Positions 1 to 64,000 of a stretch of 64,000 nt of DNA are shown one piece after another. This DNA is from Herminiimonas sp. KBW02. Lineage in GTDB: Bacteria > Pseudomonadota > Gammaproteobacteria > Burkholderiales > Burkholderiaceae_D. The translations under genes and the position numbers were made by a program. Location of the stretch: assembly GCF_003852535.1 (NCBI RefSeq), contig NZ_QAJP01000005.1, forward strand, positions 392,403 through 456,402, given 5' to 3'. Every line of letters begins with the position of its first letter. Position 1 is the first letter of the stretch. A model generated the notes under the pieces. It was not told where the DNA came from. It did not search any database and saw nothing but the letters and a program-made list of their open reading frames with translations.

Positions 1-61
1 CACAAAAGACAGCCTGCTCAAAACCGTGCGTGAACACGCGCTCGAGGCAGTCGCAAGGTAA
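1..61 (+). CDS. pilG: PilG-like response regulator, C-terminal end only
   Basis: Partial gene that enters from the left edge; only the last 19 codons and the TAA stop are present, beginning TKDSLLKTVREHALEAVAR. A 'K(P)F-TKDSLL' ending is typical of the last helix of CheY-like receiver domains. The next gene, 20 bases downstream, is a PilH homologue, so by the conserved order pilG-pilH-pilI-pilJ this is most likely PilG, the single-domain regulator that promotes pilus extension in the Chp system. The phosphorylation site lies outside the window, so the name rests on context. Confidence 0.7.
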   Translation, partial: TKDSLLKTVREHALEAVAR

Positions 62-81
62 ATTCGATCTAAAGGTTTCAG

Positions 82-447
82 ATGGCTATTCAAAAAATTC
101 TGGTCGTGGACGACTCACCGACTGAGCGTTACTTTCTTACCGACATCCTGATTAAAAGAGGTTTTTCCGTCTCTACCGCAGAGAACGGCGAAGAAGCGCT
201 GCTGAAAATCAAGGCAGACAAACCGCAATTGATATTGATGGATGTGGTGATGCCGGGCCAGAACGGCTTTCAGGTAACCCGTTCCATCGCACGTGATCCG
301 GAAACCCAGGATGTACCTATCATTATCTGCACCAGCAAAGGCCAGGAAACGGATCGCATCTGGGGCTTGCGCCAGGGCGCACGCGATTACATCGTTAAAC
401 CTGTGGATCCGGCTGAATTGCTATCCAAAATTGCAGCGCTCGGATAA
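82..447 (+). CDS. pilH: Twitching motility response regulator PilH
   Basis: A single CheY-like receiver domain of 121 residues with no output domain. The acidic pair D10-D11, phospho-acceptor D54 (in ILMDVVMPGQNG), T84 and K106 (in YIVKPVDP) are all present, so it should be phosphorylated, presumably by the ChpA kinase encoded three genes downstream. In Pseudomonas aeruginosa PilH opposes PilG and favours pilus retraction through PilT; the same role is inferred here. It starts 20 bases after the pilG stop and ends 10 bases before pilI, consistent with one transcript. The length is normal for the family. Confidence 0.92.
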   Translation: MAIQKILVVDDSPTERYFLTDILIKRGFSVSTAENGEEALLKIKADKPQLILMDVVMPGQNGFQVTRSIARDPETQDVPIIICTSKGQETDRIWGLRQGARDYIVKPVDPAELLSKIAALG

Positions 448-457
448 GTAGCTCCTC

Positions 458-1033
458 ATGAGCCAGCCTACGTCGGATTTTCAAACGGATAGTGCATCCC
501 CGAAATCGGATATCACCGCGCGCCGTACGCGTTTGCGTGAATTCCAGGCGCAGTTGGTGGAGCGCATGCAGACCGCACGCAGCGGTACCGATGCACGGGT
601 AAACCAGCTAGGCGTGATGATAGGTGAGCAGCGCTGGCTGTTGAATCTGCAGACCGCGGGTGAAATCGTCTCGGTCGGGACGATTACCCCTGTACCGTTG
701 ACGCAGCCGTGGTTTCTCGGCCTGACCAATATACGTGGCAACCTGATCAGCGTGATCGACTTCGCGCGTTTCCAGGGACTGCCTGCTACCAACATAGAGA
801 AAGACAGCCGCATTGTGGCCTTCGGTCCGACGCTGGCATTTAACAGCGGCTTGCTGGTGTCGCGCGTGCTGGGTTTGCGCAACGTTGCGCAAATGGAGTT
901 GCATGCCGATAGTGCTGATGCAGATGCACCGTGGGCCAGCAAACGCTACCTCGACCAGGACGCGCATGTCTGGATCGAGCTCGATCTTTCTTCAGTAATA
1001 CAAAATCCCCAATTTTTGCATGTCGGCCTGTAA
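458..1033 (+). CDS. pilI: CheW-like adaptor PilI
   Basis: A 191-residue protein. After a basic N-terminal leader (about residues 1-45, including ARRTRLREFQAQLVERM) a CheW domain fills the rest, with the recognisable LTNIRGNLISVIDF segment of the beta-barrel fold. CheW-type adaptors dock the receptor (PilJ) to the histidine kinase (ChpA), so it acts at the cytoplasmic face of the polar receptor array. It lies between pilH (10-base gap) and pilJ (53-base gap) in the Chp operon. No catalytic residues are expected. Confidence 0.9.
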   Translation: MSQPTSDFQTDSASPKSDITARRTRLREFQAQLVERMQTARSGTDARVNQLGVMIGEQRWLLNLQTAGEIVSVGTITPVPLTQPWFLGLTNIRGNLISVIDFARFQGLPATNIEKDSRIVAFGPTLAFNSGLLVSRVLGLRNVAQMELHADSADADAPWASKRYLDQDAHVWIELDLSSVIQNPQFLHVGL

Positions 1034-1086
1034 GCCTCGAAACAATAGTCCGAGCGCTTCATCAATAGAGAATCAGGAGAATCAGT

Positions 1087-3366
1087 ATGGCGTTTAAATT
1101 ACCGCTCTTTTCCCAAAATAAAAAAGAGACGGCTGCGCAAGGCGATGATGCCAATAATGCTGCGCCAACTGAAGATGCCGTGCATGCAGAGACTGCTGCG
1201 CCGAATACCGTTACACGTGCAAACATCAATCCGAACGCGACTTACATCGGCGACGTATTGCAAAAAAGCGGCGACATTACACTGCCGCTGATCGGCAATC
1301 TGCCGCTACAACAACAGGTTCGTATTTTGCTGATCGCACTTGGCAGCTCGCTGGTGCTCGGTGCCTTATTCGTCTGGCTGAGTGCGGACTCTTCCACTTT
1401 AAGTTCGACCCAGACCCAGATCGCCGGTGATGCGCTGATGCACTCGCAGCGTGTGGGTAAGGCGACACCGAATGCGATTCAGGGTAACAAGGAAGCGTTC
1501 AAGCAGCTGGCTGACAGCCGCAAGGAATTCAATAACGATCTGGCTATCCTGTCCAAAGGTGGCGTGTATCAGGGGCGTAGTATCAGCCCGCCGGATGCAC
1601 AGATGGATACGATGCTGAAAGAAACGCAAAAACTGTGGACCGGTACTGACAAGGCTGCCGGCACGATTCTCAATCTGGAAAAGGAATTGACCGGCTTTGG
1701 TAGCACTTTGCAGATATTGAACGGTATCTCGCCTAACTTGCTGGAACTGACCGAACAGATCTCGACCCTGAAAGCACAGGGTGGTGCGTCGCCGCGTGAA
1801 ACAGCGCAGGCTGGTCAGCTGGTCATGCTGACACAACGTCTGGCACGCAGCGCGAACGAATTCCTGACGTCTGAAGGTGTGAACCCGGAGACAGCCTTCT
1901 TGCTGGGCAAGGATACCAACACCTTCCGTGAAATTGTCGAAGGCTTCCTGAATGGTAGTGAAACGCTGCGATTGAGCAAAACTACAGAGCCGGATACACG
2001 CGACAAGCTGCTGGAACTGCAGGCGAACTTTAATGAATACCAAAAATCGATTTCGCTGATTCTCGGTAACCTGCAAAACTTCATCTCGGCGAAACAGGCC
2101 GAGGAGCTGATCTTTAAAGAAAACGAAGCGCTGAAACAACGTCTGACTGAACTGCAACAAAGCTACCGCAGCGACCAGGATTCGCTGACGCTGCCATTCT
2201 GGCTGATGCTGCTGAGTGTGTTGGCCGCGCTGTTGTCCGCGGCCGGTATTGCACTGGTACTGCTGCAGGACAGCCGCAACCGCACCAAGGAAGCGGATGC
2301 GCGTCGTCTCGAAGCGGAAGGTCAGCGTCTCGAAGCGCAGAAACAGGAAGAAGAAGCGAAGCAAGCCAATGATCAAAACCAGGCTGCGATTTTGCGTCTG
2401 ATGAACGAATTGCAGGAAGTGGCGGATGGTGACTTGACGGTGCAGGCGACGGTGTCGGAAGACATCACCGGCGCGATTGCCGACTCGGTTAACTACACGG
2501 TGGAAGAGTTGCGTGGTCTGGTAGGACGCGTAACGAATACAGCGGAGCAGGTTACTTCGGCATCAACGCAAGCACAGAATATCTCGACCGAATTGCTGGA
2601 AGCGTCGCAAAAGCAATCGCGCGATATTCAGGAAACCGGTCAGGCGGTATTGGATATGGCGGTACAAATTACCGACGTTTCCAAATCAGCCAATGAATCA
2701 GCAGAAGTTGCGCGTCAGTCAGTGACGGCGGCGGAAGAAGGTTCGCGCGCGGTGGAAAATGCGATCAAGGGCATGAACGAGATTCGTGAGCAAATCCAGG
2801 AAACCTCGAAGCGAATCAAACGCCTCGGTGAATCGTCGCAAGAGATTGGTGAGATCACCGAACTGATTTCCGACATTACCGAACAGACCAACGTACTGGC
2901 GCTGAACGCGGCGATCCAGGCGGCTTCCGCCGGTGAAGCCGGGCGCGGCTTCTCGGTGGTGGCGGAAGAGGTGCAACGACTGGCGGAACGTTCCGGTGAA
3001 GCGACCAAGCAGATCGGTGCGCTGGTCCGTACGATTCAAACCGATACCCATGATGCGGTTGCGGCGATGGAAAAATCGACGCAGGGTGTGGTTGAGGGTG
3101 CCAAGCTGTCAGATGCGGCCGGTGCGGCGCTGTCCGATATTCGACGCGTGTCGAACCGACTGGCGGAACTGATTCAGGGTATTTCCTCCGCGACGGAACA
3201 GCAGGCGACATCGGCGAACGGCGTGGCGCAAAATATTCAGGGCATTTTGACGGTGACCGAGCAAACGCAAGAAGGTACGCAGCAGACGGCGCATTCGATT
3301 CGCGAATTGTCGAAACTGGCCGAAGAATTGAAGAACTCGGTATCGCGCTTCCGCGTCACCGCTTGA
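1087..3366 (+). CDS. pilJ: Twitching motility methyl-accepting chemoreceptor PilJ
   Basis: A 759-residue receptor. A hydrophilic N-terminal tail of about 77 residues is followed by membrane segment 1 (about 78-98), a long periplasmic helical sensor part (about 100-370) of the PilJ type, membrane segment 2 (about 371-393), a coiled coil rich in Glu/Ala/Lys, and the MCP signalling domain. The conserved hairpin tip begins near residue 599 with [20 protein letters not shown]. In Pseudomonas PilJ contacts pilin and reports surface contact to ChpA. The ribosome site AGGAGAATC lies just before the ATG. No CheR/PilK-type methyltransferase gene follows, unlike in Pseudomonas. Confidence 0.93.
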
Positions 3367-3451
3367 TATCAGGCTTGCAGTGGCTTCGGCCCAATAGCAA
3401 TTGCGGTGATCGACCGGCACGGGTTGATCACCTTCGCACCGCGAGGCAGTC

Positions 3452-6400
3452 ATGAATACCCCTACCTCCCCATTGTCGCAAGGCAGCAGGGAACACTTCG
3501 ATACCGGCCCTTTGTCATGGGTGATCGGTGAAATCAGCGGCGCGCTGACGCGTTCAAAAATCGCGCTGGGCGAAGCATTGATGCAAGATGCTGAAACCAG
3601 CTCGACCACCCTGCGTCATGCCAAGGCTTACCTGCATCAGGCGCATGGTGCCTTGCAAATGGTGGATGTTGATGGCGTCGTCATCATTACCGAAACAGTA
3701 GAAGATTTACTTGACCGTGTAGAGTCCGGTCAGTTGCAGCTGGACGACGCCAGCGTACAGGCGATCACGCATGCCTATCAGGCCTTGCTGGAATATCTGG
3801 AAGAGTTGCTGGCAGGTGTGCCGCATCAGCCAGTGCGTTTGTTCCCCTACTATCGCGCGCTGTTGCAAGTACGCGGTGCGGAACGTATACATCCGGCCGA
3901 CCTGTTTTTCCCTAATCTGGCAATACGCCCGCAGCTGCCGTCGGCAACCGTCAAGTTATCGCACGATGATTATGTCGGTTTGCGCAAGCGCTTTGAGCGC
4001 GGTTTATTAATGTTCCTGAAGAATGCTGCTGATGGTTCCGCCATCGCCAGTGCACAGGCCATGCGCGATATCGTCCTGCGTGTGGAGCAGGCACAGAATA
4101 CGCAACAGGGGCGCAGCTTCTGGTGGGTCATGCGCGGTTTCGCCGAAGCCGTCGCGGGCGGACAGGTACCAAATGAACTCTACGTCAAACAATTGTTTGC
4201 ACGTATCAACCTGCAGATACGCCGTCTCAGTGAAGGTTCGTCCAGCATCACCGAAAGATTACTGCGCGATGCCTTGTTCTTCATTGCCAAGGTCGAGCAT
4301 CCGTCGCCGGTAGTGCAACAAATCCGTACCGCTTATCAGCTCGATGGCGTCGTCCCGGCAGATTATGAGAAGAAGCGCTACGGTCAGATCGATGCGCAGG
4401 CATTGACACAGGCCAAGGAACGCCTGATGCAAGCCAAGAATTTCTGGAATCGCATCGCGGGCGGTGATGCCAGTGTTGCCACGGCTTTTGAAAAAGAAAT
4501 GGGTGCTCTGGCAGAAGCTGGTGCACGCCTGAATGCACCAGCGCTGGCCAAGTTGCTGCGTGAACTGGGCGGTATTGCACGCCATGCGGCGCATACGCAG
4601 CCGGGCGATAGCCTGAGTCTGGAAATCGCGACCAGCCTCTTGTTTGTTGAAAACGCCTTGCAGCAAATCGGCCACCTGGCGGAAGACTTTGCTGAACGTG
4701 CTGACGCGGTGACTGCTCGTTTGTTGTCGGCGGTAGCCGGGGAGCAGCTGACAGAATCGGCATCCTGGCTGGACGATATGTCGCGTGAAGCGCAAGAACG
4801 CCAGACCATAGGTGCGCTGGCGACAGAAATGCAATCCAGCTTGCGTCAGGTCGAGAAGCTGCTTGATGAATATTTCCGTGACACTACACAACGTAGCGGC
4901 CTCACTGATATCGATACCATCCTGCATCAGATCAGTGGTGCTCTGGCGGTGCTGGAGCAGGACGATGCGGTGCTGGCAGTCGAGCATACGCAAGCGGCAG
5001 TACGTCGCTTCATCGAAGCTGAAGATGAGCCTTGCGTACAGGAGTTTGAACAAGTCGCACAGAACGTAGGTGCACTGAGCTTCTTTATCGAGACCTTGCA
5101 ACTGCATCCGGACGGAGTAAAAAATCGTTTCTCCTTTGATCAGAAACTGGGCGTCTTTCACGCCCGCCTCACAGAGAAGAATCAGCCGGATGACAGTGCG
5201 CTGGATGTGGTACTGACACCGATACATGACGAAGGTGCGCCGGTACCGGCTGACCGTGCTTTTGACGCTCCTGATTTGCCTACGGTCGAGGCAGAACTCG
5301 CTTATCACCAGAAACAATCGGAAGAGCTGGCGATCTCTTTGCTGGCTGAGCCGGACAATTCCTTATTGCAGGAACAATTACGCGAATCGCTGGAACAGGT
5401 AAGACTGGATGCGACCCTGGTCGATAATCCGGAAGCCAATGACAGGGCGCGTGCCGTGATCGATATGCTGGAGCATCCGGCTTTCGTCGCGTCGCAGGAT
5501 ACGATGGAAGACGTGGCGCTGGCAGCTGCCGCGCCAGCCAGGCCGGTTGCTCAGATAGAGGAAGAGGCGCCGCGCGCCACACCGGTCAGCGACGAAGCCA
5601 TCGATGCAGAACTGCTCGAAATCTTTTTGTCCGAGGCAGTCGAGGTGCTGGATTGCGTCAGACTAACCATACCGGAATCGCGCAATGCGCCGCATAACCA
5701 GGAATACCTGACCACGCTGCGCCGTTCTTTCCACACACTCAAAGGCAGCGGCCGCATGGTCGGCTTGCAGGCACTCGGCGAAACCGCCTGGAGTGTCGAG
5801 CAAGTCCTGAATTTGCGCCTGTCTGAAACACGTGGCGGCGATCCTGATTTGTATGCCTTGCTGGATAGGGCAACACAGGAACTGGATGCCTGGGTCAACG
5901 ATTTGCTGACGCAAGGCCGTTCGGATCGCCAGGGGCTGGCGCTGATCAATGCGGCGGAACGCGTGAAGAATAATGCAGGCTTTCACTACGAAGCTGCAGA
6001 GGAAGTCGCGCATGAAGCTGCCCCTGTAGTGGCAGACGTAGTTGCCGAAGCTGAGGATGGCCAGGTAGCAGAAGCAGACACTGCACTGGAATTCAGCGCT
6101 GAAGAAACACCTGTTGTCACGGAAGCGGAAGAGCTGGAATTAAGTGATGAAGAATTGGCGCAATTCCGTCAATTCGATGCCGCGCCTGAAGCGATAGAGG
6201 CCGAGGCGAAAAAGGCACAGCCAGCTGGCGAGTTTGATCATCTGCAGATAGCTGATGTCATCGATTTCCCGAACAAGCCTACGCCGCTGAAAACAGATGA
6301 CAACATCAAGTACATCGGCGATCTGGAAATCAGTCTGCCGTTGCACAATATCTATCTGGCTGAAACCGACGAATTGGTGCGCTTCCTGTCCCAAGACATC

Positions 6401-9331
6401 GGTGAGTGGCGGCATGAACCTGATCGTCAGGTGAATACACAAATTGTGCATGCTGCCCATTCGCTGGCCGGTAGTTCCGCTACTGTTGGTTTCAAGCCGT
6501 TGCAGGAAATTGCCTATGCGCTGGAAACAGTGCTGCAATACCTGGCGCGTAAACCGGTCAAATTGCTGGTCTCCGAATACGATGCACTGGAGCATGCGGT
6601 TGGTCGCATACGCTTTATGTTGCAAATGTTTGCCCTTGGCGAAATGCCGGACGCAGAACCGGATCAGGTCGCTATTCTGCAAAGCATGCCGGAAGATTTC
6701 GAAGCCCGTTCAGGTTTGCGGAATGGTTACGTGGCGCCTGAAGAAGCGGAATACATAGAGCCGGAAGCCGCCGCGCCATTGCCGGACTTTCCTGAGCTTA
6801 ATGAACAGGTATTTGTTGCGCCGACTGCAGAGACAGTTCCGGCGGCAGTACAGGCCGATATCGACCAAACGTTGCCGGCACAGACGGATAGCTACCAGGC
6901 CGATCCAGTTTCGTTTGCTGAACCTGTTTACCCGCAACTGGATGAGGAATTAAGCGATCCCGCCTTGCTGATCCGCGATGAAATCGATACGGATTTATTG
7001 CCGGTATTCATAGAGGAAGGCCGCGACATGCTGCCGCAAATGGGACAGGCACTGCGGGCCTGGCAACAGGATCTGGGTAATACCTTGCTGCCGCAATCCT
7101 TGGCGCGTTTGCTGCATACCGTTAAAGGGAGCGCACGCATGGCCGGCGCAATGTCGCTAGGCCAGCATATGCACGAGATGGAAACCCGGATCGAGAATAT
7201 TACGCACGCCGGTCATCCATCCAGTGCCGCTATCGAAGATTTGCTGGCGCGTTACGATCAGGGCCTCTATCTATTCGAGCAATTGCAAAGCCAGAATACG
7301 GCTGCAGCACCTGCGGCCGCAGCAGATGCGATGGCTACAACAGCAAGCCTCGCGCCGAAAGCGGAGCTGCCGCAAATTCATAATGCAATGCCGGTAGCGC
7401 CGCATCGCCTCGCGCCTATCGTGCCGAATGCCGGTGCACTGGCCGCGACTGCCGCTGCGCCTTTGGTGCGGGTGCGTGCCGACATCCTGGATCGTCTGGT
7501 CAACCAGGCGGGTGAGGTTTCGATCTCGCGTTCCAAGCTGGAAACTGAAGTCGGTACCTTGCGCCAGTCCATGGGCGAGTTGTCGGAAAACGTCGTGCGT
7601 TTGCGTGAACAGTTACGTGAAATTGAAATGCAGGCGGAATCGCAGATTACATCGCGTATGGGTATTTCGGCTGACCGCGAATTCGATCCGCTTGAGTTCG
7701 ATCGCTTCACACGTCTGCAGGAGCTCACGCGCATGATGGCGGAGAGTGTGAACGACGTCGGCTCGGTGCAGCAAAACCTGAGTCGCACTATCGACAGCGC
7801 TACGACTGACCTTTCTACACAAGCGCGTTTGACGCGTGATTTGCAGCAGGATTTGATGCGCGTACGTATGGTGCAATTTGCCAGCATCTCTGAGCGCTTA
7901 TTCCGCGTCACACGCCAGGCTTCGAAAGAAACCGATAAACGTATCAATCTGGATATCCGCGGCAGCGCGGTCGAGATCGACCGGGGCGTGCTGGAAAAAA
8001 TGGCGGGTCCGTTTGAGCACTTGCTGCGTAATGCGATTGTGCACGGTATCGAGTCACGTGAGAAACGCCAGGCGGCAGGCAAAAATGAAACAGGCCAATT
8101 GCGTATCGAAATCCGGCAGGAAGGTAATGAAGTAGTCATTCATTTCTCTGACGATGGTCAGGTTCTGAATCTCAACAACATCCGTAACAAGGCAGTGAGC
8201 AGCGGCTTGTTGACGAACGAGATGGAATTATCGGATACCGAAGTCACCGATCTGATTTTCCATCCGGGCTTCTCCACCGCGGAAGAAATCACGGAACTGG
8301 CTGGTCGTGGCATCGGCATGGACGTCGTACGTTCGGAAGCAGCTTCGCTGGGTGGTCGTGTTGCGATCGCATCGGAAGAAGGTAAGGGTGCACAGTTCAC
8401 GATCCACTTGCCATTGACGCTGGCAGTGACGCAAGTCGTATTGCTGTCCACTGGCGGCAAGACTTACGCTGTGCCATCGGTACTGGTCGAACAAGTGCAG
8501 CAATTGAAAACCGGTCCGCTGGCGGCCGCCTATAACGAAGGTGCGGTGATGTGGCAATCGCAACGCGTGCCTATGCATTATCTGTCCAGCTTGCTGGGCG
8601 ATCAGCAGGTGGCGCCGGTCACGCAGCAATACTCACCTTTGCTGATTTTGAAGAGTGGCAGTGAACGCGTCGCCTTGCACGTCGATGAAATTCTCGGCAA
8701 CCGTGAGGTCGTGGTAAAAAACATCGGGCCGCAGCTGTCGCGCATGATAGGGATAGCCGGTGCGACTGTGCTGGGTTCCGGCGAGATCGTCCTGATCCTG
8801 AATCCGGTGCCGCTGGCACAACGTGCGGCACTCGACAATATCCGTGCGCCACGCCTGACGCCATCCGATGCACCTGAGGGCATGGGGGCGATTGCAGAGA
8901 TGGCCGATTCGAATGTGCCACGCGCCGCGCCGGTACAAGGTTTGCGTACACAGTCTATCGTCATGGTGGTTGATGATTCATTGACCGTGCGCAGGGTGAC
9001 GCAGCGTTTGTTGACGCGTGAAGGTTATCAGGTAGTGCTGGCGAAAGATGGTGTCGATGCTCTGCAGCATTTGCAATCGGTCACACCGGATGTGATGCTG
9101 GTCGATATCGAAATGCCGCGCATGGACGGCTTCGATCTGACGCGCAATATACGTGACGACGAACGCACACGCGATATTCCTATCATCATGATTACGTCGC
9201 GTACTGCCAGCAAGCATCGCAACTATGCGCTGGAGCTGGGCGTGAATGAATACCTGGGCAAGCCATATCAGGAAGATGTATTGCTGAAGTTGATAGCCGG
9301 TTTCGTAGCAAAGGCCGCAACGCTTAACTAA
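3452..9331 (+). CDS. chpA: Hybrid chemotaxis histidine kinase ChpA (PilL)
   Basis: A very large (1959-residue) CheA-type kinase controlling type IV pili. The N-terminal ~550 residues are helical and poorly conserved. Three Hpt-type sites follow: H761 (FHTLKGSGRM), H1003 (HSLAGSSATV) and H1222 (LLHTVKGSARM), separated by acidic Ala/Glu-rich linkers. Then come the dimerisation region (ISRSKLETEV), the ATPase domain with N-box HLLRNAIVHG near 1523, a CheW-like domain, and a C-terminal receiver beginning VMVVDDSLTVRR with phospho-acceptor in LVDIEMP. The kinase G1 box reads DDGQVLNL where DxGxG is expected, so the second Gly is Val1571. It is the last gene of the operon and is followed by a terminator at 9347-9378. 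Confidence 0.93.
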   Translation: MNTPTSPLSQGSREHFDTGPLSWVIGEISGALTRSKIALGEALMQDAETSSTTLRHAKAYLHQAHGALQMVDVDGVVIITETVEDLLDRVESGQLQLDDASVQAITHAYQALLEYLEELLAGVPHQPVRLFPYYRALLQVRGAERIHPADLFFPNLAIRPQLPSATVKLSHDDYVGLRKRFERGLLMFLKNAADGSAIASAQAMRDIVLRVEQAQNTQQGRSFWWVMRGFAEAVAGGQVPNELYVKQLFARINLQIRRLSEGSSSITERLLRDALFFIAKVEHPSPVVQQIRTAYQLDGVVPADYEKKRYGQIDAQALTQAKERLMQAKNFWNRIAGGDASVATAFEKEMGALAEAGARLNAPALAKLLRELGGIARHAAHTQPGDSLSLEIATSLLFVENALQQIGHLAEDFAERADAVTARLLSAVAGEQLTESASWLDDMSREAQERQTIGALATEMQSSLRQVEKLLDEYFRDTTQRSGLTDIDTILHQISGALAVLEQDDAVLAVEHTQAAVRRFIEAEDEPCVQEFEQVAQNVGALSFFIETLQLHPDGVKNRFSFDQKLGVFHARLTEKNQPDDSALDVVLTPIHDEGAPVPADRAFDAPDLPTVEAELAYHQKQSEELAISLLAEPDNSLLQEQLRESLEQVRLDATLVDNPEANDRARAVIDMLEHPAFVASQDTMEDVALAAAAPARPVAQIEEEAPRATPVSDEAIDAELLEIFLSEAVEVLDCVRLTIPESRNAPHNQEYLTTLRRSFHTLKGSGRMVGLQALGETAWSVEQVLNLRLSETRGGDPDLYALLDRATQELDAWVNDLLTQGRSDRQGLALINAAERVKNNAGFHYEAAEEVAHEAAPVVADVVAEAEDGQVAEADTALEFSAEETPVVTEAEELELSDEELAQFRQFDAAPEAIEAEAKKAQPAGEFDHLQIADVIDFPNKPTPLKTDDNIKYIGDLEISLPLHNIYLAETDELVRFLSQDIGEWRHEPDRQVNTQIVHAAHSLAGSSATVGFKPLQEIAYALETVLQYLARKPVKLLVSEYDALEHAVGRIRFMLQMFALGEMPDAEPDQVAILQSMPEDFEARSGLRNGYVAPEEAEYIEPEAAAPLPDFPELNEQVFVAPTAETVPAAVQADIDQTLPAQTDSYQADPVSFAEPVYPQLDEELSDPALLIRDEIDTDLLPVFIEEGRDMLPQMGQALRAWQQDLGNTLLPQSLARLLHTVKGSARMAGAMSLGQHMHEMETRIENITHAGHPSSAAIEDLLARYDQGLYLFEQLQSQNTAAAPAAAADAMATTASLAPKAELPQIHNAMPVAPHRLAPIVPNAGALAATAAAPLVRVRADILDRLVNQAGEVSISRSKLETEVGTLRQSMGELSENVVRLREQLREIEMQAESQITSRMGISADREFDPLEFDRFTRLQELTRMMAESVNDVGSVQQNLSRTIDSATTDLSTQARLTRDLQQDLMRVRMVQFASISERLFRVTRQASKETDKRINLDIRGSAVEIDRGVLEKMAGPFEHLLRNAIVHGIESREKRQAAGKNETGQLRIEIRQEGNEVVIHFSDDGQVLNLNNIRNKAVSSGLLTNEMELSDTEVTDLIFHPGFSTAEEITELAGRGIGMDVVRSEAASLGGRVAIASEEGKGAQFTIHLPLTLAVTQVVLLSTGGKTYAVPSVLVEQVQQLKTGPLAAAYNEGAVMWQSQRVPMHYLSSLLGDQQVAPVTQQYSPLLILKSGSERVALHVDEILGNREVVVKNIGPQLSRMIGIAGATVLGSGEIVLILNPVPLAQRAALDNIRAPRLTPSDAPEGMGAIAEMADSNVPRAAPVQGLRTQSIVMVVDDSLTVRRVTQRLLTREGYQVVLAKDGVDALQHLQSVTPDVMLVDIEMPRMDGFDLTRNIRDDERTRDIPIIMITSRTASKHRNYALELGVNEYLGKPYQEDVLLKLIAGFVAKAATLN

Positions 9332-9346
9332 GCAATCGCCATACGT

Positions 9347-9378
9347 AAAAAATCCCGCAGTTCGCTGCGGGATTTTTT
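9347..9378. terminator. Rho-independent terminator between chpA and phrB
   Basis: A hairpin with arms AAAAAATCCCGCAG and CTGCGGGATTTTTT around a TTCG tetraloop. It has an A-run on one side and a T-run on the other, so it can stop transcription from both convergent genes; its last base overlaps the phrB stop codon. Confidence 0.93.
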
Positions 9379-10865
9379 TATGGTCGCTCGTCTTCTACCG
9401 TGACTTTCTTCACGACTGCGTAGCGCTGCAAGGTACGTGCGCGTGCTTCGTCATGTTGCAGCAACGGATGTGGATAGTTCTGTCCCAATGTGACGCCGGC
9501 CATTTGCAATTCCATGGTCGGTACGCGCCACGGCGCATGGATGTGCTCGCCCGACAGTTTCGCCAGTTGCGGCAGGTAGCGGCGTATGAATTTGCCATCC
9601 GGATCGAATTTTTCCGACTGTGTCAGCGGATTGAAAATGCGGAAGTAAGGTTGTGCATCACAGCCGGAAGACGAAGCCCATTGCCAGCCGCCGTTATTGG
9701 CAGCGAGGTCGAAGTCATTCAACTTCTCGGCGAAGTAACGTTCACCCCAGCGCCAGTCTATGCCCAGATCCTTGATCAGGAAGGACGCAGTCACCATGCG
9801 CAGTCGGTTATGCATATAGCCGGTCTGGTTCAGTTGCGCCATCGCTGCATCGACCAGCGGATAACCGGTGCGGCCGTCGCACCAGGCCTGGAATATCTCT
9901 TCAGCATGCGGTCCGCTTTCCCAGACGATGGCATCGTAATCCGGCTTGAATGCCCGTTCGCGCACATGCGGATGCTGGTACAGGATCATGAAATAGAAGT
10001 CGCGCCACACCAGTTCGGATAGCCAGACTGCGGCGCCACTGCCACCAGCACCTATGCGTATTGCATCCAGCGCCCGTCTGACCAGTGCGCGTATCGATAC
10101 CGTCCCAAAGCGCAGGTGTACCGACAGGTAAGATGGCCCTTTGACGGCAGGGAAGTCACGCGTGCTGTCATAGTTGCGCATGCGCTCGGCAAAGTCGTCC
10201 AGCAAGTCCTGGCCACCCTGCATGCCAGTCGGGATGTGCAGTTCACTCAGATTTGTTTTTTCAAAGCCGAGTTCGCTGAGTGTCGGGATGGCAGGCGTGG
10301 CAGGTGGCAGCGGTGCGAAGTGGGCGCTGAGTGCCTCAACTTCATACGCTGGCAGTTCGGCTGGTGCCAGTTCGGTTTGCAGCTTTTTCAGCCATGCATT
10401 CTTGTATGGCGTGAATACGGAGAACGGTTTGCCGGCCAGTGACAAGACTTCGTCTTTTTCAAAAATAACCTGGTCTTTATAAGTGCGCAGCTCGCGTCCG
10501 GCTTTCTTCAGCGCCGTACCTACTGCCGCATCTCGTGCGATGGCCTGCGGTTCGTAGTCATGGTTGCAAAAGACTGCATCCACGCCCAGTTCGGCCGCCA
10601 GTTGCGGAATTGCCTGTGCCGCATCGGCATGGCGCACGATCAGACCGCCGCCGAGTTCGCGCAAGGCCGTGTCCAGTTCCAGCAGGCTGGCGTGGATGAA
10701 TTCGACGCGACGGTCATATTTGGGCAGTTCATCCAGTATGCTGCGGTCAAAAATGAAGGCGCAATAGACCTGGCGGCTCAACGTCAGCGCATGGTGCAGG
10801 GCGGCATGGTCAAAGCTGCGCAAGTCGCGGCGGAACCAGACCAGGGATTTTTCAAATAGCAGCAT
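9378..10865 (-). CDS. phrB: Deoxyribodipyrimidine photolyase
   Basis: A 495-residue protein of the cryptochrome/photolyase family, class I CPD type. The N-terminal alpha/beta antenna domain begins with LVWFRRDLRSFDHAAL. The C-terminal FAD-binding helical domain contains DFDLAANNGGWQWASSSGCD and YFRIFNPLTQSEKFDP, which include the conserved FAD and electron-transfer Trp region. It repairs cyclobutane pyrimidine dimers using blue or near-UV light. It is a single gene on the minus strand, convergent with the chp operon and divergent from yqgE (109-base gap). Confidence 0.93.
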   Translation of the reverse strand: MLLFEKSLVWFRRDLRSFDHAALHHALTLSRQVYCAFIFDRSILDELPKYDRRVEFIHASLLELDTALRELGGGLIVRHADAAQAIPQLAAELGVDAVFCNHDYEPQAIARDAAVGTALKKAGRELRTYKDQVIFEKDEVLSLAGKPFSVFTPYKNAWLKKLQTELAPAELPAYEVEALSAHFAPLPPATPAIPTLSELGFEKTNLSELHIPTGMQGGQDLLDDFAERMRNYDSTRDFPAVKGPSYLSVHLRFGTVSIRALVRRALDAIRIGAGGSGAAVWLSELVWRDFYFMILYQHPHVRERAFKPDYDAIVWESGPHAEEIFQAWCDGRTGYPLVDAAMAQLNQTGYMHNRLRMVTASFLIKDLGIDWRWGERYFAEKLNDFDLAANNGGWQWASSSGCDAQPYFRIFNPLTQSEKFDPDGKFIRRYLPQLAKLSGEHIHAPWRVPTMELQMAGVTLGQNYPHPLLQHDEARARTLQRYAVVKKVTVEDERP

Positions 10866-10974
10866 GGGGGTCTTAAAATTCAGGGTTAAACAAAAAATAT
10901 GAAAAATATGGGCAAAATCGATCCGGACTGCGGTTTGGAAGCGAGATTTCGGCTAAAACTGATAAAATACCGCC

Positions 10975-11640
10975 ATGCCGAAGCAACGTAAGACTAGTAA
11001 ATCCTCCGAACATCCCGATTCATCTTGGGAATCCCTCGATTTTTCCGCAGCACCTGATACTCCACCCCGCGAATCGCTGAACCTGGCCGATCATTTTTTG
11101 ATTGCCATGCCATCCATGCTTGATCCGGTATTTGGTGGAACCGTAGTGTACCTGTGTGAGCATAACGCTAACGGTGCATTGGGTGTGATCATCAATAAAG
11201 CGACTGACATGACGGTCGATGTCTTGCTCAATCGCATCGATTTGAAGCTGGAAATCGCCCCCGAGCTGTCGGCGCTGGACAAAGCCCCGGTTCTGTACGG
11301 CGGGCCGGTGCAGTCAGACCGCGGTTTTGTTCTGCATGCACCGCGTGGCGACTTTACGTCGACTTTGCCGGTAACGGAAGATATTTCGCTGACCACCTCC
11401 AAGGATATTTTGGCGGCAGTCGCAATGGGCTCCGGCCCGCAGCGCTTGCTGGTCAGCCTCGGCTGTGCCGGCTGGGGTGCCGGTCAGCTGGAAGATGAAA
11501 TTACCCGCAATGGCTGGCTCACGGTACGCGCCGACCCGGCCGTTTTGTTTGATCTGCCGCTGGAGCAGCGCTTTGTCGCTGCCATCAAATTGCTGGGAAT
11601 AGACCCGATGATGCTGAGTGGCGAGGCCGGGCATGCTTGA
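10975..11640 (+). CDS. yqgE: YqgE/AlgH family protein
   Basis: A 221-residue cytoplasmic protein of the UPF0301 (YqgE/AlgH) family. The family core starts near residue 37 at LADHFLIAMPSM and continues with FGGTVVYLCEHNANGALGVI and LYGGPVQSDRGFVLH. The first ~35 residues form a Ser/Lys-rich extension longer than usual for the family (about 185-190 residues), so a later start cannot be excluded. No biochemical activity is established for the family. It is the first gene of an operon that continues with ruvX (15-base gap) and the pyrimidine genes, and the yqgE-ruvX pairing is widespread in proteobacteria. Confidence 0.9.
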   Translation: MPKQRKTSKSSEHPDSSWESLDFSAAPDTPPRESLNLADHFLIAMPSMLDPVFGGTVVYLCEHNANGALGVIINKATDMTVDVLLNRIDLKLEIAPELSALDKAPVLYGGPVQSDRGFVLHAPRGDFTSTLPVTEDISLTTSKDILAAVAMGSGPQRLLVSLGCAGWGAGQLEDEITRNGWLTVRADPAVLFDLPLEQRFVAAIKLLGIDPMMLSGEAGHA

Positions 11641-11655
11641 CGGGGCAGTGCGCTA

Positions 11656-12051
11656 GTGGAAACCGTACTGGGTTTCGACTTTGGCCTGAAGCGCATAGGC
11701 GTTGCGGTCGGCAATACATTATTGAAACAGGCGCAACCCTTGACGATTATCAGCGAGGCGACGAATGACGCGAAGTTTGCGGCGATCGCCGGGCTGGTGC
11801 AGGAATGGCAGCCGAGCTTGTGCATAGTGGGCCTGCCGCGCCACCCTGACGGGGCAGAGCATGAAATGACGGTGCGCTGCCGACGTTTCGCCAATCAGCT
11901 GCATGGACGTTTTAACGTGGCAACGGTGCTGGTGGATGAGCGTTATTCATCCGCAGTGATTTCTCATCAACGTGGTGAACTGATCGATGATCAGGCCGCC
12001 GCAATCATCTTGCAACAATACTTCGATGACTATACCCAATCCGAATCCTGA
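11656..12051 (+). CDS. ruvX: Putative pre-16S rRNA nuclease / Holliday junction resolvase-like YqgF
   Basis: A 131-residue RNase H-fold protein starting with GTG. It shows the YqgF signatures VLGFDFGLKRIGVAVGN (first catalytic Asp), IVGLPRHPDG and VDERYSSAVI (Glu). In Escherichia coli YqgF matures the 5' end of 16S rRNA; a junction-resolvase role has also been proposed. It follows yqgE closely, and its last 26 bases overlap the chosen start of pyrR, which suggests translational coupling. Confidence 0.9.
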   Translation: METVLGFDFGLKRIGVAVGNTLLKQAQPLTIISEATNDAKFAAIAGLVQEWQPSLCIVGLPRHPDGAEHEMTVRCRRFANQLHGRFNVATVLVDERYSSAVISHQRGELIDDQAAAIILQQYFDDYTQSES

Positions 12052-12550
12052 TCACGCGCTCGACGCCGAAGCCCTGTACCAGGTACTGGCGCAACAAGTG
12101 AAAACCGGTCTCGCACAAGCTGAAAACGTAGCGATAGTCGGCATCCATTCGGGCGGTGCCTGGCTGGCGGAACGCCTGGCCAAGGAATTGCAACTGACCG
12201 AGCGCCTGGGTTTTATCGATGTTTCTTTTTATCGTGACGATTTTTCGGAAAAAGGTTTGCGTCCTGATGTGAAGCCGACCCAGATTCCATTTGATGTCGA
12301 TGGCGCGACCATCCTGCTGGTGGATGACGTGCTTTACACCGGCCGTACGACGCGTGCCGCAATCAATGAGTTATTTGATTACGGTCGTCCGGCCCGCATC
12401 CTGCTGGCTGCGCTGGCGGATCGCGGTGGTCGTGAGTTGCCGGTGGCCGCTGACTTTGTAGCAAAAACGATTTCTATTCCCGGCCAGCAATCGCTGGTAC
12501 TTCAACGGGCCGATGACGGCCGCTTTTCCCTGACGGTGGATCATGTTTAA
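12026..12550 (+). CDS. pyrR: PyrR bifunctional regulator / uracil phosphoribosyltransferase
   Basis: A 174-residue type I phosphoribosyltransferase. The PRPP-binding loop reads [18 protein letters not shown], and [16 protein letters not shown] and SFYRDDF are typical of PyrR. The start at 12026 ([13 protein letters not shown]) is preferred over an upstream ATG at 11987 because the intervening residues are not family-like. In Bacillus PyrR attenuates pyr transcription by binding leader RNA; in proteobacteria only uracil phosphoribosyltransferase activity may remain. It overlaps ruvX upstream and pyrB downstream (8 bases), so it is co-transcribed with pyrimidine synthesis. Confidence 0.92.
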
Positions 12551-13502
12551 TCCGCAACTGAACAAAAACGGTGAGCTGCAACATTTGCTCACTATCGAAG
12601 GCCTGCCCAAGGCTAACATCCTGCACATACTGGACACGGCATCGTCCTTTGTCAGTATCGGTGACCGCGAGGTGAAGAAGGTGCCGCTGATGCGCGGTAA
12701 AAGTGTTTTCAATCTCTTTTTTGAAAACTCGACGCGCACCCGCACCACTTTCGAAATCGCATCCAAGCGTTTGTCGGCAGATGTAATCAACCTGAATATC
12801 CAGGCCTCGAGCTCGAGCAAGGGCGAATCCCTGCTCGACACCATCGACAACCTGTCCGCCATGCACGCCGATATGTTCGTCGTGCGTCATGCGCAATCGG
12901 GTGCACCTTACCTGATCGCCAAGCATCTGAGCGACACTTCGCAATCGCATGTGCACGTCGTGAATGCAGGCGATGGTCGCCATGCACACCCGACCCAGGG
13001 TTTGCTGGATATGTACACGATCCGGCACTACAAGAAAGACTTCAGCAATCTGACGGTTGCGATCGTCGGCGATATTTTGCACAGTCGTGTCGCCCGTTCG
13101 GATATCCATGCGCTGACGACACTGGGTGTGCCGGAAATCCGCGCCATCGGGCCACGCACCTTGCTGCCTAGCGGCCTTGAACAAATGGGCGTACGTGTCT
13201 TCACCGATATCAACAAAGGTTTGAAAGACGTTGACGTCATCATCATGCTGCGTCTGCAAAATGAACGCATGAGCGGTGCCTTGCTGCCATCCGCACAGGA
13301 ATTCTTCAAGAGCTACGGCCTGACGACAGAACGTCTGGCATTGGCCAAGCCTGATGCCATCGTTATGCATCCGGGCCCGATGAATCGTGGCGTGGAAATC
13401 GAATCGGCAGTGGCCGACGGTACGCAAGCCGTGATCTTGCCGCAAGTGACTTTCGGTATCGCGGTGCGTATGGCCGTGATGAGTATTTTGGCGGGAAATT
13501 AA
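12543..13502 (+). CDS. pyrB: Aspartate carbamoyltransferase catalytic subunit
   Basis: A 319-residue enzyme that condenses carbamoyl phosphate with aspartate, the first committed step of UMP synthesis. The carbamoyl-phosphate motif [31 protein letters not shown] and the C-terminal [15 protein letters not shown] are intact. It overlaps the end of pyrR and lies 3 bases before the dihydroorotase-like gene. No regulatory subunit (pyrI) is nearby. The pairing with an inactive dihydroorotase-like partner points to the Pseudomonas-type class A complex, a dodecamer of six PyrB and six PyrC' chains. Confidence 0.95.
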
Positions 13503-13505
13503 GAG

Positions 13506-14789
13506 ATGAAAATTCATATCAAGAACGGCCATCTGATCGATCCGGCCAACGGCATCGATGCACAACAGGACGTCTTTATTGCAGCAGGAAAAATCGCCGG
13601 CATCGGTACCGCGCCGGAAGGCTTTGTCGCCAGCAAGGTGATTGATGCGACCGGCCTGGTCGTCGCACCTGGCCTGGTAGATCTGAGCGCACGCTTGCGC
13701 GAACCGGGCTATGAACACAAGGCAACGCTGGAATCGGAAATGCAGGCCGCGGTACAGGGCGGCGTCACCAGCCTGGTCTGCCCGCCGGATACCGAGCCTG
13801 TGCTGGATGAGCCGGGTCTGGTCGAGATGCTCAAGCATCGTGCCAAGTCGCTGAATCAGGCACACGTTTATCCGCTGGGTGCATTGACGTCCGGACTGAA
13901 GGGCGAGGCACTGACGGAAATGGCGGAGCTGTCGGAAGCCGGTTGCATCGGTTTCTCGCAAGCCGATAATCCTATCCTCGATACCACCGTCTTGTTGCGT
14001 GCGATGCAGTACGCAAAGACATTCGAATACACAGTCTGGTTGCGTCCGCAGGATCCGCATCTTGGTCGTACTGGTGTCGCGCATAGCGGCCCGGTTGCTT
14101 CACGCCTCGGCTTGTCCGGCGTGCCGGTGATGGCCGAGACCGTTGCCTTGCATACCATCCTGGAACTGGTGCGTGTTACTGGCGCGCGCGTGCATCTGTG
14201 CCGCATGTCCACTGCAGCCGGACTGGAACTGGTACGTGCAGCCAAGAAAGAAGGCTTGCCGATTAGTTGCGACGTCGGCGCACACCACATCCACCTGACT
14301 GAAAACGATATCGGCTTCTTTGATTCGAATGCACGTCTGACGCCGCCGTTGCGTAGCCAGCGTGATCGCGATGCGATCCGCAATGCTTTGCTGGATGGCA
14401 CCATCGATGCAATTTGCTCGGATCACACACCGGTTGATGACGATGAAAAATTATTGCCGTTCGGTGAAGCATCGCCGGGTGCAACTGGTCTGGAATTGCT
14501 CCTGTCGCTGGCTTTGAAGTGGGCAGAAGACTGTGTCGATGGCAAGCAGCAATTGTCGCGCGCCATTGCAAAGGTCACGACCGATGCGGCACGCATCATC
14601 GGTTTGCAGTCCGGCCAACTGGCTACCGGTAGCGTCGCCGATATCTGCGTGTTTGATCCGGCACAACGCTGGACTGTATCGTCCAAGGTATTGGCGAGCC
14701 AGGGCAAGCACACTCCGTTCCTCGGCTATGAAGTCGCAGGGCAGGTGAAGGCTACTATCGTTGCCGGACACATTGCGTTCCAGCGCTGA
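13506..14789 (+). CDS. pyrX: Non-catalytic dihydroorotase-like subunit PyrC' (PyrX)
   Basis: A 427-residue member of the type I dihydroorotase family, but the metal-binding HxH is missing: where active enzymes read DLHVHLREPG this one reads DLSARLREPG (about residues 58-67). Later motifs such as CSDHTP and GATGLELLLSL are kept. The same DLSARLREPG change is known from the inactive PyrC' of Pseudomonas, which serves to assemble the aspartate carbamoyltransferase complex. The gene starts 3 bases after pyrB. A separate active dihydroorotase must be encoded elsewhere in the genome. Confidence 0.9.
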   Translation: MKIHIKNGHLIDPANGIDAQQDVFIAAGKIAGIGTAPEGFVASKVIDATGLVVAPGLVDLSARLREPGYEHKATLESEMQAAVQGGVTSLVCPPDTEPVLDEPGLVEMLKHRAKSLNQAHVYPLGALTSGLKGEALTEMAELSEAGCIGFSQADNPILDTTVLLRAMQYAKTFEYTVWLRPQDPHLGRTGVAHSGPVASRLGLSGVPVMAETVALHTILELVRVTGARVHLCRMSTAAGLELVRAAKKEGLPISCDVGAHHIHLTENDIGFFDSNARLTPPLRSQRDRDAIRNALLDGTIDAICSDHTPVDDDEKLLPFGEASPGATGLELLLSLALKWAEDCVDGKQQLSRAIAKVTTDAARIIGLQSGQLATGSVADICVFDPAQRWTVSSKVLASQGKHTPFLGYEVAGQVKATIVAGHIAFQR

Positions 14790-14856
14790 TTGCTACTTTT
14801 GGTTCACGCATGATTCTGTATCAGCTGATCGCTATCATCAGCGGCAAGGCGCAACT

Positions 14857-15603
14857 ATGATCGCCTTGCCGTTTGTACGTGTAATGCTGCATTTGTTGCA
14901 GGGTTTGTGCACGAGCGCCTTCATTTTTCCGTTTATCAGCACCACCGGGCGCGATCAGCGCATCAAGAAATGGTCGGCTGGCTTGCTGGCTATCCTGCAT
15001 GTCGAAGTCGAGATACACAACGATGCAGCATCGGCGGCGCAGGCCCTGATCGTATCCAATCATATTTCCTGGCTCGACATCTTCGTCATCAATTCCCTGC
15101 AACCTTGCCGTTTCGTTGCGAAAGCGGATATACGCAGCTGGCCTGCGCTAGGCTGGTTGTGTGCGAAGTCCGGCACCATCTTTATTGCACGCGGCAAGCA
15201 ACGCGAAGTCCGCCGCGTATATGAAGGGCTGGTCACCAGCATACGTGCGGGTGAACGCATTGCGTTTTTCCCGGAAGGCACGACTGCGGCGCAAGGCCAA
15301 TTGCTGGCCTTTCATCCGAATCTGTTTGAGGCAGCGATAGAAGCTGGCGTGCCGGTGCAACCGTATGCTTTACGCTATGTGGATGCACAAGGCAATTTGC
15401 ATAGTGCTGCCGATTTCATCGGTGACATGACGTTTGTAGACAGCATGTTGCTGATCATGAAGACGCGCAAAATGACGGCGCAATTGACGCTACTGCCGAC
15501 GATAGCGAGTACGGGCGAGCACCGCCGCGACTTGTCGCTGAAAGCGCGTCAGGCGATTGCCGCCAAGCTTTGTTACGACCAGCAGCCTGGAGCTGTGTCC
15601 TAG
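14857..15603 (+). CDS. plsC: 1-acyl-sn-glycerol-3-phosphate acyltransferase-like protein
   Basis: A 248-residue membrane-associated acyltransferase. The HX4D catalytic motif is NHISWLD and the phosphate-binding motif is FFPEGTTA. An N-terminal hydrophobic segment ([16 protein letters not shown]) should anchor it in the inner membrane, where it acylates lysophosphatidic acid or a related lipid. The start at 14857 is preferred over 14761 because the upstream residues overlap the end of pyrX and are not family-like. The stop codon shares the bases CTAG with the stop of the convergent apaH gene, leaving no room for a terminator. Confidence 0.87.
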
Positions 15604-16424
15604 TTCTTCCCGGGTTTCTGGTGTTGTGGGCACTGGACTTGTATGGTGCTGCGGTCCTGCAGGTTCATGGCTGTCAACTGACCGCCCCAGACACAGCCGG
15701 TATCCAGTCCGATCACATTCGGTAACACCATCAGCCCCAGCGTAGACCAGTGACCGAAGACGATGGTTGTGTCATCGCTGCGTCGGTTTGGCGCTTTAAA
15801 CCACGGCATTAATCCGGCCGGTGTATGCGCCAGGCCTTCGACCGCCTTGAAGTCCATGCGGCCATCGGCCTGGCAAAAGCGTATGCGCGTCAGTGCATTG
15901 ACGATGCAGCGCAGGCGATCATCACCTTGTAGGCCGTCATCCCATATTGCAGGCTCGTTGCCGTACATTTTTTGCAGGAAGGCGACCCAGTCCGGGCCTT
16001 GCAGTACGGTTTCCACTTCGCGTGACAGCGCAACGGTCTGGCTGGCCGTCCATTGCGGCAAGACACCGGCATGCACGAATAAATGACCATCCTGCTCCAT
16101 CGCCAGCGGCTGGTGCCGCAGCCAGCTAATCAGCTCGTCTCTGTCATCGGCTGCCATGATGTCGTCCAGTGTATCGCTCGCATGCGGTTTGCGCAGGCCG
16201 CATGCAACTGCCAGCAGGTTGAGATCATGGTTGCCGAGTACGATGCGGGCGCGTGCGCCGAGTGCGCGTACCTGGCGTAGTGTGGCGAGTGAACGCGGAC
16301 CGCGATTGACGATATCGCCGACGAATACCAGCTTTGCTTGTGGTGCGACCGTATCGATTTGTTGCAGCAAGTCGTTTAATTGCGTCTGGCAACCTTGCAG
16401 ATCGCCGATGGCGTAAGTAGTCAT
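15600..16424 (-). CDS. apaH: Symmetrical bis(5'-nucleosyl)-tetraphosphatase ApaH
   Basis: A 274-residue metallophosphatase that cleaves Ap4A into two ADP. The calcineurin-like motifs are GDLQGC (residues 7-12), GDIVNRGP and GNHD, followed by HAGV. The start at 16424 ([11 protein letters not shown]) places the first motif at the usual position; an upstream ATG would add 31 unlike residues. It is a single gene on the minus strand, overlapping the 3' end of plsC by four bases. Confidence 0.93.
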
Positions 16425-16617
16425 GTATGCAGATATCCGGTAAAAGCGGGCGTGATGCCAGACATTATCGCGGATTCCGCGATGAATTTCTGGCGGGCAG
16501 CAAAAGATAGCGTGCATGCTGCAATCTGTTTGAAACTAGCAGGCCGGTGTTGTGTCGAACAAGCTCGCTGCGGCCAATGTTGGCCGCAGGAACGACAGCA
16601 CGGCAGTAAATGAACAC

Positions 16618-16646
16618 TGACGCATGGCATCCTATAAAATGCGTCA
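16618..16646. promoter_or_regulatory. Perfect inverted repeat upstream of manB
   Basis: The arms TGACGCAT and ATGCGTCA are separated by 13 bases, 72 bases before the manB start. A second hairpin with nine-base arms (CTGCGGCCA/TGGCCGCAG) lies at 16568-16589. Neither is followed by a T-run, so operator or RNA structure is more likely than a terminator. Together they occupy the 293-base gap between the divergent apaH and manB, in which I see no gene. Confidence 0.35.
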
Positions 16647-16717
16647 GGGCAAGTTGGCCGCCTGGCTAAACGGCAGCGCTGACTGAACACTCAATTGGAT
16701 AAGGATAACGACTAAAT

Positions 16718-18094
16718 ATGCTGACACTCTCGCAAAGCATTTTCAAAGCCTATGACATACGCGGCATTATTGATTCCACGCTGGACGCCGATGTCGCACG
16801 TGATATCGGACGCGCTTTCGGTAGTGCGGTACGCGCCAAAGGTGAGCAGGTCGTGGTGCTGGGACGCGACGGACGTTTGTCCGGCCCTGCGCTGGCGAGC
16901 GCACTGGCGGAAGGCATGCAGGAAGTCGGTATAGATGTCGTTGACCTCGGTGTGGTTGCAACGCCCATGCTTTACCTCGGCACGCACGTGCTGGATGCAC
17001 AGTCCGGCATCATGGTGACGGGCAGCCACAATCCGCCTGACTACAATGGTTTCAAAATGGTACTGGCAGGTGAAGCGATTTACGGCGACACCATACAGGC
17101 TTTGTACCAGGCTATCGTCAACAAAGAATATGCAGAAGGTAAAGGCAGTTATCGCACTTACGATATCGCCGATGGTTATCAGAACCGGATCGTGAGCGAC
17201 GTCAAGCTGGCGCGCCCGATGAAGATCGCTATTGATTGCGGTAATGGTGTGGCAGGTGCATTTGCCGGTGACCTGTATCGTGCGATGGGTTGCGAAGTCA
17301 TAGAATTATTCTGCGAAGTGGACGGCACTTTCCCTAACCATCATCCCGATCCTGCCCATCCGGAAAACCTGCAAGACCTGATCCGTTGTCTGCAGACTAC
17401 CGATGCAGAGATCGGCCTCGCTTTCGACGGCGACGGTGATCGTCTCGGCCTGGTGACCAAGGATGGCCAGATCATTTATCCGGATCGTCAGTTGATGCTG
17501 TTTGCGCAGGATGTATTGACCCGTCATCCGGGCGAACAAATCCTGTATGACGTGAAATGTACCCGCCACCTTGCGCCATGGATTACTGAACGTGGCGGCA
17601 AGCCGCTGATGTGGAAAACCGGGCACTCGCTGGTAAAAGCAAAAATGCGCGAGACCGGTGCGCCACTCGGTGGTGAAATGAGCGGTCACGTCTTCTTCAA
17701 GGACAGATGGTATGGCTTCGATGACGGCATGTATGCGGGTGCGCGTATGCTGGAATTGCTGAGTCGTGAAAAAGATCCTTCGGCAGTCCTGAATGCCTTG
17801 CCGCAATCGGTCAGCACACCGGAATTGCAACTCAAGCTGAAAGAAGGTGAAAGCTTCCCGCTGATCGCCAAACTGCAACGCGAAGCGCAATTCCCCGGTT
17901 CGGATCAGATTATCTCTATTGATGGTTTGCGAGTTGAGTATCCGGACGGCTTCGGCCTGGCCCGTTCGTCGAATACCACCCCGGTGATTGTGATGCGCTT
18001 CGAGGCAGAGTCGCAAGCAGCCTTGCAGCACATCCAGGCGGAATTCAAACGCGTGATTCTGGCCGCCAAGCCGGATGCGGTATTGCCGTACTAA
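16718..18094 (+). CDS. manB: Phosphomannomutase/phosphoglucomutase
   Basis: A 458-residue alpha-D-phosphohexomutase interconverting mannose-6-P with mannose-1-P, and probably glucose-6-P with glucose-1-P, as in Pseudomonas AlgC. The catalytic phosphoserine loop is VTGSHNPPDYNGFKM, the metal-binding loop is FDGDGDRLG and the sugar-binding loop is GGEMSGHVFF. The start (MLTLSQSIFKAYDIRGI) fits the family; AAGGATA lies upstream. It supplies sugar nucleotides for lipopolysaccharide or exopolysaccharide, which agrees with waaA downstream. A GC-rich hairpin follows at 18106-18138. Confidence 0.93.
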   Translation: MLTLSQSIFKAYDIRGIIDSTLDADVARDIGRAFGSAVRAKGEQVVVLGRDGRLSGPALASALAEGMQEVGIDVVDLGVVATPMLYLGTHVLDAQSGIMVTGSHNPPDYNGFKMVLAGEAIYGDTIQALYQAIVNKEYAEGKGSYRTYDIADGYQNRIVSDVKLARPMKIAIDCGNGVAGAFAGDLYRAMGCEVIELFCEVDGTFPNHHPDPAHPENLQDLIRCLQTTDAEIGLAFDGDGDRLGLVTKDGQIIYPDRQLMLFAQDVLTRHPGEQILYDVKCTRHLAPWITERGGKPLMWKTGHSLVKAKMRETGAPLGGEMSGHVFFKDRWYGFDDGMYAGARMLELLSREKDPSAVLNALPQSVSTPELQLKLKEGESFPLIAKLQREAQFPGSDQIISIDGLRVEYPDGFGLARSSNTTPVIVMRFEAESQAALQHIQAEFKRVILAAKPDAVLPY

Positions 18095-18105
18095 GTCTGT
18101 AGTAC

Positions 18106-18149
18106 AGGGCGCGGCCGGTGCAAAGCCGCTCGCGCCCTCGGCACTTTTT
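18106..18149 (+). terminator. Probable terminator after manB
   Basis: The arms AGGGCGCG and CGCGCCCT enclose an imperfect inner stem, followed after a few bases by TTTTT. The T-run is separated from the stem by TCGGCAC, so efficiency is uncertain. Confidence 0.45.
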
Positions 18150-18284
18150 GATAAAACCACACAATCCGGCCTGAACTCCTCACAGAACACGCACTAGTTT
18201 CCCGCTGCACGGCATAATACGGCTGACTTATTTAATTTATCCCTTTATGCCAGCGACGCTGCTCTTTCCTTGCCCGGCAATACT

Positions 18285-19553
18285 ATGCGCCTGATTTATT
18301 CCCTAGCCTGGTGGTTCGCCTTGCCGCTCGTTTTGTTGCGGCTGTTTGTACGTGGCCGCAAGGAGCCGGGCTACCGCCTGCATATCGCAGAGCGTCTGGG
18401 TTTCTATGATGACGTGCCGTATGACGGCAGCACACCCTTGCTGTGGGTGCATGCAGTATCCGTAGGTGAAACGCGAGCGGCGCAACCGCTGATCGACGCC
18501 TTGCTGGCGGCTTATCCGGACCATCAATTATTGCTTACGCATATGACGCCGACCGGGCGTGCGACTGGTAAGGATTTATTCGGCAAACAGCCGCGCGTAT
18601 TGCAAAGCTATTTGCCGTATGACACTGGCTGGATGGTCGGACGTTTTCTGCGTGCTTTTCAGCCGCGTATCTGTGTGCTGATGGAAACCGAAGTGTGGCC
18701 GAATGTGATGGCGCAATGTACGCGCTACGATGTGCCGGTGGCTTTGGTGAATGCGCGCCTGTCCGAGCGCTCATTGAAAAAGGCACTGAAATTTCCATCG
18801 CTGTTTGTCGAAGCGGCTGCTGCGATGTCCTGCGTGGCGGCGCAGACCGAGAGTGATGCCCAGCGCGTGAAACAACTGGGTGCGCCGGACGTACATGTGA
18901 CCGGCAGTATTAAATTTGATGTCACGCCACCGCCGGAAATGTTGCAACGTGGGGCATTGCTGCGCACGCAGTTCGGCCCACGCAAAGTGTTTGCCTGCGC
19001 CAATACGCGCGATGGTGAAGAAGTACTGATCCTGGATGCCTTGCTGGCTGTGAACCGCCCCGATATCTTGCTGATGATAGTGCCGCGCCATCCGCAGCGT
19101 TTCGATGACGTCGCGCATATGGTGCAGGCGCGTGGCTTGTCGCTGGCCAGACGTTCGACTGCCGGGACTGCACCGCTGGACGCGAATGTGCGCGTATTCC
19201 TCGGCGATAGCATGGGTGAAATGTTTGCCTATTACTCGGCTTGTGATCTGGCCTTTGTCGGCGGCAGTTTATTGCCGCTGGGCGGACATAATCTGATTGA
19301 AGCCAGTGCAGTCGGCAAGCCGGTACTGGTCGGTCCACACACCTTTAACTTTGCCGATGCCGCTGAAAATGCCATCGCCGCAGGTGGTGCGATGCGGGTG
19401 GCGAATGCTGCAGATCTGTGGCAGCAGGCGATACGTCTGCTGGACGACGATGTGGCACGGCAGGCGATGGGCCTGAAGGCGCAATACTTTGCACAGCAGC
19501 ATGGCGGCGCGACCCGCCGCACCATGAGCCTGCTCATGCCGCTCATCAAATAA
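18285..19553 (+). CDS. waaA: 3-deoxy-D-manno-octulosonic-acid transferase WaaA (KdtA)
   Basis: A 422-residue glycosyltransferase that adds Kdo to lipid A precursor at the inner membrane. The N-terminal membrane anchor is IYSLAWWFALPLVLLRLF; family motifs include WVHAVSVGETRA with the catalytic Glu, LLTHMTPTGRAT and SYLPYD, plus the C-terminal nucleotide-sugar region VGGSLLPLGGHNLIEASAVG. The ATG at 18285 (MRLIYSLAWW) is preferred over a TTG five codons upstream. No other lipopolysaccharide gene is adjacent. Confidence 0.93.
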   Translation: MRLIYSLAWWFALPLVLLRLFVRGRKEPGYRLHIAERLGFYDDVPYDGSTPLLWVHAVSVGETRAAQPLIDALLAAYPDHQLLLTHMTPTGRATGKDLFGKQPRVLQSYLPYDTGWMVGRFLRAFQPRICVLMETEVWPNVMAQCTRYDVPVALVNARLSERSLKKALKFPSLFVEAAAAMSCVAAQTESDAQRVKQLGAPDVHVTGSIKFDVTPPPEMLQRGALLRTQFGPRKVFACANTRDGEEVLILDALLAVNRPDILLMIVPRHPQRFDDVAHMVQARGLSLARRSTAGTAPLDANVRVFLGDSMGEMFAYYSACDLAFVGGSLLPLGGHNLIEASAVGKPVLVGPHTFNFADAAENAIAAGGAMRVANAADLWQQAIRLLDDDVARQAMGLKAQYFAQQHGGATRRTMSLLMPLIK

Positions 19554-19577
19554 TGAGCGGCTTCAAATCACTTTAAA

Positions 19578-19907
19578 TCAATAGCGGTAGGGATTGTTAG
19601 GCCGGCTGTCATAACGATTCGGCACGCCGTCATGGTCGCGATCATGACGATCGTGGTAATGCCTGTGACGATAATGTCTGTCGCCGTAGTAAGGGCGGGG
19701 ATGGACATAAACCGGACGTGGCTGCACGTATACCGGTTGCGGTTGCACATACACAGGTTGCGGCTGCACATAAACAGGTGGTGGCCCGCCGTAGATCGGG
19801 ACGCCGATATTCAGGTCAACATCCACGCGTGCCATGGCCGGTGCGGCTGCAAATAGCAAGGTGGCGGCAGCCAATATTCCTGCGCTGATGGTTAAAGATT
19901 TATTCAT
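19578..19907 (-). CDS. Small secreted Pro/Tyr- and His-rich repeat protein
   Basis: A 109-residue protein with a clear signal peptide (cleavage after APAMA). The mature part contains four tandem copies of a VYVQPQP-like heptapeptide (VYVQPQP, VYVQPQP, VYVQPRP, VYVHPRP), then a His/Arg/Asp-rich stretch (YGDRHYRHRHYHDRHDRD) and the tail PNRYDSRPNNPYRY. Proteins of this type are common in Burkholderiales with no known function; the tyrosine/proline repeats suggest a periplasmic or surface structural role, and the His/Asp cluster could bind metal. The gene ends 25 bases from the convergent waaA. Confidence 0.75.
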   Translation of the reverse strand: MNKSLTISAGILAAATLLFAAAPAMARVDVDLNIGVPIYGGPPPVYVQPQPVYVQPQPVYVQPRPVYVHPRPYYGDRHYRHRHYHDRHDRDHDGVPNRYDSRPNNPYRY

Positions 19908-20023
19908 GCTCTGCTCCTTGTACGATGGTTCTATTACAAACCAAGGCCGCAGTCATATCTAGAGTAAATCCGTAATGTTTGTTACGACTTGTATCCGTCA
20001 TGCCTGAGTTGGATGCGGACAAA

Positions 20024-20554
20024 TCAGTTTGCAGCTTTGCCGACAGGACAGCTTGCAGCCAGCCAACGGCCGCTGGTATTGGCAGATTCATCAACCGCCA
20101 CACCGCGTACGGATCCTTTGAATGAAGTTTTGCCGCTGAAGCTTTCCGGCGTATTCAAGGTGGCTTCGGCCTTGCCCTGGCCATTTACCTGATCGCTGTT
20201 GCACACCAGATCCGCGCTATAACGGTTGTCGACGCGACTGGCGTTGCGTGCCTCACATCCGGACTGGCGATGATAGAAAGAGGGTGGAATGTTTTGCGCG
20301 GCCATTTCCGGTGTGATGCAGACTTTGGAAGTGGCTGCACCGTTTTGAATTTTTGGCATGTCAAAGCCATATTGTTTTGCCAGATTGCTCAGATTTTGCA
20401 TTTGATTTGGTGGAATTTGTTCGACCAGATTCAGCAATTCCGAGCTTGCACTCATTTCCCACAAGCCAGGTTTCATTTGCATCTTGTTTTCTGCAGCATG
20501 TGCCCCCATATGGAGCGTCATCAGCAGCATGAGCGAGAGCGGTAATTTACGCAT
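20024..20554 (-). CDS. DUF3617 family periplasmic protein
   Basis: A 176-residue protein with a signal peptide (cleavage near HMGAHA). The mature start MQMKPGLWEMSAS carries the 'kPGLWe' signature of DUF3617, and C-terminal Cys residues (SKVCITPEM, SGCEA, LVCNS, AASCPVG) could form disulfides. The function of this family is unknown. It stands alone, with 116 bases before the repeat protein and 194 bases before the next, divergent gene. Confidence 0.8.
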   Translation of the reverse strand: MRKLPLSLMLLMTLHMGAHAAENKMQMKPGLWEMSASSELLNLVEQIPPNQMQNLSNLAKQYGFDMPKIQNGAATSKVCITPEMAAQNIPPSFYHRQSGCEARNASRVDNRYSADLVCNSDQVNGQGKAEATLNTPESFSGKTSFKGSVRGVAVDESANTSGRWLAASCPVGKAAN

Positions 20555-20677
20555 GAACTTTCCTGTTGAGTTTGTATCCGATGTTCGTCTGAGTGTAATC
20601 GGGCGGCGAGGTTCAAATCACAGCCGAAACATATCGGCATCAAAAGAAATTACGTCATACGCGCTGATCTTGATCGA

Positions 20678-20697
20678 TATCCCATATCGATGGGATA
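20678..20697. promoter_or_regulatory. Palindrome in divergent intergenic region
   Basis: TATCCCA and TGGGATA flank TATCGA, giving seven-base perfect arms. It lies between the DUF3617 gene and the divergent 20749 gene, about 52 bases before the latter's ATG, where an operator could sit. No regulator is assigned. Confidence 0.3.
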
Positions 20698-20748
20698 CGA
20701 AAAGAACGCGAATACGACGAGAATAGAGACTGAAACGGAGCACACATT

Positions 20749-21045
20749 ATGTCATTTCAATTACCACCGAATGTTACCGCGCAGCGGAAACCCATCTCTG
20801 CAACTTCCTACGAATATATTTTGCGTCACAGCGAACTGGGTCAATTGGGCCAGATCATGTTGAGCGCTTGTACATCAGGCAATTGCAAGGTGACGAGTCT
20901 GGTAAACGGCCAGCCTGGCGAGCAGTTAACGGAGCAACGTCGCGCCGTGTTTGAACCGCTGGCAAAAACACTGACCGAACAAATCCAAATGACAACCAAT
21001 TTCCCCAAAGCAGTAGCAGAAAAAAATCAGACTGTTACTGCTTAG
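20749..21045 (+). CDS. Small hypothetical protein (98 residues)
   Basis: Not recognised. The 98-residue product has no signal peptide or membrane segment, two cysteines close together (SACTSGNC) and an amphipathic C-terminal half (VFEPLAKTLTEQIQMTTNFP). A plausible ribosome site (ACGGAG) precedes the ATG, and a strong bidirectional terminator follows 50 bases after the stop, which supports a real gene. Confidence 0.6.
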   Translation: MSFQLPPNVTAQRKPISATSYEYILRHSELGQLGQIMLSACTSGNCKVTSLVNGQPGEQLTEQRRAVFEPLAKTLTEQIQMTTNFPKAVAEKNQTVTA

Positions 21046-21094
21046 CATGTTGATGCAACCCATCAACGGGTAGTCGTCTGTACCTGCGGATGGC

Positions 21095-21131
21095 AAAAAA
21101 AAGGGAGGCCACACAATGGCCTCCCTTTTTT
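21095..21131. terminator. Bidirectional terminator
   Basis: Stem GGGAGGCCA/TGGCCTCCC with loop CACAA, preceded by eight A and followed by six T. It separates the 98-residue protein gene from the convergent efflux operon and should work in both directions. Confidence 0.95.
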
Positions 21132-21145
21132 ATTGTTGCTGCAGT

Positions 21146-22594
21146 TTATTTTACTGGTGTCGCTGCCGGTGTTGCCGCCGGTGCAGTTGCCACCGTCGTT
21201 TCTACCAGACCACCGCCGAGCGAACGATACAGATCAATCGCATTGGTCAGGCGCAGCAAGCGTGCCTGTACCAGCGTCAACTGCGCCGAGAACAATTCAC
21301 GCTGTGCATCCAGCACATCCAGCGAACTGGCTATGCCATTCTGGAAGCGTTGCGTAGCAAACTTGTAGCGTTCTGCCTGTGCTTCCTGCACCAGACGCTG
21401 TGCATCAATTTGTTCGTCGAGCAGGCTACGCGCAACCAGTGCATCCGATACTTCGCGGAATGCGACTTGTATGCTTTTCTCGTAGTTGGCCACGGCGATG
21501 TTTTTGCGCACTTCGGTCAGGTTCAGGTTGGCACGATTACGGCCTGCGTCAAAGATCGGCAGCACCAGTTGCGGTGCAAACGACCATGAACGCGAACCGC
21601 CTTCAAACAAGCCGGACAATTCATTGCTGGAGGTACCCAGACCAGCGGTCAGCGAAATGCGCGGGAAGAACGCTGCACGCGCTGCGCCTATGTTTGCATT
21701 GGCGGAGAGCAGGGTTTGTTCTGCGCTACGGATGTCAGGACGCTGGGTTAACAGGTCGGACGGCAAACCAGCCGGGATATCGTTCAGAATGTTTTGTGCT
21801 GACAGAGGCTGGGCCGGTGGCAAGTCTTTCAATGGCTGTCCGACCAGCAAGGTCAAGGCATTCATTGCCTGTGCACGCTGGCGCATTGCGGCCAGTTCTG
21901 ACGCACGCGCGGTTTGCATCTGCGCCTCGTCATTACGCAAGTCCAGTGCCGATGATGCACCTACTTCAAAACGCTGTTTCGATAGCTTGTAAGCTTCTGC
22001 ACGGCTTTCATATGTCTGGCGTGACAGTTCCTGCTGCTCGGCAAACGCACGTTCCGACAGATAGGCTTTGGCGACTTCCGACACCAGGCTGATCTGTGCT
22101 GCGCGCTGCGCTTCTTCCGTTGACAGGTAGCTGGCCAGTGCTGCATCGCTCAGGCTACGGACACGACCAAAGAAGTCCAGTTCGAATGCCGCCAGGCCGA
22201 GACCGACCTGGTAGTTACTGGTGACCACGCTGCTGCCGGTGTTGCTGATCGAGGCCGGAACGCGTGCCCGCGAGCCGGTCGCGTTGGCATTCAGGGTCGG
22301 CAATAAATCTGCCGATTGAATGTTGTACAACGCGCGAGCTTCTTCAATACGCAGTGCCGCTACCCGCAGGTCACGGTTGTTGACGAGCGCGTTGCTGATC
22401 AAAACCTGCAGGCGCGGATCGGTAAAGAAGTTGCGCCAGCCGATATCGGCGGCACGTACCTGATTGTTGCCAGCGGAGGATTCAACACCATAATCCGCCG
22501 CCACAGGTGCATCAGGGCGCACGTACTTAGGCGCCATCGAGCAGGCGCTCAACACGCCCGCTGCCAATAAGGCCAGGGTTATGCTCTTCATCAT
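21146..22594 (-). CDS. oprM: Outer-membrane efflux lipoprotein, OprM/NodT family
   Basis: A 482-residue outer-membrane factor. The lipobox LSAC places the lipidated Cys at residue 18, followed by MAPKYVRPDAPV, a typical OprM mature start. Two repeats of the TolC-like fold are visible (IEEARALYNIQSADLLPTLN and EQTLLSANANIGAARAAFFP). It forms the exit duct for the RND pump encoded upstream and overlaps that gene by four bases (ATGA), so translation is coupled. The C-terminus is an Ala/Pro/Thr-rich tail. Confidence 0.93.
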   Translation of the reverse strand: MMKSITLALLAAGVLSACSMAPKYVRPDAPVAADYGVESSAGNNQVRAADIGWRNFFTDPRLQVLISNALVNNRDLRVAALRIEEARALYNIQSADLLPTLNANATGSRARVPASISNTGSSVVTSNYQVGLGLAAFELDFFGRVRSLSDAALASYLSTEEAQRAAQISLVSEVAKAYLSERAFAEQQELSRQTYESRAEAYKLSKQRFEVGASSALDLRNDEAQMQTARASELAAMRQRAQAMNALTLLVGQPLKDLPPAQPLSAQNILNDIPAGLPSDLLTQRPDIRSAEQTLLSANANIGAARAAFFPRISLTAGLGTSSNELSGLFEGGSRSWSFAPQLVLPIFDAGRNRANLNLTEVRKNIAVANYEKSIQVAFREVSDALVARSLLDEQIDAQRLVQEAQAERYKFATQRFQNGIASSLDVLDAQRELFSAQLTLVQARLLRLTNAIDLYRSLGGGLVETTVATAPAATPAATPVK

Positions 22595-25500
22595 AATTCT
22601 TCTTCCTCATCACGTGGCTTGCTCGCAGCGTATTTACGACGCTGACGTTCGCTACCTTTGAACATCGTACGAACTACCACAAAGAACACCGGTACCAGGA
22701 ACACGGCGAATACGGTGGCGGTGATCATGCCGCTCATCACGCCGGTACCGATCGCGCGTTGGCTGGCAGAACCGGCTCCGCTTGCAAGCACCAGCGGCAA
22801 TACGCCGAGGATGAATGCCAGCGAGGTCATGATGATAGGACGGAACCGCAGATGCACCGCTTCCAGTGTCGCTTCGATCAATCCTTTACCCTGTGCCTGC
22901 AAGTCTTTCGCAAATTCGATAATCAGAATCGCGTTCTTTGCAGATAGCCCGACCACCGCAATCATGCCGACCTTGAAGTACACGTCATTCGGCATGCCGC
23001 GCAGCGTCACGCCCAACAGTGCACCAAAGATACCGAGCGGCACCACCAGCATCACCGAGAACGGGATGGAGGTGCTTTCATACAAAGCAGCCAGCACCAG
23101 GAATACGGCGATCAGCGACAGTGCGTACAGCGCAGGAGCTTGTGAGCCGGAGGTTTTTTCTTCCAGCGACTGACCAGTCCACTCGAAACCGAAACCAGGT
23201 GGCAACTTCGCTACCATCGCTTCCATTTCCGCCATTGCTTCACCCGTGCTGCGACCAGGCGCTGCGCCACCGGAAATCTTGACTGCCGGATAACCGTTGT
23301 AGCGGATCAGCTGGACCGGACCGATAATCCACTTCGATGTCATGAAGGAGGAGAACGGAACCATGGTGCCTGACGAGCTGCGTGCATACAGGCGAGTCAA
23401 ATCTTCCGGTTGCAAACGCCCCTTGCTGTCAGCCTGCACGATCACACGTTGTTGACGACCCTGGTTCGGGAAGTCATTCACGTATGACGAGCCGAGTGCT
23501 GTCGACAACACGCTATTGATGGTCGCGAACGGCACGCCCAAAGCATTGGCCTTGTCGCGGTCGATATCTACCTGCAATTGCGGTGCATCTTCCAGACCTT
23601 CAGGACGCACGCCAGCCAGTACTTTGCTTTGTGCTGCCATACCCAGCATTTGGTTACGTGCTGCGATCAGGGCGTCATGGCCGAGGCCAGCGCGATCCTG
23701 CAGACGGAACGTGAAGCCGGTAGCGTTACCCAGTTCAGGAATTGGTGGCGGGTTCAATGGATACACAATCGCGTCCTTGATTCCCATGAAAGCGCCGAAG
23801 GCCTTGCCTGCAACCGCATCAGCGGATTCATCCGGGCCACGTTTGCTCCAGTCTTTCAGCGGGGTAAATACCAGACCCGCATTCTGACCGTTACCCGAGA
23901 AGCTGAAACCTGCAATCGCAACCACGTGTTCCACTGCCGATTGTTTCAGGTAGTAGTCTTCGATGGTTTTCAGCACTTCCATGGTACGACCGGTGCTGGC
24001 GCCTGCCGGCAACTGGACGTTGGTCACGATATAACCCTGGTCTTCGTTAGGCAGGAAGGATGCAGGCAGACGGGCATACAGGATGCCGACGCAAGCCAGG
24101 ATCAGACCGTAGACCAGCATGTAACGACCGGTCTTGGTCAGCATCTTCGCAACAAAGCCCTGATAACCGGCAGCGGTGCTATTGAAGTGACGGTTAAACC
24201 AGCCGAAGAAGCCACGCTTCTCGTGATGGTGGCCGGCTTCCACTGGTTTCAGCAGGGTTGCGCACAGCGCTGGTGTCAGCGTGAACGCCATCAATACCGA
24301 GAACACCATCGAAGCAACCATGGACAGCGAGAACTGACGGTAAATCGCACCGACCGCACCACCGAAGAATGCCATCGGGATAAATACCGCGATCAGCACC
24401 AGCGTAATACCGATCAGCGCGCCGGTAATCTGGCCCATCGCCTTGCGGGTTGCATCACGTGGCGACAAACCTTCTTCGCTCATGATACGTTCGACGTTCT
24501 CCACCACCACAATCGCATCATCGACCAGAATACCGATCGCCAGCACCATACCAAACATGGTCAGCACGTTGATCGAGAAGCCGAACAGCAGCAGGGTTGC
24601 AAACGTACCCAGCAATGCGACCGGCACCACGATGGTCGGGATCAATGTATAGCGGATGTTCTGCAAGAACAAATACATCACCAGGAACACCAGGATGATC
24701 GCTTCGAACAGTGTTTTAACTACTTCTTCGATCGAGATCTTGACGAACTTGGAGGTATCGTAAGGGATGGTGTACTTCACGCCTGCCGGGAAATACTTCG
24801 ACAGTTCATCCATCTTCTTGTGCACCGCAGTTGCAGTACCCAGCGCATTTGCGGTTGGTGTCAGCTGTACGCCGATGAACGAACTTGGCTTACCGTCCAG
24901 ACGACCGGAGGTCGCGTAGGACTGACCACCCACTTCAATACGGGCAACGTCACGCAAGCGTACCGACGAACCGTCCTTGTTGGCACGCAAGATGATATTG
25001 CCGAACTGCTCAGGGCTGGTCAGCTGACCATTTACCACCACGGTTGCCGCGATCTGTTGCGTGCTCGGGCTAGGCAAATCGCCCAGCGTACCGCCGGCAA
25101 CCAGTGCATTCTGGGTCGAGATAGCGCTGCTGACATCCGATGGTGTCAGGTTCAGGCCAACCAGTTTGGTCGGGTCGATCCAGATACGCATCGCACGTTC
25201 GGTGCCAAACAATTGTGCCTGGCCGACGCCTGGTACACGTTTGATTTCGTTGAGTACATTACGCGACAGATAGTCACCGAGTGCAACCGGATCCAAAGCG
25301 CCGTCGGTCGAAGACAGACCGATAAACAGCAGGAAGTTACTACGCGATTTGGTTACCTGCACACCTTGTTGTGTGACTGCTGCAGGCAAACGTGCTTCCA
25401 CCCGCTTCAGGCGGTTTTGCACATCGACTGCGGCCAGATCCGGATTGGTGCCTGGAGTGAAAGTCACGGTGATTTGCACGACGCCATTGGCCTGGCTTTG

Positions 25501-25740
25501 CGATTCGATGTATTGCAAACCATCGGCGCCGTTCATCTCTTGTTCAATCAGGCTGGTAACGCTATCGTCCAGCGTCTGCGCCGTTGCACCCGGATAGGTA
25601 GCGGTAACAACGACCTGCGGTGGTGCGATGTTCGGGTACTGCGAAACCGGGAGGCTGGTAATTGCCAGAACACCTGCCAGCATGATGAAGATCGCCAGCA
25701 CCCAGGCAAAAACCGGGCGGTCAATAAAAAATTTACCCAT
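22591..25740 (-). CDS. acrB: RND multidrug efflux transporter, AcrB/MexB (HAE1) family
   Basis: A 1049-residue inner-membrane proton/drug antiporter, the normal length for the family. It begins MGKFFIDRPVFAWVLAIFIM, and the proton-relay Asp pair lies in TM4 (GILVDDAIVVVENVERI). FFGGAVGAIYRQFSLSMVAS and the C-terminal GTGVMSGMITATVFAVFLVP are also conserved. It works with the adaptor encoded 12 bases upstream and the OprM-type channel downstream to export hydrophobic drugs, dyes and antibiotics. Expression is presumably under the TetR-type repressor at 27266. Confidence 0.95.
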   Translation of the reverse strand: MGKFFIDRPVFAWVLAIFIMLAGVLAITSLPVSQYPNIAPPQVVVTATYPGATAQTLDDSVTSLIEQEMNGADGLQYIESQSQANGVVQITVTFTPGTNPDLAAVDVQNRLKRVEARLPAAVTQQGVQVTKSRSNFLLFIGLSSTDGALDPVALGDYLSRNVLNEIKRVPGVGQAQLFGTERAMRIWIDPTKLVGLNLTPSDVSSAISTQNALVAGGTLGDLPSPSTQQIAATVVVNGQLTSPEQFGNIILRANKDGSSVRLRDVARIEVGGQSYATSGRLDGKPSSFIGVQLTPTANALGTATAVHKKMDELSKYFPAGVKYTIPYDTSKFVKISIEEVVKTLFEAIILVFLVMYLFLQNIRYTLIPTIVVPVALLGTFATLLLFGFSINVLTMFGMVLAIGILVDDAIVVVENVERIMSEEGLSPRDATRKAMGQITGALIGITLVLIAVFIPMAFFGGAVGAIYRQFSLSMVASMVFSVLMAFTLTPALCATLLKPVEAGHHHEKRGFFGWFNRHFNSTAAGYQGFVAKMLTKTGRYMLVYGLILACVGILYARLPASFLPNEDQGYIVTNVQLPAGASTGRTMEVLKTIEDYYLKQSAVEHVVAIAGFSFSGNGQNAGLVFTPLKDWSKRGPDESADAVAGKAFGAFMGIKDAIVYPLNPPPIPELGNATGFTFRLQDRAGLGHDALIAARNQMLGMAAQSKVLAGVRPEGLEDAPQLQVDIDRDKANALGVPFATINSVLSTALGSSYVNDFPNQGRQQRVIVQADSKGRLQPEDLTRLYARSSSGTMVPFSSFMTSKWIIGPVQLIRYNGYPAVKISGGAAPGRSTGEAMAEMEAMVAKLPPGFGFEWTGQSLEEKTSGSQAPALYALSLIAVFLVLAALYESTSIPFSVMLVVPLGIFGALLGVTLRGMPNDVYFKVGMIAVVGLSAKNAILIIEFAKDLQAQGKGLIEATLEAVHLRFRPIIMTSLAFILGVLPLVLASGAGSASQRAIGTGVMSGMITATVFAVFLVPVFFVVVRTMFKGSERQRRKYAASKPRDEEEEL

Positions 25741-25752
25741 TACAGTACTCCC

Positions 25753-27024
25753 TTACTTCGACTTCGGTTGTTCTGCGGTCTTGTCTGCAGGGGCGGGTTG
25801 CGCTGGTTTGGCAGCTGCGTCAGCAGCGGGTTTCTCTGCAGGTGCGGCCGGAGCAGCGGCAGGAGCACTACCGGCTGCTGCCGGTTTTTGCCATTGCACT
25901 GGTTTCACGGTTGCACCCGGCTGGACTTTTTGCAGGCCTTCAACGATGACCTGGTCACCTTCTTTCAAGCCGTCGGTGATGATCCATGCGGTGCCGCTCG
26001 AATTGCCGGTTTTAACAGGACGCGAAGCGACCTTGCCGTCAGCGCCGACCACCATGACTGCGGAGCCACCTGGCGTACGAACCACCGCTTGTTGCGGTAC
26101 GGTGATCGCGTTTTCGTCAACTGCCTGTTCGATGCGGGCACGTACATACATACCCGGCAGCAGCAAGCCATCAGGATTAGGCACTTCCGCGCGCAGTGTG
26201 ACCGAACCCGAGGTTTGGTCTACGGTCAGATCGGAGAACAGCAGTTTGCCGGTGCGACCGTATTCCTGGCCGTCATCAGTCACCAGGGTGACCTTGGCCG
26301 CACCCTTGCCAGCGCTCTTCAATTTGCCTTCGTCCATGGCACGTTTCAGTTGCAGGACTTCGTTGGCCGATTGCGTCATGTTGATGTAAATAGGATCGAT
26401 TTGTTGCACGATCGCGAGCGGAGTAACGTCGCCCTGACCAACCAGTGCGCCTTCAGTCACGAGGGCACGACCAATACGGCCGGAGATCGGCGAAGTCACG
26501 CTGGCATAACCGAGCGACAGACGTGCGTTTTCGCGTGCTGCCTTGGCTGACGCGAGGTCGGCGATAGCTTGTTTCTCTGCGGCGACGACATCGTCGTATT
26601 CCTGTTTGCTGACAGCATTGGTTTCAACCAGCGGTTTATAACGCTTGGCTTTCAGTTCCGCGGTTGCCAGCGTTGCTTCGCTGCGTGCGACTGCGGCGTC
26701 GGCACTGTTATAAGTGGCTTGCAATTGGGCCGGGTCGATCTGATATAACAAAGTACCGGCTTTGACATCGCTGCCTTCGCGGAACACACGTTTCAATACA
26801 ATGCCGGGTACGCGAGCACGTACTTCGGCAACGCGGATCGATTCCATGCGGCCAGGCAATTCATTGGTAACACCCAGTACGCCTGGTTGTACGGTGACGA
26901 CGGATACTTCTTGTGGGGGTGGGGCTCCGGCTTGTTCGGATTTTGCACCGCAACCGGCGATTGCATAAACAAGGAAGAGGGCGGCGCTAAGGCGTGTCAA
27001 ACGGGGAAGTGAACTCATAAACAT
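25753..27024 (-). CDS. acrA: RND efflux periplasmic adaptor lipoprotein, AcrA/MexA family
   Basis: A 423-residue membrane-fusion protein. Its lipobox IAGC gives a lipidated Cys at residue 25. Lipoyl/barrel-sandwich, alpha-hairpin and beta-barrel domains follow, with the motifs EVRARVPGIVLKRVF, VTSPISGRIGRALVTEGALV and GMYVRARIE. The C-terminal ~45 residues are an Ala/Pro/Lys-rich tail not needed for the fold. Two ATG codons (27024 and 27018) are possible starts. It is the first gene of the acrA-acrB-oprM operon, preceded by an AcrR-like operator about 140 bases upstream. Confidence 0.94.
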   Translation of the reverse strand: MFMSSLPRLTRLSAALFLVYAIAGCGAKSEQAGAPPPQEVSVVTVQPGVLGVTNELPGRMESIRVAEVRARVPGIVLKRVFREGSDVKAGTLLYQIDPAQLQATYNSADAAVARSEATLATAELKAKRYKPLVETNAVSKQEYDDVVAAEKQAIADLASAKAARENARLSLGYASVTSPISGRIGRALVTEGALVGQGDVTPLAIVQQIDPIYINMTQSANEVLQLKRAMDEGKLKSAGKGAAKVTLVTDDGQEYGRTGKLLFSDLTVDQTSGSVTLRAEVPNPDGLLLPGMYVRARIEQAVDENAITVPQQAVVRTPGGSAVMVVGADGKVASRPVKTGNSSGTAWIITDGLKEGDQVIVEGLQKVQPGATVKPVQWQKPAAAGSAPAAAPAAPAEKPAADAAAKPAQPAPADKTAEQPKSK

Positions 27025-27164
27025 CTCGCACGGTAGGTGGATTGCGCTGTCAGAAAATCAACAGTCCGGTAAAGAAAAGGTAAGGCTGAATTGGGGGCAA
27101 ATACATTCATTTCTGCGATTTGGCCAGAATGCTCTGCTTTGCTGCTATGCGGTAAGTCGGGTAT

Positions 27165-27192
27165 TATACATACGTTCGCGAATGTATGTATA
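27165..27192. promoter_or_regulatory. AcrR-type operator between acrA and its repressor
   Basis: A 28-base palindrome with perfect nine-base arms (TATACATAC and GTATGTATA) around GTTCGCGAAT; only one symmetric base pair breaks the symmetry. The core TACATAC...GTATGTA matches the known Escherichia coli AcrR operator in both arms and spacing. A further half-site-like ACATACAT lies near 27224. It is placed so that bound repressor could cover the promoters of both the efflux operon and the tetR-type gene. Confidence 0.88.
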
Positions 27193-27265
27193 GGTGGCAA
27201 TTATTGATTTAGCCAGACACTTAACATACATAAATATTCGAAAATTATGACAGGACTATGATTTT

Positions 27266-27910
27266 ATGGCTCGCTCAACGAAAGAAGAGGCACTGGAAAC
27301 ACGCAACCGCATACTTGATGCAGCGGAAGAGGTGTTTTTTACTCGTGGCCTTGCGCAATCTTCGTTAGCAGATGTTGCAGTTGCAGCAGATGTGACACGT
27401 GGTGCGATTTATTGGCACTTCAAAAACAAAAGCGATCTGTTTGAAGCCATGTGCGAGCGCGTGCGTTTGCCTATGGAAACCATGATGACAACGCCGGGCG
27501 AAAAATTCGTGCGTGATCCCCTGGGGCATTTACGTCATACCTGGATCTATCTGTTAGGCGATGTCGTCGACAATCCGCGCTCACGCCGGGTACTGGATAT
27601 CATATTCCTGAAATGCGAATTGGTCGATCACAACGACCCGATCTGGGTGCGTCAACGTGAGTGCCATCGCGAAGGGCTGGAAATGATGGAAGGCATTTTG
27701 CGCGAAGCGGTTGCTATCGGGCAATTGCCGGCAGATCTGGATACGCATCTGGCTGTGCTGTGTCTGCATGCCAGCCTGGTTGGCTTGCTGACCGACTGGT
27801 TATTTTCACCAGATAGTTTTGAATTGAAAAGAGTGGTCGAACCGCTGGTTGATGCATGTTTGCATAGTTTGCGCAATGCACCATCCTTGCGTCTGAAAAA
27901 ACCTGAGTAA
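27266..27910 (+). CDS. acrR: TetR-family repressor of the efflux operon (AcrR/TtgR-like)
   Basis: A 214-residue TetR regulator. The N-terminal helix-turn-helix reads SLADVAVAADVTRGAIYWHFKNKSDLFEAM (shown here in outline, residues about 28-57); the C-terminal ligand domain is of the AcrR/TtgR type (TetR_C_2), with HTWIYLLGDVV and LFSPDSFEL. It is divergent from acrA and shares an AcrR-like operator in the gap. By analogy it represses acrAB-oprM and its own gene until a hydrophobic ligand binds. Confidence 0.92.
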   Translation: MARSTKEEALETRNRILDAAEEVFFTRGLAQSSLADVAVAADVTRGAIYWHFKNKSDLFEAMCERVRLPMETMMTTPGEKFVRDPLGHLRHTWIYLLGDVVDNPRSRRVLDIIFLKCELVDHNDPIWVRQRECHREGLEMMEGILREAVAIGQLPADLDTHLAVLCLHASLVGLLTDWLFSPDSFELKRVVEPLVDACLHSLRNAPSLRLKKPE

Positions 27911-27962
27911 TTAGCTGGGTTATTGCGCCATCAATGAATGGCCGCATACAGGGAGAAATACT

Positions 27963-29267
27963 TCAGGGCTGGATCAATAAGGTATTGATCTGTGCCAGAT
28001 CCTGTTCCCGCAACGAGCCGGCCGCCGATTTCAGGCGCAGGCTGTTCATCAGGGTGTCGTAACGCGCTTTCGATAGATCGCGCTGCGTGATGAATAATTG
28101 TTGCTGTGCGTTCAGCACATCAATATTAATACGCACCCCTACCTGATATCCCAAACGATTTGATTCCAATGCGGAACGGCTGGAGACTTCCGCCGCTTGC
28201 AAGGCTTTGACTTGCGCCAGACCGCTCGTTACACCCAGATATGCCTGTTGCGCATTTTGCGCAGCGCTACGACGTGCGCTTTCCAGATCGGAGCGTGACT
28301 TATCTTCCAGTGCAATTGCTTGCCGTACCTTGCTGGTAACAGCGAAGCCGCTAAAGAGTGGAATATTCCACTGCAGGCCGATAGAACTCGTCGCGCCGGT
28401 GCCGCTGTTGAGGCTAGGTATGGCGCTGTTGCGCTGGTTGCTGTCACTGCGGCTGGCGACCAGATCAACGGTCGGGTAGTGGCCTGCGCGATTGCGCGTG
28501 ATGTCGCGCTTGGCAATTTCGAGCGCCAGCTTTTGTTGCAGGACGACGTAATTCTGTTCTTCCGCGCTGCTGACCCAGGCGTTAATCTGCGCTGGTTCCG
28601 GCGCATTTAATTCCACACCTTTGCGCAGTATGGCCAATTCCGCTGGTGGCTTGCCGATGATTTGCTGCAGGGCCGTGCGTTTGATCGCGAGATCATTTTG
28701 CGCGCCGAATTCCTGGGCAATCACCAGGTCGTAGCGGGCTTGCGCTTCGTGCGTGTCAGTGATGGTGGCGGTGCCGACCTCGAAGTTGCGTTTGGCTGAA
28801 GCGAGTTGCTCGCTGATGGCATCTTTCTGTACCAGCAATGCCGCCAGCGTATCCTGCGCGGCCAGTACGTCAAAGTAAGCTTGCGCTACCCGCAGAATCA
28901 AATCCTGTTGTACTACTGCGAAGGCGGCTTCACTGGCAGCGACTGCGAGTTTGCTTTGCTCGTAATTTTGCCAGGCTGCGACGTCGAGCAAGGGTTGCGC
29001 CAGCGAGATGGTATATCCGTGCGACTTTATATCGGCTACGTTGCCGCGCTGCGCGCGTTGATAGGTGCCGCCAATGCCGATCAGTGGCAAGAGATTGGCG
29101 CGACCTTGTACCGATGCTTCCTGGCCTGCACTCAGATTGGCGCGGGCACTGGCGTACACCGCATCATTCACCAGCGCATCCTGATACAGCTGCAGCAAAT
29201 TGACCGCCTGCGCCTGCAGTGAGAGAAAAGCGCCTGCGATCAATGTGACGAGCTTGGCATTACGCAT
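27963..29267 (-). CDS. tolC: TolC-family outer-membrane channel protein
   Basis: A 434-residue outer-membrane factor with a type I signal peptide (AGAFLSLQAQA) and no lipobox, so unlike the OprM protein it is not a lipoprotein. The internal duplication is visible in DALVNDAVYASARANLSAGQEA and in the later IALEDKSRSDLESARRSA region. The ATG at 29267 is chosen because everything upstream lacks family character and runs into the rhodanese gene. It may serve type I secretion or other pumps. It is convergent with acrR and followed by no obvious terminator. Confidence 0.92.
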   Translation of the reverse strand: MRNAKLVTLIAGAFLSLQAQAVNLLQLYQDALVNDAVYASARANLSAGQEASVQGRANLLPLIGIGGTYQRAQRGNVADIKSHGYTISLAQPLLDVAAWQNYEQSKLAVAASEAAFAVVQQDLILRVAQAYFDVLAAQDTLAALLVQKDAISEQLASAKRNFEVGTATITDTHEAQARYDLVIAQEFGAQNDLAIKRTALQQIIGKPPAELAILRKGVELNAPEPAQINAWVSSAEEQNYVVLQQKLALEIAKRDITRNRAGHYPTVDLVASRSDSNQRNSAIPSLNSGTGATSSIGLQWNIPLFSGFAVTSKVRQAIALEDKSRSDLESARRSAAQNAQQAYLGVTSGLAQVKALQAAEVSSRSALESNRLGYQVGVRINIDVLNAQQQLFITQRDLSKARYDTLMNSLRLKSAAGSLREQDLAQINTLLIQP

Positions 29268-29317
29268 TGCTTTTCCGATTACTGAGAGGAGTCTAAGGCA
29301 GGTAGCGGTGTAAGGAA

Positions 29318-29641
29318 TTAATAGGTAGGCATGGCCGGATCGACTTGCTGCGCCCATGCATGGACGCCGCCGGTCAGATTGGTCACGCGCGAGAAGCCGT
29401 TGGCTTCGAGGAAATGTGCAACCCGCAGGCTGCGTGCGCCGTGATGGCAAATGCAAATGATAGATGCATCCCGATCCAGCTGATCCAGCTGGCCGGGGAT
29501 GGTATTCATCGGCATGGAGACTGAGCCCTGGATTTGGCAGGTTTGTACTTCCCACGGCTCGCGTACATCGAGCAGGAAGGGCGCGGCACCATCCGGTGCC
29601 GCAATCAGCGCTGCCAGTTCCGGCGCAGTCAGGTGTTGCAT
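29318..29641 (-). CDS. Rhodanese-like sulfurtransferase domain protein
   Basis: A single rhodanese domain of 107 residues, with the active-site loop CHHGARS (Cys near residue 65) and the early LLDVREPWEV motif. It may carry a persulfide sulfur in the cytoplasm; the physiological acceptor is unknown. It lies between the pcm-like gene (8-base gap upstream) and tolC (50-base gap), an order found in several Burkholderiales, so the three are probably co-transcribed. Confidence 0.9.
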   Translation of the reverse strand: MQHLTAPELAALIAAPDGAAPFLLDVREPWEVQTCQIQGSVSMPMNTIPGQLDQLDRDASIICICHHGARSLRVAHFLEANGFSRVTNLTGGVHAWAQQVDPAMPTY

Positions 29642-29649
29642 GCTATTCC

Positions 29650-30300
29650 TTAGAACTTGAATTGCGAAGGTACAGGTGCGTTACGCAGTGGCTTGAGCAG
29701 GGTCTCAAACAGGCCGACGGTGCTGTAAGCGACATCCGAAGTACGGGTGATGATTTGTGCGGTCATCGCAGGTGCGCTACCAACCACAGCCAGCAGGCGA
29801 CCGCCGACTTTGACGTTAGCCAGCAGGCCGGCGGTTACGCTAGGTACCGAGCCGGATACGACAACGACGTCATAGCTTGCATCGCCCCAGCCCTGTACGC
29901 CATCGCCCAATTCAACATTGACGTTGCTGATGCCGTAGTCGGCCAGGTTCTTTTCAGCCAGTGCTTTCAGCTCTGGCTCGATTTCAACGGTGGTGACGTG
30001 ACGTGCCTTGTGGGCCAGCAGTGCCGCCATATAGCCGGAACCAGCACCGATTTCGAGTACGTTTTCGTGTTTTTGTACGGCCAGTTCCTGCATGATGCGA
30101 GCTTCAAGCTTAGGCGTCATCATGCTTTCGCTGTTCGACAGCGGGATTTCGCTATCGGCAAAGGCGAGGGCACGGTAGGCGAGCGGAACAAATGCTTCAC
30201 GCTTTACTACAACCAATAATTCGAGGACGTCCAGATCGAGCACATCCCAAGGACGAATTTGCTGTTCGATCATGTTGAAACGGGCTTTTTCGATGTTCAT
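29650..30300 (-). CDS. Protein-L-isoaspartate O-methyltransferase-like protein
   Basis: A 217-residue SAM-dependent methyltransferase related to PCMT. Motif I is VLEIGAGSGYMAALLA and the post-I acidic residue follows in VTTVEIEPEL. The loop that in true PCMT reads GQTISQPYIVAxM is replaced by SESMMTPKLEARIMQ, so isoaspartate repair is doubtful and another substrate is possible. The ATG at 30300 (MNIEKARFNMIEQQIRPWDV) fits the family start. It is the first gene of the pcm-like/rhodanese/tolC group. Confidence 0.85.
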   Translation of the reverse strand: MNIEKARFNMIEQQIRPWDVLDLDVLELLVVVKREAFVPLAYRALAFADSEIPLSNSESMMTPKLEARIMQELAVQKHENVLEIGAGSGYMAALLAHKARHVTTVEIEPELKALAEKNLADYGISNVNVELGDGVQGWGDASYDVVVVSGSVPSVTAGLLANVKVGGRLLAVVGSAPAMTAQIITRTSDVAYSTVGLFETLLKPLRNAPVPSQFKF

Positions 30301-30699
30301 TTTGTTGGCTCTAGAATAGCTAAATAAGAAAAACAGGCATTTTATCAAATGACGGGCATCTGGCCGCATTTAGATAGTCGATAACAGGCGCAACATAGCT
30401 GGCGTAAGCGCTTGCCATGAAGCGGATGGACTTAAGCATTCCAGGGGGAGGCTGCGGTCACGACGTGATCAGTGTTTGCGACACTGTGCTGCACCCGGGC
30501 AAATGAATGGCTACACAGCCGGGCATCCGTAATGTAAGCGCCCACCCTGCAAGCGTCAAGCCTGTGAGCCGAATCGGGTGTCTATTTGTGGCGGTAAAGC
30601 GCTTTTACAGCTTAAAAGCGGTAATTTCGCCACTTCCCGGTAGAATCACGCCAGTTCTGTCGCGCCTGTCCTGCATCCCTTACCAAGTTAAATTGTCGA
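30301..30699. other. Intergenic region with several hairpins, no gene seen
   Basis: A 399-base gap between divergent genes with no convincing open frame. It holds a hairpin CAGTGT-TTGCG-ACACTG (30470-30486), a CCCGG...CCGGG stem just after it, and a perfect inverted repeat CGCTTTTA/TAAAAGCG (30600-30620) flanked by two GCGGTAA copies. I could not match thiamine, cobalamin, 6S or SRP RNA signatures. It must hold the promoters of the pcm-like and YkgJ-like genes, and may also hold a small RNA. Confidence 0.3.
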
Positions 30700-30966
30700 A
30701 TGACTAACGATCTGCATTGCCGTCCCGATTGCGGTGCCTGTTGCACCGCGCCGTCGATTTCATCGGCGATACCCGGCATGCCGAACGGCAAGCCGGCCGG
30801 GGTGCGTTGCGTGCAACTGGATGAGCGCAATCTGTGCCGTATCTTTGGTCAACCGGAACGTCCGGCCGTATGCGGTGGTTTGCAGCCGCAAGCGGAAATG
30901 TGCGGCAGCTCGCGGGACGAAGCGATGATTTATTTAATGACATTGGAACGATTAACTGCAGCCTGA
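30700..30966 (+). CDS. YkgJ-family cysteine cluster protein
   Basis: An 88-residue protein of the YkgJ/UPF0153 group, defined by a conserved set of cysteines thought to bind Zn or an Fe-S cluster. Visible are CRPDCGACC, a middle Cys (VRCVQLD), RNLCRIF, RPAVCGG and MCGSS. Its function is unknown. It stands alone before a hairpin-rich gap and uppP. Confidence 0.87.
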
Positions 30967-31200
30967 GTCGGATCGTTAGCGCGCTGAGCAGGTTCTGCTT
31001 CCAGTGCGGCAATACGTGCTGTCAGCTCAGCTGACGGCGCGAAATCAGAACAGCGACCTGCGGTCTCGTGGTAACCTTTGAGCCTGCACGATCGCGCTGA
31101 CTGAAGTGCCGCATGCTGGCCGCTCAGCGCATACGTTGTAACCCGTACGGCGTCACAACCGGCGGGTTTTTTATTACCTCCTCATACTGAACACATCGCC
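30967..31200 (+). other. Structured intergenic region ending in a terminator-like hairpin
   Basis: A 234-base gap before uppP with no gene-like open frame. A hairpin closed by GTTCTG (30992-30997) and CAGAAC (31046-31051) contains the 15-base palindrome GTCAGCTCAGCTGAC (31021-31035). At 31140-31172 a stem AACCCG...CGGGTT is followed by TTTTATTA, which looks like a rho-independent terminator. It could end the YkgJ transcript or an unrecognised small RNA. Confidence 0.4.
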
Positions 31201-32034
31201 ATGGATCCAATTCTCGCGCTCAAAGCCATCATCATGGGCATCGTCGAAGGCTTTACGGAGTTTTTGCCGATTTCTTCGACCGGACATCTGATACTTGCCG
31301 GCAGCCTGCTGGATTTCACCGGACCCAAGGTCAAGGTTTTTGAGATTGCGATCCAGACCGGCGCCATGCTGGCAGTGGTGTGGGAATATCGCGCCAAAAT
31401 TGCCGCGGTGCTGGGTGGTTTGTTTACCGAGCGCAAGGCACAGAAATTTGCACTGAATATTATTATTGCCTTCATGCCGGCCGCCTTGCTGGGTTTTATC
31501 TTCGCCAGCAAGATCAAGGAAAAATTGTTCGCGCCGGTACCGGTCGCGATTGCCTTCATCGTCGGCGGCTTCATTATCCTGTGGATAGAAAAACGCAATC
31601 GCAATGCGGATTTCGTCGCACGTGTCGAGACTGTCGATGACATGACCATGCTGGATGCACTGAAGGTCGGTTGTGCGCAAGCCTTCGCATTGATTCCGGG
31701 TACCAGCCGTTCCGGCGCCAGCATCATAGGCGGCATGTTCTTCGGCCTGTCGCGCAAAGCGGCAACGGAATTCTCTTTCTTCCTCGCGATTCCTACCCTG
31801 ATGGGTGCAACGGTTTATTCTGTTTATAAAGATCGTGCCTTGCTGTCGATGGCCGATATTCCTTTGTTTGGCCTCGGTGGTTTCGCTGCTTTTGTTTCGG
31901 CTTTCCTGTGCGTACGCTGGTTGCTGCGTTACATCAGCACACATGACTTCACCTTCTTTGCGTACTACCGCATCGTGTTTGGCCTGTTTGTATTGCTGAG
32001 CGCCTATTACGGCTGGGTAGTGTGGGCGGACTAA
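31201..32034 (+). CDS. uppP: Undecaprenyl-diphosphate phosphatase UppP (BacA)
   Basis: A 277-residue multi-pass inner-membrane enzyme that dephosphorylates undecaprenyl pyrophosphate to recycle the lipid carrier of peptidoglycan and O-antigen synthesis, and gives bacitracin resistance. Both family signatures are intact: [15 protein letters not shown] near residue 16 and [20 protein letters not shown] near residue 168. A terminator-like hairpin lies just upstream, so it probably has its own promoter. It is followed by recQ after 32 bases. Confidence 0.95.
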
Positions 32035-32066
32035 ATCGCAAGAATGAGCGCATCGAGCAAGACTGA

Positions 32067-33890
32067 ATGAGCAAGACTGACCTCGGCGCGCAGGCGCTGC
32101 ATATCCTGGAAACCGTTTTTGGCTACTCATCCTTCCGTGGTGAGCAAGCCGAGATCGTGGATGTGGTCGCGCGCGGTGGTGACGCACTGGTGCTGATGCC
32201 GACCGGTGGCGGCAAGTCGCTGTGCTATCAGATTCCATCCTTGCTGCGCGACGGCGTGGGCGTCGTGATTTCCCCGTTGATCGCCTTAATGCAGGATCAG
32301 GTTGATGCACTGGCCGAAGTCGGCGTGCGTGCCGCCTTCCTCAACTCGACCCAAAGTTTTGAAGAGTCGGTACGCATAGAAAAACGCTTGCGTACCGGCG
32401 ACCTGGATCTCCTGTATGTCGCACCTGAGCGTTTGATGACGTCGCGTTGCCTGGACATGCTGGAAACCACCAAGGTAGCCCTGTTTGCCATCGACGAAGC
32501 GCATTGCGTGTCGCAATGGGGGCATGACTTCCGTCCCGAATACATACGTCTGTCGGTATTGCACGAGCGCTTCCCGCAGGTGCCGCGTATCGCATTGACG
32601 GCGACCGCCGATCATCAGACTCGTGCTGAAATTGCTCATCGTTTGCAGCTGGATGATGCGCGCATGTTTGTCTCTTCCTTTGACCGGCCGAACATCCGCT
32701 ACCAGATTGTGGAAAAAGCCAACGGCCGCAAACAGGTGCTGGACTTCATAGAAAGCGAGCATCCCGGCGATGCCGGTATTGTCTACTGCCTGTCACGCAA
32801 AAAGGTCGAAGAGACCGCCGAATTCCTCAATGAAAACGGTATCACGGCCTTGCCGTATCACGCCGGCATGGACTTCGCTACGCGCAGCAAAAACCAGGCG
32901 CGTTTCCTGCGTGAAGAAAACATCGTGATGGTAGCGACCATTGCGTTTGGTATGGGTATAGATAAACCGGACGTGCGCTTCGTTGCGCATCTGGATTTGC
33001 CGAAAAGCATAGAAGGCTATTACCAGGAAACCGGACGCGCCGGCCGCGATGGCGGTGCCGCGAATGCCTGGATGGCTTACGGCTTGCAGGACGTGGTGCA
33101 GCAGCGCCGCATGATAGATGAGTCGGAGGCTGACGATAGCTTCAAGCGGGTACAAAGCGTCAAGCTGGACGCGATGCTGGGTTTATGCGAGACGCTGCAT
33201 TGCCGCCGCGCGCGTTTGCTGGATTACTTCGGTCAGACGGCGACGCCTTGCGGTAACTGCGATACCTGCCTGAATCCGCCGCGCTCTTTTGATGCGACTG
33301 TCGAAGTGCAGAAATTACTATCGACGATATACCGTGTCGGCCAGCGTTTCGGCGCGATGCATGTGCTGGATGTATTGCGTGGCGTCGACTCAGACAAGAT
33401 CAAGCAGTGGCAGCATGAAGAAGTGTCTACCTTTGGCATCGGCTCTGATCGCAGCGAAGCCGAATGGCGCGCTATCTTGCGTCAGTCGATAGCATTGGGT
33501 CTGGTCAGTGTTGATCATGAATCGTATGGCGCGCTCAAGCTGACCGAAGCGGCACGTCCGGTACTGAAGGGCGGCGAAAAAGTACAGTTGCGTGAATACC
33601 AGAAGCCGCTTAAATCCAAGCGTGCCAGCAGCAAGCCCAAAGGTTTTGTGGAAACCGATTTGTCGGCGGCGGAGCAGGCTGTATTCGAGAAGTTGCGCTG
33701 GTGGCGCATGGAAACGGCGCGCAAGCACAATGTACCCGCGTATGTCATTTTCCATGACGCGACGATGCGCGAGATCGCCAAGGCGCAACCAGCGTCGCTG
33801 GATGATTTGCGCGGTGTCAGCGGGGTCGGTGAAAAGAAACTGGAAACCTACGGTGCAGATATCGTGGCCCTGATTGCCGAGATGAGCTGA
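32067..33890 (+). CDS. recQ: ATP-dependent DNA helicase RecQ
   Basis: A 607-residue 3'-5' helicase. Walker A is [12 protein letters not shown], the DEAH box with aromatic-rich loop is [18 protein letters not shown], and motif VI is [12 protein letters not shown]. The zinc-binding Cys set ([19 protein letters not shown]) and RQC domain follow, and a C-terminal HRDC domain ends with [14 protein letters not shown]. It works in RecF-pathway recombination and replication-fork repair. Its length and domain set are complete, and it starts 32 bases after uppP. Confidence 0.96.
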
Positions 33891-33916
33891 GGCCAGCCCG
33901 GTTCAGGAACGCGGAT

Positions 33917-34633
33917 TTATTTTTTCTCGAACACCAGATCCCACACGCCGTGACCTAACTTCAAGCCACGGTTTTCAAACTTGGTAACAGGGCGGTAGTC
34001 CGGCCGTGGCGCATAGCCATCAGCCGTATTTTTCAAGCTCGCCTCACCACTCAATACTTCCAGCATTTGTTCTGCATATTCCTGCCAGTCGGTAGCGCAA
34101 TGCAGATAGCCACCTTTTTTAATGCGTGACGACAGCAGCTCGACCAACGGCGGCTGGATCAGGCGACGCTTGTTGTGTCGCGCTTTGTGCCACGGGTCAG
34201 GGAAGAACACATGCACACCTGCCAGTGATTCCGGCGCGATCATATTGGTCAGCACTTCAAATGCATCGTGCTGGATGACGCGCAGATTGCTGAGGTTTTG
34301 TTCACCGATCAGCTTGAGCAAGCTGCCGACGCCGGGCGTATGTACTTCGACGCCGATGAAATTTTTCTCCGGCATACCGGCAGCGATTTTGGCGGTGGTT
34401 TCACCCATGCCGAAGCCGATTTCAAAAATCGTCGGCGCAGTGCGGCCGAAGGCCTGGTCTATATCCAGTGGTGCTTTGTTGTACGGAATAAAAAACTGCG
34501 GTCCCAGTTCTTCGATGGCGCGCGCTTGTGCAACTGACAGGCGACCGGCGCGTGTCACGAAGCTGCGGATGCGGTGCTCGGTCGGATCGTAGAAAAGGGG
34601 CTTTTTGCCGTCGTCGGCTGTGTGATCGGTCAT
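33917..34633 (-). CDS. trmB: tRNA (guanine-N7-)-methyltransferase TrmB
   Basis: A 238-residue SAM-dependent enzyme forming m7G46 in tRNA. Motif I region [15 protein letters not shown], the [13 protein letters not shown] acidic loop and the family-specific [18 protein letters not shown] are present. The ATG at 34633 ([11 protein letters not shown]) is preferred to an earlier one that would add 19 unlike residues. It is convergent with recQ, 26 bases away, with no clear terminator between. Confidence 0.94.
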
Positions 34634-34812
34634 GCTGGATATCTTCTGTGCAGGAAATAAATTGCGCACTTGCCTTGGAGAAAAGCCCAAAACGGCTTAC
34701 GCCAAGTGCGCTGGCGGGGCGTATTGTACCGTGCAGGCATAGTTCCGGCCTTATTCCCGTTGATTTATGCGTGTGAACGGCAAGTAGTGGTACTACAATA
34801 TTTATCTTAAAA

Positions 34813-34839
34813 ATAGCTTGCAATTAAATAGCTTGCTAT
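34813..34839. promoter_or_regulatory. Putative OhrR operator upstream of ohrR
   Basis: A 27-base imperfect palindrome (ATAGC...GCTAT ends) containing TTGCAATTAA and two direct copies of TAGCTTGC, ending 14 bases before the ohrR ATG. A very similar 22-base block lies upstream of ohr at 35394-35415. AT-rich palindromes of this kind are the usual OhrR targets. Confidence 0.6.
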
Positions 34840-34853
34840 ATATTATTCGTTTC

Positions 34854-35309
34854 ATGAAATCGAAATCCGCAAAAACCGATAACGCGCCACGGCTGGATAA
34901 TCAGCTTTGCTTTGCGCTTTACTCTACGTCATTGGCGATGAGCAAGGTTTATCGCAAGCTCTTGCCGCGGCTCGGCCTGACCTATTCGCAGTATCTGGTC
35001 ATGATGGTGTTGTGGGAGCAGGATGAATTGACGGTGTCGGATATAGGCGAACGTCTGTTCCTCGATTCTGCCACGCTCACGCCTTTGCTCAAGCGGATGG
35101 AAGCAGCAGAACTGATTACCCGTGTACGGGCAGCAAATGATGAGCGCCAGGTCATTATCACGCTGACCCAAAGCGGTGATGCCTTGCGCAGCAAAGCGCT
35201 GGAAATGCAGGGTGAAGTATTGTGTGCGACGGCATGCAGCCTGGATGAAGTCGTGGCGATGAAAGAACAGCTGATCGCCTTGCGCGGCAAGCTGGCTGGA
35301 AATGGCTAG
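34854..35309 (+). CDS. ohrR: MarR-family peroxide-sensing repressor OhrR
   Basis: A 151-residue MarR-type winged-helix regulator. The N-terminal [20 protein letters not shown] carries the reactive cysteine (Cys of LCFALY) that senses organic hydroperoxides in the OhrR subfamily. The DNA-binding part is [20 protein letters not shown] with the wing [12 protein letters not shown]. The ATG at 34854 is chosen because upstream codons lie inside the operator. It sits on the same strand as its expected target ohr, about 200 bases upstream of it. Confidence 0.9.
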
Positions 35310-35393
35310 GTTTTAAAGCTGATTTTTAAAAATTCGTGGGGCAGGTGTATAAATGTCCCATTAATACTTGTATTTATATAGTGCGCTATTTAA

Positions 35394-35415
35394 TAGTTTG
35401 CAATTAATAGGCTTG
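35394..35415. promoter_or_regulatory. Putative OhrR operator upstream of ohr
   Basis: A 22-base block identical at 18 positions to 34814-34835 upstream of ohrR, including TTGCAATTAA and GCTTG. It is about 90 bases before the ohr start in an AT-rich gap, close to where a promoter should be. Confidence 0.55.
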
Positions 35416-35505
35416 TAACTTTTGTTTTGTAATTTCGGTATGCAGCGAGCCGTATAGATTAAATCGCTGAATTTCTTAAATGATGCAACCTTCAGGAGAA
35501 TGACC

Positions 35506-35931
35506 ATGTCGATCGAAAAAGTCCTTTACCGCGCTCACGCAACTGCAACCGGTGGCCGTGACGGCCGTGCCGTTTCATCCGATGGCGTACTGGACGTCAA
35601 ATTGGGTACACCGAAAGAACTCGGCGGTGCTGGCGGCGCCGTTACCAATCCGGAACAATTGTTTGCCGCTGGTTATTCGGCTTGCTTCCTGGGCGCGTTG
35701 AAGTTCGTCTCTGCCCGTGAAAAAATCGCCTTCCCGGCAGATGGCTCGGTACAAGGCAATGTCGGCATTGGTCAAATCCCGACCGGCTTCGGTATCGAAG
35801 TGGAACTGCAAATCAATCTGCCAGGCCTGGATCGCGCAGTGGCACAAGGCCTGATCGAGAAAGCACACATCGTTTGCCCATACTCGAACGCGACCCGCGG
35901 CAACATTGACGTGACGCTGACCCTGGTGTGA
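35506..35931 (+). CDS. ohr: Organic hydroperoxide resistance protein Ohr
   Basis: A 141-residue thiol peroxidase of the OsmC/Ohr family that reduces organic hydroperoxides with lipoyl-type electron donors. The two redox cysteines lie in [10 protein letters not shown] and [13 protein letters not shown], the typical Ohr pattern. The second of two ATG codons (35506) is preferred because the AGGAG at 35494-35498 is seven bases away; the first ATG is only one base from it. The gene is monocistronic, with a strong terminator at 35964. Confidence 0.95.
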
Positions 35932-35963
35932 TAGCACTCAATTAGTTTACAAGCGCTGCAACG

Positions 35964-35997
35964 AAAAACGGACTTGCTGAGGCAGGTCCGTTTTTTT
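35964..35997. terminator. Bidirectional terminator after ohr
   Basis: Arms AAAAACGGAC and GTCCGTTTTT with a four-pair inner stem and TGAG loop, then extra T residues. It separates ohr from the convergent M29-like gene. Confidence 0.93.
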
Positions 35998-36029
35998 ATG
36001 TGTCTGAAGGAAGACGTGACTACGTCGGT

Positions 36030-37082
36030 TTAGCTGACTTGCCACGCACCGTCGCTATAAACGACTTCATCATCGAGATAGACCGCATCTGTCACTGCAA
36101 ACACATCGACGTGATAGCGCGCGGTGGCACGCCGGATGAGTGCTTTGTTGTAGACACCGTGTTTGGCGCCGAGTGACAAATGGATGCCGCACATGCGTTC
36201 ATAGGTGCCGATGTCATCCACCAGGCATGTGCGAGAAAACGCGCGGTTCATGCCGAAGCCAAGTTCACGTAACCAGACTTCGCCTTCGTCGGCGCGGATG
36301 TTGGCCATGACCTGGTCGAAGGCTGGGGTAGAGTCGATGACACCTGTCACGCGTCCATGATCGATAACAAGGGTAATCGGGTGTTCTGGTTTGTTGACAC
36401 GGAATGCGGTGTCGCCAAAAACGAAGATTTTTACCTTGCCATGTACGGCTTCCAGATCGCGCGCTTCAGTGAATACTTCGCCTATCGGGAACTGGCCGCC
36501 GACGTTATTCATTTCGCTGTAGTCGCCGATGTTCAGTTTGGCCGGCTCGAACGGTGATGCAAAATGCAGGCGTGCACCGTCGCCTTCCACCGCACCACTG
36601 CTGGCTTTATCTATGCGCGCTTTCAGGGCCTGCCCGACGCCGCGGTAGTAGTCCTGATCGTAGGCCAGCGATGCGATGTAATGCAGTGCCTGCGTGCCCG
36701 TCATGCGCGACAGGTGTGGATGTTCTATGACCTTGAGTCCGCGTTTGAAGAGTTCGACGCGGATGCGGAACGCCTCGAGGCGGAAGTTGGTGGACTGGAT
36801 TAATACCACCAGATCACCGGCCTGCAGTTCGGCAAATGCAGCGAGTACATGTTCCGGGCTGGTACTGTCAAAGTCTATGAATTGTGCACCCGGTAGGTTA
36901 CGTCGGTAAGCCTCGCTCAATGTGCGTGACAATTCACTGCGCGTATCCATGACGACCAGTGCGGCATGTCCGGGTGTATGTTGTATCGCCAGCGCCAGGA
37001 CGTCGCGCAAGTGTTTTTCTGCGTCGTCTATGGTGAGGTCGCTAATCGTGCTGCTGGCGGTATGCGCGTTGGGGCTGGTCAT
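36030..37082 (-). CDS. M29 aminopeptidase / NicX-like metalloprotein, function unknown
   Basis: A 350-residue cytoplasmic protein that resembles the M29 metallopeptidase superfamily, which also includes 2,5-dihydroxypyridine dioxygenase NicX. Visible features are FPIGEVFTEARDLEAVHGKV (the GEVF...P/A region), LRELGFGMNRAF, DDIGTYERMCGIHLSLGAKH and the closing D-rich tail VDVFAVTDAVYLDDEVVY, which give Glu, His and Asp candidates for metal binding. The ATG at 37082 is chosen over a TTG 17 codons upstream. It has no partner genes, so no substrate can be suggested. Confidence 0.65.
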   Translation of the reverse strand: MTSPNAHTASSTISDLTIDDAEKHLRDVLALAIQHTPGHAALVVMDTRSELSRTLSEAYRRNLPGAQFIDFDSTSPEHVLAAFAELQAGDLVVLIQSTNFRLEAFRIRVELFKRGLKVIEHPHLSRMTGTQALHYIASLAYDQDYYRGVGQALKARIDKASSGAVEGDGARLHFASPFEPAKLNIGDYSEMNNVGGQFPIGEVFTEARDLEAVHGKVKIFVFGDTAFRVNKPEHPITLVIDHGRVTGVIDSTPAFDQVMANIRADEGEVWLRELGFGMNRAFSRTCLVDDIGTYERMCGIHLSLGAKHGVYNKALIRRATARYHVDVFAVTDAVYLDDEVVYSDGAWQVS

Positions 37083-37218
37083 CGAATGTTGCTCGGCAAA
37101 GGAAGGAGCAAGGCGTATGTCGGTACATGGCAAACGAATAACGGTATGTTAGCGTCTGGGCAAGCCGGCACAGCGATGCGGTGACGCATGTTACACCATG
37201 CGCCACCGTGACAGAGCA

Positions 37219-38550
37219 TCAGCGCGGATGGGCGAGCAGGTGTTGTGCCAGCGCGTGGTAGGCGGGGAGTGAGGTCGGGTCGTTGGCCGCGTTGCCGGCG
37301 ACCGGATTGGATGCAAAGCGCACGATGACCATCTCCGCCTTCGGATCGATGTAGATGGTTTGTCCATGTACGCCACGGGCTGTGTAGGCGCCGTCTTCAT
37401 TGTGCGTGACCCACCACATATTGCGGTAGCTCCAGCCGGGTAAGAGTGTGTAGCCGGCCTTGGCGAAAGCTTCTTTGTCGCCGCCGCGACGAATGTCGTC
37501 GACCACTGATTTCGGTACGATTTGCTGGCCGTTGTAGCGACCGTTGTTGCGCAACATTTCGCCAAAGCGGGCGAGGTCGCGCAATCCCGCATTGAAGCCG
37601 CCACCTGCGAACGGTGTGCCTATGGAATCGACAGTAAAGTAGGCGTCCTGTTCAGCGCCTAGGCGCCGCCAGATTCGTTCGGATAACAGTTCCGCAACAT
37701 TGCGTCCGCTCACGCGTGCAATGACCCAGCCCAGCACGTCGGTATTCACGGTCTTATAACCGAAGGCGGCACCATGCTGTCCTTGTGGCTGCACGGTTTG
37801 CATGAATTCGTAATAACTGCGCGGACCAGTGTAATCCCTGGGTTTGGGCAAGGGATTGCCGGCCTGTGCATGCGCCCAGACTTCGGCATTCGGATCGGCA
37901 TAGTCTTCACTGAATTTCAGACCAGTAGTCATATCCAGCACTTGGCGTATGGTCGCGTTGCCAAAGGCGGATTGGGTCAGTTCAGGCACGTAATCGGCGA
38001 CGCGTTTGCCGGCGTCGATACGTCCTTCAGCAACCAGTGTCGCACCCATGATACCGATCACGGATTTGGTCACCGACATCGCGCCATGCTGGCCATCCGC
38101 TTTCAAGACGCCGAAGTAGCGTTCATACACAACGCGCCCTTTATGCAGCACGACGATGCCATCGGTATAGTTGGCCGCGAGTGATTCTTGCCATGTCATG
38201 CCAGGTTTGCCGTTCAGTGGCATAAAGCGCACATCGTCTATATCGTTACGTAATGCGCGCGGCAAGGCCACAGGTGCTGATAATCCACGCGAGACGTTCA
38301 TGGTCGGCATCAGCTGGCGGAAATTGGATACGCTCCAGCGTATAGCCGGGAACTGGAAATAACTACCGTCTTCGAAACGCAGTGTGCGATCAGGTGGCGG
38401 CGGTGCACCCACCATCCAGCCCATTCTGGCCGGATCGCTGGCTGTGGCGTCGGGGAAGTTGGGTTTATCGTCGGCATGGGCGCTGCTGTACAGGCTGCAA
38501 GCAAGAAGGATGGTGATGATGGAAGTGCGTTGCATACGTGTTTTCAACAT
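37219..38550 (-). CDS. Secreted serine hydrolase, beta-lactamase/NylB-like family
   Basis: A 443-residue protein of the class C beta-lactamase-like fold, with an N-terminal signal (ITILLACSLYSSAHA). The catalytic S-x-x-K is SVTK (Ser159, Lys162 from this start). The second motif appears as YKTVNTDVLGWV, and a C-terminal HGQTIYID replaces the usual KTG/HxG. This arrangement resembles 6-aminohexanoate-dimer hydrolase (NylB) and EstB-type esterases rather than true beta-lactamases. It probably hydrolyses an ester or amide in the periplasm. A second ATG (38535) is an alternative start. Confidence 0.85.
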   Translation of the reverse strand: MLKTRMQRTSIITILLACSLYSSAHADDKPNFPDATASDPARMGWMVGAPPPPDRTLRFEDGSYFQFPAIRWSVSNFRQLMPTMNVSRGLSAPVALPRALRNDIDDVRFMPLNGKPGMTWQESLAANYTDGIVVLHKGRVVYERYFGVLKADGQHGAMSVTKSVIGIMGATLVAEGRIDAGKRVADYVPELTQSAFGNATIRQVLDMTTGLKFSEDYADPNAEVWAHAQAGNPLPKPRDYTGPRSYYEFMQTVQPQGQHGAAFGYKTVNTDVLGWVIARVSGRNVAELLSERIWRRLGAEQDAYFTVDSIGTPFAGGGFNAGLRDLARFGEMLRNNGRYNGQQIVPKSVVDDIRRGGDKEAFAKAGYTLLPGWSYRNMWWVTHNEDGAYTARGVHGQTIYIDPKAEMVIVRFASNPVAGNAANDPTSLPAYHALAQHLLAHPR

Positions 38551-38766
38551 AATGTCCGCCGTTTCTGTGGGGGTAATGTGCTTGCAGCCGGGTAGGCATA
38601 TCGACCATATACTGCCTGATTTCATGCATCAGTAACGGATATTGCAGAAAAAGGTCGGTGTGACCGGTCAATTTGCACGTAGCAATTGGCATCGCAGAAA
38701 TAGATACACTCATCGATATAATGCTGATCAACTGTTCCTTCCTCTAACCCAGCAACGCAAAAAATA

Positions 38767-40173
38767 ATGCATACCAAACGTTCCAGCCTGTGGCATACCG
38801 CATCCTTATTGGCGTTTAGCGCGTTACTGGCTGGTTGCAGCAGCCTGGTGCAATACAACATCAATGAACCGCTGACCGAGTACAAGCCGGATCACGGTTA
38901 CACCATCAAGTCGATAGACCTTGCGCCCGGCGACAGCAAGATGTTTATGGTGGTGCTGTTTTCCGGTGGCGGTGCGCGTTCGGCTGCTTTGGGCTATGGT
39001 GTGCTGGAAGAACTGGCACGCAATAAGTTTCTGCAGAATGGCAAAACCAAACGTCTGTTCGATGAAGTTGACCTGGTCTATGGCGTGTCCGGAGGCTCCA
39101 TACTTGCCGCCTACTATGGTTTGCATGGGCAGGATGTCTTCCCCAGTTTTAATGACAGGTTCCTGAATCTGGATTTCCAGGACAAGATCGTCAGCCAGAT
39201 TATTTCCTTTTCCAATCAGTGGCGGCTGACTTCGCCGCGCTTTGGCCGCTCTGATTTGCTGGAAGAGCAGCTGGACGAAGTTCTGTTTGATAAAAAGACT
39301 TTCTCCGATCTGAAAAAAAAGAAACGCAAAGGTCCGTTGACCATCATTAGCGCCACCGATATGTCTTCCGGTGCGCGTTTCGACTTTATTCAGGAGACCT
39401 TCGATTTCCTGTGTTCCGATTTGAACCGCTTCCCGATCTCACGTGCAGTGGCTGCTTCGAGTGCGGTGCCTTTATTGTTCTCGCCGATTACCTTGTGGAA
39501 CTATGCCGGTACCTGTGACTTCCACGTACCCGATACCCTGATGGCAGCGGCAGACAATAAAAACCGTGGGCGAATAGCCGCAGTCTCACGCACGCGTGCC
39601 AAAGAATTATTCAGTTATCTGGATCCGATCAAACGGCCTTACATCCATCTGCTGGATGGCGGCTTGTCCGACAATCTCAGCATACGCAGCATCCTGGATA
39701 TGGAAGCGCTGGTCGGCAGCGAAGAGGTCAGACAAGACTTCCGTCTGGACGAAATGGAGAAGCTGGTGCTGGTGGTCGTGAATGCGCAAAACAATCCTGA
39801 GAACACGATAGACCAGAGCGCCGATGTGCCGGGCTGGCGCGATGTGATACGTGCGATCAGCGATATACCGATAGCGCGCTATACACAGGAAACCGAGCTG
39901 GCAATGCAGTCGTCGATAGAGCGCTGGCAGGAAGCAGGCCGCTTGCGCGCCGAGAAAAACCACACTGCACCTCCTTCGGTTTACTACATCAATGTCTCGC
40001 TGAAAAATATGACGAATGAAGAAGCCAGGACCGATTTGCTGAATGTGCCGACTTCTTTATATCTGCCGAAAAAAACCGTACGTGAGTTACGTGCAGCAGC
40101 GACCACACTCTTGCATGAGTCGCCCGAGTTCCAGCGTTTGCTGAAAGATATTTCCGCTAAACAGGACGATTGA
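38767..40173 (+). CDS. Patatin-like phospholipase lipoprotein
   Basis: A 468-residue patatin-family protein with a lipoprotein signal (LLAGC, lipidated Cys24). The oxyanion motif is FSGGGARS (residues 65-72), the nucleophile elbow GVSGG gives Ser108, and the catalytic Asp lies in LDGGLSDN (Asp297), so the Ser-Asp dyad is complete. It should be a periplasmic or outer-membrane-tethered lipid acyl hydrolase. It has its own 216-base upstream gap (divergent from the serine hydrolase) and is followed 52 bases later by a two-component pair. Confidence 0.9.
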   Translation: MHTKRSSLWHTASLLAFSALLAGCSSLVQYNINEPLTEYKPDHGYTIKSIDLAPGDSKMFMVVLFSGGGARSAALGYGVLEELARNKFLQNGKTKRLFDEVDLVYGVSGGSILAAYYGLHGQDVFPSFNDRFLNLDFQDKIVSQIISFSNQWRLTSPRFGRSDLLEEQLDEVLFDKKTFSDLKKKKRKGPLTIISATDMSSGARFDFIQETFDFLCSDLNRFPISRAVAASSAVPLLFSPITLWNYAGTCDFHVPDTLMAAADNKNRGRIAAVSRTRAKELFSYLDPIKRPYIHLLDGGLSDNLSIRSILDMEALVGSEEVRQDFRLDEMEKLVLVVVNAQNNPENTIDQSADVPGWRDVIRAISDIPIARYTQETELAMQSSIERWQEAGRLRAEKNHTAPPSVYYINVSLKNMTNEEARTDLLNVPTSLYLPKKTVRELRAAATTLLHESPEFQRLLKDISAKQDD

Positions 40174-40225
40174 GCGGCATACTCACATCTATATATGAAA
40201 TGAGTTCCAGTAAACGAGGTGCAGC

Positions 40226-41290
40226 ATGGGCAAGGATGATGAATTGCAAAAAGCGATTCTGAACAACATTCCCGATCAGGCATGGCTGAAAGATAAAGAT
40301 TCCCGCTACATCCTGGTGAATGAAGCGTTCATCGCGGCATGTCGTTTGCCGGAAAGTGAAATCCTGCATAAAACCCCGGCCGACGTGTGGCCCGAAGAAT
40401 GGGGCAACAAATACATAGACACCGACAAACGCGTGATGGAGCAGGGTGAGCGTTTGCGCTATGAAGAATGGCGGCATACCGAGGACGGCACCTTACGCTG
40501 GTATGACACGATCAAGACGCCGATCCGTAATGAGCAGGGCGAGGTAATCGGTACCACCGGCATCTCGCGTGATATCACCGACCGCAAAATGGCCGAGCAG
40601 GAATTACTCGCTTCGCGTACTCAATTGCGTGAGCTGTCGGCTTATCTGCAAGTGGTGCGCGAAGAAGAGCGCACGCGTATTTCACGTGAATTGCATGATG
40701 AACTGGGGCAAGCGTTGACGGCGATTCGTATCGGCCTCAGCGTGATAGAAACCCAGCACGAAATGCACGACGATGAATGGCTCAAGAGTTTGGCCGGATT
40801 AAAGAAAATCGCTGACTCTACCGTAGAGTCGGTACAGCGCATCGCTGCCGATTTACGCCCGTTGATTCTGGATGAACTCGGTTTGTTGCCAGCGATAGAC
40901 TGGTTGCTGGAGACTTTCTCTGAAACCAGCGCGATTACCTATGAATTGAGTTTGCCGGCGACACCGCTGGACTTCAGCCGCGAAGCGAGTACTGCTATAT
41001 TTCGCATCCTGCAGGAATCGCTGACCAATATCAGTCGTCATAGCCAGGCGACGCTGGTAGTGGTCGCGCTGAAAGAAACAAAAGATTTCATCACGATGAA
41101 AATTACCGATAATGGCAGCGGTATCGATAGTTCGGTATCGCGGCAAAACAGCCTGGGTTTGCTCGGCATGCGTGAGCGTGCCCTCATGCTGGGTGGCAAA
41201 TTGCGGATACAAAGTCGTACCGGGTCCGGTACCAGCGTCGAGCTGCGTATCCCGAAAACCAGTGCCGCGCTTGCGGGAGAAAGAAAATGA
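40226..41290 (+). CDS. PAS-domain sensor histidine kinase, NarX/HisKA_3 type
   Basis: A 354-residue soluble kinase. The N-terminal PAS/PAC domain (about 5-120, ending GTTGISRDITDRKMAEQELL) is followed by a HisKA_3 dimerisation helix with phospho-acceptor His157 (RISRELHDELGQALTAIRIG) and an HATPase domain (LQESLTNISRHSQA, DNGSGID, GLLGMRERA). There are no membrane segments, so it senses a cytoplasmic cue through PAS. It overlaps the next gene by four bases (ATGA) and so forms a coupled two-component pair. Confidence 0.92.
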   Translation: MGKDDELQKAILNNIPDQAWLKDKDSRYILVNEAFIAACRLPESEILHKTPADVWPEEWGNKYIDTDKRVMEQGERLRYEEWRHTEDGTLRWYDTIKTPIRNEQGEVIGTTGISRDITDRKMAEQELLASRTQLRELSAYLQVVREEERTRISRELHDELGQALTAIRIGLSVIETQHEMHDDEWLKSLAGLKKIADSTVESVQRIAADLRPLILDELGLLPAIDWLLETFSETSAITYELSLPATPLDFSREASTAIFRILQESLTNISRHSQATLVVVALKETKDFITMKITDNGSGIDSSVSRQNSLGLLGMRERALMLGGKLRIQSRTGSGTSVELRIPKTSAALAGERK

Positions 41291-41931
41291 TACAAATATT
41301 GATTGCTGATGACCATGCCATCATCCGTGACGGCCTGAAGCAAATCATTTCTTTCGTGTCGAATATGGCGGTGGCTGGTGAAGCATCGAACGGCGAAGAA
41401 GTGCTGCAAAAAATTCGCGCGCTGAAGCTCGATGTACTGGTGCTGGATATGTCCATGCCGGGCAAGAGCGGAATAGCGCTGATCCAGCAAATCAATGCGA
41501 TCAAACCGGACTTGCCGATACTGGTACTGAGCATGCATCAGGAGAGCCAGTATGCGGTGCAGGCGATGCGTGCCGGTGCGTCCGGCTACATCACCAAGAA
41601 TACGGCGTCGAGCCAGCTGATCGAAGGAATACGCAAGGTGGCAGAGGGCGGAACCTTTGTGTCGCCGGAGATTTCCGCCAAGTTGATCAAGCAGTTACAC
41701 AAGCCGGAAACGGATTTGCCGCATACCAAGCTGACGGCGCGGGAATTTCAGATTTTCAGCATGCTGGTGGAAGGTCATTCGGTCAACGACATCGCCAAAA
41801 TATTGTCGCTTAGCAACAAAACTATCAGTACCCACAAAGCTGCCGTTTTACAAAAAATGGAAGCTTCCACCACCGCCAGCCTGGTGTATTACGCGCTGAA
41901 ACACGGTTTGATCAATGAGGGGTACGATTGA
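41287..41931 (+). CDS. NarL/LuxR-family response regulator
   Basis: A 214-residue regulator. The receiver domain has phospho-acceptor Asp54 (VLVLDMSMPGKSG) and the LuxR-type helix-turn-helix is LTAREFQIFSMLVEGHSVND followed by IAKILSLSNKTISTHKA. It is the partner of the PAS kinase with which its gene overlaps. Inverted repeats in the 119-base gap before the next gene are candidate binding sites, so it may control the gamma-glutamyltranspeptidase locus downstream. Confidence 0.93.
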   Translation: MIQILIADDHAIIRDGLKQIISFVSNMAVAGEASNGEEVLQKIRALKLDVLVLDMSMPGKSGIALIQQINAIKPDLPILVLSMHQESQYAVQAMRAGASGYITKNTASSQLIEGIRKVAEGGTFVSPEISAKLIKQLHKPETDLPHTKLTAREFQIFSMLVEGHSVNDIAKILSLSNKTISTHKAAVLQKMEASTTASLVYYALKHGLINEGYD

Positions 41932-41952
41932 ACCGTGAGCACGCCAAGAAGC

Positions 41953-41992
41953 CTAGGAAAATCCCTAGATTCGAATCAGGGAATCCTGATTC
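41953..41992. promoter_or_regulatory. Two inverted repeats before the ggt-like operon
   Basis: CTAGG-AAAATC-CCTAG (41953-41968) is followed at once by GAATCAGG-GAAT-CCTGATTC (41973-41992); both have perfect arms. They lie 59-98 bases before the ggt-like start codon and just after the NarL-type regulator gene. The second could also form a hairpin ending the upstream transcript, but no T-run follows. Confidence 0.5.
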
Positions 41993-42050
41993 CCACCTGA
42001 GGCATTGATCTTTATGCTCATCTTCCATGAACCCGATTCCTGGAGAAATG

Positions 42051-43643
42051 ATGAGAACCACCCGCCCAGTCAGTTATGCCGAACACGGCATGGTCGCTAC
42101 CGCCCACTACCTGGCGACCGGCGCAGCACTGGACGTGTTGAAGGAAGGCGGTACGGCAGTAGATGCAGCAATCTGCGCGGCCGCTACCATGAGCGTGGTA
42201 TTGCCGCACATGATAGGCATAGGCGGCGATGCATTCTGGATGATCCACGACGCCAAATCAAATACCTTGTCCGCGCTGAACGGCAGCGGTACCTGCGGTA
42301 AAGACATCACACTGGATACTTACCGCGGCATGGACGCGATTCCTAATCGCGGTCCGCAATCTGCGATTACCGTACCTGGCGCCATCGATAGCTGGGCATT
42401 GGCACACGAACGTTTCGGCACCATGCCACTGAGCCGCTTGCTGGCACCGGCCATCCGCTATGCGAGTGAAGGCGTGGCGGTCACGCAAGATATCAGCCGC
42501 TGGATAACAGACGACACTGAAGATTTCCGCAAGGATCCCGGCTCGGCCGGCATCTTCCTGAAAAACGGCAACGCCTATCAGCCTGGCGAACGCCTGCAAC
42601 AACCGGCATTGGCCAAGACGCTGGAAAATATCGCACAGCACGGTCCGCGTTACTTCTACGAAGAAACTGCCCAGTCGATCGTGTCTTACCTGAAGAGCCA
42701 GGGCGGTTTGTTGACGGTTGAAGACTTCCAGAACTACCACGCGAAATGGGTCAAACCGATCTCGACCAACTATCGCGGCTTCCAGGCTTTCCAGGTGCCG
42801 CCACCATCGCAAGGTATCGCTGGCCTGATGATCCTGAACTTCCTGAACGGTATCGATCTGTCAGGACTGGATGCGAATTCGCCTGAGTATTACAACGCCA
42901 TGATCCAGGCCATCAAATGGGCTTTCAACAAGCGCGACAAGTACCTGACTGACCCTGAGTTCTCCGATATTCCTATCGAAAAATTGCTCGACCCGGAACT
43001 GGCAAATGCCGAGCGCGCAGAGTGGCTGGCCGATACCAGACGTACCCACGAAAATCGTCCGGGCGGCAGTGACACCACCTTCATCAGCATCGCCGATAAA
43101 TACGGCAATGCAGTCGGCCTGGTGCAAAGCCTGTACTTCGACTTTGGCTCTTGCGTTACTGATCCGGGTTCGGGCGTGCTGATGCAAAACCGTGGCGCGT
43201 TTTTCTCGCTGCAGCCGGATCATCCGAACGTCCTCAAGCCAGGCAAGCAAAGTGCATCGACGCTGATGTCGGGCATGTTGTTCAAGGACGGCAAACCATA
43301 CATGGTGTATGGCACGCAAGGCGGCGAAGTGCAGCCACAGACGCAGACCTCGGTCGCGACACGCGTGGTTGATTTCGGCCTGAACGTGCAGGAAGCCATC
43401 GATGCACCGCGCGTGCTGTATGGTCGCTCATGGGGCGATACATCGAACAAATTATTGCTGGAGTCCGCAGCACCGGAAGCAACCTTCGACGCCTTGCGTG
43501 AACAAGGGCATCCGGTGGAGCCGGCACAGTGGCCATTCCCGCGCATGGGTACGGCACAGGCGATTCGTTTGCCGGGCCCATGGTCGCCGTTCTTTGAAGG
43601 CGGTGCAGATCCGCGAGGCGAGGGGATTGCTTTAGGTTTTTAG
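42051..43643 (+). CDS. Gamma-glutamyltranspeptidase-like Ntn hydrolase, cytoplasmic
   Basis: A 530-residue member of the gamma-glutamyltranspeptidase/acylase family, normally made as one chain that cleaves itself. The autoprocessing site is in GGSDTTFISIADKYGN, which makes Thr342 the likely nucleophile; SLYFDFGSCVTDPGSG and YGTQGGEVQPQT follow. No signal peptide is visible, unlike in classic periplasmic enzymes. The start at 42051 is chosen for its spacing to GGAG. It begins a cluster with an amidohydrolase, a DUF1097 protein and a second family member, suggesting breakdown of a gamma-glutamyl or other amide compound. Confidence 0.88.
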   Translation: MRTTRPVSYAEHGMVATAHYLATGAALDVLKEGGTAVDAAICAAATMSVVLPHMIGIGGDAFWMIHDAKSNTLSALNGSGTCGKDITLDTYRGMDAIPNRGPQSAITVPGAIDSWALAHERFGTMPLSRLLAPAIRYASEGVAVTQDISRWITDDTEDFRKDPGSAGIFLKNGNAYQPGERLQQPALAKTLENIAQHGPRYFYEETAQSIVSYLKSQGGLLTVEDFQNYHAKWVKPISTNYRGFQAFQVPPPSQGIAGLMILNFLNGIDLSGLDANSPEYYNAMIQAIKWAFNKRDKYLTDPEFSDIPIEKLLDPELANAERAEWLADTRRTHENRPGGSDTTFISIADKYGNAVGLVQSLYFDFGSCVTDPGSGVLMQNRGAFFSLQPDHPNVLKPGKQSASTLMSGMLFKDGKPYMVYGTQGGEVQPQTQTSVATRVVDFGLNVQEAIDAPRVLYGRSWGDTSNKLLLESAAPEATFDALREQGHPVEPAQWPFPRMGTAQAIRLPGPWSPFFEGGADPRGEGIALGF

Positions 43644-43667
43644 TTGTTTCATCCAGAGGAGAAGGTT

Positions 43668-44984
43668 ATGGAGATGGACTTGTTAATACACAATGTACGC
43701 GTGTGGGATGACAAACCACTGATGGACATTGGTATCAAGGATGGAAAGATTGCTGCCATAGAAGAAGGCCTTGAAGCCTCGGCAAAAGAAGCAATCGACG
43801 CAGAAGGCCGTGCCGTTATTCCAGGCATGGTTGAACCACACATGCATTTGGAAAAAGCATTCTTGCACCGCCGCTTGCCGCCGGTCCTGGGTACGCTGGA
43901 AGAAGCGATCCGCGTGACCGGTATCCTGAAAAGCAAACAGGAACGCAAGGACGTGCTGGATCGCTCGCGCCAGGTGCTCGACATGGCCGTCAAAAACGGT
44001 ACGGTTGCTTTGCGCGCGCACCCGGACGTTGATTTGATCCAGGGCCTGATCGGTGTGGAAACCCTGGTCGAGCTGCGTGACGAATACAAAGATCTGATGG
44101 ATATTCAGATCGTTGCATTCCCGCAGGAAGGCATCATCAAATCACCAGGCACTACGGACCTGATGGAGAAATCCATGCAGATGGGTGCGGACGTGGTGGG
44201 TGGTTGCCCCTACAACGAACTGACGTGGGAAGACACCAAACGTCATATCGACATCGTGTTTGACATGGCGATCAAACATGATGCGCCTATCGACCTGCAC
44301 GCGGATTTTTCCGATGATGCCAGCGATCAGCGTTTTGCGGCCACTGCTTACGTCGCACAAAAAACCATTGATACCGGCTATCAGGGACGCGTCTCGATGG
44401 GTCACGTCACCAGTCTGGGTTCACTTGATCCGGATGAACTGAAGCCAGTAATCGAATTGCTGCGCAAGGCAGACATCAGCATCGTTACCTTGCCTGCAAC
44501 CGATCTCTATCTCGGTGGTCGCAACGATGTGAAAAATCGTCGTCGTGGTTTGACGCCAGTACGTTCACTGCATGAAGCAGGTGTTAACGTCGCTTACTCG
44601 TCGAACAATATCCGCAACGCGTTCACGCCGTTCGGTAAGGCAGACATGCTGGTGATCGGCAATATGCTGGCGCACGCAGTGTCGTTCGGTACGCCTGCAC
44701 ATCAGGCCGCCATCCTCGAAATGGGTACCACCAATGCCGCACGTTCCATCGGCATCGGCGGTACCTACGGCGTCGCTGTCGGCAAGCAGGCTGATCTGGT
44801 CATCCTCGATACCTATCAGGTTGCCGATGCCTTGCTCGATATCCCGGCGCGCTCATGGGTAATCAAGCGCGGCAAGATCACTGTCGTTACCCAGCACAAA
44901 GCGGAAATCCATCGTCACGGCTGTTGCGGTGCGAAAGACCATGGCGCGAAAGACCATGTCTGCGAACCGGCTACCGCCAAATAA
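43668..44984 (+). CDS. Cytosine deaminase-like amidohydrolase
   Basis: A 438-residue amidohydrolase of the cytosine deaminase/AtzC branch. Metal ligands H58 and H60 (EPHMHLEKAF), DLHADFSDD and GHVTSLGSLD are in place. The position of the catalytic Asp reads SSNNIRNAF with Asn313-Asn314, where CodA has Asp. The C-terminus ends in a Cys/His-rich tail with a repeated GAKDH (HRHGCCGAKDHGAKDHVCEP). The ATG at 43668 has a good site (GAGGAGAAGG). It is 24 bases after the ggt-like gene and clearly in the same operon. The substrate is unknown; a cyclic amide or amidine derived from the same compound is plausible. Confidence 0.85.
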   Translation: MEMDLLIHNVRVWDDKPLMDIGIKDGKIAAIEEGLEASAKEAIDAEGRAVIPGMVEPHMHLEKAFLHRRLPPVLGTLEEAIRVTGILKSKQERKDVLDRSRQVLDMAVKNGTVALRAHPDVDLIQGLIGVETLVELRDEYKDLMDIQIVAFPQEGIIKSPGTTDLMEKSMQMGADVVGGCPYNELTWEDTKRHIDIVFDMAIKHDAPIDLHADFSDDASDQRFAATAYVAQKTIDTGYQGRVSMGHVTSLGSLDPDELKPVIELLRKADISIVTLPATDLYLGGRNDVKNRRRGLTPVRSLHEAGVNVAYSSNNIRNAFTPFGKADMLVIGNMLAHAVSFGTPAHQAAILEMGTTNAARSIGIGGTYGVAVGKQADLVILDTYQVADALLDIPARSWVIKRGKITVVTQHKAEIHRHGCCGAKDHGAKDHVCEPATAK

Positions 44985-45028
44985 TAAATACATAAGACAC
45001 ACATCATTTGATTAATCAGGAGACAGAA

Positions 45029-45577
45029 ATGAAAAAGCCACCACACGCCGTTGTTGCATCACTACTCGCAGTTACCACCGTCCTTATGGTTCAGTTACCG
45101 TGGCATTTGCCAGTCTGGGCGATCTTTGTCAGCTGGGCCGGCACCTTTGCCATGGGTGGTCCGACCATCGCTAACATGAAGCGTATCTGGCCGACGCTGG
45201 CCTTCGGTTCCTTTACCGGCTTCCTGGTCGTCACCTGTTTTGGTATCGCATCGAAAAACTTCTCCGGCACCAATCTGGTGATCGCAGAAATGATCATCCT
45301 GTTCATCCTCAACACAGCGATGATCATGATGGCGCGCGTACCAGGCCTGAGCTTTGTGCCAGGTATGTTCTTCGGTTTCGCTTCGTTCTTTGCGACCATG
45401 TTCGGCGGTTTCGGTCCTACACCTAAAGATCCGCTGTCGGCACTGGGCGTTGTGATTGTGATGAATGCGCTGGGTCCTATCTATGCATGGATCACAGCTA
45501 ACTTCTCGCATCGTCATGTGCCATTGGAAAATACTTTCCCTGCAGCAAAACAACAGCAGGTACAACAAAAAGTATAA
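45029..45577 (+). CDS. DUF1097 inner-membrane protein
   Basis: A 182-residue integral membrane protein with about five hydrophobic helices (for example SLLAVTTVLMVQLPWHLPVW, TGFLVVTCFGIASK, VIAEMIILFILNTAMIMMA) and a Gln-rich cytoplasmic end (AAKQQQVQQKV). It resembles the DUF1097/YcdZ family, which has no assigned function. Its place between two gamma-glutamyltranspeptidase-like genes suggests a transport or channel role for the substrate or product. The ATG at 45029 follows AGGAGAC; a terminator follows at 45591. Confidence 0.82.
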   Translation: MKKPPHAVVASLLAVTTVLMVQLPWHLPVWAIFVSWAGTFAMGGPTIANMKRIWPTLAFGSFTGFLVVTCFGIASKNFSGTNLVIAEMIILFILNTAMIMMARVPGLSFVPGMFFGFASFFATMFGGFGPTPKDPLSALGVVIVMNALGPIYAWITANFSHRHVPLENTFPAAKQQQVQQKV

Positions 45578-45590
45578 GCCTGCAAGTGTC

Positions 45591-45624
45591 ACCGCCCCCT
45601 CTGAAAGACGGGGCGGTTTTTTTT
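45591..45624 (+). terminator. Terminator after the DUF1097 gene
   Basis: Stem ACCGCCCC/GGGGCGGT with an 11-base loop and eight T. It splits the locus into a three-gene transcript and a separately transcribed second ggt-like gene. Confidence 0.95.
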
Positions 45625-45764
45625 CCCCTATGCGATTACTTCGCGGCTATTATTGGCTAGCCGTAACGTTGCATGCATTACCTAAAAGAAAATAGGCAAG
45701 CTCGCATCAATCGCTGTGGAATTTGTTGGTGCGTGTCTTGTCTCAATTAAAAAATGGAGAAGAC

Positions 45765-47456
45765 ATGAAGAACAAGATGTTTCAGGATATGACGAGACGA
45801 GACTTTTTATCTGCTTCCGGTGCTATGGCACTGGGCTCGCTGGCGCCACTGTCGCTGGCACAGGATGCCAAGCCCAAAAATGTGCTGGCAACCTCGACCA
45901 AAGGCATGGTCACCAGCCCGCATGAACTGGCTACCAAGGCCGGGCTGGATGTTTTGAAATCGGGTGGTAATGCGATTGAAGCAGCGATTGCAATCGCCAG
46001 CTGCCTGAATGTCACGTATCCCCATTTCTCGGGATTTGGTGGCGACGCTTTCATGATCATCAGTGATCGCAATGGCAAAGTTCAGACCTTGTCCGGCATC
46101 GGCCAGGCTCCCCAGATACTCCCGCAATACAGCGGTTCCATTCCGGTACGTGGTCCCGGATCCATGCTGACGACAGCTGCTAACGTCGATACGCTGGGCA
46201 AAGCCTTCGATATCAGCAAGGAGCTTGCAGGACGCAAGAGCTGGGCGGAATTATTGAAGCCGGCAATAGGCTATGCACGTAACGGTTTTCCGGTGACGCC
46301 ATCAGAGCGCTTCTGGATGGATTTCCGCCAAAAGGAATTGGCAGATATGCCGGCCATAGCCAATCATTTTATGGTGAATGGTAAAGCGCCGGAAGTCGGT
46401 GACTTATACAAGCAGCCGCAACTCGCCGACACACTGGAAATGCTGGCGGTGCGCGGTTACCGTGACTTCTATGACGGCAAGCTGGCTGAACGCATTGCGA
46501 AAGGTTTGAAGGAGGCAGGTTCACCATTGACTGCATCCGACCTGGCTAAAACGCAGGCCCGCATAGAACCGCCGTTGCGTGTTGCGTATCGCGGTGGTGA
46601 GTTGTTGGCCAACCAGCCGCCGACCCAGGGTATTACCACGCTGGAAATCATGGGCATACTGGACAGATTCGATCTGAAAAAAATTCCGGAAGGCAGTGCC
46701 GACTACTATCACGTCGTGGTGGAAGCAGTGAAGCGCGCTTTCATAGACCGTAACCAATACGTGGCTGATCCGGAGTTTGTACATGTGCCGTCCGCAACGA
46801 TGCTGTCCAAATACAACCTCGACAAATGGGCGGGTCGTATCAAGATGGATCAGGCACTGGCCTGGCCGCATGTATTTAAACATGGCGATACGGTCTATAT
46901 AGGCGCGACCGATAATCAAGGTAATTCAGTGTCCATGTTGCAGACTGTGTACTTCGACTGGGGGAGTGGCGTGATGGCGGGCGACACCGGCCTCCTGTGG
47001 CATAACCGTGGTGCTTCTTTCACCCTGAAGCAGGGACATCAGAATGTACTGCAACCAGGCAAGCGTCCTTTCCATACGCTCAATCCGGGTATGTACCTGA
47101 AGAATGGCAAGCCGCAGATCCTGTACGGCACGCAGGGGGCAGATGGTCAGCCGCAAACACTGGCGGCCATCCTTACTCGCATGATCGACTATGGCATGGA
47201 TCCGGCGACGGCTTTGGCCAGACCGCGCTTCTTGTTGGGTAAAACCTTCTCGGATACACGAGATAGCTTGAAGCTGGAAAAGGATGCAGGCGAACAGGTG
47301 TTCCGGGAATTGGCGCGACGTGGTCACGAGATGAGTGTCATACCGGCACAAAGTCCATTGGCAGGGCAACCTGGGGCGATCATGATCAACCAGAAAACAG
47401 GAGTGTTTACTGGTGCGCATGACCCACGCAGCGACGGCAGGGCTTTGGGCGTTTAA
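45765..47456 (+). CDS. Tat-exported gamma-glutamyltranspeptidase-like Ntn hydrolase
   Basis: A 563-residue gamma-glutamyltranspeptidase-family protein with a twin-arginine signal (MTRRDFLSASGAMALGSLAP, Arg11-Arg12), so it should be folded and exported to the periplasm by Tat. The predicted nucleophile is Thr376 in HGDTVYIGATDNQGN; DWGSGVMAGDTG and YGTQGADGQPQT match the first copy. The ATG at 45765 is chosen for its GGAGA site and because it places the RR motif correctly. It is separated from the upstream operon by a terminator and a 140-base gap, and is followed by two hairpins. Confidence 0.9.
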   Translation: MKNKMFQDMTRRDFLSASGAMALGSLAPLSLAQDAKPKNVLATSTKGMVTSPHELATKAGLDVLKSGGNAIEAAIAIASCLNVTYPHFSGFGGDAFMIISDRNGKVQTLSGIGQAPQILPQYSGSIPVRGPGSMLTTAANVDTLGKAFDISKELAGRKSWAELLKPAIGYARNGFPVTPSERFWMDFRQKELADMPAIANHFMVNGKAPEVGDLYKQPQLADTLEMLAVRGYRDFYDGKLAERIAKGLKEAGSPLTASDLAKTQARIEPPLRVAYRGGELLANQPPTQGITTLEIMGILDRFDLKKIPEGSADYYHVVVEAVKRAFIDRNQYVADPEFVHVPSATMLSKYNLDKWAGRIKMDQALAWPHVFKHGDTVYIGATDNQGNSVSMLQTVYFDWGSGVMAGDTGLLWHNRGASFTLKQGHQNVLQPGKRPFHTLNPGMYLKNGKPQILYGTQGADGQPQTLAAILTRMIDYGMDPATALARPRFLLGKTFSDTRDSLKLEKDAGEQVFRELARRGHEMSVIPAQSPLAGQPGAIMINQKTGVFTGAHDPRSDGRALGV

Positions 47457-47533
47457 TGCAGGGAGCGTTCCTTGACGTGTTAACGACACGTTAAGGGAAT
47501 CGCTGTGTTGTACGAAGCGAGCGCGCATAAAAA

Positions 47534-47563
47534 TGCCCGATCAGTATCCGGTCTGATCGGGCA
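47534..47563 (-). terminator. Terminator hairpin 1 (minus-strand reading)
   Basis: Stem TGCCCGATCA/TGATCGGGCA with a ten-base loop. On the minus strand the stem is followed by TTTTTA, so it fits termination of the small Ala/Lys-rich protein gene read from the right. Confidence 0.8.
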
Positions 47564-47564
47564 A

Positions 47565-47594
47565 TAAAAAAGACAGGCAAGACCTGTCTTTTTT
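47565..47594. terminator. Terminator hairpin 2 (bidirectional)
   Basis: Arms AAAAAAGACAGG and CCTGTCTTTTTT with loop CAAGA. It lies one base from hairpin 1, between the convergent ggt-like and small-protein genes. Confidence 0.93.
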
Positions 47595-47606
47595 AATTAC
47601 TGCGAA

Positions 47607-47807
47607 TTACTTGGCTGGTGCAGCTGCTTTTGCTTTCTTAGCTTTTTTGTGTTTTTTAGCGTGTGTTTTGGTTGCTTTGGCTGGGGTTGCAGCTTCTGTT
47701 TTTGCAGCGACTGGAGCTGGGGCAGCAGCAGGTGCTGGAGCAGCAGCTTGTGCAAAAACGGTGGAGGCAAACAGACCGGCAACCAGGGCAGCGATTAATT
47801 TATTCAT
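47607..47807 (-). CDS. Small secreted Ala/Pro/Lys-rich protein
   Basis: A 66-residue protein with an N-terminal signal peptide (MNKLIAALVAGLFASTVFAQ). The mature part is low-complexity: an Ala/Pro stretch followed by a strongly basic Lys/His tail (KATKTHAKKHKKAKKAKAAA). Such proteins are common in Oxalobacteraceae and resemble acid-shock-type or nucleic-acid-binding basic peptides, but no function is known. Two terminators follow it, suggesting high expression. Confidence 0.75.
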   Translation of the reverse strand: MNKLIAALVAGLFASTVFAQAAAPAPAAAPAPVAAKTEAATPAKATKTHAKKHKKAKKAKAAAPAK

Positions 47808-48110
47808 TTGAGTGCTCTCTCTAAAGTATTAGGAAATTTTTGCGAACTGCTTAGTCAGTTCGTACGTATATAACGCCAGCCAATTAATGCGGTTGACGCG
47901 TTTACGCAAATATTTTGAAGTGATTTTCAGAGGGAAAACTATGTGTTTTTCGTGAAAAAATCGTTAAGGATTTGTGACGATTTTTGATCTTCCGCAGTCA
48001 TCTCTGGCAGCGTCCGACTACTGCATTTGCAGTATTTACTCCCGGTAATCCCATTGCTATTCTCGCCGCCATCAGCCGTCTATGTATACGGCGTGGCCAG
48101 GGAGAAGCAC
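47808..48110. other. Intergenic region with two divergent promoters expected
   Basis: A 303-base gap between the small basic protein and the Gln-rich secreted protein. The part nearest the minus-strand gene is AT-rich. No open frame, hairpin or known operator was recognised. A possible upstream ATG for the next gene at 48027 is not favoured. Confidence 0.3.
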
Positions 48111-49979
48111 ATGTACTTATTTACCTCTATATATAGATCCGGCTCCGTTATCTCGGTACGGCAGCAATGGGTGTTGTGTTGTGCTGCGCCGGTCTTGTTG
48201 ACACTTGTTTCGCTGAATCCCGCGCTGGTCAGAGCACAAGACGTGCAAGGTATCGATGTGGATCTGGGACGGGCCATGCAGCAGCGGCCTCTTGTCCAAC
48301 AAGAGCAGCAGTCAGGTAGTCAGCGCGCGCCCGCTCCATTGGCGGATAGTACGTTGCAGCGTATTGCAAATACGCTCAAGAACCTGACACCTGCAGGGCG
48401 TGACATAGTGCTGAGCAAGGCCTACACGGCGGAGCAAAGACAGCAGATTCTGAATTACATGCAGGTGCAGACTAAACAGCAGGAAATCACACCGCAACCT
48501 CAGCAATTAACGCTGGAGCAGCGCAGGCAATTGATGCTGACATCGCCGTCCGAAATGACGCAGCAACAGACTGTGCCGGAAGAAAAAAAGAAAACCGAAC
48601 AGCTGACAACGCAGCAGCAAAAGCTGCCGCCGAAGACCTTGCAGCAGCAAGAGCAGGTGAAGGAAGAAATTAAACAACCGACGAAACTGACGCTTGAAGA
48701 GCAGAAACTGTTATTGCTGCCACAGCAGCTGGAGCAACAGAAGAAGATAGAGCAAGTTCAGACTGAGCTGGCAAAAGAACAAATCAAGCAGACTGAAAAA
48801 CCGACGCCAGAACAGCAAAAGCAGCTGTTGGTGATAAAACAGTCTGAGCCACAAAAGCAGCCGGAAAAAATTCAGCCACAGCAATTGAAAGAAGTCATCA
48901 AGCAAGTCGAGCAACCTGCCCCGGAACAAGCAAAGCAAATCTTGCAGACCACGCAAACCAGCCCGCCAGCAGTTCTGCCCCCTAATAGCCCGGCGCAGTT
49001 GAAGTATCAGACCTTGCTGGATGCAGGTGTGTTCTCCGCCAGTAGTGGTACGACGTCAGTTCCGGATGCAACGATGACGCGTGCACAATTCGCGATGATT
49101 GCTGCCAGGCTGCAGGAATTGGCGACCCAATCAGGCGCTACCTTTTCCGATATACCAAGCTTGCCATGGGGTGAACTGAGCGGAGCGCAGACGATCGGCA
49201 CGATAGAGGGCGTTGCTAAGCCTTCTGTCACTGTCGTTTCCGATGACAAGAAAACTTCGGCTGATTTTATGGAACTGCTGGCGGCATACAGCAAAGGAAA
49301 ATTGAGTCAGGCAGAGCTCGATCAGTTGATAGCAAAAATCGGTTCGGCTAATTTACCGACGAGCCAAACTACAACTCCCGTAAAAAGCGATGCTCCTATC
49401 CTTAACGCAAATAAGGCCGTCGAGGGGATAGTCGTACCTGGCGGAACGGCTGTGGCAGCGGGTGTCGCGGGTATAACAGCTGGTACGCTAGGTATGATAC
49501 AGGCGGCATTAGCGGCAGCGCAGGCGGCTGCCATTGCAGCATCCAGTAGTGCGAACAATATCGATCTGGAAACCGCCGTAACAGTCGGCGCTAACTACAC
49601 GGTGGTCACGCCGCGTGCCAATTTTCCCGCCAATCTGAATGCAACTTTTAATGGCCGCATGACCGGGACCCTGAGCGATAGTTCGACAGTCGGCGCTAAC
49701 CTGACCATGAACGTCAACTTTACCAACATAGGTAATGGCACACCGATAGGCGGCAACGTCCAGTTCGACAACAACAAAGGCAGTGCAAGCTTTAATAGTG
49801 TTGCTTACATCGGCGGATATGTCGGTGGTGGCATGAGTGGCACATATAACAATCAAGCTATGACTGGCTTTATTCGAAACGGACAGTTCTTCGGCCCGGC
49901 TGCCAACGCAGTCAAGGGTTCCTGGGATATGACCACAAACAGCGTCAGTGGCGGCGGCAGCTTTGCTGCTACACGTTGA
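48111..49979 (+). CDS. Gln-rich secreted protein with TbpB-like C-terminal barrel, putative Slam cargo
   Basis: A 622-residue protein of unknown function. Reading from the N-terminus: a long signal peptide (ending LVSLNPALVRAQ) without a lipobox at the cleavage site; a Gln/Glu/Lys-rich, probably coiled-coil part with three tandem 38-residue repeats (residues 184-297); an SLH-like segment (about 298-365: LLDAGVFSAS, TRAQFAMIAARL, FSDIPSLPWG); an Ala-rich linker (AAALAAAQAAAIAAS type); and a C-terminal ~135-residue beta-rich domain with FNGRMTGTLSD, GNVQFDNNKGSASF and GQFFGPAANAVKGSW. The last motif resembles the F-G-P-x-A-x-E-x-G-G-x-F signature of TbpB-type barrels recognised by Slam proteins. 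The next gene, 37 bases on, encodes a Slam-like pore. The start at 48111 has a GGGAGAAG site. Confidence 0.7.
   Translation: MYLFTSIYRSGSVISVRQQWVLCCAAPVLLTLVSLNPALVRAQDVQGIDVDLGRAMQQRPLVQQEQQSGSQRAPAPLADSTLQRIANTLKNLTPAGRDIVLSKAYTAEQRQQILNYMQVQTKQQEITPQPQQLTLEQRRQLMLTSPSEMTQQQTVPEEKKKTEQLTTQQQKLPPKTLQQQEQVKEEIKQPTKLTLEEQKLLLLPQQLEQQKKIEQVQTELAKEQIKQTEKPTPEQQKQLLVIKQSEPQKQPEKIQPQQLKEVIKQVEQPAPEQAKQILQTTQTSPPAVLPPNSPAQLKYQTLLDAGVFSASSGTTSVPDATMTRAQFAMIAARLQELATQSGATFSDIPSLPWGELSGAQTIGTIEGVAKPSVTVVSDDKKTSADFMELLAAYSKGKLSQAELDQLIAKIGSANLPTSQTTTPVKSDAPILNANKAVEGIVVPGGTAVAAGVAGITAGTLGMIQAALAAAQAAAIAASSSANNIDLETAVTVGANYTVVTPRANFPANLNATFNGRMTGTLSDSSTVGANLTMNVNFTNIGNGTPIGGNVQFDNNKGSASFNSVAYIGGYVGGGMSGTYNNQAMTGFIRNGQFFGPAANAVKGSWDMTTNSVSGGGSFAATR
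48660..49001 (+). repeat. Three tandem 38-residue coding repeats
   Basis: Units of exactly 114 bases begin at 48660 (KEEIKQPTKLTLEEQKLLLL), 48774 (KEQIKQTEKPTPEQQKQLLV) and 48888 (KEVIKQVEQPAPEQAKQILQ). The first half of each is well conserved and the second half diverged; the third unit grades into the following domain. A related LTLEQRRQLML occurs further upstream. Confidence 0.8.
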
Positions 49980-50016
49980 TGTCACGCCAGACATTTACTC
50001 CCTACCCATTTCATCC

Positions 50017-51366
50017 ATGAATCATATTCTCCGTTCGGCTATCGTCGTCTTAATGTTTTCTGTTCCTGTGGCTTACGCGGCGACAGCTACTCCCGATAGT
50101 CAAAGCGAATTATTGGTGGCGCGTTTGATGCAGGAAAACGGTCGGCCGGATATGGCATGTGCATTGCTGGCAGATACGCCTGTAAACAGTGTGGATGCAG
50201 ATCGTCTGTATGTACTCGCGCGCTGCAATGCGTCCCTGCAGCGGATAGATACGGCGATTGCCTACTATCAGCGTGTGATCGCTTTAAAGCCGGCGGAAGC
50301 CAATCCGCGCGTTGAGCTGGCTGCGATCATGGTTGCGCTGGATCGCAAGGATGAAGCGGCACAGCTATACAAGCAAACCTTGCCTTTGCTGCCAGCCGGA
50401 CAAGTATCGACCCAGATGAATAACCTGATCGAGCAACTGGGGCGTGATGACCCGGCTGCCTTCGCACGCCAGGCATCGGGCAAACCCTGGTCGCTGGAGT
50501 TCTATGCGGGGCTGGTACATGACAGCAATATCAACGGCGGCCCCGTGTCGAATATAGTCCCGGCGACTGTCGGTGGTTTTCCAGGCAATTTCATTTTGTC
50601 ACCCGATGCGATGCCGCGTTCTTCATGGGGTGCAAGTGGCAGTCTGACCGGCAGTTATCTGGTGCCGCTGAACGAGCGCTGGTCGGTGCTGTATCAGGGT
50701 GTATTGCTGGGGAATGGCTACTTCGATACGTCCGATTTCAATAATGAATACATGTCCTTGTCGGCAGCCTTCATTTATCGCGCCCAGGACTGGAGTATGA
50801 GCATACAACCGAATATTGGTTTTTCGCGCCAGGCGAATCGCATGAATGAAACGACACCTGGTGTAATCGCACGTTTTTCGCGTAGCCTGAATCCGACCTG
50901 GTCACTGACCGGTTCGCTCGGCTACATCAACCGCACCGTGCATCTGGATAACAATAGAAACGCAGATGGTGTGCTCGGCAGCATCGGCGTAGTCGCGCAA
51001 GTCCAGCCGAATTTGCAGGCGGGTACTGATTACAATGTGCAGCGTGAGCACGCCGATGCTGCGGTGTACTCGCGTCGCCTGGAAGGGCCTAGCGTGTTTG
51101 CTGTCTATCGCATTAAGCCGCAATGGACGGTAGTCGGCAACTATAGTCATTCCAAGGTGAAGTATGACGAAGGCAGCTTCTTCTTCCCGGCACGTAAAGA
51201 TACGCAAAAGACTGCCAGCCTGACCAGTCTGTGGGACATCAGCGCATGGGCCGGACGCAATATGGTGGTGCGGGCGCAATATACCCAGATCGATAATCCG
51301 TCGAATATCGGTTACAGCAATTACTCACGCAATATCTTCAGCGTGGGTATGCAGACGCAATTCTGA
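50017..51366 (+). CDS. Slam-like outer-membrane protein (TPR plus beta-barrel, DUF560)
   Basis: A 449-residue protein with a signal peptide (VVLMFSVPVAYA). A TPR-like helical N-domain follows (about 30-155, with RLYVLARCNASLQRIDTAIA and DRKDEAAQLYKQTLPLLPAG), then a ~290-residue beta-barrel from residue 158 (WSLEFYAGLVHDSNINGGP) ending in a terminal Phe (VGMQTQF), the usual outer-membrane assembly signal. This two-domain plan matches surface lipoprotein assembly modulators (Slam; type XI secretion), which move TbpB-like proteins across the outer membrane. It directly follows the Gln-rich protein, its likely cargo. Start chosen at MNHILRSAIVV; an earlier in-frame ATG overlaps the cargo gene. 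Confidence 0.78.
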   Translation: MNHILRSAIVVLMFSVPVAYAATATPDSQSELLVARLMQENGRPDMACALLADTPVNSVDADRLYVLARCNASLQRIDTAIAYYQRVIALKPAEANPRVELAAIMVALDRKDEAAQLYKQTLPLLPAGQVSTQMNNLIEQLGRDDPAAFARQASGKPWSLEFYAGLVHDSNINGGPVSNIVPATVGGFPGNFILSPDAMPRSSWGASGSLTGSYLVPLNERWSVLYQGVLLGNGYFDTSDFNNEYMSLSAAFIYRAQDWSMSIQPNIGFSRQANRMNETTPGVIARFSRSLNPTWSLTGSLGYINRTVHLDNNRNADGVLGSIGVVAQVQPNLQAGTDYNVQREHADAAVYSRRLEGPSVFAVYRIKPQWTVVGNYSHSKVKYDEGSFFFPARKDTQKTASLTSLWDISAWAGRNMVVRAQYTQIDNPSNIGYSNYSRNIFSVGMQTQF

Positions 51367-51374
51367 TACGTGAT

Positions 51375-51986
51375 TTAAAGCAGGCCCTGATGCATCGCAT
51401 AACGCGTCAGTTCAACTGCGTTGTGCAGCGATAGTTTGGCCATCAGGTTTTGTTTGTGCTTGCGGACGGTGAAGATACTGAGTTGCAGCGTATCGGCGAT
51501 CTCCTGTGATGACTTGCCCGCGGCGACCAGTTTCAGGATTTGCTGTTCACGCGGCGTGACGGTCTGATCTTCCTGATCCTGGAAGTGCGTCAGCGGCCCC
51601 AGTAGTTTGCTGACATAGCGTTGATTGCTTAGCACGGTCGGGATGGCTTCGAGTAATTCGCTGCTGTCCTCCAATTTTAGCAAATAGCCGTCAGCGCCCG
51701 CAGCAAAAGCCTGACGCACACTGTTCTGATCAGTTGAACCGGTCAGGATCAGGATTTTGATGTGCGGGTGTTGCTGCTTGATGCGCGCAGTGAGGGTAAT
51801 GCCGTGGCAGCCGGGCAGGTCAAGATCGAGCAGCAGCAAATCGACGGAGTGCTGTGTCAGCAATTCCTCGACTTGCATCCCGCTACCGGTATCCGCGACG
51901 ATCTGCATGTCCGGGACGTGCGCCAGTAAGGAGCGGAGTCCTTCGCGGATCAGGGTGTGATCTTCTGCAATGAGGATATTGGTCAT
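51375..51986 (-). CDS. NarL/LuxR-family response regulator
   Basis: A 203-residue regulator. The receiver domain starts MTNILIAEDHTLIREGLRSL, with phospho-acceptor Asp54 (LLLLDLDLPGCHG) and switch Thr in ILTGST. The LuxR helix-turn-helix is VTPREQQILKLVAAGKSSQE plus TVRKHKQNLMAKL. The ATG at 51986 gives a normal family start; upstream codons are not conserved. It is divergent from the hybrid kinase at 52103 and convergent with the Slam-like gene, 8 bases from its end, with no terminator between. Confidence 0.93.
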   Translation of the reverse strand: MTNILIAEDHTLIREGLRSLLAHVPDMQIVADTGSGMQVEELLTQHSVDLLLLDLDLPGCHGITLTARIKQQHPHIKILILTGSTDQNSVRQAFAAGADGYLLKLEDSSELLEAIPTVLSNQRYVSKLLGPLTHFQDQEDQTVTPREQQILKLVAAGKSSQEIADTLQLSIFTVRKHKQNLMAKLSLHNAVELTRYAMHQGLL

Positions 51987-52102
51987 GGAGCCGGGCGCGT
52001 GATAATTTCCGCTGGGACTTATATTGTTGCACGGTAATAATAAGCAGATATTACACTGCGGGGCAGCGAGCATCCATTTTCCTTGTTTTTGGCGGGACAT
52101 CC

Positions 52103-53869
52103 ATGAACTATCAGCCAGCTGCGTCAGCAGTTGAGATGCGCATATTCGACGAACTGGTGAATGTCCTGTACCGGCAGGCGACGCCTATTTTTTTTGGCAA
52201 CTTTTCAGTTGTCATCCTCTCGGTTTACCTGCTTTGGAATGAGCTGGCACACAGCGTATTGCTGTCATGGGCCGCTGCCATCTTCCTGCTGACGCTGATC
52301 CGGATCGTGATCGTACGCCGCGATTTGCGTCTGACGCATCGTCCGGATCAGGCGGCACGGCGTGCATGGATTTATACCTTGTTCGCCGGGTTATCCGGCT
52401 GCTTGTGGGGTTCTATCGGGATATTTTTCTTTGCGCCTGATAGCACCATAGTGACCGTCTTCATTTGCATCCTGCTGGCTGGCATGACCGGTGGTTCAGT
52501 TGCATCGCAGTCTTCCTTTCCGCCGGCGTATTACGCGTTTGCCTTGCCCACTGTCTTGCCGTTTGCCATCCGCTGCTTCATGTATGGTGGCCCCTTGTTT
52601 TCGGTGCTGGCCTTGTTGTCGCTGTTCTTGCTCGGCGTGAATCTGGCCTACAGCAGGAATGTCCATCGCACCGTACGTGAGGCGGTATCGCTGCGTTTTG
52701 AAAATAACGAACTGATTGCGCAGCTGCGACAGGAGAAGGAGCGTGCCGAATCGGCCAGCCGTTCCAAGTCGCAGTTCCTGGCCGCCGCCAGCCACGATTT
52801 GCGCCAGCCTACGCATGCACTGGGTTTGTACATCGCCACCTTGCGCGCCATGTGCAACGCGCCCGCAGTACGCGGTGAGGAGGTCGGCAATATCGCCGGT
52901 AAATTGCAGACTGCCTTAAAAGGCCTGGTGCAGTTGCTGGATGTATTGCTGGATATTTCCAAACTGGACGCCGGGGCGGTCAAGGTCAAGCGTGAAGTAT
53001 TTGATTTGCAGGATGTACTGGAAACGATAGACCAGCAATTTTCCGCGGTCGCGGTTGAGCAAAAACTGCGCTTCATTGTCAGGCCGGCTGCGGTACTGGT
53101 ACAAACTGACCGTGCCTTGCTGCACAGCATACTGGCGAATTTTGTGTCGAATGCCTTGCGTTATACCGAGCGTGGCAAGGTATTGGTTGGCGCGCGCAGG
53201 CGCGGGGATTTTGTCGAGGTACAAGTGCTGGATACCGGCATTGGTATTGCGGCCGGGCAGTCACAGCTGATTTTCAGCGAGTTTTATCAGGTGGGGAATG
53301 CAGCACGGCGTCGTGAGCATGGCCTGGGCCTGGGGCTGGCGATCGTCAAGCGCACGGCAGACTTGCTGAAGATACGCATAGGACTGCGTTCGACACCCGG
53401 GCGCGGCTCGGTCTTTTCCGTCTGGTTGCCGCTGGCTCCGCCGGTCGAGGCAGTAGCGAACCGGGAAAAGCCGGTGCCTGTGGCGTCCGGTACCGCGAAA
53501 AACATACTGGTGATAGATGACGATGCAAGTGTGCTGGATAGCATGCGTTTACTGCTGTCATCCTGGGGGCATCAGGTTACTGCCGTTTCGTCGCTGGGCG
53601 CGGCTTTGCAGGCGGTGAAAACACAGCAGGGCGGGAGCGGGCTGGCGTTTGACCTGATCCTGAGCGATTTCCGGTTGACGGAGAATGTCAGTGGTGTCGA
53701 CGTGGTGCAGGCGGTACGGCAAGCCAGTGGCTATACCATCCCGGCGGTGGTGATTACAGGTGATACCTCGGTGGAGAGCATACGCAGTATCGCCGATGCG
53801 AATTTACGTATCCTGCATAAGCCGCTGGCGCCGGAGATGTTGCAGGAAGTGTTGCGTGATTTGCACTAA
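52103..53869 (+). CDS. Membrane hybrid histidine kinase with C-terminal receiver
   Basis: A 588-residue kinase. Five to six hydrophobic helices occupy about residues 28-190 (for example FFGNFSVVILSVYLLW, FAGLSGCLWGSIGIFFF, VLALLSLFLLGVNLAYS). A HisKA helix with His231 (SQFLAAASHDLRQPTHALGL), an HATPase domain (DTGIGIAAGQ, HGLGLGLAIVKRTADLL) and a receiver (NILVIDDDASVLDSM, Asp522 in LILSDFRL) follow. It is divergent from the NarL-type regulator across about 116 bases and is probably its partner. Membrane-domain kinases of this HDLRQPTHAL type are frequent in Burkholderiales with unknown signals. Confidence 0.93.
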   Translation: MNYQPAASAVEMRIFDELVNVLYRQATPIFFGNFSVVILSVYLLWNELAHSVLLSWAAAIFLLTLIRIVIVRRDLRLTHRPDQAARRAWIYTLFAGLSGCLWGSIGIFFFAPDSTIVTVFICILLAGMTGGSVASQSSFPPAYYAFALPTVLPFAIRCFMYGGPLFSVLALLSLFLLGVNLAYSRNVHRTVREAVSLRFENNELIAQLRQEKERAESASRSKSQFLAAASHDLRQPTHALGLYIATLRAMCNAPAVRGEEVGNIAGKLQTALKGLVQLLDVLLDISKLDAGAVKVKREVFDLQDVLETIDQQFSAVAVEQKLRFIVRPAAVLVQTDRALLHSILANFVSNALRYTERGKVLVGARRRGDFVEVQVLDTGIGIAAGQSQLIFSEFYQVGNAARRREHGLGLGLAIVKRTADLLKIRIGLRSTPGRGSVFSVWLPLAPPVEAVANREKPVPVASGTAKNILVIDDDASVLDSMRLLLSSWGHQVTAVSSLGAALQAVKTQQGGSGLAFDLILSDFRLTENVSGVDVVQAVRQASGYTIPAVVITGDTSVESIRSIADANLRILHKPLAPEMLQEVLRDLH

Positions 53870-54079
53870 ATTTTGGTTTTAACCGTCAATTCAGTTCATA
53901 AAATCTGCATACTTACGCAAACTGCGTTTAAAGTAAGTCCGAGAAGTAGATCCGAGCCGTCATGGTATACGCTTGTTAATAAAGAAAAATTTCGTAGATA
54001 GAAATCTTTCCTAAAACTATTAAAGCACCAGTGCATCTAAAAGATGCATGCTACCAATGCAGTAGCCACGGGACATCGA

Positions 54080-56209
54080 ATGCGACCAAAAACACCGGAG
54101 CGCTTGCGGCTAGCTACCCTAGTGACGATAGGGGTGTGCGCGACCGTGATCGTAACCATGCTGACCTTGCTGGTGCTGATCGATCATTTCGCCGCAACCT
54201 ACGCCAAGCAACAGGCGCAAGAACGATTGCAGCAACTATCGTGGCAAATGCGCGATTCGATGGATCGCGGTATGAGCCGCATGATAGATCATGCGCAAGT
54301 GATAGCCGACCTGGCTCCGGTACGTGACGGACAGAATCCTGCCGAGATCAGGCGCGTATTCGACAGCGTGCGTAAAAACTTCCCCAATTACGCCTGGATA
54401 GGCTTAACCAACCCTGAAGGCGTCGTTTACGCTGCAGCCAGCGGCTTGCTGGAAGGCGCTGATGTCAGCCAGCGCCCATGGTTTAAAGGCGGGGAAAAAC
54501 GGATCTTTGTCGGCGACTATCATCCTGCGCTATTACTCGAAGATAAATTACCAGAGACCGAAGAGCGCTGGCGCTTTGTTGACGTCGCCTTGCCCGTCAC
54601 GCACAGCGATGGCAGCTACCGTGGCGTATTGGGCGTACATCTGAGCTGGAACTGGGCGCGTGGCATAGCGAATAACCTGCTGATCCCGGCAGACCGGCAA
54701 TACATGGTGGAAGTGCTGGTGGTGCGCGCAGACGGCGTGGTGATGCTGGGGCCGGATTATCTCGAAGAAAGCACCATCGTGACTGCCAGCCTGGATTTGG
54801 CACGTACCGGAAGCACTGGCGCGATCGCCGAAAAATGGCCGGACGGACGGCGCTATCTGACCGGGTATGCGCAAACCGGCACACAGATACGGGCAGGACA
54901 GCCGTCACTGAAATGGGCCATCCTGATCCGGCAGCCGGAAGAAATTGCCCTGGCTGATTTTCGCGACCTGCAACGTCAGGTCTTGTGGGTAGGTAGCGCC
55001 ATCGGCTTGTTGCTGGCTTTGATCGCGGTTGCCCTGGCGCGCCAACTGGCGAAGCCGCTGGATGAGTTGAGCGTAGTGATTACGCAGCGCAAGGAAGGCA
55101 CGGCGGCCGCTATTCCTGTGATAGATGGTTACCATGAGGTGCACTTGTTATCGCGCACCCTGGCCGACATGGTGGCACGTGAACAGCAACACGTGGGCAA
55201 GCTGCGCGCGTTGAATGAGAACCTCGAAAACCTGGTGCATGAACGCACCCAGGAGATAGAACAAAAAGCCCAGGCGCTGGAAGACGCCTTGCAACAGCAA
55301 TTGGTAATACAGGACAGATTGCAGGAGAGCGAAGCCGAGCTCAGGGCGACGCTGCAAAACGCCAACGATGCATTCATCTCCATGGATCAGGACGGCATTA
55401 TCGTCGACTGGAACGAGCAGGCCGAACACTTGCTGGGCTGGACCCACCATGAAGCAGTCGGGCAGTCGCTGGTCGAGCTGGTGGTGCCGCCGGCGATGCG
55501 GGATGGATATGCGAAAGACTTCCGGCATTTCCTGGAGACTGGTCAGAGCAATATTATCAATCGCCGTGTCGAACTCACCGCCTTGCGTCGCGATGGTGTC
55601 GAATTCCCGATAGAGCTGGCGGTTGGCTGTGTCGCCCGTCGTAAAGGTTATTTATTCATCGCCTTCCTGCACGACATCACGGAAAGAAAATTAATGCAGG
55701 CGTCATTGATGGGGATGGCGCTGAAAGATCCGCTGACCGATTTGCCGAATCGACGTGCGCTGATGCAAAAGTTGCCGGAGTCTATCGCGCGCGCAGCACG
55801 TCTTGGCAAGCCTATCGCAGTACTGTTCCTCGACCTTGATGGCTTCAAAGGTGTGAATGATGGTTATGGCCACGAAGCGGGTGACGAACTATTGCGCACG
55901 ATAGCGCAACGCATGATAGCTGCAGTTCGTACTACGGATACCGTGGCGCGCCTGGCAGGTGATGAGTTTGTGGTGGTGCTGGAGATGTTGAATGGCGATC
56001 AGGATGCGATGGAAGTTGCAGACAAAATCCTGCACGCACTGCAAGAGCCGTTTGTCTTATCGGCGGCGACAGTATCTATCTCGGCCAGCATAGGCATTGC
56101 CATGCACTGGCCGGAGGACCATACCACGCCGGAGCAATTGATTACGCTGGCAGACGGCGCCATGTATGCCGCGAAAAAGCAGGGCAAGAATCGCGCCGTT
56201 GCGGTTTAG
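54080..56209 (+). CDS. Membrane diguanylate cyclase with Cache, PAS and GGDEF domains
   Basis: A 709-residue c-di-GMP synthase. TM1 (about 12-32) and TM2 (about 300-323) enclose a periplasmic Cache-type sensor domain, followed by a HAMP-like segment and coiled coil (NLENLVHERTQEIEQKAQAL), a PAS domain (LQNANDAFISMDQDGIIVDW to FLHDITERK) and the GGDEF domain. The active-site loop is AGDEF (626-630 from this start), a common active variant of GGDEF, and RTTD five residues earlier is a standard inhibitory I-site. ATG 54080 is preferred over 54044, which lies in an inverted repeat with no ribosome site. It could link nearby surface structures to c-di-GMP. Confidence 0.9.
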   Translation: MRPKTPERLRLATLVTIGVCATVIVTMLTLLVLIDHFAATYAKQQAQERLQQLSWQMRDSMDRGMSRMIDHAQVIADLAPVRDGQNPAEIRRVFDSVRKNFPNYAWIGLTNPEGVVYAAASGLLEGADVSQRPWFKGGEKRIFVGDYHPALLLEDKLPETEERWRFVDVALPVTHSDGSYRGVLGVHLSWNWARGIANNLLIPADRQYMVEVLVVRADGVVMLGPDYLEESTIVTASLDLARTGSTGAIAEKWPDGRRYLTGYAQTGTQIRAGQPSLKWAILIRQPEEIALADFRDLQRQVLWVGSAIGLLLALIAVALARQLAKPLDELSVVITQRKEGTAAAIPVIDGYHEVHLLSRTLADMVAREQQHVGKLRALNENLENLVHERTQEIEQKAQALEDALQQQLVIQDRLQESEAELRATLQNANDAFISMDQDGIIVDWNEQAEHLLGWTHHEAVGQSLVELVVPPAMRDGYAKDFRHFLETGQSNIINRRVELTALRRDGVEFPIELAVGCVARRKGYLFIAFLHDITERKLMQASLMGMALKDPLTDLPNRRALMQKLPESIARAARLGKPIAVLFLDLDGFKGVNDGYGHEAGDELLRTIAQRMIAAVRTTDTVARLAGDEFVVVLEMLNGDQDAMEVADKILHALQEPFVLSAATVSISASIGIAMHWPEDHTTPEQLITLADGAMYAAKKQGKNRAVAV

Positions 56210-56225
56210 TCCTGGCTCTCCCGTA

Positions 56226-57503
56226 TTACTCCACGGTTTCCCACGCATTCGGTTCTTGCCTTGCATCGAGGAAGCGGCGATAGGTTCGGCCTCCCAGCCA
56301 CAAGCCGAGTGCGATCAGCGTAAAGATCATCTGACCTGCCGCCAGCGCGATGGGTGTATGCGAGAGAACCGGCGCAATTACGCCTGCAACCAATGCGCCG
56401 AGTATCGTCAGCACAAAGGATTGGCAGGAGGCGACGATGCCGCGGATATTCGGGAACAAATCCAGCACCAGTAGTGTGGCGCCCGGCGCCACCATGGACA
56501 TGCCGAAAGTATAGAAAAATAAAGGCGCGACCGACCATGGCAGGGCCGGAGGAAACAGCGCGTGATAGGTCACGTTAAACACAGCCGCACCGATCAGGAA
56601 ACCAAAACCGATCAGCACCTGGCGTGAAATCGGGATATTGCCCGCCAGTCGATTCGCGGTCAGCGCACCACAGAAAATGCCTGCCACAGTAGGGATGAAT
56701 TGCCAGCCGAACTGATCCGGCCCGAGTCCGAGATGCTCAACCAGGAACACCGGAGCTGCCGCAACATACAGGAACATGCCGGCAAAGTTGAAGGCGACTG
56801 CTCCTGCCTTTAAATGAAACAAGGGTGAACGGAATACGCGCTTGTAGCTGTGATACAGGAAGTGCGGGTTGAAAGGCTGACGCTTTTCCGGTGGCAGTGA
56901 TTCAGGTAAACGCTTGTAACAATAAATCAGCAACAGCACTGCATAAGCGAACAACGCGAGGAAGATGGTGCGCCAATCGCTATGTTTGACTATCCAGCCA
57001 CCGAGTATCGGTGCGATGGCTGGTGCGATGGAAAAAATCATGGTCACCAGTGACAGCAAACGCTCGGCTGCCGAACCTGCATACAGATCACGGATGATGG
57101 CGCGCCCGATCACCACACCCGCACCTGCAGAAATCCCTTGCAGCATGCGGAACACCCAAAGGTATTCAATGCTATGCACGGCAGCACAGGCGAGCGTTGC
57201 GACTGCAAAAACTGCGAGCGAAACCAGGATGATATTGCGGCGTCCGAATGCATCGGATAAAGCGCCATGCCACAGGATCATGACGGCGAATGAAAACAGG
57301 TAAGCAGTCAGCGTTTGCTGTACTTCAAGCGCGCTGGCGCCGAGCGAAGCCTGGATATTCGGGAATGCGGGCAGATAGGTATCTATCGAAAACGGGCCGA
57401 GCATGGACAGCGCGGCCAGCATGACAGCCAGCGCGCTGCTGTTGATAACCACGGCTGCGGCTGTGCTTGCAGGCAGCGTGTTCGTTTCTTTTGTGTCTGA
57501 CAT
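56226..57503 (-). CDS. Bcr/CflA-family MFS drug efflux transporter
   Basis: A 425-residue twelve-helix major facilitator of the drug:H+ antiporter 1 family. ALSMLGPFSIDTYLPAFPNI and the loop motif GALSDAFGRRNIILVSLAVF are typical of Bcr/CflA (bicyclomycin/chloramphenicol resistance) proteins, as is RMLQGISAGAGVVIGRAIIRD. It lies on the minus strand downstream of gabD with a 68-base gap. It is convergent with the diguanylate cyclase gene, 16 bases apart. The substrate is not predictable. Confidence 0.92.
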   Translation of the reverse strand: MSDTKETNTLPASTAAAVVINSSALAVMLAALSMLGPFSIDTYLPAFPNIQASLGASALEVQQTLTAYLFSFAVMILWHGALSDAFGRRNIILVSLAVFAVATLACAAVHSIEYLWVFRMLQGISAGAGVVIGRAIIRDLYAGSAAERLLSLVTMIFSIAPAIAPILGGWIVKHSDWRTIFLALFAYAVLLLIYCYKRLPESLPPEKRQPFNPHFLYHSYKRVFRSPLFHLKAGAVAFNFAGMFLYVAAAPVFLVEHLGLGPDQFGWQFIPTVAGIFCGALTANRLAGNIPISRQVLIGFGFLIGAAVFNVTYHALFPPALPWSVAPLFFYTFGMSMVAPGATLLVLDLFPNIRGIVASCQSFVLTILGALVAGVIAPVLSHTPIALAAGQMIFTLIALGLWLGGRTYRRFLDARQEPNAWETVE

Positions 57504-57571
57504 CGGTATAACTCTTTATTGTTGGTACTACGCTTGTGACCGATGTGATGGAGCCATGTAGTTGTGCGGGT

Positions 57572-59044
57572 TCAGATACCGCCCATGCACAGGTATTTGA
57601 TTTCCAAATATTCTTCTATGCCGTACTTTGAACCTTCACGACCCAGGCCGGATTGTTTGACGCCGCCAAAGGGCGCAACTTCATTTGAAATCAGGCCGGT
57701 ATTGATGCCGACCATGCCGTACTCGAGTTTTTCAGCGACGCGCCATACGCGACCGATATCACGTGAATAGAAATAACTGGCCAGGCCAAAATCGGTGTCG
57801 TTGGCGGCGGCGATTGCTTCTTCTTCGGTTTTGAACCTGATGACCGCTGCCACCGGGCCGAAGGTTTCTTCATGCATGATCAGCATGTCGGTGTTGATGT
57901 TGGACAGCACGGTCGGTTCATAGAAGTAACCGCCCAGCGCATGCTGTTTGCCGCCGGTCACGATGTGCGCGCCTTTGTTCACGGCGTCGCTTACATGTTG
58001 TTCCACTTTTTTGACGGCTTGCGCATCGATCAGCGGTCCTTGCAATACGCCCTGTTCAAAGCCGTTACCGACTTTGATCTTCGCTGCACCTTCTCCCAGC
58101 TTTTGTACGAAGGCATCGTAGATCGATTCATGTACATAGAAGCGATTGGTGCAGACGCAGGTTTGTCCGGCATTACGGTACTTGGATTGCAAGGCGCCGA
58201 CCACTGCTGCATCCAGGTCGGCGTCATCAAAGACGATGAAGGGCGCATGGCCGCCGAGTTCCAGCCCTATCTTTTTAACCGTAGGTGCGCACTGTTCCAT
58301 CAGGATGCGGCCGACCGGCGTCGAACCTGTGAACGATACATGGCGCACGATAGGGCTGGAGCAGAGTACCTTGCCGACAGCGATAGACTGGTCAGCATCC
58401 GACGTCACCACGTTAACGACACCTGCCGGGATGCCTGCACGGTGCGCCAGTTCTGCGATGGCCAACGCGGACAAGGGCGTTTGCTCGGCGGGTTTGATGA
58501 CGATGGTGCAGCCTGCTGCTATTGCCGGAGCGACCTTGCGCGTAATCATCGCAATCGGGAAATTCCACGGTGTGATCGATGCACATACGCCGATAGCTTG
58601 CTTGAGTGTGACCGTGCGTTTGTCGCTCCAGGTTGATGCCATCACATCCCCGCTGACGCGCTTGGCTTCCTCGGCAAACCATTCGATGAAGCTGGCGCCG
58701 TAGATAACTTCGCCACGTGACTCGATCAGCGGTTTACCTTGCTCCGCTGTCATCAGTGCTGCCAGGTCGTCTGCATTTGCGATGATGAGATCAAACCATG
58801 CACGCATGATGTTGGCGCGTTCCTTGGCGGTTTTGGCAGCCCACGCAGGGAAGGCGACATGCGCCGCCTGTATCGCCTGCTCGGCTTCCGTTGCGCCCAT
58901 ATTCGGCACTTGCGTGATGTGGCTGCCATCAGCCGGATTATTTACGTCGAAGCTGGCCTTGGCCGTCACCCATGCGCCGTTGATATAGGCCTGATTGCGC
59001 AAGAGGCTCAGGTCTTTTAACTGTAAGGTGGCGTGGTTCGACAT
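57572..59044 (-). CDS. gabD: NAD(P)-dependent succinate-semialdehyde dehydrogenase
   Basis: A 490-residue aldehyde dehydrogenase that oxidises succinate semialdehyde to succinate, the last step of GABA breakdown. The coenzyme/catalytic regions are SITPWNFPIAMITRKVAPAI, FTGSTPVGRILM, the Glu motif LELGGHAPFIVF and the Cys loop NAGQTCVCTNRFYV (two Cys, as in GabD). The start at 59044 (MSNHATLQLKDLSLL) follows an AGGAGC site. A WYL-type regulator gene lies upstream on the same strand. The nearest Glu-releasing enzymes in the window are the two GGT-like proteins, but no link is shown. Confidence 0.93.
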   Translation of the reverse strand: MSNHATLQLKDLSLLRNQAYINGAWVTAKASFDVNNPADGSHITQVPNMGATEAEQAIQAAHVAFPAWAAKTAKERANIMRAWFDLIIANADDLAALMTAEQGKPLIESRGEVIYGASFIEWFAEEAKRVSGDVMASTWSDKRTVTLKQAIGVCASITPWNFPIAMITRKVAPAIAAGCTIVIKPAEQTPLSALAIAELAHRAGIPAGVVNVVTSDADQSIAVGKVLCSSPIVRHVSFTGSTPVGRILMEQCAPTVKKIGLELGGHAPFIVFDDADLDAAVVGALQSKYRNAGQTCVCTNRFYVHESIYDAFVQKLGEGAAKIKVGNGFEQGVLQGPLIDAQAVKKVEQHVSDAVNKGAHIVTGGKQHALGGYFYEPTVLSNINTDMLIMHEETFGPVAAVIRFKTEEEAIAAANDTDFGLASYFYSRDIGRVWRVAEKLEYGMVGINTGLISNEVAPFGGVKQSGLGREGSKYGIEEYLEIKYLCMGGI

Positions 59045-59153
59045 GGCATGCTCCTGCGTGGCAAAAGGAAAAGCATAGCCCAATCAAGGCGAGCGCGCTG
59101 ACGACGGCCGTAAACGTTGGCAAAGCTATCACGGACACTTATGCTGGATGCGT

Positions 59154-59843
59154 TTAGTTGCAGTCCATCTGACGCTTCATCGCGCGCACAAAGTCGGCCA
59201 GGCGACGGCCGCTGACACCAGTGTAGGAGCCGCCATCGGCCAGCGTCTGTACGCGGTCCAGCCGGAACGAGCGGAAATCGCTGCGGGTTTCGCACCAGGC
59301 GGCGATAGACCAGGTATTGCCCCAGAAATATAGTGCCAATGGCCAGATGGTGCGGCAACTGGCTTGCTGTTTGGCATCGATGTAATTGAGCAAGAGTTTG
59401 TTTTGCTTGCCGATAGCTTTGCGTATGTTTTCCAGTCGTTCACCGTGGCTGGCTTCGATATGAAAGTCCGGTGCAAACAAAGGTGTGGCTTCGACGAAAT
59501 CACGTTTTTCGCGCGGCAGGGCGAGTGTGATCTTGGCCAGTGCTGCAGCTCCGGATGCGGCCAGTTGTGGGCCACCCCAGGCTTGCACCATGCGTACACC
59601 GGCGACCAGCGCTTCGATCTCGTCGCTGCTAAACATTAACGGTTGTAAATCGAAGCCAGCCTTGACGCGATAACCGACGCCTGCTTCACCTTCAATCGGT
59701 ACGCCAGACAGCGACAGGTCACGGATATCGCGGTAAATCGTACGTTCGGAGACGTACAGCCATTCTGATAATTGCAGGGCCGTGGTCAGCCTTCGGCCAC
59801 GCAAATACTGTGCGATCTGGAACAGGCGTTCAGCGCGGCGCAT
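59154..59843 (-). CDS. HTH-WYL transcriptional regulator, YafY-like
   Basis: A 229-residue regulator. The N-terminal HTH_11 domain (MRRAERLFQIAQYLRGRRLT ... SERTIYRDIRDLSLSG) is followed by a WYL-type ligand domain (RTIWPLALYFWGNTWSIAAW, where the WYL triad is replaced by PLALYFWG, and SFRLDRVQTLADGG). Its DNA target is unknown; the closest candidate is gabD, whose start is 109 bases downstream on the same strand. The upstream 192-base gap before the pilus genes contains nothing recognised. Confidence 0.9.
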   Translation of the reverse strand: MRRAERLFQIAQYLRGRRLTTALQLSEWLYVSERTIYRDIRDLSLSGVPIEGEAGVGYRVKAGFDLQPLMFSSDEIEALVAGVRMVQAWGGPQLAASGAAALAKITLALPREKRDFVEATPLFAPDFHIEASHGERLENIRKAIGKQNKLLLNYIDAKQQASCRTIWPLALYFWGNTWSIAAWCETRSDFRSFRLDRVQTLADGGSYTGVSGRRLADFVRAMKRQMDCN

Positions 59844-60035
59844 GGTGTTGGTTCCTGATCAGACTTGGCTGCATGGCGAGGAGGTACATGGTGAGCGGAA
59901 GAGCGGTTGGTGCAACAAACAATGTAGCAAAGGATGCCGCAAATGAAGCTGCCACATTTTGACAAATGCGCGTACCACCGTCCAGTTGTATCGGTGGACA
60001 GGCAGTGACAGGAGCGCGTCCGGTCTTGTGTGTGC

Positions 60036-60695
60036 TTAAGGTGGTGTAGCAGTACAAGCCGGATATCCGGGTACCGTGATATGTTGCCCGATCAGTGTCC
60101 TGGGTGTGCCGGGATAAACATTGAATGCTTCCAGCACCTCGCCGTCAATGGCGGCTCCCTCGATGCGATGACGTACATTGCCAGTGGCTAAGATACGGGC
60201 ACCGTCTGCGCTGCAGAGGACTTGCATCGCCTGGTGCTGGCGTCGCGGCAGTTGCCGTACTATTCCGCTGTGAGCGATCTTGATCACCACCATGCCTACC
60301 CGGCCTGAGCGTCCGGTTCTCATGTTCGCGACTTCGGGGCGTACATCCAGGCGATATACTTGTTCAGTGCTTATTTCGCTCAGTGGCTTGAGCGTGATGG
60401 GTTTGCTTTGACCTGGTAGCAAGGTCATGCGAAACGGTGTGGCGTATAGGGTCGGGCTTGCGGTCTCGCTGACGGCCTGTAATTGTTCGTCTTCCAGTGG
60501 TACCCCGGGATTCTGCAGCCGCGATAAAGTTACGGAAACATACTCCGGCTCTGCCCCATGATTGGAGACAGTGACTTGCATCTCTTGGTCCTGTACCGCG
60601 ATTTCCCTCGGATCGATGCCGATGTGGGCGTGCGCGATGGCAGGAACGAGCAGAATGAGCACCAACATAATCGAATTCGTAGGCAGCATATACAT
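60036..60695 (-). CDS. Pilus assembly chaperone-like protein (third of the cluster)
   Basis: A 219-residue periplasmic protein with a signal peptide (SIMLVLILLVPAIAHA). The first half has the immunoglobulin-like strand pattern of class 5 pilus chaperones: IGIDPREIAVQDQEMQVTVS, VTLSRLQNPGVP, TPFRMTLLPGQSKPITLKPL and YRLDVRPEV. The second half (LCSADGARILATGNVRHRI, YPGTPRTLIGQHI) fits domain 2. No good ribosome site is seen at 60695; a start up to 60779 is possible. It is the last gene of the cluster and probably a second complete chaperone, perhaps for the tip protein encoded just upstream. Confidence 0.7.
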   Translation of the reverse strand: MYMLPTNSIMLVLILLVPAIAHAHIGIDPREIAVQDQEMQVTVSNHGAEPEYVSVTLSRLQNPGVPLEDEQLQAVSETASPTLYATPFRMTLLPGQSKPITLKPLSEISTEQVYRLDVRPEVANMRTGRSGRVGMVVIKIAHSGIVRQLPRRQHQAMQVLCSADGARILATGNVRHRIEGAAIDGEVLEAFNVYPGTPRTLIGQHITVPGYPACTATPP

Positions 60696-60794
60696 TTTTA
60701 TAAAATCATCCGACGGTGTTGACGCGACTTGCCGTTGGCAGGGGCGGCAAGTCAGGGTTGCAATTTGGCGAGCAGGCACATCATTGCTATTTCA

Positions 60795-61886
60795 TCAGGG
60801 TGGATTCGCTATAGTGAGGTAGAGCGTGTCCATATAGTCACCGGGCTTCGAGGTGGGTAGGACTTGGGTCGTATAGCTCGCGTCAAAGCAGGTTCTTCCG
60901 CTGTTACTGAAATTCTTTACCCAGAATGCGGTCGGGCCTTGGTTAGGCATTCTGTAGGCGCCACCAACCAAGGCCGTTCCGCGCAAGAGCATGCTATAGG
61001 GTATGACCGCAGTGGGATCGTCACGATGTACCAGCTTGAACATATTCGTGCCCATTTTTCCATTGAGGTTGCTTACGTTTAATGTGAGCTTTTCGCTATA
61101 GATGGTAGAGGGATCGTAAGACAAACAAAATTTTTCGCTCAATGCGATATCTTGATCCGCCTGGGCCGTATCCAGAGTTCCGAAATTCCAGTCGGGAGCC
61201 TCGACCAGGAGGTTTTTCTTTTTCGGTCGTGGTGGCTTGGTTCCTGGCAAAAATTCCTTGCATGCGCTGCTATTCAATGCACTGCTTTCTGTAAGGTAGA
61301 CTCCAGGGGCATCTAAAAATATGTCGGACATGGTGCTGCGTATCGACATGTTGATACCGACGCCAGGCCATTCTTGTATGTCGATACTATTCACCGCGAC
61401 CTGGATGTCGACCTTGCCTGCCGATATGCGGTGCCAGCTATTTGCATATGCCGGTATGATCGTATCGGTTTGTGGACCTGAGAAAAATTTCACCAAGGGA
61501 GCGGGTCTAAAGCCGTAGCCATCTACAGAGGGTATCTGATTCAGCTCAACCTGCACACTGGAAGGTACGGTTTTCATATTCCCATTGCGATCCAAAAAAG
61601 ATACGCCCACACCCCAGGTAGAGAATTGCCTCCCTTGCTGGGACATCATTCCAAACGCTCCTACCAGATAGGCGTTGACTCGAAAAATGGTTTTCCCGTT
61701 TGGGGTAGTTGTCACCGCACAGTTGTTATATCTGGCTCCCGTTGTAAGGTAAGCAAGATACTGTGCATGGGTGGTACGCGGAATGAGCATGCCGCTCAGT
61801 AGCAATACTCCACACAGAAGATAAAGAATGAAACGACCGTGCGATTGCGCAACGCGATGGTACGAACCATGCAGATGTAGTGTCAT
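60795..61886 (-). CDS. CblD/CfaE-like pilus tip or initiator protein
   Basis: A 363-residue secreted protein with a signal peptide (cleavage near IPRTTHA). It has an N-terminal beta-rich region (TTPNGKTIFRVNAYLVGAFG, WHRISAGKVDIQVAVNSIDI) and a C-terminal pilin-like domain (SEKFCLSYDPSTIY, YSMLLRGTALVGGA, GRTCFDASYTTQVLPTSKPG, DYMDTLYLTIANPP). The size, order after the pilin and end pattern fit the CblD/CfaE family, the minor tip subunit that starts pilus assembly and often binds the host receptor. A GGGAAG site precedes the ATG. Base composition is slightly more AT-rich than the neighbours. Confidence 0.75.
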   Translation of the reverse strand: MTLHLHGSYHRVAQSHGRFILYLLCGVLLLSGMLIPRTTHAQYLAYLTTGARYNNCAVTTTPNGKTIFRVNAYLVGAFGMMSQQGRQFSTWGVGVSFLDRNGNMKTVPSSVQVELNQIPSVDGYGFRPAPLVKFFSGPQTDTIIPAYANSWHRISAGKVDIQVAVNSIDIQEWPGVGINMSIRSTMSDIFLDAPGVYLTESSALNSSACKEFLPGTKPPRPKKKNLLVEAPDWNFGTLDTAQADQDIALSEKFCLSYDPSTIYSEKLTLNVSNLNGKMGTNMFKLVHRDDPTAVIPYSMLLRGTALVGGAYRMPNQGPTAFWVKNFSNSGRTCFDASYTTQVLPTSKPGDYMDTLYLTIANPP

Positions 61887-62021
61887 GATGCTTCCCTTTT
61901 TGTAGTCATCAGTCGTACGGGTGTCCGATGCATAATTTTCTTTATCGATGGCTGTATAAACCGTACTGCTAGTGCGTATTCCATAAGAAGGCGACTCAAG
62001 AAGACGATGTAAGGTGGCGAC

Positions 62022-62594
62022 TTAAGGAGGGGTTTGTGCTACAGGTTCAAAGATCATCGACAGTTGTCCTGTATAAATGCCGCCGACTTCTTGCACCCTC
62101 CCGTCTGGAGGTTGAGCGCGGATTTTCAGCATGTAGTTGCCTGTACTGATATCTCCGGGGCCCGGTGCTGTCCCACCACTGCCTGTGAGGTAGATTGTGT
62201 TGGTGAAGACGAGTATGGCGGGGGTGAGCGGGATTAATTGTGCGGCGCCGCCCGATGCGGGTTCCAGCTTTACTTCGACAGATTGGAAGCGGTGACTCTC
62301 ACTGACCAAAGTCGGATTCGCTGCCAGACTTACCTGAAACTTGGCAGGTAAGGACCGCACCATCAAATTCAGTTGGGCCTCGAAGGGGGAGTTCAGGCCA
62401 CCGGACTGTTCCAGCACCAGCACATTTGGCCAGTGACCTTGCGCGTCGGTGACCTCGATGTATCTTTTGGCTACAACTTTCGCCCGAATGACACTGTGCG
62501 TCTTGCTGCCTGCTACGATTTCGATTTCGCACCATGCTGCGCCAGGCATCAGCATCTGGGCGAGCAACATAGCGGTTAATAAGAATTTTTTCAC
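62022..62594 (-). CDS. Class 5 fimbrial major subunit-like protein (CblA/CfaB type)
   Basis: A 190-residue secreted protein with a signal peptide (MLLAQMLMPGAAWC). The mature beginning EIEIVAGSKTHSVIRAKVVA and the end IYTGQLSMIFEPV match the N- and C-terminal strands of CS1/CFA-I/cable pilins, although it is longer than CfaB (about 147 mature residues). Between chaperone and tip genes this is the expected place for the major subunit. It lies 32 bases after the short chaperone gene and 135 bases before the tip gene, a gap in which I see no clear terminator. Confidence 0.7.
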   Translation of the reverse strand: MKKFLLTAMLLAQMLMPGAAWCEIEIVAGSKTHSVIRAKVVAKRYIEVTDAQGHWPNVLVLEQSGGLNSPFEAQLNLMVRSLPAKFQVSLAANPTLVSESHRFQSVEVKLEPASGGAAQLIPLTPAILVFTNTIYLTGSGGTAPGPGDISTGNYMLKIRAQPPDGRVQEVGGIYTGQLSMIFEPVAQTPP

Positions 62595-62626
62595 AGAAGC
62601 TCCATTTCAAAATAGCCGGGGCTGAT

Positions 62627-63145
62627 TTATTTGTCCGGCATTTGATAGATCAGTACGCCATACCCGATGCTGAGTGACAGCGGGGCAGCGGCCCCATCTG
62701 TCAACTCTCCTGCGATGGTGATTTTTTCGCGCGGCTGGAATGTCACACGCCACACTTGCGGTGTGCCCGGCCGCTGTAGTTCCCGTAGCTGGATCAGGTA
62801 GCGTTGCCCCGGTCCAAGTGCCAGTCGCAGTGGCGCCACCAGCAAGGTCGGTTGTTCGATTTCCTGCAGCGGCACCAACTGCTCGGGCCGCTCGCCAGGG
62901 TTGCGCAGCAAGCGCTGCAGGACATCCAGATACAACATGGAATCGCCGACGTTCTCCGCATATAGTTCCGCTGTACTTTGGTTCGGGCCCAGCCAAATTT
63001 CGACATTCGATAGCTTCAATACACCGGCAGCCATGACGTCCGTCATTGACCATAGCGATAGGCACAAGAACAGCACACAGCGCGCGCGTCGCGGAGCCAG
63101 GATGGTCAGTTTGGCACGCCATAAAGATGGAGCTAGGGACTGCAT
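62627..63145 (-). CDS. Truncated or single-domain pilus chaperone-like protein
   Basis: A 172-residue protein with an N-terminal hydrophobic signal (LFLCLSLWSMTDVMA). The mature part of ~133 residues corresponds only to chaperone domain 1: LKLSNVEIWLGPNQ, AELYAENVGDSMLYLDVLQR, LVAPLRLALGPGQRYLIQLR and the closing SLSIGYGVLIYQMPDK. Domain 2 is absent, and the stop follows directly after the G1-like strand. It starts 3 bases after the full chaperone gene, so the two are tightly coupled. It may be a specialised partner rather than decay, because the open frame and motif pattern are intact. Confidence 0.7.
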   Translation of the reverse strand: MQSLAPSLWRAKLTILAPRRARCVLFLCLSLWSMTDVMAAGVLKLSNVEIWLGPNQSTAELYAENVGDSMLYLDVLQRLLRNPGERPEQLVPLQEIEQPTLLVAPLRLALGPGQRYLIQLRELQRPGTPQVWRVTFQPREKITIAGELTDGAAAPLSLSIGYGVLIYQMPDK

Positions 63146-63148
63146 GTC

Positions 63149-63835
63149 TTATCCATGACATGCCAGTGTTTTGGGTTGGTCGTTTTCTACCCAGTTCAGC
63201 TGTTTGCCTTCTATGCGCTGCGTTGTGCCGGGGAACAAGGCGCGTGAAGCCGGCGTGGTTTCCTTATCACTGCTGACATCGGTCAGCAAGACGCGCACGC
63301 TGCCGGTGTTTTCCAGCACGATCGCATTGTTCTCGCAACGGTGCGACCAGCTTTCGATTTGCCTGGCTGGTGGCGGCATATGACGCAACAGGACGCCGTA
63401 AGCGATAGTGATGGACATCGGTGCGGTGATCTTGTCCTGCGCTGCGCCTTCTTCCAGCTGTATGGCGCGCGCGGGTACGACATACAGGCGGTACAGCGCT
63501 TCTGTACTCGGTTCGTACAATGATCTGACGAGAACCTTTCTTGACTGGCCTGCACCCAAAGTCACGCGTTCCGGGCTGGCGAGCAAACCGGGGCGTTCCA
63601 CTTCGGCCAGCGGTACTTTGTCTTCCGGCATCAGGCCTGGATTCCTGACTTGCAGGAGCGAGATATTCAGGTATAGCGGTGCGCTACCCATATTTCTTAA
63701 GGTGACGAAGTAGTCGTGGCCCTGAAAAACCTTGAGGGTGGCCGGCATAACCATCAGTTCACCATCCGCTTGGGCAGATGATGTGCCCAGCAGCGCAAGC
63801 AGAATGATCCAGCGTATTTTCTGTAATGCTTTCAT
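63149..63835 (-). CDS. Periplasmic pilus chaperone, CfaA/CblB type
   Basis: A 228-residue chaperone with a signal peptide (ILLALLGTSSAQA). Domain 1 (ELMVMPATLKVFQGHDYFVT to SITIAYGVLLRHMPPPAR) and domain 2 (CENNAIVLENTGSVRVLLTD to the Cys-containing end KTLACHG) are both present; two Cys could pair as in some class 5 chaperones. It binds pilin subunits in the periplasm by strand complementation and delivers them to the usher. It lies 33 bases after the probable usher end and 3 bases before the second chaperone. Confidence 0.82.
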   Translation of the reverse strand: MKALQKIRWIILLALLGTSSAQADGELMVMPATLKVFQGHDYFVTLRNMGSAPLYLNISLLQVRNPGLMPEDKVPLAEVERPGLLASPERVTLGAGQSRKVLVRSLYEPSTEALYRLYVVPARAIQLEEGAAQDKITAPMSITIAYGVLLRHMPPPARQIESWSHRCENNAIVLENTGSVRVLLTDVSSDKETTPASRALFPGTTQRIEGKQLNWVENDQPKTLACHG

Positions 63836-63868
63836 CGTTTTAATTCACCTATATGTGGCAGATCTGTT

Positions 63869-64000
63869 TCATTTGAGGGCGACTTCACCCTGCTCACGTT
63901 TAGCCCTGGGCAGGTCGTCTGTAGTTACTTTCGGTTGGCAGCGGTAGTAGCCATCCCGGATCTGCTGCGACAGATCGCAGAGGTAAATCAGGCCATTTTT
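63869..64000 (-). CDS. Probable pilus usher, C-terminal end only
   Basis: Partial gene running off the right edge; the last 43 codons read KNGLIYLCDLSQQIRDGYYR, then CQPKVTTDDLPRAK and RE..ALK before the stop. The position before a chaperone gene and a short Cys-containing end (LYLCDL...YYRC) fit the C-terminal plug/POTRA-like end of CfaC/CblC-type ushers. The identity is inferred from gene order and is not proven by the fragment itself. Confidence 0.5.
   Translation of the reverse strand, partial: KNGLIYLCDLSQQIRDGYYRCQPKVTTDDLPRAKREQGEVALK

Follow-up and report, generated by a model that had tools for sequence, protein, structure and literature searches.

Several described systems come close to the locus reported here. 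In T11SS subfamily 1B (HrpB/HrpC, hemophilin), a SlipAM pore likewise has as its neighbor a Sec protein that is not lipidated and has a single barrel at its C-terminus (PMC8406197). Soluble, single-barrel cargo of the hemophilin type and long disordered N-termini in cargo have both been published already (PMC8406197, PMC12282271). The “disordered N-terminus” and Pls-like T11SS cargo likewise carry, ahead of the C-terminal barrel, a repeat region that is disordered or helical; they are described as mostly lipoproteins (196/204 and 173/193) of cluster 1, and the main text of that survey makes no mention of glutamine, Q-rich, or SLH (PMC12282271). Among the ten T11SS clusters, verified cargo are reported only from animal-associated cluster 1 members (PMC12282271), and the other nine are described as made up chiefly of organisms from water and soil, with no characterized proteins among them (PMC8406197). 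NHBA, a lipoprotein, and fHbp are reported to be surface-exposed on expression in E. coli (PMC5500766).

Here, we analyze a locus in a 64,000-nucleotide stretch of the Herminiimonas sp. KBW02 genome (the window). Unlike subfamily 1B, its cargo candidate has a variable, Gln/Lys/Glu-rich N-terminal part, the neighboring genes tested lack TonB and heme families, and a two-component pair and an operator adjoin the genes. It is not lipidated, in contrast to NHBA and to most of the disordered and Pls-like cargo, and unlike NHBA it adjoins its own pore. In NHBA, as in the window cargo, a long low-complexity N-terminal part precedes the barrel, and the predicted barrel fold of the cargo resembles that of NHBA. 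BvgAS is a NarL-family regulator with a hybrid kinase controlling surface proteins. The locus has a similar logic, with a LuxR/NarL-type regulator, a hybrid kinase, and adhesin-type targets, but its kinase has a NahK/ErcS-like core and its site is a single 7-2-7 palindrome. Searches of the open-licence literature, in which absence is weak evidence, found nothing joining Herminiimonas with “surface lipoprotein assembly modifier” or joining NarL, 7-2-7, and autotransporter.

Results

We consider it highly probable that the locus is a T11SS export cassette under two-component control. Its features are as follows:

48019–48034, no strand: 7-2-7 inverted repeat TACTGCA-TT-TGCAGTA (TACTGCATTTGCAGTA), putative NarL-type response regulator site
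48035–48063, forward: promoter-like block (TTTACT, 17 nt, TATTCT) abutting the operator
48111–49979, forward: cargo candidate, ATG at 48111 and stop at 49979, 622 aa, Sec-type, not lipidated
48111–48239, forward: signal peptide read by eye, residues 1–43, long n-region, end VRAQ
48408–48965, forward: Gln/Lys/Glu-rich variable region, residues 100–285
48993–49121, forward: weak SLH-like motif, residues 295–337
49632–49976, forward: C-terminal beta-barrel, proposed T11SS recognition domain, residues 508–622
50017–51366, forward: pore, T11SS/Slam outer-membrane protein, ATG at 50017 and stop at 51366, 449 aa
51375–52100, reverse: NarL/FimZ-like response regulator, likely start 51986 (MTNILIAEDH)
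52103–53869, forward: hybrid sensor histidine kinase with HisKA, HATPase_c, and receiver domains and a NahK/ErcS-like core

A sequence-only reading of the window had proposed a Slam-like pore directly after a secreted, Gln-rich, non-lipoprotein cargo in a betaproteobacterium. Both open reading frames lie where it placed them, separated by 37 bases, and the host, Herminiimonas, is indeed a betaproteobacterium. That reading missed the operator, the promoter-like block, and the two-component pair that accompany the pore and cargo.

The pore is a T11SS outer-membrane protein by family, with a predicted function in export. The SlipAM/DUF560 profile (PF04575) matched it over its full length (1–288 of 288) at E = 1.2e-12, with 48.4 bits against a curated cut-off of 22, which together with the TPRs bears out the proposed Slam-like identity; a genome-wide profile search found no other SlipAM match in the window's genome. 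The SlipAM domain spans residues 158–449 and the TPR region approximately residues 60–125. The latter matched TPR proteins in phmmer (best 8.1e-12) and the Pfam families TPR_2 (2.5e-5) and TPR_19 (3.5e-5), both slightly under their own cut-offs, while TPR_Slam reached only 0.0078. Besides TPR proteins, this search of PDB sequences with phmmer returned some weak chance matches, and no Slam. The DSNINGG segment (residues 169–175) and the terminal Phe are present as described. In a tree of 38 pores, the six of the Herminiimonas/Herbaspirillum group formed one clade (100/100), grouping with f44 and further barrel-cargo pores (86/90) and separate from 12 FecR-neighbor pores (81/87), the latter two forks being without firm support.

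A FecR-domain gene adjoins the pore in 49 of 59 other SlipAM regions that we examined. The open-licence literature yielded no link of FecR or “FecR domain” to surface lipoprotein assembly modifier, which is a weak absence. An hhalign comparison of FecR C-termini with the barrel profile (P = 3.6e-4 over 21 columns, probability 37%) was not relied on.

The only cysteines of the cargo, residues 23 and 24, fall within the by-eye signal peptide, and A42 and Q43 are identical in 7/7 aligned cargo proteins. The mature part is thus Cys-free and no lipobox cysteine follows the signal peptide, which sets the protein apart from Slam-dependent surface lipoproteins and agrees with its earlier description as a non-lipoprotein.

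Modeled alone, the C-terminal domain of the cargo reached a pLDDT of 86.9 and a pTM of 0.81, and the prediction is of an eight-stranded barrel: nine elements appear in the domain model, two short ones being counted as one broken strand, and eight in the full model. VIA-align matched the domain model to fHbp (Z 13.5, rmsd 2.3, 115 aligned), NHBA (6cuj; Z 13.1, rmsd 2.5, 122 aligned), TbpB (Z 12.1, rmsd 2.9, 129 aligned), hemophilin (Z 11.8, rmsd 2.9, 117 aligned), and HpuA (Z 11.4, rmsd 3.0, 122 aligned), and to the unrelated small barrel OmpX at Z 11.5, where Z gaps below 1 count as ties. In this model, the nearest solved folds of the C-terminal ~115 residues are those of known Slam cargo: fHbp, NHBA, TbpB, and hemophilin. 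A PDB fold search with the domain alone gave matches at probability 1.00 whose E-values were never below 1.1e-3, and the same search with the full-length model found nothing at E < 0.001. That full-length model has a pLDDT of 42.2, and we therefore make no claim on the N-terminal part of the cargo.

At the level of the group, profile searches point the same way. Six of its seven members match NF041636 (Slam-dependent surface lipoprotein; best E 4.4e-9) and all seven match PF01298 (best 4.5e-4), so that the barrel similarity of the group, judged by its profiles, is beyond chance. The earlier suggestion of a TbpB-type barrel holds at this level and in the predicted fold, and the claimed terminal motif, GQFFGPAANAVKGSW, is present, but the window cargo alone lies below the cut-offs of both families (NF041636: E 0.027, 14.8 bits against 80; PF01298: E 0.13, 13.2 bits against 26). 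We have therefore characterized the cargo by its fold and gene pairing, outside membership of either family. The fold is not proof of T11SS dependence, because fHbp and NHBA are surface-exposed in E. coli, which to our knowledge is without Slam.

The Gln-rich part is real: residues 100–285 are 26% Q, 12% K, and 12% E, and the Q content of the whole reading frame (11.3%) is the highest among the 45 in the window of at least 150 aa (mean 5.1%, SD 1.9%). In the structure model it is mainly low-confidence or helical. It is absent from the H. fonticola orthologue and, by this comparison, dispensable. A match of the cargo to NF037946 (TopJ; E 0.0013) was discounted as apparent similarity of Gln-rich, low-complexity sequence.

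The weakest part of the earlier description is the SLH-like segment. Pfam SLH scored over its cut-off of 20.8 bits in the H. contaminans fragment (24.0 bits, 3.8e-5), but not in the window fragment (13.8 bits, E 0.058), and it reached only E 0.11 in the H. fonticola fragment. The PDB SLH-type chain 6cwr matched the window segment at E 0.0053, and an SLH search of the whole window genome at E 0.001 gave no match. This part is absent from four Herbaspirillum orthologues. Between the window and H. contaminans, dN/dS by cargo part was 0.13–0.32, the SLH-like part being the least constrained measured (0.32 vs. 0.08–0.13). The Gln-rich and SLH-like parts do not define the group, since each is absent from some orthologues; with such architectures already published, the idea that these parts mark a new type of exported protein is not supported in that form.

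Of 195 family genomes, the same five gave both a pore (E < 1e-100) and a cargo. The pore search, scoring at most eight candidates per genome, matched 41 genomes, 36 of them weakly (E 2e-7 to 1e-3), mostly through the TPR part, and these were excluded as orthologues. The cargo gene adjoins a SlipAM pore in the window and in five named loci (L068–L072), and regulator, kinase, cargo, and pore stand together in all six. By blastp, the Herbaspirillum loci have no flanking reading frames in common with the window. With so few relatives available, from Herminiimonas and Herbaspirillum, counts taken across them are not independent. Across 399 genomes of the order, the barrel profile A4 matched seven; in the six other genomes, the match adjoins a SlipAM gene in three (G506, G526, and G284) and not in the other three (G441, G449, and G221).

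The palindrome, detected by aligning upstream regions, stands 76 bp before the cargo ATG, and exact TACTRCANNTGYAGTA has one copy in the 3.64-Mb window genome. In 8/8 cargo genes examined, the operator lies 73–82 bp 5′ of the ATG, and in H. fonticola both arms are altered together (TACTACA/TGTAGTA). Of 13 sites, 10 have TTTACY directly after the operator, and all 13 have nAnnnT precisely 17 nt further on. A general consensus promoter scan of 47500–52500 found one site against 3.8 expected, and the proposed block was not among its results.

The response regulator matched Response_reg (1.7e-27) and GerE (1.5e-17) and orthologues of it are present in G150 and at all five of the other named loci. 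The kinase matched NF041832 at E = 1.2e-100 (337 bits, under the cut-off of 400), and each of the five loci has an orthologue of it as well. The operator was present in 7 of 8 kinase-bearing genomes, defined by a kinase match at E ≤ 1e-100, and in 2 of 187 others (Fisher P = 1.5e-10, relatedness ignored). We found no exact operator in G062, a genome with a kinase of 49% identity, or before the regulator genes themselves in the window genome.

Five operator sites in kinase genomes precede genes other than cargo: TpsB/TpsA (one), autotransporters (three), and an inverse autotransporter (one). In the window genome, a search for the extended pattern with three mismatches gave two matches, as many as a reversed control pattern; one, with a single palindrome mismatch, precedes a TpsB sharing 83% identity across 463 residues with the TpsB that has an exact operator in G142. 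We favor reading the cargo as one of the outputs of a surface-protein regulon.

Discussion

Pore and cargo appear to be switched on by the neighboring sensor system. On a signal from the hybrid kinase, the NarL-type response regulator would bind the single 7-2-7 palindrome just 5′ of the −35/−10 block and activate the cargo–pore operon. Its sequence suggests that the cargo would cross the inner membrane via Sec as a soluble protein. By analogy with its family, the pore's TPR and predicted barrel domains would then grip the C-terminal barrel and carry the cargo over the outer membrane. The variable Gln-rich or helical part, with its weak SLH-like motif in Herminiimonas, may be released or displayed; the pore probably places the Gln-rich cargo on the cell surface. 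Since autotransporter, inverse-autotransporter, and two-partner-secretion genes follow the operator in relatives, the likely role of the cargo is in adhesion or in forming a matrix, and not in the capture of iron or heme.

The site itself could serve a different protein, such as a BlaI/CopY-type repressor, with the two-component pair acting on other targets. BlaI/CopY proteins use a similar palindromic site, and in G176 a palindrome of the same pattern lies before a BlaI-like gene in a genome with six strong BlaI-family matches. Strong matches are nevertheless confined to G176. Marginal, partial ones occur in 6/8 kinase genomes (22.4–23.9 bits, cut-off 22.6), but equally marginal ones (21.0–22.9 bits) occur in eight Herminiimonas genomes without the operator, and G140 and G174 have the operator with no BlaI-family match at E 0.001. 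The operator also abuts the −35-like block, as an activator would, and accompanies the kinase across genera, and we regard this alternative as unlikely.

Two further alternatives concern the cargo. We think it very improbable that this is an ordinary hemophore-type pair, in which a hemophilin-like protein carries heme or metal, with its Gln-rich part as an inert linker. Hemophilins, as T11SS cargo, are indeed soluble and have a single barrel (PMC8406197), and they resemble the barrel in the fold comparison (Z 11.8), but profile searches found no known N-terminal ligand domain in the cargo, and the same operator in relatives fronts adhesin-type secretion systems. TonB, TonB-dependent-receptor, and heme families were found in 0/9 window neighbors given to Pfam (42027–59083, regulator and kinase included; for the flanks of other loci, three ORFs were sampled). 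The cargo might instead remain periplasmic, anchored to peptidoglycan through its SLH-like segment (residues 295–337), while the pore serves something else. SLH domains do bind wall polymers, but the segment is missing in Herbaspirillum and shows the weakest constraint of the parts measured, the five genomes with the pore are also those with the cargo, and the barrel is similar to the one in exported cargo; there is scarcely a chance that this account is right.

With the two-component-controlled export cassette as the preferred reading, we rate as evenly balanced the wider proposal that T11SS is not mainly an iron or host-protein system. In Herminiimonas and Herbaspirillum, the cargo would be one output of a stand-alone switch (NarL regulator, hybrid kinase, and 7-2-7 site) driving whichever surface protein a strain has, be it T11SS, autotransporter, inverse autotransporter, or two-partner secretion; and in other betaproteobacteria, the usual T11SS partner would be a FecR-domain protein, a class absent from the T11SS papers searched.

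At this locus, the pair comes with a cargo and a promoter that are both defined and with a candidate inducer system, and T11SS export of a protein without a known host ligand therefore becomes directly testable. Through the common operator, this T11SS cargo falls in with classical adhesin systems, and a function is thereby suggested for a protein that is otherwise featureless.

Pore-cargo pair and its relatives

The window (G000:C12:392403-456402, in a Herminiimonas genome of 3.64 Mb) contains a candidate type XI secretion (T11SS) pair, whose two genes are ORF calls starting at ATG. The relevant features are as follows.

47604-47804 (-): 66-aa Ala/Pro/Lys-rich ORF (MNKLIAALVAGLFASTVFAQ...), divergent from the cargo, probably secreted
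48019-48034: inverted repeat, the candidate operator
48111 (ATG) to 49979: cargo, the Gln-rich putative export partner
50017 (ATG) to 51366: pore, the T11SS/Slam outer-membrane protein
51375-52100: response regulator, NarL type
52103-53869: hybrid histidine kinase
54044-56209: diguanylate cyclase with Cache and PAS domains, adjoining the kinase

The ORF tool also listed a longer cargo ORF from TTG 48027. We prefer ATG 48111 because the TTG codon lies inside the operator and because ATG 48111 agrees with the relatives.

Within the family (195 genomes searched), the five genomes with a strong pore match are the same five that have a cargo match. Named relatives of the pair come from Herminiimonas contaminans, Herminiimonas fonticola, Herbaspirillum autotrophicum, Herbaspirillum rhizosphaerae, and one Herbaspirillum MAG with two tandem cargos 5' of its pore. 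Two genomes of the window host's genus, G140 and G127, hold the pair.

The sequence-only reading had proposed a Slam-like pore, and profile searches bore this out. Residues 158-449 matched PF04575 (SlipAM, DUF560/Slam) across the whole profile at 48.4 bits (cut-off 22), and several TPR families matched at residues ~60-125 with scores just below their cut-offs. SlipAM has no other match in the window genome, and the pore's dN/dS against H. contaminans is 0.08. When 38 pores of the order were placed in a tree, the six of the window group fell into a single long-branched clade (100/100); other barrel-cargo pores and the f44 pores, which we take to be Neisseria-like, lie on its side of the tree (86/90).

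Cargo with a predicted C-terminal barrel

Only the C-terminal ~125 residues were conserved across an alignment of seven cargos from six loci. The N-terminal part varies in length, and Gln was at least 14% in the six values besides H. fonticola (the window counted as 26% for residues 100-285); the 393-aa H. fonticola cargo has no Gln-rich stretch (Gln 6%). An SLH-like part was confined to the three Herminiimonas cargos. The mature cargo has zero cysteines and therefore is not a lipoprotein, as had been proposed.

The C-terminal domain, modeled alone from the seven-row barrel alignment, gave nine strand elements (pLDDT 86.9, pTM 0.81), which we read as a predicted eight-stranded barrel with one strand broken. 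The best Foldseek matches of this model were NHBA and fHbp (E 1.1e-3, probability 1.00). VIA-align Z was 13.5 for fHbp, 13.1 for NHBA, 12.1 for TbpB, 11.8 for hemophilin and 11.4 for HpuA, to be read against 11.5 for OmpX, as small barrels resemble one another. At the family level, PF01298 matched all seven cargos (best 4.5e-4) and NF041636 six of the seven (best 4.4e-9), the window protein falling under both cut-offs. The claim of a barrel-ended cargo thus stood for the predicted fold, which matches fHbp, NHBA and TbpB, and not for family membership of the window protein. Because fHbp and NHBA are reported to be surface-exposed in E. coli (PMC5500766), fold is not proof of T11SS dependence.

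Across 399 genomes of the order, the barrel profile matched seven. Besides the window's, three of six matches adjoin a SlipAM match (G506, G526, G284); those in G441, G449 and G221 lack such a neighbor. G441 carries an 860-aa lipoprotein-like ORF that the barrel profile matches three times (L098:3800-6382, contig C36) and has a SlipAM match on a different contig.

HrpC is a soluble single-barrel cargo with demonstrated T11SS-dependent secretion (PMC8406197), and ten cargo architectures, nearly all in cluster 1, include disordered and helical-repeat N-termini (PMC12282271). The window pair therefore varies a known theme.

Two-component system and shared candidate operator

The regulator and kinase adjoin the pair in the window and in all five named loci, 3' of the pore in Herminiimonas and H. 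autotrophicum and 5' of the cargo in the other two Herbaspirillum. By blastp, we found no ORFs common to the Herbaspirillum flanks and the window flanks; the diguanylate cyclase was matched in both Herminiimonas loci and unmatched in the three Herbaspirillum loci. In a further genome of the genus (G172, locus L143), the regulator and kinase lie between the same neighbors, and a search for cargo and pore found neither. The pair thus behaves like a cassette that is either present or absent, and locus L143 offers a natural comparison of the two states. Elsewhere, a related regulator/kinase lies beside a 935-aa FecR-domain protein (G062, L145), and in H. rhizosphaerae a large Ig/cadherin-like autotransporter adjoins the kinase (L071:83-3355 (+)), one more surface protein beside the two-component pair.

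In an alignment of the DNA 5' of the cargo genes, an inverted repeat of 7-2-7 layout, TACTGCA-TT-TGCAGTA, stood out as conserved. It is perfect in the window, H. contaminans, H. fonticola (where both arms are altered in step) and H. autotrophicum, and has one unmatched pair in H. rhizosphaerae and the MAG. The complete window genome has a single copy of the pattern TACTRCANNTGYAGTA (reversed-pattern control, 0). Kinase-bearing genomes held 11 sites, spread over seven of the eight; the exception, G062, lacks the exact operator. The 187 genomes without the kinase held three sites in two genomes: one in G006, inside an ORF of phage-like appearance, and two in G176, one of them 5' of a BlaI-like gene. 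Strong BlaI-family matches were found in G176 only, and marginal ones (22.4-23.9 bits) in six of the eight kinase genomes. The reversed control also had 0 to 3 copies in many genomes of this set (195 in all), so a site by itself is not significant; the operator-kinase association across genomes is.

Adding the two further named Herbaspirillum loci brought the distinct sites to 13, of which eight stand before a cargo gene, 73-82 bp from its ATG when an internal Met is taken as the start in H. rhizosphaerae. The other five lie before TpsB/TpsA (G142), before autotransporters (G174, G172, G150), and, again in G142, before an inverse autotransporter followed by an autotransporter. TTTACY directly follows the palindrome in 10 of the 13 sites, and nAnnnT occurs exactly 17 nt further in all 13 (TAnnnT in 10), although the sites are related and these counts are not independent. 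The operator therefore lies directly against a -35-like block, where activators are usually placed. In the window genome, the extended pattern with three mismatches matched twice. The control matched equally often, so the imperfect site at C11:889930 (L167/L168; one palindrome mismatch, TTGTCA-17 nt-TATGCT) rests on the gene behind it, a TpsB 115 bp downstream; this shares 83% identity with the TpsB that has the exact operator in G142.

The locus can be read most simply as a T11SS export cassette with a dedicated two-component system. The regulator would bind the operator and activate transcription, the pore would export the cargo, and the regulon would comprise surface proteins secreted by several types of system. 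From this association we infer that the cargo may be an adhesin or a matrix protein. Neither PMC8406197 nor PMC12282271 has "FecR" or "two-component" in its main text, nor do "response regulator" and "histidine kinase" appear in the former or the genus names in the latter. Within the literature searched, we found no published account of this regulatory link.

FecR-domain neighbors of other SlipAM pores

A SlipAM search matched 93 of 399 genomes, from which we fetched 60 regions, 59 with a SlipAM match (L082-L094 and L102-L141 being other betaproteobacterial regions); these are mostly mid- or low-scoring, the high-scoring f44 pores having been left out. In 49 of the 59, an ORF on the pore strand within 1 kb matched a FecR profile built from nine such neighbors. 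All but one of the 49 lie downstream of the pore (median gap 14 bases; 146-1659 aa), and Pfam FecR scored over its cut-off in all 15 candidates submitted (9 + 6). A scripted count left seven regions without a FecR or barrel neighbor; among these, L131 is truncated by the end of its contig, the FecR ORF of L113 lies on the opposite strand, and in L095 a barrel ORF does adjoin the pore. Each of the 22 genomes checked had between 1 and 19 FecR matches, few enough that chance adjacency should be rare.

Three TPR-bearing ORFs near FecR/SlipAM pairs were tested, and all were family-41 (O-GlcNAc-transferase-type) glycosyltransferases (PF13844, E ≤1.3e-92):

L084:1613-3523
L089:1056-3245
L091:7149-9449

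Given these neighbors, the putative cargo of such loci may be glycosylated.

At one T11SS locus (G236, L140:3288-6746 (+)), a single 1152-aa protein combines an N-terminal FecR domain with a barrel of Slam-cargo type towards its C-terminus (PF01298 3.4e-4, NF041636 3.3e-9, both under cut-off); its N-terminal part is also LapA-retention-like (NF033682 2.9e-7, under cut-off). This combination within one sequence suggests that FecR proteins are T11SS cargo. Given how often they adjoin the pore, FecR-domain proteins are a possible major cargo class of environmental T11SS.
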